DNA from: a virus
Virus record (IMG/VR): IMGVR_UViG_3300025941_001114
Span: 1-25,384 of that record
DNA length: 25,384 nt
Direction: 5' to 3' (one strand)
Positions within the stretch are counted from its first letter, which is position 1, and each line of letters opens with the position of its first letter. Positions 1 to 25,384 of this stretch are shown here, piece after piece. The notes beneath the pieces are model-generated. The model was not told where the DNA came from. It did no database searches and was given only the letters and a program-made list of their open reading frames with translations. The position numbers and the translations under genes were made by a program.

Positions 1-150
1 TCAGGATCCGCACCGCGCTTCGAGGGCATGCCAGATGAGCACCAGCAGCACGATCACACTCAGCCCCCACGCGGCAGCACACCAGGCCAGCAACTGCCAG
101 AACGCAAAGTAGGCCGCATCCTTCGGCACGCCGACGTCGGGAAAGGCCAT
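1..150 (-). CDS. Small single-pass membrane protein at end of tail block
   Basis: A 49-residue protein whose ATG overlaps the stop codon of the upstream gene as TGATG. Residues about 19 to 43 form one strongly hydrophobic stretch (LLAWCAAAWGLSVIVLLVLI) followed by a short charged end, so it should sit in a membrane with a short cytoplasmic or periplasmic tail. No family was recognised. Its position after the tail tip genes is where holins or other lysis-associated membrane proteins often begin in siphovirus maps, but one helix alone does not prove a holin, and no endolysin is visible in the window. The stop codon is at the very edge, so what follows is unknown. A longer frame reaching to base 306 overlaps the neighbouring gene and is not used. 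Confidence 0.6.
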   Translation of the reverse strand: MAFPDVGVPKDAAYFAFWQLLAWCAAAWGLSVIVLLVLIWHALEARCGS

Positions 151-692
151 CACGGCACGACCACGATCTGATACGCCGTGACCACGGTGAGCGTATTCGC
201 CGCGTGCCCCCCCGTCAGCACGCCGCCGGCCGCGTTGTCGATCAGGATCGTGAGCGCCGCATTGGTGACAAAGCTTGTTTGGATCACGCCCGGCACGGGC
301 CCCCACCCATCGACGGCTTCCGTGTCCTGATACGGGACGAACTTCACGCGCCGTGGCGTGGTGGACCCCAGGAGATCAGACAGGCGCGTCGCCGATCCCG
401 CCGTGATCAGCGCATCGTTCGGGAGGTAGCTCATCGCGTCCGTGCTCGCGTAGCGGATCGTCAGCCAGCCGGCCGCGTTGATGTTGGTGTAGGCGCCCGA
501 CGCCGCTTTACAGAACGCGACGGCATAGAGCGGTTCGATCGCGAGGCCCGCGCCCGGCGCCGCGACGAGCGTGATCGGCGTGGTCGGGAGCGCCTTGACC
601 TGCGCATCCGTCAACGTCGTCGTCGACTGGTAGATCTCGGCGAGTTGCCGCGTGCCGATCTGGATCCGATCCGCGTTCACCACTCGACTCAT
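150..692 (-). CDS. Beta-rich phage structural protein, hypothetical
   Basis: A 180-residue reading from the ATG at 692. After a short front the text TLTDAQVKALPTTPITLV followed by APGAG and then AYTNINAAG resembles small virion proteins often seen next to tail tip genes, recognised only as a pattern and without an assigned function. The rest is rich in T, V, A, G and short alternating hydrophobic residues, as in beta-sandwich proteins. The start is not certain: the frame stays open upstream to a TTG at 794 that would overlap the previous stop by 8 bases and would add a hydrophobic helix (LIGLALGLALSWKDWW). The ATG has a GGTGG six bases ahead, so I prefer it. The gene ends in a TGATG overlap with the small membrane protein to its left. 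Confidence 0.6.
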   Translation of the reverse strand: MSRVVNADRIQIGTRQLAEIYQSTTTLTDAQVKALPTTPITLVAAPGAGLAIEPLYAVAFCKAASGAYTNINAAGWLTIRYASTDAMSYLPNDALITAGSATRLSDLLGSTTPRRVKFVPYQDTEAVDGWGPVPGVIQTSFVTNAALTILIDNAAGGVLTGGHAANTLTVVTAYQIVVVP

Positions 693-786
693 AATCTGCC
701 ACCAATCTTTCCAACTGAGCGCGAGCCCGAGCGCCAGGCCGATGAGCCCAGGCACGGCGCCACGCGCGAACCCGAGCAGCCACGCG

Positions 787-1314
787 TTACGCAATGTAGA
801 GATCCCACAGCACCCCCGACGCCCAGGCTTGATAGGTCGCCGCACTGGGGGTGATCTGCAGCTTGTACTTTTTCTTTCCGGACGCCGGTGTGAGCGACAA
901 CGTCTGCTGCTGGTTGCTCCCGCTGAAATCGGTCGCGATCGCCGAGCAGGCCGCCGCGCCGCTCGTCGTGGCCACCGCGCTATCGGTGACGTTGTAGACC
1001 CGCGGTGTCACCGAGATCCCCACGTTCTCCACCCGCAGCCGGACGCGCACGCGGATCACCACGCCGCTCGAGCCCGAGAGTTGATTGCTCGTGTTGTCGA
1101 TTTCGAACCCGTCGCCCTGGCCGAGGACGTCGGTCGCGGTGCTGGCCAGGATCCCAGTCACGTCGTCGCCCCCGCCGTACTGATTGCGCCCGAAGAGCCC
1201 GAGCGCCAGCAGATTCAGATCGACGCGCAGATTGTTCGCCATCTCGTAGCCGAAGGGATCGTTGGCCACGAAGGCGCTAAAGGCGCCGCTCCCACTCAGT
1301 TTCACAAACGCCAT
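787..1314 (-). CDS. Putative tail-tip structural protein, hypothetical
   Basis: A 175-residue protein that starts with the base directly after the stop of the 1104-aa hub-lyase protein (TAGATG). It has no signal peptide or membrane segment. Early residues FSAFVANDPFGYEMANNLRV are followed by a long S/T/V/G-rich part with alternating hydrophobic residues (VVIRVRVRLRVENVGISV), consistent with a beta sandwich such as a receptor-binding or accessory baseplate domain. I do not recognise the family. Its place immediately downstream of the large depolymerase-like protein suggests that it is part of the same tail-end assembly, possibly a linker or trimerising partner, but that is inference from position only. 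Confidence 0.6.
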   Translation of the reverse strand: MAFVKLSGSGAFSAFVANDPFGYEMANNLRVDLNLLALGLFGRNQYGGGDDVTGILASTATDVLGQGDGFEIDNTSNQLSGSSGVVIRVRVRLRVENVGISVTPRVYNVTDSAVATTSGAAACSAIATDFSGSNQQQTLSLTPASGKKKYKLQITPSAATYQAWASGVLWDLYIA

Positions 1315-4300
1315 CTATTCCACCTCCGCGGCGCGGTCATTGACCCACGACTGCAAGACCGAGATCCCGCTCGGGAGAATGTCCGTCTCATTCGAGGGCA
1401 GCACGTGCGTCGTGGTGTTGACCGCCAGTGACGGCCAGCCGCCGACGTCGCTCTGATGGGCAATCAACGATCCGGTACGCGCGAGGACTTCGGCCACGAT
1501 GCGCGTATCCACCGTGTCTCGGTCGGCCGGGCGGGCGCCGGCCGTCGCCAAGACCACGGCCGCCACGTCCGCCGAGGCGATCAGTTGGTAGCCGGCCACG
1601 GTGACCGGCGGCGTGCTGACGCCCGTCGTCGGATTGATGCCGTCGCCGTTGATGACGGTGAACCCGATCGGCGCACTGCCCGTGTAATCCACCGTCGTGT
1701 CGGCGATGTAGACCTGCGACCCTGACGCCAGATACCGCGACCCGTAGAGGTACGACGTCGGGGTCGTACTGGGTCCGGTCTTATAGGCATTGCCGACGTG
1801 CGTGGCGAGTAGTCCCGGCGGCTCCGCGCCGTCCGGATCTTCATAGAACGTGGCCAGCGTCTGGTAGTTGTAAATCAGGTTGTTGGCGCTGTAGGTCTGG
1901 GCGCTCCCGGAACTGTCCGGATTGCGCTCCGAGTTGTGGGCGAAGAGACACTGGATCACGGCCGCCTGCTTGGCGTTGTTGCGGAATAACATGCCGTAGG
2001 CGTAGCCCGCGCCGCCGGACGGGCATCCACCCATGCCCGGGGCGTTATAGAGCGGCTCCGAGCAGATACACCGCCAGACCGTCAGGTTCATGTCGCGGGC
2101 GGAGTTCGTGAAGACGAAGTTCTTCGACTGCGACCACGAGACCGAGAGATGGTCCAACACGAGGTTGTACGGATCGCCGGTCTGAAACGCCTCCACCCCG
2201 ACGTTGCACGTGTCCCCTCCGGGACGGATCCGGAGATGCTGGATCACGACGTCGTGGGTTTGGATCTGGATCCCGTAGTTCTTGATGGTGATCCCCGGCG
2301 AGGGCGCGGTCTGACCCGCGATGGTGGTGTACGGGTTACTGACCACCAGCTCAGTCGATGGCGTGATCGTGCCGCTCGTCTCGAAGATGATGAGCGCCGG
2401 CCCGCCGGTGTACGCGAGCGCGGTGCGGAGCGACCCGGCCCCGCTGTTCGAGAGGGTCGTCACGCGCAGCACGGTCGGAAACGTCGCGCCGCCAAAGGCG
2501 CCGCGCGAGGTCATCCCCAGCCCGGACGCGCCGGGGACGGCCACGAGTGGGGGGCGAGCGGCGACGGTCAGGACGAGTGCGGTCCCGGCGACGGCGGAGC
2601 CGAGCGCGCGGGGCGACGCGGCCAGGGGATCATCGAACGTGAACGCCAGGTCTGGATCGATCAGCCCCGGCGGGTCGAGACACGTCAGGGTCACGATCTT
2701 GGTGTCGATCGCGAAGTGTTTCTTGAGAATGATCAACGGCCGATCGATGTAGCCGAGCGCGGCTGGACCCATGATCGACGTGAACTGAATCCCCGATCCC
2801 ACGGGGTAATCCATCAGCCCCATGTCACCGGGGAACGTGACGTAGATCGGCCCGTGCCGGCGGGCGGCCAGGCGCTCCGTCAGCACAAACGCCCACTGCG
2901 CGGGATCGCGCGTGAGCAGGCCCTCGAGCACCTGGCTGTATTTGCGGATCCCCTTGTTGTGGCGAATCCCGATCGGACTCGGCACCGACACGAGGGCGTT
3001 CCGGTAGCGCGCGGCGTCCGGATCCCAATCACAGGAGCCTTGGACCACGTTCTCCATTTCGCTCTGGGGATTCGTCCGCGTGACATCCCCGAAGACCCGC
3101 GAGACGTGCTCGATGCGCGGCCACGTCGTCGGATCATCGAGGACGTTCAATCGCCACACGATGAATTGCCCCTGCTCGTTCTGTCCCAGGAGACAGCCGC
3201 CGTTGTCGTTCCAGAGCCCGACGGTGTCGCGCATGCTGCGCTGATCGCGGAAGTACGCCGAGATTTGAAAGCCCGCGCCCCCGAACGCCGCCGCTGATTG
3301 CGCCTGCGCCTCGACGAACGACGAGCCCTTGATGAGATACGTGCCGTCCGCGTAGGTGTAGAGATCCGCCACGACCTGCGGGTACGAATACGTGCCGACT
3401 TCCACGCGCGGTTGCTTGGAATTCTGGAGGACGCAGTTCTCGAGCCACCACAAATAGGCGAGGAAGTAATCGGTGATGGGCACGCCGGTGCCGTCGCCGA
3501 CCGACTCGACGCCGATGACATTCGCCGTGAGGGTGACTTCCCCGGCCAGGTGTGCATCGAGCAGCGGCCCGCGGATCCAGAGGTCCTGCACGCGGTAGCT
3601 TTCCCCATCGCTCAGGATGTCTTCGTAGGTCGTCGCTTTCACATAGCCGGCATAGCCGAAGACCATCGTGTCGATCCCGCCCCGGGCGTCGAGATCGAGT
3701 TTCGTGCGCTGGGGGAGCTTGCGGGTGATAAACCAATTCACGTCGGTGCAGTCCACCGTCGCGAGGCTGTTGTTGATCGTGACGGTGGAACCACTGACGG
3801 CGATGATCTGTCGCTCCTGCTTCCCGAGTTTGGGCGTGTAGAGCGTGATCGCCATGTCGCCGAGATCGGAGACGTCCGAGAGGTCGGGGGATCCGTCGAG
3901 CGTGATCACCGACTGGGGTTCCGCCCCGTCCGAGGTCGCGCCCGTGGACAGCGATTGCCCGTAGATCCCGCCGCCGAAGTCGGACCCGTAGACCCCGAGA
4001 ATCGAGTGCGCCGCAAAGAGGCACACGTTGAAGCGGCCCCACGGCTCTGAGATCCCCGCCACCGCGCCCGGGAGATTGTCGATCCCGACGAAGGTGAGCG
4101 GACACAACCCGCGCGCGGAGGGGAGGCTGGTTTTGGGATCAATCGCGCCTTCGTCGCTGACTTCTCCGAGGATCACCGCCATCGCCTGCGAATAGACATC
4201 GGGCGGGGCGAGGAAGTAATACGCACTCGGAATCGTCCACGTCGGGAACTGCTTCTCCGTCGCGAAGGCCGCCCCGTCGCAAAAGAGCGCATCCGTCGCG

Positions 4301-4629
4301 TGGAAGGTGGCGACGACGGGCGTGCCGTATTGCGCGTCCTGGATCAAGCCGCGGCCGAGGCAACGGGGGGTCGCGTTGGCGCGTCGGCCGGCGTCCGTGC
4401 GGGCGAAGATCGCAATCTCGTCGCGTTGGAAGTGTTGCGTGTCGGGATCGTCGAGGCGCGTGCCGATCGGTCGGCCCACGACGTCACTCAGCGAGATCTC
4501 GACGGTGCCGGCTTCCGGTTCGTGCGAGAGCGCGTATTCGACATCGCCGACGGTGAGGAGGCGGCCTTCTTTCCGCTCCGTATCGTCGAGATCGGTGATG
4601 GCGTAGCGGAGGGTTTCAGTCGTTGACAT
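1315..4629 (-). CDS. Tail hub-like protein fused to pectate-lyase-type beta-helix domain
   Basis: A 1104-residue protein. Residues 1 to about 690 are mixed alpha/beta with many aromatic residues and, by position after the tape measure and distal tail genes, should be the tail hub or central tip protein; no family motif was recognised there. From about residue 700 to 1075 the sequence matches the pattern of polysaccharide lyase family 1 proteins: LRVTTLSNSGAGSLRTAL, then IIFETSGTI, TTIAGQTAPSPGITIKN, VVIQHLRIRPG, the LDHLSVSWSQSKN helix-edge motif near 828, and the C-terminal block RDTVDTRIVAEV...SDVGGWP near 1040 to 1070. Such parallel beta helices cleave acidic polysaccharides by beta-elimination, so this is a likely capsule or exopolysaccharide depolymerase carried on the tail. 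It overlaps the 77-aa gene before it by 14 bases. The lyase assignment is strong by motif; the substrate and the hub role are inferred. Confidence 0.8.
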   Translation of the reverse strand: MSTTETLRYAITDLDDTERKEGRLLTVGDVEYALSHEPEAGTVEISLSDVVGRPIGTRLDDPDTQHFQRDEIAIFARTDAGRRANATPRCLGRGLIQDAQYGTPVVATFHATDALFCDGAAFATEKQFPTWTIPSAYYFLAPPDVYSQAMAVILGEVSDEGAIDPKTSLPSARGLCPLTFVGIDNLPGAVAGISEPWGRFNVCLFAAHSILGVYGSDFGGGIYGQSLSTGATSDGAEPQSVITLDGSPDLSDVSDLGDMAITLYTPKLGKQERQIIAVSGSTVTINNSLATVDCTDVNWFITRKLPQRTKLDLDARGGIDTMVFGYAGYVKATTYEDILSDGESYRVQDLWIRGPLLDAHLAGEVTLTANVIGVESVGDGTGVPITDYFLAYLWWLENCVLQNSKQPRVEVGTYSYPQVVADLYTYADGTYLIKGSSFVEAQAQSAAAFGGAGFQISAYFRDQRSMRDTVGLWNDNGGCLLGQNEQGQFIVWRLNVLDDPTTWPRIEHVSRVFGDVTRTNPQSEMENVVQGSCDWDPDAARYRNALVSVPSPIGIRHNKGIRKYSQVLEGLLTRDPAQWAFVLTERLAARRHGPIYVTFPGDMGLMDYPVGSGIQFTSIMGPAALGYIDRPLIILKKHFAIDTKIVTLTCLDPPGLIDPDLAFTFDDPLAASPRALGSAVAGTALVLTVAARPPLVAVPGASGLGMTSRGAFGGATFPTVLRVTTLSNSGAGSLRTALAYTGGPALIIFETSGTITPSTELVVSNPYTTIAGQTAPSPGITIKNYGIQIQTHDVVIQHLRIRPGGDTCNVGVEAFQTGDPYNLVLDHLSVSWSQSKNFVFTNSARDMNLTVWRCICSEPLYNAPGMGGCPSGGAGYAYGMLFRNNAKQAAVIQCLFAHNSERNPDSSGSAQTYSANNLIYNYQTLATFYEDPDGAEPPGLLATHVGNAYKTGPSTTPTSYLYGSRYLASGSQVYIADTTVDYTGSAPIGFTVINGDGINPTTGVSTPPVTVAGYQLIASADVAAVVLATAGARPADRDTVDTRIVAEVLARTGSLIAHQSDVGGWPSLAVNTTTHVLPSNETDILPSGISVLQSWVNDRAAEVE

Positions 4630-4849
4630 GCGTCACTTCCGCCCACACGTGCAGCGTCCGCGCGCCGGTCAGGACTTCCCCATCCTCGGCGTCATCCCCG
4701 ATCGGGACGGATCCCGACGCCCCCGTATACGTCGCCGTAAAGCCCACGCCCCCTTGATTCGAGCCCGCCGAGCTCGCCGGCGTCCGCAGCACCGTGGTTT
4801 CCGGTGCGACCTTCAGCACGGGGACCGAGAGCAGTTCATCCGTGGGCAT
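4616..4849 (-). CDS. Small tail-associated protein, copy 2 of duplicated micro-protein
   Basis: A 77-residue protein. Its last 45 residues (from GGVGF to the end) align without gaps to the end of the 62-aa protein immediately upstream, with 33 of 45 identical by eye; the shared core includes ATYTG, VPIGDD and LTGARTL followed by VWAE. Its front half, LSVPVLKVAPETTVLRTP, resembles the C-terminus of the 459-aa protein two genes upstream. It starts two bases after the previous stop and its end overlaps the hub-lyase gene by 14 bases. No known family was recognised; the compact D/G/T-rich composition suggests a small beta domain. It may be a tail-tip accessory or cap protein, which is inference from position. 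Confidence 0.65.
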   Translation of the reverse strand: MPTDELLSVPVLKVAPETTVLRTPASSAGSNQGGVGFTATYTGASGSVPIGDDAEDGEVLTGARTLHVWAEVTHVND

Positions 4850-4851
4850 GG

Positions 4852-5040
4852 TCAGTCGATCGCGTGCGTGATTTCGGCCCAGACCTGGAGCGTGCGGGCG
4901 CCCGTCAACGCCTCGCCGTCGTCCGGATCGTCCCCAATGGGCACCGTCCCCGACGGGCCGGTGTAGGTGGCGACATAGCCTTGCCCGCCTTCGTGGCCGC
5001 CCGTGCGCCCGACGTCCTCGCCCTCGCGCTTATCGGGCAT
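4852..5040 (-). CDS. Small tail-associated protein, copy 1 of duplicated micro-protein
   Basis: A 62-residue protein with a good Shine-Dalgarno (GGGAGG seven bases before the ATG), which supports independent translation although its first 11 bases overlap the end of the 459-aa gene. The first 18 residues are charged and G-rich (MPDKREGEDVGRTGGHEG), and the rest is the same 45-residue module found in the 77-aa neighbour. It lacks the LSVPVL...LRTP front half carried by that neighbour; a matching stretch is instead found at the C-terminus of the preceding 459-aa protein, which suggests an ancestral duplicate divided between two reading frames. Function unknown. Confidence 0.65.
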   Translation of the reverse strand: MPDKREGEDVGRTGGHEGGQGYVATYTGPSGTVPIGDDPDDGEALTGARTLQVWAEITHAID

Positions 5041-6409
5041 GCGGTCGCCTCCCTTGGGTGTTGATCCCCCGCTTCGTCGGCGTGCGCAGCGGCGTCGTAT
5101 ACGGCGTATAGGACAAGACCGGCACGGAGAGGCGGAGCGGGATCGGTTGATGGAGAAAGAAAAACGGACAGGATTGACTCGGGCCGAACTGCTGCGTGGT
5201 CCCCGTCGGCCCGCTCCCGTGCTCGAAGATATCGACCGTCAACGACTGCAGGACCGACCCATCGACGGTCGCGTACTGCACGAACATCGCCTGCGGGAGC
5301 GGGGTAAAGATCGAGAACCACGTCCAGAACGAGGCCGCCCCATCCGGATCGCGGGCCATGTGATTGAACGTGAAGCCGGTATAGGCCGTCCCAACGGCGT
5401 AGTCTCTGAGCGTGGCGCCGGCGGCGGAGTACTGCCGGAGAAAGTCGTCGGTGCGCGTGCTGGCCTTCTCGTAGTAGACGACCACCGACCCGTCGGCCAA
5501 GGCCATCAACTCCGCCACCGCGGAGCCCGCCACATCCGCCGCGAGGTCGGACACCGCCGAATCCGAGCCCATGTCGTGGCGCTTGACCGCCGCCGTCCCG
5601 AATTGACTCCAATACAGCGTGGCCCCGCCGGGACTGATCGCCATCGCGGTCGTGCCGACCCCGGAGAGGGTCCAGACGGTGCCGCTGACGACGCCGGCCG
5701 AGGACACCGCGCGCACCTCGGGCGGACTGGCCGCGCTCCCGACTGGCACGATGTAGAAGGTGTCGATCCCATCCGCCGCAATGGCCTGAAAGAACGTGCC
5801 GGGCTGAATCAGCGACGGCCGATCCGCGATCAACAGGAACTGGCTACTGAAGATCTGGATCGTGTCGACGATGGCGCTGCTGTTGCGGGCCTCGACGCAC
5901 ATCGTGCCGTCCGGCAGGACGTCCCCATGTTCGCCGGCGGGAAACTCGACGACGCGAATCACCTCGCCATCGCTTTGGCGCATCACGACCGCCGGGAACC
6001 CATGGCCGTCGTCGGGAATCACGATGCTCCCGATGCCCGCGGGACTCTTGGACGGCGCCACCAGCGTGAACGTGGCCGGGGTGCCGAGGGTCGGGGCTCC
6101 CGTGGACTCGAATTTCCAGTAGTACGTATTCCCGAGGAGGACCGGCACCTGCATCGGCGCGGTCGAGTCGATCCGCATCGTCCCGAACTGCGAGGGCGAG
6201 GCCAGCGCGATCCCTTGGTAGGCCGTGAGTTGCGCCTCGTCTGACGGGAGGTTCGGCAGCACCTTGGCGCCGACGAAACCTGGGCTGATCACCGCCGGCG
6301 TGTAGCTGTACCAGGCGCCGGTGCCGATGGCGTCGTACAGATCGATCGTGACCGACGCGGGGAGCGTCAGCGCGATCGCCGTGCCGGCCGACGTGTTCGG
6401 CAGGCTCAC
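5030..6409 (-). CDS. Tail-tip protein with propeller-like repeats, hypothetical
   Basis: A 459-residue protein that begins in an ATGA overlap with the gene before it. The first 120 residues look like a beta sandwich (VTIDLYD, MQVPVLLGNTYYWKFES). From about 120 to 420 short repeated blocks of about 40 residues appear, such as FFQAIAADGIDTFYIV, TTAMAISPGGATLYWSQ, AELMALADGSVVVYYEK and FNHMARDPDGAASFWTW, the D-G-x-hydrophobic pattern of beta-propeller blades. The C-terminal 35 residues contain LSVPVLSYTPYTTPLRTP, shared with the 77-aa protein downstream. By order it belongs to the tail tip between the distal tail candidate and the hub. The propeller reading is from the repeat pattern only; no exact family was recognised. 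Confidence 0.7.
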   Translation of the reverse strand: MSLPNTSAGTAIALTLPASVTIDLYDAIGTGAWYSYTPAVISPGFVGAKVLPNLPSDEAQLTAYQGIALASPSQFGTMRIDSTAPMQVPVLLGNTYYWKFESTGAPTLGTPATFTLVAPSKSPAGIGSIVIPDDGHGFPAVVMRQSDGEVIRVVEFPAGEHGDVLPDGTMCVEARNSSAIVDTIQIFSSQFLLIADRPSLIQPGTFFQAIAADGIDTFYIVPVGSAASPPEVRAVSSAGVVSGTVWTLSGVGTTAMAISPGGATLYWSQFGTAAVKRHDMGSDSAVSDLAADVAGSAVAELMALADGSVVVYYEKASTRTDDFLRQYSAAGATLRDYAVGTAYTGFTFNHMARDPDGAASFWTWFSIFTPLPQAMFVQYATVDGSVLQSLTVDIFEHGSGPTGTTQQFGPSQSCPFFFLHQPIPLRLSVPVLSYTPYTTPLRTPTKRGINTQGRRPHAR

Positions 6410-7209
6410 AGGAGCGGAATCCCTTTCGAGAGTTCCGTGAACGTCATGTTGATCGGGCGGTAGCCTTGGCAGACGTTCTGCACGTCCAGATCGCCGAGCG
6501 TCCCGAACAGCCCGTCACTCACATTCGGATCGGGCCAGAACAACGAGCCCAACGCCCCGCCATGCGAGGAGCGGTGCCAGGCGGTGAGGGCGGCCTTGCC
6601 CGCGTCGTTTGCGCGCATCAGGAACTCGATCGAGCGTTCCCGCGTCAGGGCGTCGAGGATGAACCGGGACAGGTAGACGTTCTTCTTCTCCTCCTGCCCG
6701 TGATGTTCTTTCTCGTGGTAGTCCCAGGCGAAGTTGGACCCGGACATGTTGTTGAGGAACGTCGTCTTCGGGCCGTAGAGCGCAATCGCGGCGCCGAGGG
6801 TGACGTTCACCGAGTTCCCGCTGATCACGAGGTTCCAGGTCGTCGAGGTTTTCTGCGCGTTCGTGAAACCCGAGAGATCCACGATCACCGTGAGCGGAAT
6901 ACCATCGAGCGGTACGGCCGGAATCGTGATCGCCTGGCTGAGCCCGTCCGCGTTGGTGATGGTGGCCACCGAGGCGCCCGCGTCGAGATTGGAGACGGTG
7001 AGCACGAAGATCTCGCCGTTGATCGCGGCACTCACGCCGCTCCAGGTCAGCGTTACGGTCTTCACCGCCCACTTCACGCGCCAGTCCGGACGGAGATAGG
7101 GGAAGGTCGCCAGCGAGTACGTCGCCATGGGCGCAACGGTGGCGGTGGGCGTGATGGCCGCGAACAGGTTGCTCGCGGCACCCTGATAAACCGCGGGGAT
7201 CTTGGCCAT
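6406..7209 (-). CDS. Putative distal tail or tail-tip protein
   Basis: A 267-residue protein starting at the ATG that overlaps the tape measure stop as TGATG; longer upstream readings overlap the tape measure and are discarded. The first 130 residues are beta-rich (VKTVTLTWSGVSAAINGEIFVLTVSN), the middle has a highly charged H/E/K stretch (DYHEKEHHGQEEKKNVYLSR), and the end, LDVQNVCQGYRPINMTFTEL, reads like another small beta domain. In siphoviruses the gene right after the tape measure usually codes for the distal tail (Dit-like) protein that attaches the tip to the tube. That position is the main argument; I could not match a Dit motif. Confidence 0.65.
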   Translation of the reverse strand: MAKIPAVYQGAASNLFAAITPTATVAPMATYSLATFPYLRPDWRVKWAVKTVTLTWSGVSAAINGEIFVLTVSNLDAGASVATITNADGLSQAITIPAVPLDGIPLTVIVDLSGFTNAQKTSTTWNLVISGNSVNVTLGAAIALYGPKTTFLNNMSGSNFAWDYHEKEHHGQEEKKNVYLSRFILDALTRERSIEFLMRANDAGKAALTAWHRSSHGGALGSLFWPDPNVSDGLFGTLGDLDVQNVCQGYRPINMTFTELSKGIPLL

Positions 7210-10200
7210 CAGGACACCCCCAGTTCCGCCCGCAGCTTGGTATGCGCCCCGCCCTTGTTGTACCGCACCGCTTTCGTCACGGCGCCCGCGACCGAGGCCG
7301 CGTTGCGGTTTAAGAGTTGCTCGAAGCTGGCCGCATCGACGGCGTGGATCGTGATCTGGTAGGTGTCGCCGCCAGCAGCGGTCGAGAGTCCGTCGTTGCC
7401 GTCGCCCTTGAGGAAGCCGCTCGACGGCCCGCGCGAAAAGCGTCGCCCTTCCCCGCTGAAGGCGTACTCCTCGTTTCCCTGCGTGGTGAACGTCATCGGA
7501 CGGGAGGCGAAGCCGAAGCCCCCCCCCGCCATCGGCCACGTCGGCGGCGCGTGGGGATCCGTGTCGCCGGATCGCCAGCCGCCGGGATCCGCGCCCGGTC
7601 CTGGGGCGTTCGTGCCCGTGGCGCCCGTCGTCCCGGGCGGGGTATACGGTTTTCCGCCTAGGGCCGCCGCCAACCGGTCTTGGCTGAGGATCAACTGCGC
7701 GATGGAGTCGCGCGTCTTCTCCCCGTCGGTCTTCTCCATGTCGTGCCAGATGCCGAGCTCGTCGCTCTGGCGGATCATCTCTTTCGTGTTCTCGTCGAGA
7801 TCGAGCCCCTGCTTTTTCGCCCAGTCCTGCAGTTCGTGGAGGGTCTGCTGGAACGGCAGCAGGGCGTTAATCGTGGTGCCGCCGGCCTGCTCGGTCGCCG
7901 ATTGCGTCTGCGTGTAGAGCGAGCCGAGGGTGCGCTGCTGCGCCGCGAAGGCCTCGGGCGTTTCAATCCCCTTCCCGAGGTTCATGCCCGCGGTGATGAT
8001 CTGTTGCAGGCCGCTCACCGCTTGGCCGGTCCCCCCGGCCCCATTCAGGATGGTGTTTTCGATCAGGAGGCCTTTGAGCGCGGGATCATCCACGACGAGC
8101 CCGAGGTTCTTGTAGGCCTTCGCGATGAGATCGAGCTGCGGCGAAATGGCCTTCAGCGCTTGCGCGAAGGTCGAGCCACTCGCGATGGCGGCATTGAACG
8201 TCGTGAGCGCGATGGTGCCGAGATCCGCCAGGGCCTGTTTGTTGCGCTCGGCTTCGCGATGCTGGACAGTCAGGGCCTCCGTCAACGTGTCCTGCGCCTT
8301 CGTGAGGGCGTCGGTGAGCGCGAGATCCTTGGCGCCGCTCGTCGCGGACGTGTTACTCGCGGCTTCTCTCGCTTTGTCGAGCGCTTTTTGCGCGGCTTCG
8401 ACGGCCTTGTAGTGCGCGATGGTGTCGGTCTGCGCCTGTTTCGATTGCGCGCCCGCCAGGGTCTGCTCGGCCTTCTTGATCGCGGCGGCCTGCTTGTCGG
8501 TCGGACCGCCGGCGCCGGAGGCGGCCTGCTTCGCGTCGCTATCGGCGAGTTTCTCCTTCGCGTCGTCCACAGCCTTCTGCGCGTCCGTGACGGCCTTCCC
8601 GACGGCTTCCGCATTGGCGATCATCGGCTGTGTTAACAGTCCGGCGAGCCCGGAGGCCATGTCGGCCGCCTGCCCCGTCTTCCAGGCGGCGATCGCCTTC
8701 GAGTGCGTCCCGAACCGCTCGTCGAGGTCGATGATCTCGCGGAGCTTGTCGCTGATCTGGCCGTAGGCGTTGGTCCCCTGCTTCGCGAAGGCGTCCCAGT
8801 TGTCATCGATGATCTTCGCGCCTTGCACGGCGGTGAGGCGATTGAGTTCGATCAGCGAGAAGACGTCGTGCAGCTTCCCCATCATCTGGGCGATGTTCTT
8901 GTCGGTCAGGCCGCCGGCTTGCTGAATGATGTTCGCGAGGTTGTTGTATTCGGCGGCCCAGCGGTCCCCGTGAAACAGCTCCTTCGCGTCTTTCGCGATT
9001 TGGTCGCTGAGCGCCTTGTCGATCTTGACGCCGAAATCCCGACCCACTTCGTCGGCGGCCTTCGCCCACTCGGGCTTACCGCGGATGAGTCCAACAAAGA
9101 ATCCGGCGGCGGCGCCGATCGCTATCCCCCACGGACCGAACGCGGCCCCCGCCTGCGCCCCCGCGAGGGCGCCCGCGCCAGCATTGCCCATGGCGGACGC
9201 GTGCGAACTCGTCGCGTCCCACACGTTCATCGCGCCTTGCGCCACGGCGGCCGCCGCCTGCGCCCCAGCGGACACGCGTTGCGCCCCGGTGGCGTTCGAG
9301 TTAAAGAGGACGGAGCCGAGACCGAAGCTGCCCCCGAGCGATTGACCGTTGCGACCGATTTGTTGCGTGACGCGACTCGCCTGTTCGAGGATTTGGATCA
9401 CCTGCCCGACGGCCGAGAAGATCCCACCCAGCGAGCCGCCCGCCGCTCGGCCAATCTCCTCAAAGGCTCGCGACACGTCGTTGAGCGCGTGTTCCCAGTC
9501 CTTCGTGTGCTGCTTCAAGCGCACGATGGCTTCTTCGTCCTTTGGGTGGAAGAGGAACTCACCCTTGAGGGGACCGAGCTTGTCCATTGAAGCCGCGCCC
9601 CCGCCCGACTCGATGTTGTGGATCTTCGTCAACTCGTCCGTGATGCCTTTGAGCTGCTCGTGGATGTTGACGAGGTCGCCGAGTCCCTTGATGGGACCGA
9701 GGAGCGGCTGGCCGGATTCGATCGCGCGGATCTTCCCGAGTGACGTCCCGAGCTCCTTCGTGGTTTCGACGAACAACTTGACCTGAATGTCGGCCGCCCC
9801 GATCAGCACGGCCGTTTCCGTGATGCCTAAGCCGAGACTCCGGTAGTGCGTCGCCATGACGACTTGGATCTCGTCCAACGGGATGGCCGCGTTGCGCGCG
9901 TCGAGTTGGGCTTGCGCCAGCACCTTCAGCGCCTTCGTGTGCTCGCTCTCGGCTTTGGCGGTTTCCTTGTGCGCCGACACGGTCTGGCGTTCGTAGACGC
10001 CGATCACGTCGGCTGCAATGCCTGTATCCGCGGCGATCTGTTTCGCGGTCATGCCGGCGGCTTTGTCCGCGTCGATCCGGGCCCGCTGACCGGCGGTGAG
10101 CGTCTTGACTGACTCTAGGAGCTTGCTGTTCGCGGAGACTTGGTTCGTGGTGCCCACCACGACTTCGGCGGCCACCTTCTTGAAGTCAGCGCCCATCTTG

Positions 10201-12047
10201 ATCGTCATGCCGGTCACGAGGTCTCCGGTGTTCGCCTTGACCACGTCCGGGCTGCTGGTTGACAGAAGCGGCTTCTTATTCCCGTCGAGGAGCCCTTCGA
10301 GCGGCTTCCCGGCGTTCGAGATGTGCTCCATCGCGCTCAGGTTCTTGTGCAGTTCGTAGACGGCGAGTGCGATCCCGCCGATGACGATCGCGGCCCCCAG
10401 CACGATGGGGTTGGCCAGGAAGCCGACGAGTCCCGCGATCCCGCCGGCGGCCGCAGGCCCGCTGAAGAGCGCCAGCGCCGTGCCGATTTCCCCGAGCGCG
10501 CCGACGAACGAGCCGATGATAAAGAGCGCCGGCCCAATGACCGCCACGAATCCCACCAGCCCGACAACCAGGAGCCGCACCGGCTCGGGCAAGGTCGCGA
10601 ACCATTTCACCGCACTGGACGCCCACTCGATGAGCGGGTCGGCGGCCTTCATGAAGTCGCGGAGGATGGGCATCAGCGCGTCGCCGAGCTTCATACGGAC
10701 GTCGTCGAGCCGATTCGCGAAGATCTTCATTTGATTTTCGGTGGTCGCGTACCGGGTCTGCACCGCCTCGAGGAACTTCGAGTGATCGGCGTAGGTGGCG
10801 GTGCCGAGGGCCATCGAGTCCCGCATCAGGTTGGCGGCCCCGGCGGACGAGAGCATCGAGTTCAGGAGTCGGGTTTCCTTGAACCCGAGTTCGTCCATCG
10901 CGAGGAAGAGGCTCTTGCCTTGGTCCTTGACATGCGACAAGCCGGTAATGAAGGCGGAAAAGGCGAGCCCTGGGTCCTTCGTCCACGCCTGCTGGAAGTC
11001 CTTCGCCGACATCCCCGACATCGCGGCGAAGTCCTTCAGATGGCCGCCCCCGGTCGCCACATCCTTCGACATCTTGATGATGACCCGCGAGATCGCGGTG
11101 CCGCCGGCTTCCGCCTCGATCCCGACGGAGGAGAGGGCGTTGGCAATGCCGAGGACCTGTGGCGCCGTGAAGCCGGCCGCGGCGCCGGCGCCCGCGATCC
11201 GCTGCGCCATGTCCAGCATTTCTTTTTCGGTGGACTGGCCGAAGTTGCCGAGTGAATAGACCGCCGATCCCAAGTGCTCGAACTCACTCTGCGGCACCTT
11301 CATGACGACTGCGAGCTTGGCAAAGGCTGTGGCGGCTTCGTCGGCTGTGAGATGCGTGGCGGTACTGATGTCGACGATGGTCTTCGTGAACGCGAGGAGG
11401 TGGTCTTGACCGACTCCCATCTGGCCGGCCGTTTCGCCAATCTTCGCGAGGCCGGCGGCGGAGACCGGCGTGACCTTCGCCATCTCCCGAAAGCCCTCAT
11501 TGAGTTTCTGGAGTTCGACCGGTGTGGCGGAGACGGTTTTCTGGACCCCCGAGAAGGCGGTTTCGAAATCCATCGACGCCTTGAGGGCGGTGTAGCCGAG
11601 CGCCACCAGCGGCGCGGTGATCCCGATCGAGAGGGTGGTCCCGACCGACTGCAGGGAGCCGCCGATCTTGGTCATGGACGCGCCGATGCGCTCCGCCTTG
11701 TCGGCCATGGTCTCAGCCGCGGCCGACGCCGCTTTCAACTCGACGGAGAGCTGGCGCATCGCCTCGGGCGCGCGTTGCCCCAAGGCGTCGTACTTCTCGA
11801 TCGCTTTGTCGATCTTGATCGTCTGTTTGTCGAGTTCCGCGGCCGTGAGCTTGGTGGCCCCGCCGAGTTGATCAATCGCCCCGACGGCGACGTTCGCCGC
11901 GCGAAACAACCCGCTGCCGCCCAGGCTCTCCGCCGTGCGGTCGACCGATCGCTTCATCGAATCGATCGTAGAAATGCCCGCGAGCAGCGACGTTTTGAGG
12001 GCGTCGGTGTTATCAACCCAGGCGATGCGGTTGGTGATCGTGGCCAT
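7209..12047 (-). CDS. Tail tape measure protein
   Basis: A 1612-residue protein, the longest gene in the window, which sets tail length and is ejected ahead of the DNA. Residues about 100 to 420 match the TP901-type phage tail tape measure core (GASMTKIGGSLQSVGTTLSI, then MDFETAFSGVQKTV and GFTAPQVLGIANALSSVGIE). Hydrophobic segments lie near 495 to 575 and a glycine/alanine-rich one near 946 to 987. A heptad-like coiled coil with many K, A, Q and D is near 1135 to 1235. The gene lies right after the chaperone and gp10-like genes, the usual place. At about 0.15 nm per residue (the known ruler relation) a tail near 240 nm would be expected. It follows the previous stop by three bases with no good Shine-Dalgarno, so it may depend on translational coupling. 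Confidence 0.93.
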   Translation of the reverse strand: MATITNRIAWVDNTDALKTSLLAGISTIDSMKRSVDRTAESLGGSGLFRAANVAVGAIDQLGGATKLTAAELDKQTIKIDKAIEKYDALGQRAPEAMRQLSVELKAASAAAETMADKAERIGASMTKIGGSLQSVGTTLSIGITAPLVALGYTALKASMDFETAFSGVQKTVSATPVELQKLNEGFREMAKVTPVSAAGLAKIGETAGQMGVGQDHLLAFTKTIVDISTATHLTADEAATAFAKLAVVMKVPQSEFEHLGSAVYSLGNFGQSTEKEMLDMAQRIAGAGAAAGFTAPQVLGIANALSSVGIEAEAGGTAISRVIIKMSKDVATGGGHLKDFAAMSGMSAKDFQQAWTKDPGLAFSAFITGLSHVKDQGKSLFLAMDELGFKETRLLNSMLSSAGAANLMRDSMALGTATYADHSKFLEAVQTRYATTENQMKIFANRLDDVRMKLGDALMPILRDFMKAADPLIEWASSAVKWFATLPEPVRLLVVGLVGFVAVIGPALFIIGSFVGALGEIGTALALFSGPAAAGGIAGLVGFLANPIVLGAAIVIGGIALAVYELHKNLSAMEHISNAGKPLEGLLDGNKKPLLSTSSPDVVKANTGDLVTGMTIKMGADFKKVAAEVVVGTTNQVSANSKLLESVKTLTAGQRARIDADKAAGMTAKQIAADTGIAADVIGVYERQTVSAHKETAKAESEHTKALKVLAQAQLDARNAAIPLDEIQVVMATHYRSLGLGITETAVLIGAADIQVKLFVETTKELGTSLGKIRAIESGQPLLGPIKGLGDLVNIHEQLKGITDELTKIHNIESGGGAASMDKLGPLKGEFLFHPKDEEAIVRLKQHTKDWEHALNDVSRAFEEIGRAAGGSLGGIFSAVGQVIQILEQASRVTQQIGRNGQSLGGSFGLGSVLFNSNATGAQRVSAGAQAAAAVAQGAMNVWDATSSHASAMGNAGAGALAGAQAGAAFGPWGIAIGAAAGFFVGLIRGKPEWAKAADEVGRDFGVKIDKALSDQIAKDAKELFHGDRWAAEYNNLANIIQQAGGLTDKNIAQMMGKLHDVFSLIELNRLTAVQGAKIIDDNWDAFAKQGTNAYGQISDKLREIIDLDERFGTHSKAIAAWKTGQAADMASGLAGLLTQPMIANAEAVGKAVTDAQKAVDDAKEKLADSDAKQAASGAGGPTDKQAAAIKKAEQTLAGAQSKQAQTDTIAHYKAVEAAQKALDKAREAASNTSATSGAKDLALTDALTKAQDTLTEALTVQHREAERNKQALADLGTIALTTFNAAIASGSTFAQALKAISPQLDLIAKAYKNLGLVVDDPALKGLLIENTILNGAGGTGQAVSGLQQIITAGMNLGKGIETPEAFAAQQRTLGSLYTQTQSATEQAGGTTINALLPFQQTLHELQDWAKKQGLDLDENTKEMIRQSDELGIWHDMEKTDGEKTRDSIAQLILSQDRLAAALGGKPYTPPGTTGATGTNAPGPGADPGGWRSGDTDPHAPPTWPMAGGGFGFASRPMTFTTQGNEEYAFSGEGRRFSRGPSSGFLKGDGNDGLSTAAGGDTYQITIHAVDAASFEQLLNRNAASVAGAVTKAVRYNKGGAHTKLRAELGVS

Positions 12048-12050
12048 GGC

Positions 12051-12458
12051 TTACGCGAGCAACTGCGCCACGGCCGCGAACGACGCCGCGTCGAGGTCCT
12101 TGTGGTACTGGTCGGTTTCCCGGTCCGCGGCCTCGTGCATGTAGTGGCGGGCGGTGAGGCGTCCGAGCGCGCCGTACTCATTCCAGAGCGTCACGTTTTT
12201 GGGCTGGCCGCGCGGGGGATTGGAGACGACGCTAAAATCCTTGTTCCCCGTGTCTTCAATGATGACAATGGCGTCGATGAGCGCGGTCCGGTCGGACTTC
12301 ATCTCGGCCCGCAGGATCTCTTTCGCGTAGGCCTGCACGCGCTTCGCCGATCGCTCGGCCACGGCGCGACACGCCGCGGTCACGGCCGCCGGTAACCGGT
12401 GGCAGGCGGCGCGCATCTCCTCGAGACCGGTCGACGTCACGGAACCGCCATCACTCAT
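12051..12458 (-). CDS. HK97 gp10-like head-tail/tail component protein
   Basis: A 135-residue protein from the ATG at 12458, with GGAG about ten bases upstream; a GTG at 12476 in the same frame is a possible longer start. The sequence has a helical front (LPAAVTAACRAVAERSAKRV), then a beta part ending in VTLWNEYGALGRLTARHYM, followed by a helical end. This is the layout of the HK97 gp10 family, in which a Y/N-E-[FY]-G motif and an aromatic near the end are typical and whose members act at the head-tail joint or in tail completion. It is found here between the tail chaperone and the tape measure rather than in the neck cluster. Family assignment is by pattern, moderately sure. Confidence 0.72.
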   Translation of the reverse strand: MSDGGSVTSTGLEEMRAACHRLPAAVTAACRAVAERSAKRVQAYAKEILRAEMKSDRTALIDAIVIIEDTGNKDFSVVSNPPRGQPKNVTLWNEYGALGRLTARHYMHEAADRETDQYHKDLDAASFAAVAQLLA

Positions 12459-12543
12459 CTCGGATTGACTCCCCACTCCACCCGACCGGGCGCCTGCGGT
12501 ACGGCGACCCGTGGCGTCCCCCCGCGTTCCCCGGCGCGTCCAT
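12451..12543 (-). CDS. Possible 30-aa microprotein before gp10-like gene
   Basis: A short frame of 30 codons that fills the gap between the chaperone frameshift product and the gp10-like gene, ending 8 bases inside the latter. The start ATG has no convincing Shine-Dalgarno. Its middle, GGRHGSPYRRRP, resembles a stretch in another frame near 23730 (GRRHVLPYRRRRP) because both lie on an imperfect 50-bp repeat. It may be a real small basic peptide or only the trace of a repeated DNA segment. Confidence 0.25.
   Translation of the reverse strand: MDAPGNAGGRHGSPYRRRPVGWSGESIRDE
12489..12538. repeat. 50-bp imperfect repeat, copy A
   Basis: Aligned without gaps to 23711 to 23760, 40 of 50 bases are identical; the first 16 bases match exactly (GGCGCCTGCGGTACGG) and the last 8 match (CCGGCGCG). 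The copies are in the same orientation and both lie in poorly explained small-ORF gaps, 11 kb apart. Confidence 0.55.
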
Positions 12544-12551
12544 GTCTGGTC

Positions 12552-13090
12552 CTACCGTTCGCTCTCGCGCTCTTCTTCCTTGACCTTGAAGTACTGCAAC
12601 CACTCGGTCAGGACGCGCGAACTGATCCGTTCGAGCAGCCCGTCCACATCGATCTCGTGAAACTCGTGCGCGAGCTCTAAGACGGCTCGGCGGAAGCTGC
12701 CCCGCTCGCGGAGTCGTTTCCCAGCTTGTCGGCTTCCTCCTCCGTCGTCCCGGAGACCCGATTGATGACCGCCATGATTTTGTTCAGGGGCCCGACCGGC
12801 ATCTCACCGAGGATCAGCGCGTCGTCATCCGTGAGGATCCGCACCTTGTCCTCGTCTTCGATGCAGCGCACGGCGAGCTTGGCCCGAAAGTTCGAGAGGT
12901 CGGTGTCCCCCTTGTTGCGGCCCTTCTTGATGCGGAGCGATTCCTCGAACTCGTCGCGCTCGCGGCCCGACGAGGATCGGATCCAGACATCCGTCAACCC
13001 CAACTCCGGCAGATCCACCTTCTCGCGCGGAAAGTTCGCCGTGGCCTTCGCCACCCCGGTCAGAAAGTCTTGTCGTGAGAGCTTGCCCAT
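12552..13090 (-). CDS. Tail assembly chaperone, -1 frameshift fusion product (G-T type)
   Basis: The long form of the chaperone. Ribosomes that slip back one base at the heptamer 12716 to 12722 (G_GGA_AAC) leave the short frame after codon 125 and read 54 more residues, ending at TAG 12552 to 12554, for 179 aa in all. The added part has no own start codon and includes the text ISSRVLTEWLQYF, which matches the conserved Ser-x-x-x-Leu-x-Glu-Trp pattern of the second domain of siphovirus tail chaperones, ending in a charged tail (KVKEEERESER). In lambda and HK97 the fusion binds the tape measure and the short form coats it while the tube is built. The slippery frame, conserved downstream domain and downstream stem together make this a strong call. 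Confidence 0.85.
12669..12722 (-). promoter_or_regulatory. Programmed -1 ribosomal frameshift signal
   Basis: Heptamer GGGAAAC (12722 to 12716) stands in the X_XXY_YYZ phase relative to the ATG at 13090. Five bases later CGCGAGC (12710 to 12704) is perfectly complementary to GCTCGCG (12675 to 12669), so a 7-bp stem can form just past the heptamer. The zero-frame stop codon lies in the loop. Confidence 0.85.
12677..13090 (-). CDS. Tail assembly chaperone, short form (G type)
   Basis: A 137-residue protein from the ATG at 13090, with GGAGG ten bases upstream; an open frame continues to 13543 but would overlap the tail tube gene and cross the terminator-like hairpin. The protein has the usual chaperone layout: a DLPELGLTDVWIRSSSGRER motif where a beta strand meets the R-x-x-x-F/E region, a K/R-rich helix (EESLRIKKGRNKGDT), AKLAVRCIEDEDKVRILTDD, and a flexible Ala/Ser/Glu-rich end. 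It coats the tape measure during tail assembly and is not usually kept in the virion. Codons 124 and 125 are the slippery Gly-Asn pair that allows the longer fusion. Confidence 0.85.
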   Translation of the reverse strand: MGKLSRQDFLTGVAKATANFPREKVDLPELGLTDVWIRSSSGRERDEFEESLRIKKGRNKGDTDLSNFRAKLAVRCIEDEDKVRILTDDDALILGEMPVGPLNKIMAVINRVSGTTEEEADKLGNDSASGAASAEPS

Positions 13091-13107
13091 ACGTGTGTGA
13101 CCTCCAT

Positions 13108-13157
13108 AAAAAAAGCCCCTGGCACTCCAGCGACACACGTCGCCGAGCGTCAGGGGC
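13108..13157 (-). terminator. Hairpin plus U7 directly before chaperone start
   Basis: On the minus strand GCCCCTG (13157 to 13151) pairs with CAGGGGC (13121 to 13115), with a further inner GCGAC/GTCGC stem, and is followed at once by seven T (13114 to 13108). This is a standard rho-independent terminator in the direction of the operon, 43 bases after the tail tube stop and 17 bases before the chaperone ATG. It would reduce chaperone mRNA relative to tube mRNA. Confidence 0.8.
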
Positions 13158-13200
13158 CAGAGCAAGGTGGCGGGGATTCTCCCCCTCACCCGTGAGTGTG

Positions 13201-13635
13201 TTACGCCACCGCCACCGCGATATTGCCGGCGACGCCGAACACGGCATCGGCCATGTGGCGCGCCCCGTGCTCTCCCTTGAGCAACGGCATCGATTTCACG
13301 AAGCAGCTGATCGTGAATTGGGGATTCGTCGCGGACGTCGCCGCGGAGCTCGCCTTCGCCACGACGTTGAAATACGTCTGCGGCACCGACCAGGCGCCGT
13401 AGAGGGTCGCGTAGACCTTGGCGGCCGCGAAGTCGTGGTAGAAGGTGACCTTGATGTCGGGGACCTGGAGGAGCAGCGCCATGTCGTACTGCTGCGTGTC
13501 CCCCATCGCGTCGCCGCGCCCCGCGTTGGTGTGCGCTTCCCACTCGATTTTCTCGACGTGGTCGCTCAAGTTGACGCTGTTGACCGTGAGGGTCACGTCA
13601 TAGAGCATGTGTTTGCCGGTGATGACTCCCGCCAT
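13201..13635 (-). CDS. Major tail tube protein candidate
   Basis: A 144-residue protein with a strong ribosome binding site (AAGGAG eight bases before the ATG at 13635). The sequence is all-beta in character: HMLYDVTLTVNSVNLSDHVE, then VEKIEWEAHTNAGRGDAMGD, ALLLQVPDIKVTFYHDFAAA and NPQFTISCFVKSMPLLK. Strand pairs flanking a central helix (AAAKVYATLYGAW) and small Ser/Thr/Ala-rich loops are what tail tube proteins show. The gene sits right before the tail chaperone and tape measure genes and is followed by a strong terminator-like hairpin, which is expected for the most abundant tail protein. I do not see a diagnostic family motif, so the assignment rests on order, size and expression signals. 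Confidence 0.78.
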   Translation of the reverse strand: MAGVITGKHMLYDVTLTVNSVNLSDHVEKIEWEAHTNAGRGDAMGDTQQYDMALLLQVPDIKVTFYHDFAAAKVYATLYGAWSVPQTYFNVVAKASSAATSATNPQFTISCFVKSMPLLKGEHGARHMADAVFGVAGNIAVAVA

Positions 13636-13640
13636 GGTGC

Positions 13641-13886
13641 CTACTCCTTCTGGCCGGGATTCCCGGCGACTGACTCGTGGATGACCGCCGCGCCGGTGAT
13701 GACGTCGACCTCGACGCCGGCGATCGTGACCGTCTCCGGGACCGGGGGCGTCGTGATCGCGCCACACGCCAGGAGCTGCGCTTCCTGCTCGGGACGGAAC
13801 GCCGTCACGAACACCTGACCGGGGCCGATGACCTGGCCGTCCTCCAGATGGAGGGTGGTGTTCGCGTCGGTCGTGTACTGGCCCAT
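13641..13886 (-). CDS. Hypothetical 81-aa protein in the neck-tail junction
   Basis: An 81-residue protein between the tail tube gene and the zinc-finger-like gene, five bases and seven bases apart from them. It is acidic and without cysteine motif or membrane segment. Two parts can be seen: a beta-like front (NTTLHLEDGQVIGPGQVFVT) with AFRPEQEAQLLACGAI, a short helix, and a proline-rich bridge leading to VTIAGVEVDVITGAAVI. The front resembles small phage proteins in which a hydrophobic G-x-V-x-x-G-x-x-V loop is followed by a Gln/Ala helix, but no family could be named. A structural or assembly-helper role in the tail is possible from position only. Confidence 0.6.
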   Translation of the reverse strand: MGQYTTDANTTLHLEDGQVIGPGQVFVTAFRPEQEAQLLACGAITTPPVPETVTIAGVEVDVITGAAVIHESVAGNPGQKE

Positions 13887-13893
13887 CTCGGTC

Positions 13894-14220
13894 CTAGCCT
13901 TTCGCGGTGAGCGCCTGCAGGACCATCACCTGACAGTCCTGACAGTAGAAGTCGTCGTTGCCGCTCGACGCGAATGTGATGCGGCGCTCGACGTGGTGGA
14001 GACAGCCGAGTTCGCCCTCCGCCCCCGTCTGCGGGTCCGGCGGTTCGGACACCAGGAGCGCTCCAGGCACCGGGGCGTAGCGCTCGAGCGCATCGGCCAC
14101 ACGACGCAGTTCGGTCCCGAGCAGCAGCGTCGCGGAGAGCTGCGCGTCCAACGTCGTGTAGACCGGCTGCACGAGCTCGACGACCATCGCCGCGATCGCT
14201 TTCATGTCGTCCAACGCCAT
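13894..14220 (-). CDS. Small protein with CxxH...CxxC zinc-binding motif
   Basis: A 108-residue protein from the ATG at 14220, which overlaps the upstream stop as TGATG. The first half is helical (LDDMKAIAAMVVELVQPVYT and LLGTELRRVADALERYAP), then comes a proline-rich link and a C-terminal CLHH - 18 residues - CQDC arrangement that looks like a one-zinc ribbon. A longer reading to 14313 overlaps the tail terminator gene in another frame and is not used. No family is known to me. Many phages carry a small zinc protein near the neck genes, sometimes to stabilise an assembly, so a structural role is possible, as is a host-interaction role. Confidence 0.6.
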   Translation of the reverse strand: MALDDMKAIAAMVVELVQPVYTTLDAQLSATLLLGTELRRVADALERYAPVPGALLVSEPPDPQTGAEGELGCLHHVERRITFASSGNDDFYCQDCQVMVLQALTAKG

Positions 14221-14687
14221 CAACTTAACTCCTCGAGCAACCCGACCCACCGCTGCACGCCATGAAAGAGCGCGGCCAGCTGCGGAATGTCCGGGTGGTA
14301 ATCCTGGAAACACACTTCGTCGTCACACATCAGCGAGCCGGCATACAGCAGAAAGCCCGGCACCGGCAGATCCTGGCGTTGGAGCAGCACCCGGATCCGG
14401 GACTGGATGTCCTGCACTTCGGACGGCCCGTGATAGGCGCTCCACACGTCGACCGTGACCGAGGCGTTGCCGCCTTCGCGCTGCATGGCCCCCGCCCGCT
14501 TGCCGAGCGTCCGGTGCCCGATGAACACATAGGCGCCTTCGAGGATCGGATCGACGAGCCGGCTTTCGGGCATGCCGGCGAAGATGCCGCCCGGCACCAG
14601 GGCCGCGAGCGTCGCGTCCGCGTTCAAGCGCGTAAACAGCGCATCGGCAAACGGGGCCAGCGGGGAGCCCGAGACGGTGGTGCCCAT
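14220..14687 (-). CDS. Tail terminator-like protein (DUF3168-type)
   Basis: A 155-residue protein with TGATG overlaps at both ends. The front LAPFADALFTRLNADATLAAL is followed by a G-x-I/F-x-x-x-P turn (VPGGIFAGMPESRLVDP), then a beta strand with YVFIGHRTLGKRAG, the GNASVTVDVWSAYHGPSEVQ segment and an arginine-rich helix (DIQSRIRVLLQRQDL). This is the order seen in the phage DUF3168/gpU-like tail completion group, where the W/Y-S-x-x-x-G segment precedes the helix. Such proteins form a hexameric ring that caps the tube and joins it to the head. It lies right after the head closure gene, as expected. Assignment by pattern, fairly sure. Confidence 0.75.
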   Translation of the reverse strand: MGTTVSGSPLAPFADALFTRLNADATLAALVPGGIFAGMPESRLVDPILEGAYVFIGHRTLGKRAGAMQREGGNASVTVDVWSAYHGPSEVQDIQSRIRVLLQRQDLPVPGFLLYAGSLMCDDEVCFQDYHPDIPQLAALFHGVQRWVGLLEELS

Positions 14688-15025
14688 CAGGGAATCTCCC
14701 GGCAGGGCAGCAGCGCTCGGCGGTGCTGTTCGTCAATTTCCGGCGGTGACACGACCTCGAGCACGCGATCGCCGGCGAACGAGTGATACGTCACGGTCAT
14801 GCCGGCTTTGAGGCCGTCGTGATAGCGCAGCTTCACCGAGATCGGACTGCGGATCGTGGCGCTCGCGGTGCGCGCGTAGATCTCCTCCATCATTTCGACC
14901 TGCGCCGGCACCCGCGCCACAAGCACGGTCGGATTCGGGCGGTAGCCGCCCCGTCCGTCCGGGACCTCGACGGTCGTCGAGATGGTCACCCGGTGCCGCA
15001 ACGCGCCGATGGGGGTATGGATCAT
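14687..15025 (-). CDS. Head closure / head-tail adaptor protein (SPP1 gp16-like)
   Basis: A 112-residue protein. It opens with PIGALRHRVTISTTVEVPDG, matching the family start in which an aromatic or leucine plus R-H/R-V-x-[IL] is followed by a G-G-Y-R/x turn (RGGYRPNPTVLVARVPAQVE), then an A-R/x-T strand with an S/TIRSPISVKLRYHDGLKAGM hairpin and the end VLEVVSPPEIDEQHR that follows D-R-V-L. These are features of the phage head-tail joining (SPP1 gp16 / HK97 gp7-like) group, about 110 residues long. It plugs the connector after DNA packaging and binds the tail terminator, the next gene. Confidence 0.82.
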   Translation of the reverse strand: MIHTPIGALRHRVTISTTVEVPDGRGGYRPNPTVLVARVPAQVEMMEEIYARTASATIRSPISVKLRYHDGLKAGMTVTYHSFAGDRVLEVVSPPEIDEQHRRALLPCREIP

Positions 15026-15031
15026 GGGCGT

Positions 15032-15541
15032 CTAGAGCCCAATCACCACGACGTCGTACGAGACGGGCGTCGAGCCCGCGCTATTGGTGACGGTCAAGAG
15101 ATCCGTCGCGCCGCCCAACACGGGGACGATCGTGAGTCCCGCCGCCGCGGGCGCGGTCAGCACGAAGGTGCCGCCCGGCTTGATCGCGTACGCGTCGCTC
15201 GCCGCCACGAAGAGCGAAAAGGTGGTGTTCCCGCCGCCGATGATGACGTTGTTGGTGTTCGCCGCGGCCGCGTGGACGACCACCGCTTTGGCTTTGGTCA
15301 ACGCGACCGCGGCGCCCAGGCCATCGGTCAGCGCCGTGCCGCTCAGATCGAGATCTTCCGTGGCGCTCGCGGTCAGCGTCCTTGTGGCGCGATAGATCAC
15401 GTTGGCCTGCCCCGCGCCGGTGCCGGGGCCCAGGGCGGTCGTGTAGTCCAAGTTGATCTGGTCGCGCACCGTGCCCAAGGTCACGTTCGAGGCCTCGGCC
15501 TGGAGCTTCAGGACGATCTGGGAGGTTTGTGTGGCCGCCAT
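15032..15541 (-). CDS. Duplicated virion protein, copy 2
   Basis: A 169-residue protein whose ATG follows the stop of copy 1 directly (TAGATG). The first 30 residues are nearly identical to those of the upstream copy (ATQTSQIV, LKLQAEASNVTLGTVRDQI), as are the centre (SGTALTDGLG, HAAAANTNNV) and the end (VVIGL). By eye the two are about 70% identical over the full length. The sequence is T/A/V/G-rich and strand-like throughout, with KPGGT, as in beta-sandwich decoration or fibre proteins. No family was recognised. The differences are scattered through the whole length rather than confined to one end, consistent with an old duplication kept functional. Confidence 0.72.
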   Translation of the reverse strand: MAATQTSQIVLKLQAEASNVTLGTVRDQINLDYTTALGPGTGAGQANVIYRATRTLTASATEDLDLSGTALTDGLGAAVALTKAKAVVVHAAAANTNNVIIGGGNTTFSLFVAASDAYAIKPGGTFVLTAPAAAGLTIVPVLGGATDLLTVTNSAGSTPVSYDVVVIGL

Positions 15542-16042
15542 CTACAGTCCAATCACGACCAGGTCGAAGGTGACCCCGGTCCCGCTCGAGCTGTTCGTGA
15601 TGGTCAGCAGGTCCGCCGACGCCGCGGTCACGGTGATGCCCGCCACCGAGGGATCGGTCAACACCAGCGTGCCGCCCGGCTTGATCGCGATCTTGTCGGA
15701 CACGTCCGCGAAGATCGCGATCGTGGTGTTGACGCCGCCGACGACCACGTTGTTGGTGTTGGCCGCGGCGGCGTGGACGATGATCGCTTTGATTTTCGTG
15801 AGCGCGACGGCCGTGCCGAGGCCGTCGGTCAGGGCGGTCCCGCTGAAGTCATAATCCGCCGTGCCGCTCGCCGCCAGCGTGATCGTCGCCCGATAGATCA
15901 CGTTCGCGAGGCCCGCGCCCGAGCCCGGCCCGATGTTGGTGGTGTAGTCCAGCGCGATCTGATCGCGGACCGTGCCGAGGGTCACGTTCGAGGCCTCGGC
16001 CTGCAGCTTGATCACGATCTGGGAGGTTTGGGTCGCGGCCAT
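15542..16042 (-). CDS. Duplicated virion protein, copy 1
   Basis: A 166-residue protein with AAAGGACGG upstream of its ATG, so it probably sets translation for both copies. It is the first of a head-to-tail gene pair and is similar over its whole length to the next gene. Visible blocks are TSQIVIKLQAEASNVTLGTV, YRATITLAASGTADYDFSG, VALTKIKAIIVHAAAANTNN, a KPGGTLVLTDPSVAG turn, and the ITNSSSGTGVTFDLVVIGL end. The character is all-beta with no membrane segment or cysteine. The location between the gp6-like connector and the head closure gene is unusual for a decoration protein, so a neck or head-fibre role is also possible. Function not known. Confidence 0.72.
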   Translation of the reverse strand: MAATQTSQIVIKLQAEASNVTLGTVRDQIALDYTTNIGPGSGAGLANVIYRATITLAASGTADYDFSGTALTDGLGTAVALTKIKAIIVHAAAANTNNVVVGGVNTTIAIFADVSDKIAIKPGGTLVLTDPSVAGITVTAASADLLTITNSSSGTGVTFDLVVIGL

Positions 16043-16061
16043 GGGGCGTCCGTCCTTTGGT

Positions 16062-16676
16062 TCAGTCCAGCCGTTGCGTGGGGACGCTGCGATACGTCCG
16101 GTAAATGTCTTGCGAGCTCGAGGGCATCGGAATCGCCTGTTGGCGGGCCCCCGTCAGCACCGATTCCCGATTTTCGAAGAGGGTCGCCGCGTCCATGAGC
16201 ATCCCCATGACGATCAGGGGGGGAATCGCCGGACTGGCGCCGTAGCCCGCGACAAACCGGATCGTCACCGCGCCCATCTGCGACAGCGTGACGGGCCAGA
16301 TGCCGGCGAACGGCAGCGCAATGCGTCCCCGCTTGCACCGGGGGCCGGCGGGCGCCTGCACGAGGTAGTCACTCGTCGACCAGGTCTGCGTCACGCCGTC
16401 CGGATCCACGTAGTGCACGAACGAGACGGTCACGAGCGGCGGTTTTGGGATCTCGAGGTAGTCGTCGTCGGGAAACCCGTCGAGGACCCAGTCCCAGGTC
16501 TGCGTGAGGAGCGCGCGCCGCGTCGACACTTCGGCCCGATCGCTGGCCATCGGCACCAGCACCGAGGCGAGGTAGTCGTCCTCGTCGGTCTGATCCGGCG
16601 AGAGCCGACACTGCGCCTTGAGGGTCGCGAGGTCGAGTGCCGGACCGACCGCCGCGGTGTAGAGGGACAACGCCAT
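16062..16676 (-). CDS. gp6-like head-tail connector protein
   Basis: A 204-residue protein. Its front, LDLATLKAQCRLSPDQTDED followed by DYLASVLVPMASDRAEVSTRR, is the recognisable start of the phage connector group (phiE125 gp8 / HK97 gp6-like), with a D-D-x-x-L-x-x-x-I/V-x-x-A helix preceding R. Then follow a W-x-W/x-L-D-G-F strand (TWDWVLDGFPDDDYLEIPKP), PPLVTVSFVHYVDPDGV, the Tyr-Leu-Val segment DYLVQAPAGPRCKRGRIALP and VTIRFVAGYGASPAIPPLI with a C-terminal helix. This order is characteristic. These proteins form a ring below the portal. The gene begins three bases after the previous stop. Confidence 0.82.
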   Translation of the reverse strand: MALSLYTAAVGPALDLATLKAQCRLSPDQTDEDDYLASVLVPMASDRAEVSTRRALLTQTWDWVLDGFPDDDYLEIPKPPLVTVSFVHYVDPDGVTQTWSTSDYLVQAPAGPRCKRGRIALPFAGIWPVTLSQMGAVTIRFVAGYGASPAIPPLIVMGMLMDAATLFENRESVLTGARQQAIPMPSSSQDIYRTYRSVPTQRLD

Positions 16677-16679
16677 CCG

Positions 16680-17075
16680 TCAGCCCCCCAACGCGTAATA
16701 CAGGGTGATGGTGATCAAGGCGCTGTTGACGCTGTTGTTCGCGAGGGTCAGCGTCAACGCGTCGCCGTCGTCGACCGGGGGATGCGTGCCGGTGCCGCTG
16801 TAGACAATCGCGACCTTCTGCGCGGCCGAGGCGGAGCGATTCGCGCCGACGCCCTCGAGGACGTCGTAGCTGTAGGCGTCCAGGAGGGTGATGTCGTAGT
16901 TCGCCGTGGGATTCGTCACGCCCGGCGCCGTGCCCAGCGCCAGGAGCTGCCCTTCGAACGCCGGCAGCACCGTCGCCGGCACGGATCCATCCGTCGAGCT
17001 CGCCACAATCGCGGCGATTACCTGACGGATGTTCCCCACCCGACGCTGCGTGACGGTGACAGTCCCAACAGCCAT
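16680..17075 (-). CDS. Putative head structural protein, hypothetical
   Basis: A 131-residue protein beginning AVGTVTVTQRRVGNIRQVIA, with a helix-breaking G/T pattern after a charged front and then a long strand-like part (TANYDITLLDAYSYDVLEGV, AQKVAIVYSGTGTHPPVDDG, DALTLTLANNSVNSALITIT). The last 50 residues look like a single beta-sheet domain with a hydrophobic end, LYYALGG. There is no signal peptide, membrane segment or cysteine. Located among the capsid-side genes and just before the connector gene, it is probably a virion component, but I do not recognise a family. Confidence 0.62.
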   Translation of the reverse strand: MAVGTVTVTQRRVGNIRQVIAAIVASSTDGSVPATVLPAFEGQLLALGTAPGVTNPTANYDITLLDAYSYDVLEGVGANRSASAAQKVAIVYSGTGTHPPVDDGDALTLTLANNSVNSALITITLYYALGG

Positions 17076-17081
17076 GGCGGG

Positions 17082-17642
17082 TTACGCCAGGACCGGGGCG
17101 ACCGTGGTGCCGATCGTGTAGAGGACGGTCATGCGGGTCCGGCCGACGGTCGTCGCCGGCGTGCCCACCGTGACCACGCCGATGACGCTGTACGCGGTGG
17201 GACAGTAGCCGCCGATCAGATTGGCGGACTGTTGCCCGAAGCGCCCCGCGGTCGTCAGATACGCGCCGTTCACGCCGCCCCAGTTGTTGGCGTTGCTGGC
17301 TTGCAGCCGCTCGCCGAGGACCAGGTCGGTCGCTTTCAGGTTGCAGGTCGTGAACCAGCCGGTGGCCGCGTTCGCATCGCCGCAGGTAAACGCCGCCGTG
17401 CCGCCGGTCCAGAGGACCTGGGGCGTGACGATGATGTCGAGGAGCGTCGCGCCGGCCGGCAACACGATGGTGCCGGTATGCGTCAGCGAGGTGGCGTCCT
17501 CCGTGAACAACACCTGCTTGGAGACGATCCCGCCGCCCGCACCCGACGTGCCGTCAATCCGGAAGATCTCGACGCCGGCCGCGGTGTAGTAGATGAGCGC
17601 GGATCCGACCCACTTCGAATAGACCGCTTTTGAGCCTGCCAT
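17082..17642 (-). CDS. Putative capsid decoration or head protein, hypothetical
   Basis: A 186-residue protein with a GAGG about ten bases before its ATG. A hydrophobic/aromatic front (KAVYSKWVGSALIYYTAAGV) leads into GGGIVSKQVLFTEDATSL, a beta-rich centre with TFTHTG-like strands (GTIVLPAGATLLDIIVTPQV), two widely spaced cysteine pairs (AFTCGDANAATGWFTTCNLK) and a Gly/Ser/Ala/Tyr-rich end (FGQQSANLIGGYCPTAYSVI). This mix of short strands and small-residue loops is typical of head decoration or fibre proteins encoded behind the capsid gene. Family not recognised. Confidence 0.62.
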   Translation of the reverse strand: MAGSKAVYSKWVGSALIYYTAAGVEIFRIDGTSGAGGGIVSKQVLFTEDATSLTHTGTIVLPAGATLLDIIVTPQVLWTGGTAAFTCGDANAATGWFTTCNLKATDLVLGERLQASNANNWGGVNGAYLTTAGRFGQQSANLIGGYCPTAYSVIGVVTVGTPATTVGRTRMTVLYTIGTTVAPVLA

Positions 17643-17680
17643 GTATTGACGTCCTCACCGGCCTGGGGCCGTGCGCTGCG

Positions 17681-17908
17681 TTATCGACGCTGTCGTTTGC
17701 GGGACTTCTCGGGAACGATCGGGAGCGCCGCGGCGGTGATCAGCGGCGCCGCGGCCGCCACCGGGCGTGGCGCGAGGGGCGTCACGGTCTCGGCGATGGC
17801 GTCGACGACTCGTTCGGCCGTCCCCGATCGCAGGGCTCGCAGCCCGACGTCCGTGCGGTAATCGCGGACCTCGCCGGCATACGCGCCCGCGAGGGCTCGG
17901 AGCCACAT
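17681..17908 (-). CDS. Small basic-ended head-region protein, hypothetical
   Basis: A 75-residue protein starting three bases after the previous stop. The front WLRALAGAYAGEVRDYRTDV is alpha-helical, the middle has LRALRSGTAERVVDAIAETV, then comes a proline/alanine-rich linker and an arginine-lysine tail (PEKSRKRQRR). The basic tail could contact DNA or the acidic capsid interior. An alternative frame over the same bases (to 17655) is less protein-like. No family assigned; a small capsid-associated factor is the simplest reading from position. Confidence 0.55.
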   Translation of the reverse strand: MWLRALAGAYAGEVRDYRTDVGLRALRSGTAERVVDAIAETVTPLAPRPVAAAAPLITAAALPIVPEKSRKRQRR

Positions 17909-17911
17909 GGG

Positions 17912-18388
17912 CTACTTGATGACCGTGACGGCCGTGTTGCCTTCGTAGCGCGGATTCCCGACGCCGATGGCGCCGCAGAGCATCACGCTCGCGGTCGCAT
18001 CGATGCTGACCGTGAGCCAGGGCTGACCGTCCGTGATGGTGTCCGCGTCGACCTCGATCACCAGCAAGCGGTGGTCGTAGGTCGTCGCCGTCAAGGTGAG
18101 CCCGGTCGACGCCACGGCCGTGGCCGCGCCGAGGATGTCCGCGCTCGCCGCCTTGAAGTCGCCGCCGCCGAACCGATATTTGAAGGCGACATCGGTCGTC
18201 TTGGTCCCCTCGGTGGCCCCGTGCGACACCTTCAGGATCGAGTTGCCGGTGATGGCCCCGAAGTCGATGGCGACGGAGAGGCTGTGGATCCGGCCCATAT
18301 GGACGGAGTCGAAGTCGACGCCGGCGGACCCGTAGTCCTTGGCTTCACAGAGCGGGATGAGAATGTGCGACTCGGAATTGCGCGGCAT
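17912..18388 (-). CDS. Putative capsid decoration protein, hypothetical
   Basis: A 158-residue protein with AGGAG nine bases before the ATG, 51 bases downstream of the major capsid stop. Visible blocks are ILIPLCEAKDYGSAGVDFDS, HSLSVAIDFGAITGNSILKV, TTDVAFKYRFGGGDFKAASA, LTLTATTYDHRLLVIEVDAD and the end VGNPRYEGNTAVTVIK. The pattern ITGNSILKVSHGATEGTKTT followed by AFKYR, then a D-x-x-x-A-x-x-x-G segment, resembles small virion proteins often found immediately behind the capsid gene, which I know only as hypothetical. It is strand-rich, so a trimeric or monomeric decoration on capsid surface sites is plausible but not shown. Confidence 0.68.
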   Translation of the reverse strand: MPRNSESHILIPLCEAKDYGSAGVDFDSVHMGRIHSLSVAIDFGAITGNSILKVSHGATEGTKTTDVAFKYRFGGGDFKAASADILGAATAVASTGLTLTATTYDHRLLVIEVDADTITDGQPWLTVSIDATASVMLCGAIGVGNPRYEGNTAVTVIK

Positions 18389-18439
18389 GTGCGGTGCTCC
18401 TGTGCTCGAGATGACAAGGGATCGGTCGCGACCCGCGTG

Positions 18440-19870
18440 TTACGTGAGGGTCACGACGCACGACAGCGTCGACCCGCCCGACTTCGGCGTCAGCGCGGCG
18501 TTCCAGTTCAGCTGCCCGTCCGCGCGATACGTGAAGCGCCACACCTGTTCGTCGGTCAAGAACGCCACGTGGAGGGAGACGGCCATGTCGACGCCGCCCT
18601 TGTCGATGACGGTGTACTCGCCGGGGTTGACCAGGATGATGTCGCCCACGGTGCCGAGCGCCGCGCCGTACTCGGTCGTGAGAATCGGGCGCCCGTAGAG
18701 CGTCGCGGGCGAATAGCCCTGCGTGCCGGTGGGGCCGACCGAGATGCCGGCCGGGCGGTAGATGGGTGCCAACACGCCGGCGGTGCCGATAGCGATCGAC
18801 ATCTGCTCGAGCTCCTGCTCGACGCTCTGATCGACCATCCAGACGGACGTCGGTCGCAGGGGCGCCCACATGCGCTTCCACATGTTGGAGGCGTCTTCGT
18901 AGAGCACACGGCTCGCGGTGTTGCGCGTGACGGTGATGGCGGCGCCCGAGTTCAGGAAGCCGGCGGGCTTGTTGGACCCGTCGCCGTTGACGATGGCATC
19001 TTCGAGCCGGAACACGAGTTCCTTCGGCAGGATGCGACTCACGAAGGCCGAGAAGGCCGCCGCATCGATGATGAGCTCGTCGGTGCCGTAGACGAACGCC
19101 ATCAGTTTCTTGAGCTTCAATTCCATGGCGCGAAACTTCGGCCGCCCCGCACTCACGGCCGTGCCCTGCCCGACCCAGGTCGAGGCGACGCCGCCGTAGC
19201 GCGATCCGTCCGCCCGGCTCGTTTCGTCGATAGCCGGCAAGACGATGCCGTTGGAGTTGGCGCCGATCGGTTGGCGGGTGACGAGCGCCGCGATCGCGCC
19301 CGTGTCGTAGACGCGCTCGAGAATCGAATTGGACCGCTCGGGGGCAATCAAAAAGCCGCCATCCGAGGGCACGTCCGAATTGGCGCCGGTCGGGCCGCCG
19401 AGCATCTTGACCAGCTTGAAGTCCGTGGCGTCGGCCTCGTGGACCACGATCCGGCGCACGGCGTGCAGCGCCATCCCGAAGAACGAGGGGGATTTCAGGA
19501 GCTTGTCTTCGGCGCTCTCGCCGACCTGGACGCTGCCCTGGAGGCCGGCTTTGGCGACCGCCGCGGTGGCCACGTCGGCATCGGGATCGGCCACGCTCTT
19601 GACGGTCGCGGACTTCTCGGCCGCGTTGGCGGCTTCGGCGGCCTCGAGCAACTCGGCGACGTCGTCGAGTTGGGCTTTGAGCCCCTCGATCTGCGGCGCC
19701 AGCGCGGTGAACTTGGTGCGCTCCTCGTCGGTCAAGGCGCGCTTCTCGGCCACGGCCGCGTTGCCGATGTCGGCGCGTTCCTTGGAGAGTTTGGCGATCT
19801 CGCCCTTGACGTCGGCGGCGCGCTGACGGAGCGCTTTGAGATTGAAGGTGGCGGGGGCGGTGGCTGCCAT
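18440..19870 (-). CDS. Major capsid protein (HK97 fold)
   Basis: A 476-residue protein; the ATG at 19870 is chosen over one at 19903 because GGGAG stands nine bases ahead and the upstream bases form the leader hairpin. Residues 1 to about 110 are a coiled coil (LRQRAADVKGEIAKLSKERA, LAPQIEGLKAQLDDVAELLE), the delta/scaffold domain removed by the prohead protease. The mature part contains SFFGMALHAV, the PSDGGFLIAPERSNSILERV motif, VLPAIDETSRADGSRYGG, ELKLKKLMAFVYGTDELIID, the RLEDAIVNGDGSNKPAGFLN segment and YSPATLYGRPILTTEYGAAL, all in the order of HK97-type major capsid proteins. The protease gene lies upstream, separated by an opposite-strand gene. No lysine/asparagine crosslink can be judged from sequence alone. 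Confidence 0.95.
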   Translation of the reverse strand: MAATAPATFNLKALRQRAADVKGEIAKLSKERADIGNAAVAEKRALTDEERTKFTALAPQIEGLKAQLDDVAELLEAAEAANAAEKSATVKSVADPDADVATAAVAKAGLQGSVQVGESAEDKLLKSPSFFGMALHAVRRIVVHEADATDFKLVKMLGGPTGANSDVPSDGGFLIAPERSNSILERVYDTGAIAALVTRQPIGANSNGIVLPAIDETSRADGSRYGGVASTWVGQGTAVSAGRPKFRAMELKLKKLMAFVYGTDELIIDAAAFSAFVSRILPKELVFRLEDAIVNGDGSNKPAGFLNSGAAITVTRNTASRVLYEDASNMWKRMWAPLRPTSVWMVDQSVEQELEQMSIAIGTAGVLAPIYRPAGISVGPTGTQGYSPATLYGRPILTTEYGAALGTVGDIILVNPGEYTVIDKGGVDMAVSLHVAFLTDEQVWRFTYRADGQLNWNAALTPKSGGSTLSCVVTLT

Positions 19871-19877
19871 GTTGTGC

Positions 19878-19932
19878 GGCTCCCAAAAACGAAAAAAGCG
19901 CACGGCGTGAAATGGCCCCGCATTTCGGAGCC
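19878..19932 (-). promoter_or_regulatory. Shine-Dalgarno-masking pairing in capsid mRNA leader
   Basis: On the minus strand GGCTCC (19932 to 19927) is complementary to GGAGCC (19883 to 19878), which contains the capsid Shine-Dalgarno core GGAG. Adjacent to the first arm, GAAATG and CATTTC (19926 to 19909) form a 6-bp inner hairpin. The arms could hide the ribosome site when paired. A competing fold is the outer stem of the terminator-like element at the same place. Confidence 0.45.
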
Positions 19933-19948
19933 AAAACCCACCGCGCGC
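19892..19948 (-). terminator. Terminator-like hairpin with U6 directly before capsid gene
   Basis: On the minus strand GCGCGCGGTG (19948 to 19939) pairs with CGCCGTGCGC (19907 to 19898), ten pairs including two G-U, enclosing the GAAATG/CATTTC hairpin and followed by six T (19897 to 19892), CG and five more T. It is oriented toward the capsid gene, only 21 bases from its ATG. It may stop read-through transcripts, or shape a stable leader. Confidence 0.55.
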
Positions 19949-20097
19949 TTCTCAGAAGCCGCCTGTTGGTGTTACTGCCGCGATCGTCACTCGCTGAGGA
20001 CGAGAGCGCGTCAGCCGTGCGTGTTCGAGATCAGTTGTAGCGGGAAGCGGAAGGTGTACCTATTTGCGGTGCTGTTTATTCGGAGGAGTCGAGGACA
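19949..20097. other. Leader of plus-strand gene; no gene seen
   Basis: Between the capsid leader hairpin and the plus-strand genes no supported coding region is visible. A 13-base palindrome, GCTTCTCAGAAGC (19947 to 19959), lies at its left end and could be a protein-binding site or small hairpin. The stretch 20056 to 20085 is more AT-rich than its surroundings, which fits a promoter for the plus-strand gene, but no clear -35/-10 pair could be picked. Confidence 0.35.
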
Positions 20098-20211
20098 ATG
20101 CATCTGTCGCGCGTGCTCGGCGTTCCTGGCTGGGCACATGGGGATCTACCGCGGCGCGACGACGGAGTGATGCACGATGCGCACGTACTGGCTGAGCTTC
20201 TGCGACGCTGA
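20098..20211 (+). CDS. Possible 37-aa leader peptide
   Basis: A short plus-strand frame with a strong Shine-Dalgarno (GGAGGAG, 20082 to 20088, nine bases ahead of the ATG). It overlaps the start of the 118-aa gene in another frame and ends inside it at 20211, so it could couple or modulate its translation. The peptide (MHLSRVLGVPGWAHGD at the front) resembles nothing I know. Confidence 0.25.
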   Translation: MHLSRVLGVPGWAHGDLPRRDDGVMHDAHVLAELLRR

Positions 20212-20533
20212 TCGCCCGAAGGGCCGGCAGTTTCTCGGCGTGGTGATTGTCGATGTGTCCGCGGCCGACGCCGACGAGGCGCTGGCGATCTGGAACGCGA
20301 CGCATGTGGCCCCGATGCACGATCAGGTGGATGGGCCGTGGATCGCGGCGGCGATGCGTGCGTGCTGGCAGGCTGGTGTCAATCCTGGTGGCGAGATCGC
20401 GTCACTCCGGATCGACGACATCGACGGCTTCGCGGAACGCTCGCCGCGGTATGCCCGCTTGCGGCTCTTCACGCGCGAGGAGGTCGAAACGTTGGGCGCG
20501 CTGGACGATGCCCCCACCCCTCCAGCGCGGTAG
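20177..20533 (+). CDS. Opposite-strand 118-aa phage protein, hypothetical
   Basis: The only convincing plus-strand gene. GGAG lies nine bases before its ATG. The protein begins MRTYWLSFCDADRPKGRQFL, continues GVVIVDVSAADADEALAIWN, then WIAAAMRACWQAGVNPGGEI and a charged C-terminus. The Y-W-L-S-F-C-D plus K-G-x-x-F-L-G-V and N-P-G-G-E pattern resembles a group of small phage/bacterial hypothetical proteins known to me only by pattern, so no function is assigned. It diverges from the capsid gene and converges with the protease gene, interrupting the usual protease-capsid adjacency. This is the layout of a moron, an extra gene with its own signals, and it may act on the host rather than in the virion, which is inference. 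Confidence 0.75.
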   Translation: MRTYWLSFCDADRPKGRQFLGVVIVDVSAADADEALAIWNATHVAPMHDQVDGPWIAAAMRACWQAGVNPGGEIASLRIDDIDGFAERSPRYARLRLFTREEVETLGALDDAPTPPAR

Positions 20534-20544
20534 CTAAGGGGTGG
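20514..20544. terminator. Hairpin between convergent genes
   Basis: CCACCCCT (20514 to 20521) and AGGGGTGG (20537 to 20544) are perfect 8-bp complements with a 15-base loop that contains the stop codon of the 118-aa gene. The protease gene ends from the other side at 20586. No T-run follows on either strand, so it could be a weak two-way terminator at most. Confidence 0.4.
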
Positions 20545-20585
20545 CGGCTTGGTACTGTGAATCATCCAGGCGCGGCTGAGAGGTC

Positions 20586-21701
20586 TTACTCGCCGATGAC
20601 GAGCGCGATCGCAATCGCTTCTTGGTCAGCCGCCAGCGCGGAGGCCTCGGCCGCGGCTTTCGCCGCCGATTCTTTGTAGCAGGCGCATTCCGGCGAGCAG
20701 GTCGGACACAAGGGGGGACATTCGGTCTCCTCGCACGGGCACGCTGGCTCGCACTCGGGGCAGCCGGTGATGTCGTCGTCGGTCTTCGTTTTCTTCGCGG
20801 CCACGATTGCCCCCACGACCGGCGCGACGGGTGTGTCCGCTCGCGCCAGGGGACTCGCCGGCCGCGCCTTCGCCAAGCGGCCGATCACCTGCCCGAACGT
20901 CCCCGCCTTATCCGCCAGTCCGAGTTTGACCGCGGTCTTGCCGCGGAAGACTTTGCCCTGGCCAAACGTCTTGGCGACGACGGATTGATCCACGCCGCGG
21001 CCGCGGGCGACCGCCGCATCGAACCACCCGCCGATCTCGTCGACACTGGCCTGCAGCTCCGCGCGCGCGGTGTCGCTCAGCGGTGCGTACGGATGCCCAT
21101 CGATCTTGTTCTCGCCGTAGGCGATGAGCGTGATCGTGATCCCGGCCTTCTTGAGCATCTTCGAGATGTCGTCATGCTCACAATAGACGCCGATCGCCCC
21201 GATCTGCGCGCTTTGCGTCGCGTAGATCGTGTCCACCTGGCTCGCCAGCCAGTACGCGCACGAGCAGATCATCGTGTCGGCGACGGCGATGATCGGGCGG
21301 GACTCCTTCCCGCGCGCCGTGTAAATCTCGTCGGCAAACTCGGGCATCATGTCGATCACGCCGCCAGGTGAATCGATGCGAAAGGCGATCGTCTTCACCG
21401 CCGGATCGCCCAGCGCCATTCGGAACTGCTGCTGCAGATCCTGGATGCTCGCCCCGCCGAAGTAGTACGACAGCCAGGAGCTTTTGTACGTAATGGGGCC
21501 ACAGACATCGATGAGCGCGAGGTCCCCGACCATCTGGGGCGCGATCGTGCGTTGGCTGTACGCGGTGACCGCGGCCTGCACCGCGTCTGGACCCGCGAGG
21601 GCCGCGGCTTTCACCTTGGCGGTCGCCAACCACGCCCGAAAGGCTTTCGGCTCGACCCACAACTGCCCGCCGCCGAACATCTGCTCAAATTCAGTTCGCA
21701 T
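20586..21701 (-). CDS. Prohead protease, S49/SppA-type, with cysteine-rich tail
   Basis: A 371-residue protein with GGAG eight bases before the ATG; its start overlaps the 47-aa zinc-ribbon gene by 11 bases. The peptidase S49 features are IAFRIDSPGGVIDMM (S-P-G-G at 111 to 114), the nucleophile segment CSCAYWLASQVD with likely Ser147, and ENKIDGHPY with Lys199 as likely general base, the Ser/Lys dyad of SppA-type enzymes. A third family block is GKVFRGKTAVKLGLADKAG. It should cut the capsid delta domain and itself during maturation. Residues 313 to 341 hold nine cysteines with prolines and acidic residues (CPECEPACPCEETECPP, then CPTCSPECAC), followed by an Ala-rich helix. Such a tail is not part of the core S49 family and may bind metal. 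Confidence 0.88.
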   Translation of the reverse strand: MRTEFEQMFGGGQLWVEPKAFRAWLATAKVKAAALAGPDAVQAAVTAYSQRTIAPQMVGDLALIDVCGPITYKSSWLSYYFGGASIQDLQQQFRMALGDPAVKTIAFRIDSPGGVIDMMPEFADEIYTARGKESRPIIAVADTMICSCAYWLASQVDTIYATQSAQIGAIGVYCEHDDISKMLKKAGITITLIAYGENKIDGHPYAPLSDTARAELQASVDEIGGWFDAAVARGRGVDQSVVAKTFGQGKVFRGKTAVKLGLADKAGTFGQVIGRLAKARPASPLARADTPVAPVVGAIVAAKKTKTDDDITGCPECEPACPCEETECPPLCPTCSPECACYKESAAKAAAEASALAADQEAIAIALVIGE

Positions 21702-21834
21702 CGCGTTTTCTCCAGCCTGTTTCTTCGATCCAACACCGTGCGCACAGGGGGCCGTCCACCGTCCAGATGCGTCGCGATCCGCAATGCGGGCAATCGCGCC
21801 GCAAGAACACCCACAACCTCGTGAGCCAGCTCAC
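21691..21834 (-). CDS. 47-aa zinc-ribbon microprotein
   Basis: A short gene with a GTG start that overlaps the portal stop as GTGA, and GAGG about seven bases upstream. It reads SWLTRLWVFLRRDCPHCGSR, then WTVDGPLCARCWIEETGWRK. The CxxC - 13 residues - CxxC arrangement with G/R around it is a zinc ribbon of minimal size. The long frame (to 23136) that contains it in the same phase overlaps the portal and is a shadow; only this end is supported by the overlaps. Small zinc proteins occur among phage head genes, but the role is unknown. Confidence 0.65.
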   Translation of the reverse strand: MSWLTRLWVFLRRDCPHCGSRRIWTVDGPLCARCWIEETGWRKRDAN

Positions 21835-23465
21835 GCCGCGGCCTCGTCCATCAACGACAACGCCGCGAGCTCGTCCGCCTCGTAGGCTTCCCACGCCGGG
21901 CCCGCGTCCCCATCGATCACCGTCAACCCTTTGAGCTCGAACGCCGCGCCATGTTGCGCCGCATAGCCGCGGGCGATTGTCAACGACAGGCGCATCGTCT
22001 GCGCGACAAACACCGCGTGGTCCCCGTAGAAGTCGCGGAGGCCGGCTTTCCACCCGTCGACGTCGCTGGCATGCTTCCGTCCGAGCTTCTCCACGGCTAC
22101 GCGTTCCCGTCGGAGGCAGCGCACCGCGTTGTCGTGCACGGCCAGCATGGCTTTGAGGTTCGCGCGGGCGTTCTGCGGTGGCGAGGGCTGATTCGCCGGC
22201 GTCCCGCCCGCGTTTCCGGGCTTGTTGTCGCTTTCCGAGAGCTTGTCGAGCTCCGCGTCTGGATTCAGGTCGAGCAAGAGCGTCCGGACCTCGCTGGGTC
22301 GCATCGAGCGGTTGCGGACCACCTTTTCGATGAATTCCCCGGTCTGCGCCGGATCCCCGCGGAGGAGCTCGCGCAGATCGAACTTCACGAAGTAGGTGTC
22401 CTTCGCGAGAATCAGATCCCGCTGGATCGCCTGCTCGAACGTGCGCGCCAGGGGACGGATACAGCCCACGACGTGATCGATCGCGTCCTGGTAGGCGGAG
22501 GCGTAGCCGCCCGATGTGGCGGACCGGACCATGAGCTTGCGCGGGGAGATGCGCAGCCACCGCGCGACCTCGAACACGGTCCACTCGCGCGCGAGCATCA
22601 TCTGCGCCTTGTCGGGTTCGACCGCGAGATTGGCGATCTTGATGTCGTCCGGGACGAGCATGAGGCCGAAGCTGTTCTCGACGCCGCCGGCGAAGCGGGA
22701 GATGCTCTTGTGCAGCGCGTCCTCGTCTTCGTCGTCCTTGTCGCCGGCGTAGGTGGCGATCATCGCCGCCGTCATGCCCGACTTGAAGAACTTCCCCGCC
22801 GCGCGTTCCGCCGCCAGCGAGATCCCAACGCCACTGACCGCAAAGGACATCATCGATTGGCTGGCCAGGGGGTCGGTCCCAATGTCCCGGACGACGTGCA
22901 TTTCCTGCCAGCTGATATAGCGATCGGGTCGGCCGTTGCCTTCGATCAATTTGTAGCGGATCCGCCCGCTCGGGAGGCGTTCGGGGAACACCCGATCGGG
23001 ATGCCGCGGCAACAGCTGGGAGAGAAAGCCTTTCGGCCCGTCGACGATCTCCGCGTAGGCCTGCCCGCGCATGAGGAATTGCGCCACCTGGCCCGCGAAG
23101 TACTCCGTCGCCGTCTGATAGTCGTTCGGCGCCCACTGGAGCATGTAGGCGAGATCACCGATGCCGCCGGCGGCCCACTCGGCGGCACTGCCCCGAATGC
23201 GATCCTTCCCCCCGTCCGATCGCGCCTTGAACGTCTGCGCGGGGAGCGTGGCGAGGTCGTACGCGATCGTGTTGACGCCGCAGTACATCGCTGACAGCGT
23301 CTTCGCGAGCTCCGGCGTCACTTCCATGCCGCTCGCCGCGAGCGCGGAGAGCCAGAGATCGGGCACGGGGTCCCCGCCGAAGAAGGCGTTGGTGTACTCC
23401 TGGGCGCTGCCGGCGCGCACCCGTCGCGGCGCCGCGAGACTTGAGATGCGCGTGTGAAATCCCAT
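21831..23465 (-). CDS. Portal protein (HK97/lambda-type)
   Basis: A 544-residue protein whose ATG directly follows the preceding stop and has AGGAAGAG five bases upstream. The text LSAMYCGVNTIAYDLATLPA, YFAGQVAQFLMRGQAYAEIV, the R-H-P-D-R-V-x-P loop, a Y-I-S-W-Q-E-M-H-V-x-R segment and the central helix with SLAAERAAGKFFKSGMTAA are family features of phage portals (HK97 type). The later parts FEVARWLRISPRKLMVRSAT, GYASAYQDAIDHVVGCIRPL and DLRELLRGDPAQTGEFIEKV are also in the expected order. The dodecamer is the DNA channel and binds the terminase. Residues from about 410 extend beyond the core, with a P/N/Q-rich linker then a helical end; this is longer than in many homologues. Confidence 0.93.
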   Translation of the reverse strand: MGFHTRISSLAAPRRVRAGSAQEYTNAFFGGDPVPDLWLSALAASGMEVTPELAKTLSAMYCGVNTIAYDLATLPAQTFKARSDGGKDRIRGSAAEWAAGGIGDLAYMLQWAPNDYQTATEYFAGQVAQFLMRGQAYAEIVDGPKGFLSQLLPRHPDRVFPERLPSGRIRYKLIEGNGRPDRYISWQEMHVVRDIGTDPLASQSMMSFAVSGVGISLAAERAAGKFFKSGMTAAMIATYAGDKDDEDEDALHKSISRFAGGVENSFGLMLVPDDIKIANLAVEPDKAQMMLAREWTVFEVARWLRISPRKLMVRSATSGGYASAYQDAIDHVVGCIRPLARTFEQAIQRDLILAKDTYFVKFDLRELLRGDPAQTGEFIEKVVRNRSMRPSEVRTLLLDLNPDAELDKLSESDNKPGNAGGTPANQPSPPQNARANLKAMLAVHDNAVRCLRRERVAVEKLGRKHASDVDGWKAGLRDFYGDHAVFVAQTMRLSLTIARGYAAQHGAAFELKGLTVIDGDAGPAWEAYEADELAALSLMDEAAA

Positions 23466-23696
23466 TCAGACTCTTCCTGTGCAGATGCGCGCGTACTCGC
23501 CGGTGAGACGTTGGCACAGCTTCCACCGGGCCCCGTCGGCATCCACATACCGGTCGACGTCGCGATCCGTGACGAACACGAGTTTGACGTCCGCAGCCAG
23601 CGGGACACGGACCCGACAGCCGTCGATGATGCGGATCTCCGAGGTGAACGCCTCCACAATCGGTAACGCCGCGACGGTCTCGGCTGTCCACGTCAT
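23466..23696 (-). CDS. Hypothetical 76-aa protein before portal
   Basis: A 76-residue protein whose ATG overlaps the previous small ORF as ATGA and whose stop is followed immediately by the portal ATG. It shows a beta-alpha character: EAFTSEIRIIDGCRVRVPLA, then ADVKLVFVTDRDVDRYVDAD and the WKLCQRLTGEYARICTG end. No known domain was recognised. The position suggests it is translated with the portal and could be a small packaging or assembly factor, by inference. Confidence 0.6.
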   Translation of the reverse strand: MTWTAETVAALPIVEAFTSEIRIIDGCRVRVPLAADVKLVFVTDRDVDRYVDADGARWKLCQRLTGEYARICTGRV

Positions 23697-23782
23697 CGCG
23701 AAGCCAGGTCGGCGCCTGCGGTACGGGAGGACGTGGCGTCGTCCATCGTTCTCCGGCGCGAATGCATCTTGATCGTCGTCAT
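23693..23782 (-). CDS. Possible 29-aa microprotein
   Basis: A short frame in the terminase-portal gap. Its ATG overlaps the stop of the membrane protein upstream (TGATG), its stop overlaps the next ATG (ATGA), and AAGGA stands about six bases before the start. The peptide (MTTIKMHSRRRTMDDATSSR at the front) is basic and Ser/Thr-rich. The tight double overlap is the main support. Bases 23711 to 23760 belong to the imperfect repeat shared with 12489 to 12538. Confidence 0.45.
   Translation of the reverse strand: MTTIKMHSRRRTMDDATSSRTAGADLASR
23711..23760. repeat. 50-bp imperfect repeat, copy B
   Basis: Same orientation as the copy at 12489 to 12538 with 40 of 50 bases identical. It lies inside the 29-aa ORF and just upstream of the 76-aa ORF. 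Confidence 0.55.
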
Positions 23783-24012
23783 CACTTGTCCTTCCGGTGC
23801 ACGGCCACAGACGGCGCCCGCTCCGTAAAAAACGGACGTCTCGGTGGGAGATACATCCACAGCATCACCACCCCGGGCACGATCCCGGCCGCCGGCGGCC
23901 AGACCTGCCAGCATCCCCACGCGATCAGCCCGAGCGCGGTGTAAATCGCGACCTCTTCGATCCCGACCACGGAGCCGATGGCGGCGCCGATGGCGTGCAG
24001 GCGGTCACGCAT
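23782..24012 (-). CDS. Two-helix small membrane protein
   Basis: A 76-residue protein that starts 8 bases inside the terminase gene. Residues about 20 to 36 (VAIYTALGLIAWGCWQV) and about 40 to 55 (AAGIVPGVVMLWMYL) are hydrophobic, separated by a short WPP turn, and the C-terminus is basic (PPRRPFFTER...HRKDK). It should span the membrane twice. Small two-helix proteins next to terminase genes sometimes are holins or anti-receptor factors, but no family is recognised and its location far from lysis genes makes the role open. Confidence 0.65.
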   Translation of the reverse strand: MRDRLHAIGAAIGSVVGIEEVAIYTALGLIAWGCWQVWPPAAGIVPGVVMLWMYLPPRRPFFTERAPSVAVHRKDK

Positions 24013-25384
24013 CGGGCGTCACCGGTGCGGGGGGCGTCGTGGGGGGCAGCGGGGAGATCCAGCCGCCCGGCGTCCAGACGCGCGCCGCCCGCGCCTTGCG
24101 CCGCGTCTTCTGCCCGAGCTCTGCCAACCGCCAGCCGATGATCGTCGCCATCAGGGGGTCGATCCGGCCGCGGCTGCGCTTTTTGACCGGGTAGATGTTG
24201 TCCTTGCCGTCCCGTTGGACCACGGCGTTCGCGTTGCACCACGCCATCAGGGGACAGCCGTTCGCGTCGACCATGCCTTCGAGCACGGACGCCTCGTAAT
24301 CGAGGGCGGCTTTGCTCATGCCCGCGTAGGTTTGCGGCACGAGCACGACTTGCTCTTTGTCGAAGCCGTCGGTGTCGATCAGATCGTCGACGACTTGATC
24401 CGCGTGCCACGGATCGAAGCCGATCTGCTCAATCTTGACCTGCGTCCGGAGTCCCTTGAGGACCTCGCGAATGACGGTCTGATTCAACCGGACGCCGTCG
24501 ACCGGAATCAGGTACCCCTGCTCCGCCCAGGTGCCGTACGGGGCGCGATCGCGGCGGCTGCGCTCGAGTAGGGTGTCCCGCGGCGTCCACACCCACCGCA
24601 GGAGGCGCCAGCGGGCGTGGGTGTCGCTCGGGGGAAACACGGCCACCATCGCGCAGAGGTCAATCGAGGACGCCAGATCGACACCCACCCAGCAGGATTC
24701 GTGCGCGAGTTCGGCCGCGAAGACCTCCGGGGTCAGCGACGACTGCCCCTGGCGCCAGCCGTCGATGGAGAGCCACGGCGCATCGGTGTTGACCCACAGA
24801 TTGAGGCGCTTCTGTTTGTAGGCGGCGGCCGCGGCCGGCATGTGGGTCGCTTTGGCGACCAGCGCGTGCAGATCGTCCGGCTTGATCGAGATGCCGTAGT
24901 TGGGATTCGCTTTGCGCGCCGTCGCCTCGAGCGTCCAGTCGTCCCCGAGGTCCGCGTGTGCCACAAACGCGAAGAAGGTCTCGTCGGTGAGGATCTGATC
25001 GAGGATCTTGCAGGCGTAGTCGTGCTGATCGCCGCACGGGGAGACGGGGTCGTCACCCGCGGTGGTGATCTGGAACGTGAGGGGTTGACGACGCGCGCCC
25101 GTCGCGGTCTCCATCACATCGAGGAGTTCCCGCGTCTTGAGGATGTGGAATTCGTCGATGCAGATGAAGTTCGGATTGAGGCCGTCTTCGGGGTTCGCGC
25201 CCAGCGGCTCGAGCTTCGAGGCGGTGTCCACGCGGTGGAGGTTCCGCGCCATCACCTTGACGCGCGCCTTTAAGCCGCTCGACTGCACGAGCTTTTTCGC
25301 GTCCTTAAAGACCAACATCGCTTGAGAACGCTTACTCGCGAGGCAATACCCCTCAGCTCCGGGCTCGCCGTCGAAGAACGTCAC
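24005..25384 (-). CDS. terL: Terminase large subunit, 5' end missing
   Basis: A 459-residue fragment whose start lies beyond the right edge of the window; the GTG at the edge is only the first codon visible. The ATPase Walker A region (normally in the first 100 to 150 residues) is absent. Seen here are EGYCLASKRSQAMLVFKDAK, a C-motif-like region, and the Walker B/catalytic ICIDEFH at 74 to 80. Nuclease-domain carboxylates fit GVDLASSIDLCAMVAVF, IGFDPWHADQVVDDLI and GRIDPLMATIIGW near the end. These are typical of HK97/lambda-type large terminases, which cut and pump the genome into proheads. The C-terminus is proline-rich. Confidence 0.92.
   Translation of the reverse strand: MTFFDGEPGAEGYCLASKRSQAMLVFKDAKKLVQSSGLKARVKVMARNLHRVDTASKLEPLGANPEDGLNPNFICIDEFHILKTRELLDVMETATGARRQPLTFQITTAGDDPVSPCGDQHDYACKILDQILTDETFFAFVAHADLGDDWTLEATARKANPNYGISIKPDDLHALVAKATHMPAAAAAYKQKRLNLWVNTDAPWLSIDGWRQGQSSLTPEVFAAELAHESCWVGVDLASSIDLCAMVAVFPPSDTHARWRLLRWVWTPRDTLLERSRRDRAPYGTWAEQGYLIPVDGVRLNQTVIREVLKGLRTQVKIEQIGFDPWHADQVVDDLIDTDGFDKEQVVLVPQTYAGMSKAALDYEASVLEGMVDANGCPLMAWCNANAVVQRDGKDNIYPVKKRSRGRIDPLMATIIGWRLAELGQKTRRKARAARVWTPGGWISPLPPTTPPAPVTPDA

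Follow-up and report, generated by a model that had tools for sequence, protein, structure and literature searches.

In the 25,384 bases of the IMG/VR record IMGVR_UViG_3300025941_001114, the whole of which is the window analysed here, a single open reading frame on the minus strand (1315-4629, with an ATG start) encodes a protein of 1104 amino acids, P0001, that combines an N-terminal domain of the tail module with a C-terminal lyase of the PL1 type. Sequence comparisons establish the fusion, the predicted fold of the lyase, the conservation of the gene order, and the existence of a relative in the same lineage that lacks the lyase. The reading that we favour, and that we consider probable though far from assured, is that P0001 is a tail-tip component of a siphophage, either the hub or a protein attached to it, whose lyase, similar to those of PL1 subfamily 2, would open a path to the cell.

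The minus strand of the record holds a siphophage structural module recognized by profile matches: a large terminase cut by the end of the record (24005-25384), a portal (21831-23465), an S49-type protease (20586-21701), a major head protein (18440-19903), connector genes, a tail chaperone (12677-13543), and the tape measure protein that anchors the tail module (7209-12047; phrog_13339 at 9.4e-106, TIGR01760 at 1.1e-46), past which lie the tail-tip genes. Long open reading frames on the plus strand (471, 553 and 846 amino acids, between 14783 and 20170) cover minus-strand head genes that have profile matches, and look like antisense artefacts of GC-rich DNA.

All tail-tip genes are also on the minus strand. 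The first encodes a 266-amino-acid protein (6406-7206) that we call Dit-like from its position only, profile searches having given zero family matches. It is followed by a repeat-rich frame of 459 amino acids (5030-6409), for which no family was matched in Pfam or PHROGs, and by two small frames of 62 (4852-5040) and 77 (4616-4849) amino acids, tandem paralogues by eye, the second of which shares 14 nucleotides with the beginning of P0001. Directly downstream of the lyase domain come a 175-amino-acid gene (787-1314) and a frame listed with 231 amino acids (150-845), whose start is uncertain.

Relatives of P0001 without a lyase were found in two ways. A scan with residues 440-690 identified L109, L110 and L111, in which a protein of 1343-1344 amino acids is 41-42% identical to residues 8-665; L109 and L110 are counted as one virus, since their listings are identical. 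L126, whose counterpart of P0001 is 34% identical, came from scanning with residues 120-240 as an alignment of three rows. Residues 8-665 (2635-4608, minus strand) can be delimited as a domain at the tail-tip position, a putative hub, with 34-42% identity to the lyase-less proteins of L126, L109 and L111. The gene order of L126 is a long open frame where a tape measure would lie (assigned by its place rather than by a family scan), a Dit-like gene, the counterpart of P0001, the 175-amino-acid gene, which here lies downstream of the lyase-less protein, and a further gene. The window sequence of tape measure, Dit-like gene, P0003 and P0001 is similar in L126 and L111. Identities between the window and L126 are 48% for the Dit-like protein (34% with that of L111), 56% for the 175-amino-acid gene, and 41% over 90 amino acids for the further gene, which corresponds to the 231-amino-acid frame. 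The window differs from L126 by the separate 459-amino-acid frame and the two small frames between the Dit-like gene and P0001. Since the same tail-tip gene order occurs with and without the lyase, the lyase is either a C-terminal addition in the window, or was lost in L126 and L109/L111. The pairing of enzyme-bearing and enzyme-free forms of this tail-tip-position protein, within a shared gene order, offers a clean natural comparison for the gain of a depolymerase.

The region upstream of the hub-like domain varies as well: the window has the 459-amino-acid frame, L109 a fused part of about 650 amino acids (6722-8680) that is also present in L111, and L126 another, different fused part (6156-7600). 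Because this upstream part differs among the three, both ends of the hub-like protein appear to have been swapped. By eye, the 77- and 62-amino-acid frames resemble a linker directly N-terminal to the hub-like domain in L109/L111 and L126; there the linker belongs to the same polypeptide, whereas in the window stop codons separate it.

The initial annotation of this DNA described a tail hub-like protein fused to a lyase. The in-frame fusion to a different protein of the tail module stands, but the identity of that protein as a hub could not be upheld by homology. Residues 1-690 are a sequence orphan except in four IMG/VR records, representing three distinct viruses; the N-terminal part had no match in Pfam, PHROGs, the PDB or phage sequences, and gave chance-level matches only, by sequence and by profile, against 385 alphaproteobacterial genomes. 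A hub profile, which held only 3-4 sequences, showed no homology in hhalign to J of lambda, J of Caulobacter phage W2, or two proteins from MinS1 and two from CMP1, and the AF2 model of the domain, built from three sequences, has a pLDDT of 27, too low to be of use. The N-terminal part is probably a tail hub or a protein attached to it, judged by its gene position after the tape measure and Dit-like genes only. It is possible, if distinctly less probable, that it is instead a tail fibre or another accessory tail protein encoded after the Dit-like gene. In the searches run, residues 1-690 showed neither sequence nor structural homology to any known hub, which speaks against the hub placement; the contig of 25 kb ends soon after P0001, so that the true hub could be out of view and another candidate may sit beyond the end; and the swapping of the N-terminal neighbour region among relatives is a habit of host-contact proteins. 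Against this, no protein encoded past the Dit-like gene is larger than the P0001-type one in any of three virus lineages, and its position and length are conserved.

The lyase domain, residues 693-1104 (1318-2553, minus strand), is predicted to be a parallel beta-helix similar to the enzymes of PL1 subfamily 2. Residues 693-1083 match the NCBIfam model NF041900 (PelZ) with an E-value of 1.4e-56 over 391 amino acids, covering positions 23-411 of the 422 in the profile; with 192 bits, and an equivalog cut-off of 840 bits for the model, the domain is a homologue rather than an equivalog of PelZ. PHROG 27797, pectate lyase, matches P0001 at 1.3e-27, and PDB entry 9buj matches the lyase at 8.2e-13 with the single sequence and 1.4e-78 with a profile; such a resemblance lies well beyond chance. 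A Pfam-A search of P0001 gave zero matches, and PF00544 was not found anywhere in the window record; an annotation relying on Pfam alone would therefore overlook this lyase, and similar tail lyases may be under-annotated.

Placing hub and lyase rows in one alignment put the hub rows out of register (19% versus 41%), and the two parts were therefore folded separately. The AF2 model of the lyase, built on 34 sequences, has a pLDDT of 90.3 and a pTM of 0.92. Its closest structure in VIA-align, by a wide margin, is PfPL1 (9buj; Z 42.5, rmsd 2.7 Å, 373 residues), followed by VexL (Z 33.8), Jun a 1, a Thermotoga pectate lyase and pectin lyases, which rank at Z 29-34, with PelC at 26.5. PfPL1 was the first enzyme of PL1 subfamily 2 to be solved, a subfamily that also includes Dickeya PelZ (PMC11229556). 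Enzymes of this type serve bacteria in attacking the pectin of plants. The claim of a whole PL1-type lyase at the C-terminus is thus confirmed by profile match, by a confident model of the domain and by the first rank of PfPL1; the motifs quoted in its favour, SNSGAGSLRTAL, TIAGQTAP, LDHLSVSW, RDTVDTRIVAEV and DVGGWP, are all present, in that order.

Two other arrangements were considered. P0001 does not fit the layout of a trimeric tailspike depolymerase, with a short anchor, a central beta-helix and a C-terminal trimerisation or chaperone part, since the lyase starts only after about 690 residues, and the chain stops about 20 residues past the profile match. A secreted auxiliary enzyme was judged unlikely, because the lyase is C-terminal in a tail-module protein of 1104 amino acids and inspection by eye showed no signal peptide.

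The active site was compared between the viral clade, formed by the lyases of the window and of two other viral records, L001 and L018, and 30 other homologues, mostly bacterial, three being from viral contigs. The predicted catalytic base, R902 (1924-1926, minus strand), is invariant across every row of the lyase alignment, and the viral clade also retains D826 and H827. The columns D835, E836, H865, K867 and H876, conserved in 73-97% of the 30 homologues, hold S, K, G, G and Y or F in the viral clade (S, K, G, G and Y in the window), except for an E at the K867 column in L018. Profile alignment places R902 on R220 of PfPL1 and R236 of pectin lyase A, E813 (2191-2193, minus strand) on Asp142 and Asp154 of the same enzymes, and K836 (2122-2124, minus strand), where 28 of the 30 have Glu, on the neutraliser R176 of pectin lyase A. 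The lyase domain of P0001 has the full-length fold and the sequence family of PL1 subfamily 2 (PfPL1, Dickeya PelZ, BT_4116 of Bacteroides thetaiotaomicron), with the catalytic Arg220 of PfPL1 retained as R902, but it is fused to a tail-module protein and the D/E/H/K positions conserved in bacteria are changed. A search for catalytic residues therefore recovers the arginine and finds several conserved acidic and histidine positions altered; the pectate-lyase type proposed initially is right as a fold, but pectate activity should not be assumed.

In PfPL1, R220 is the base, and metal-free catalysis has been proposed for it and for VexL (PMC11229556); in pectin lyase, Arg176 is the neutraliser and Arg236 the base (PMC10992409). 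On the profile alignment, K836 and R902 of P0001 reproduce this pair, a basic residue at the position of a calcium-binding acid together with a base arginine. We infer, with less confidence, that the lyase may act as a beta-eliminase that needs no metal, K836 taking the part of the neutraliser.

The changed residues could also mean that catalysis was lost and that the beta-helix groove was kept for binding a receptor or a glycan, an outcome to which we give perhaps one chance in four. Five strongly conserved polar positions are replaced, in the same or nearly the same way across the viral clade, and an antireceptor domain is found at the same end of the hub of phage LSH1 (PMC13243795). However, R902, D826 and H827 are retained, K836 falls on the neutraliser of pectin lyase, and a lyase could lose its metal ligands and stay active, since catalysis in PL1 subfamily 2 and VexL has been proposed to be metal-free (PMC11229556).

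The lyases nearest to that of P0001 are found in L001, L002 and L003, uncultured podoviruses of P22-like kind, with 70-77% identity, and L001 has the same active-site changes. L001 carries a P22-like set of portal, coat, scaffold and head-closure genes, and L003 shares with it the head-closure gene and a small gene adjoining the lyase; PHROGs 156, 283 and 578, whose annotation says no more than portal, major head and head closure, are of P22 type. Unlike P0001, the carrier of the lyase in L001 has TIG and InlB-B-repeat-type domains, and no similarity to the N-terminal part of P0001 was detected in it. The lyase of L018 is 58% identical, and is preceded by segments that, by eye, are B-repeat-like. 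A single enzyme module is thus common to long-tailed and short-tailed phages with unrelated carriers.

A genome scan with the single P0001 lyase sequence found no relatives; the alignment-based scan found 571 bacterial lyase relatives, the best at 38-39% identity. In the maximum likelihood tree, a single clade (100/100) unites the lyases of the window, L001 and L018; its long stem is nested within the bacterial lyases, in agreement with the resemblance to bacterial enzymes noted from the sequence alone. The window joins L001 before L018 (98/87), which makes transfer between carriers the simplest account, the tree giving no direction. Among bacterial branches, the one closest to the viral clade is the lyase of the planctomycete L034 (98/93), whose lineage is a possible source of the viral one; this lyase (5001-6296) and that of L035 (3523-4761), a Chitinivibrionales MAG, also lack the D-E pair. 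The lyase looks movable, since close relatives do without it and a very similar one occurs in short-tailed viruses that are unrelated. That the assembly joined a podovirus lyase to siphophage sequence is very improbable: the nearest lyase is podoviral and the same fusion did not turn up in any other record, but the reading frame runs through the junction without a break, the two halves have similar GC and GC3 (0.648/0.846 and 0.663/0.877), the lyase is 70% identical to a podoviral one and not near-identical, and the gene after it matches siphophage L126 rather than a podovirus, so that a chimera would need two exact joins.

Assuming that P0001 is indeed a tail-tip component, its N-terminal domain would dock at the end of the tail, beneath the ring of the Dit-like protein, and the lyase would consequently hang at the tip. 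During adsorption, it may cleave a uronic-acid-containing polysaccharide of capsule, slime or envelope, by a beta-elimination with R902 as base that would open a route to the cell surface; less confidently, catalysis would be metal-independent, with K836 in the charge-neutralising role of Arg176 of pectin lyase A. The lyase module probably travels among phages of different morphology. A bolder version, which we put forward tentatively, is that the siphophage tail hub permanently includes a metal-independent lyase with a rebuilt active site, K836/R902 standing in for the D-E/H set of the bacterial enzymes, and that this module is exchanged between siphophages and P22-like podoviruses; envelope polysaccharide would then be cut where the DNA channel opens. 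From the viral active site follows a claim that can be put to the test, that of a PL1 enzyme with a lysine replacing a conserved acid, directed at bacterial polysaccharide.

Tail-borne pectate-lyase-like domains are common in phages (PMC5380687). Cellulophaga phages (phi39:1 gp26, phi10:1, phiST) have, as P0001 does, a PL1-like domain in a large tail-region protein, and MS/MS underlies the annotation of phi39:1 gp26 as a virion protein; tail lyases of this kind are thus already known. The Cellulophaga lyases are about 25-29% identical to that of P0001, their proteins gave no match to its N-terminal part, and a recent common origin is unsupported, since they fall in a different part of the tree. 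In phage LSH1, the antireceptor domain is fused to the C-terminus of the hub (PMC13243795); LSH1 gp25 and lambda gpJ resemble P0001 in lying after the distal tail gene with a C-terminal host-contact domain (PMC13243795), but the fused domain of P0001 is a lyase, and sequence homology of the N-terminal part to gpJ was not detectable. To call a hub-borne depolymerase unusual, as was done initially, is therefore fair, but the LSH1 fusion and the Cellulophaga virion lyases are precedents. What is new is the carrier, the comparison that a single phage lineage offers between forms with and without the lyase, the fact that podoviruses share the module, and the way its active site has been rebuilt.

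Two other viral sequences carry related lyases. An uncultured podovirus (MW202742.1, 1977-3353) encodes a stand-alone "pectate lyase" of 458 amino acids, of the same wide family, beside head genes. The lyase of a contig classified as viral (IMGVR_UViG_2558860218_000008, 9001-10191) groups tightly with that of Dickeya undicola, and is probably bacterial DNA from the edge of a prophage, or else a contaminant.
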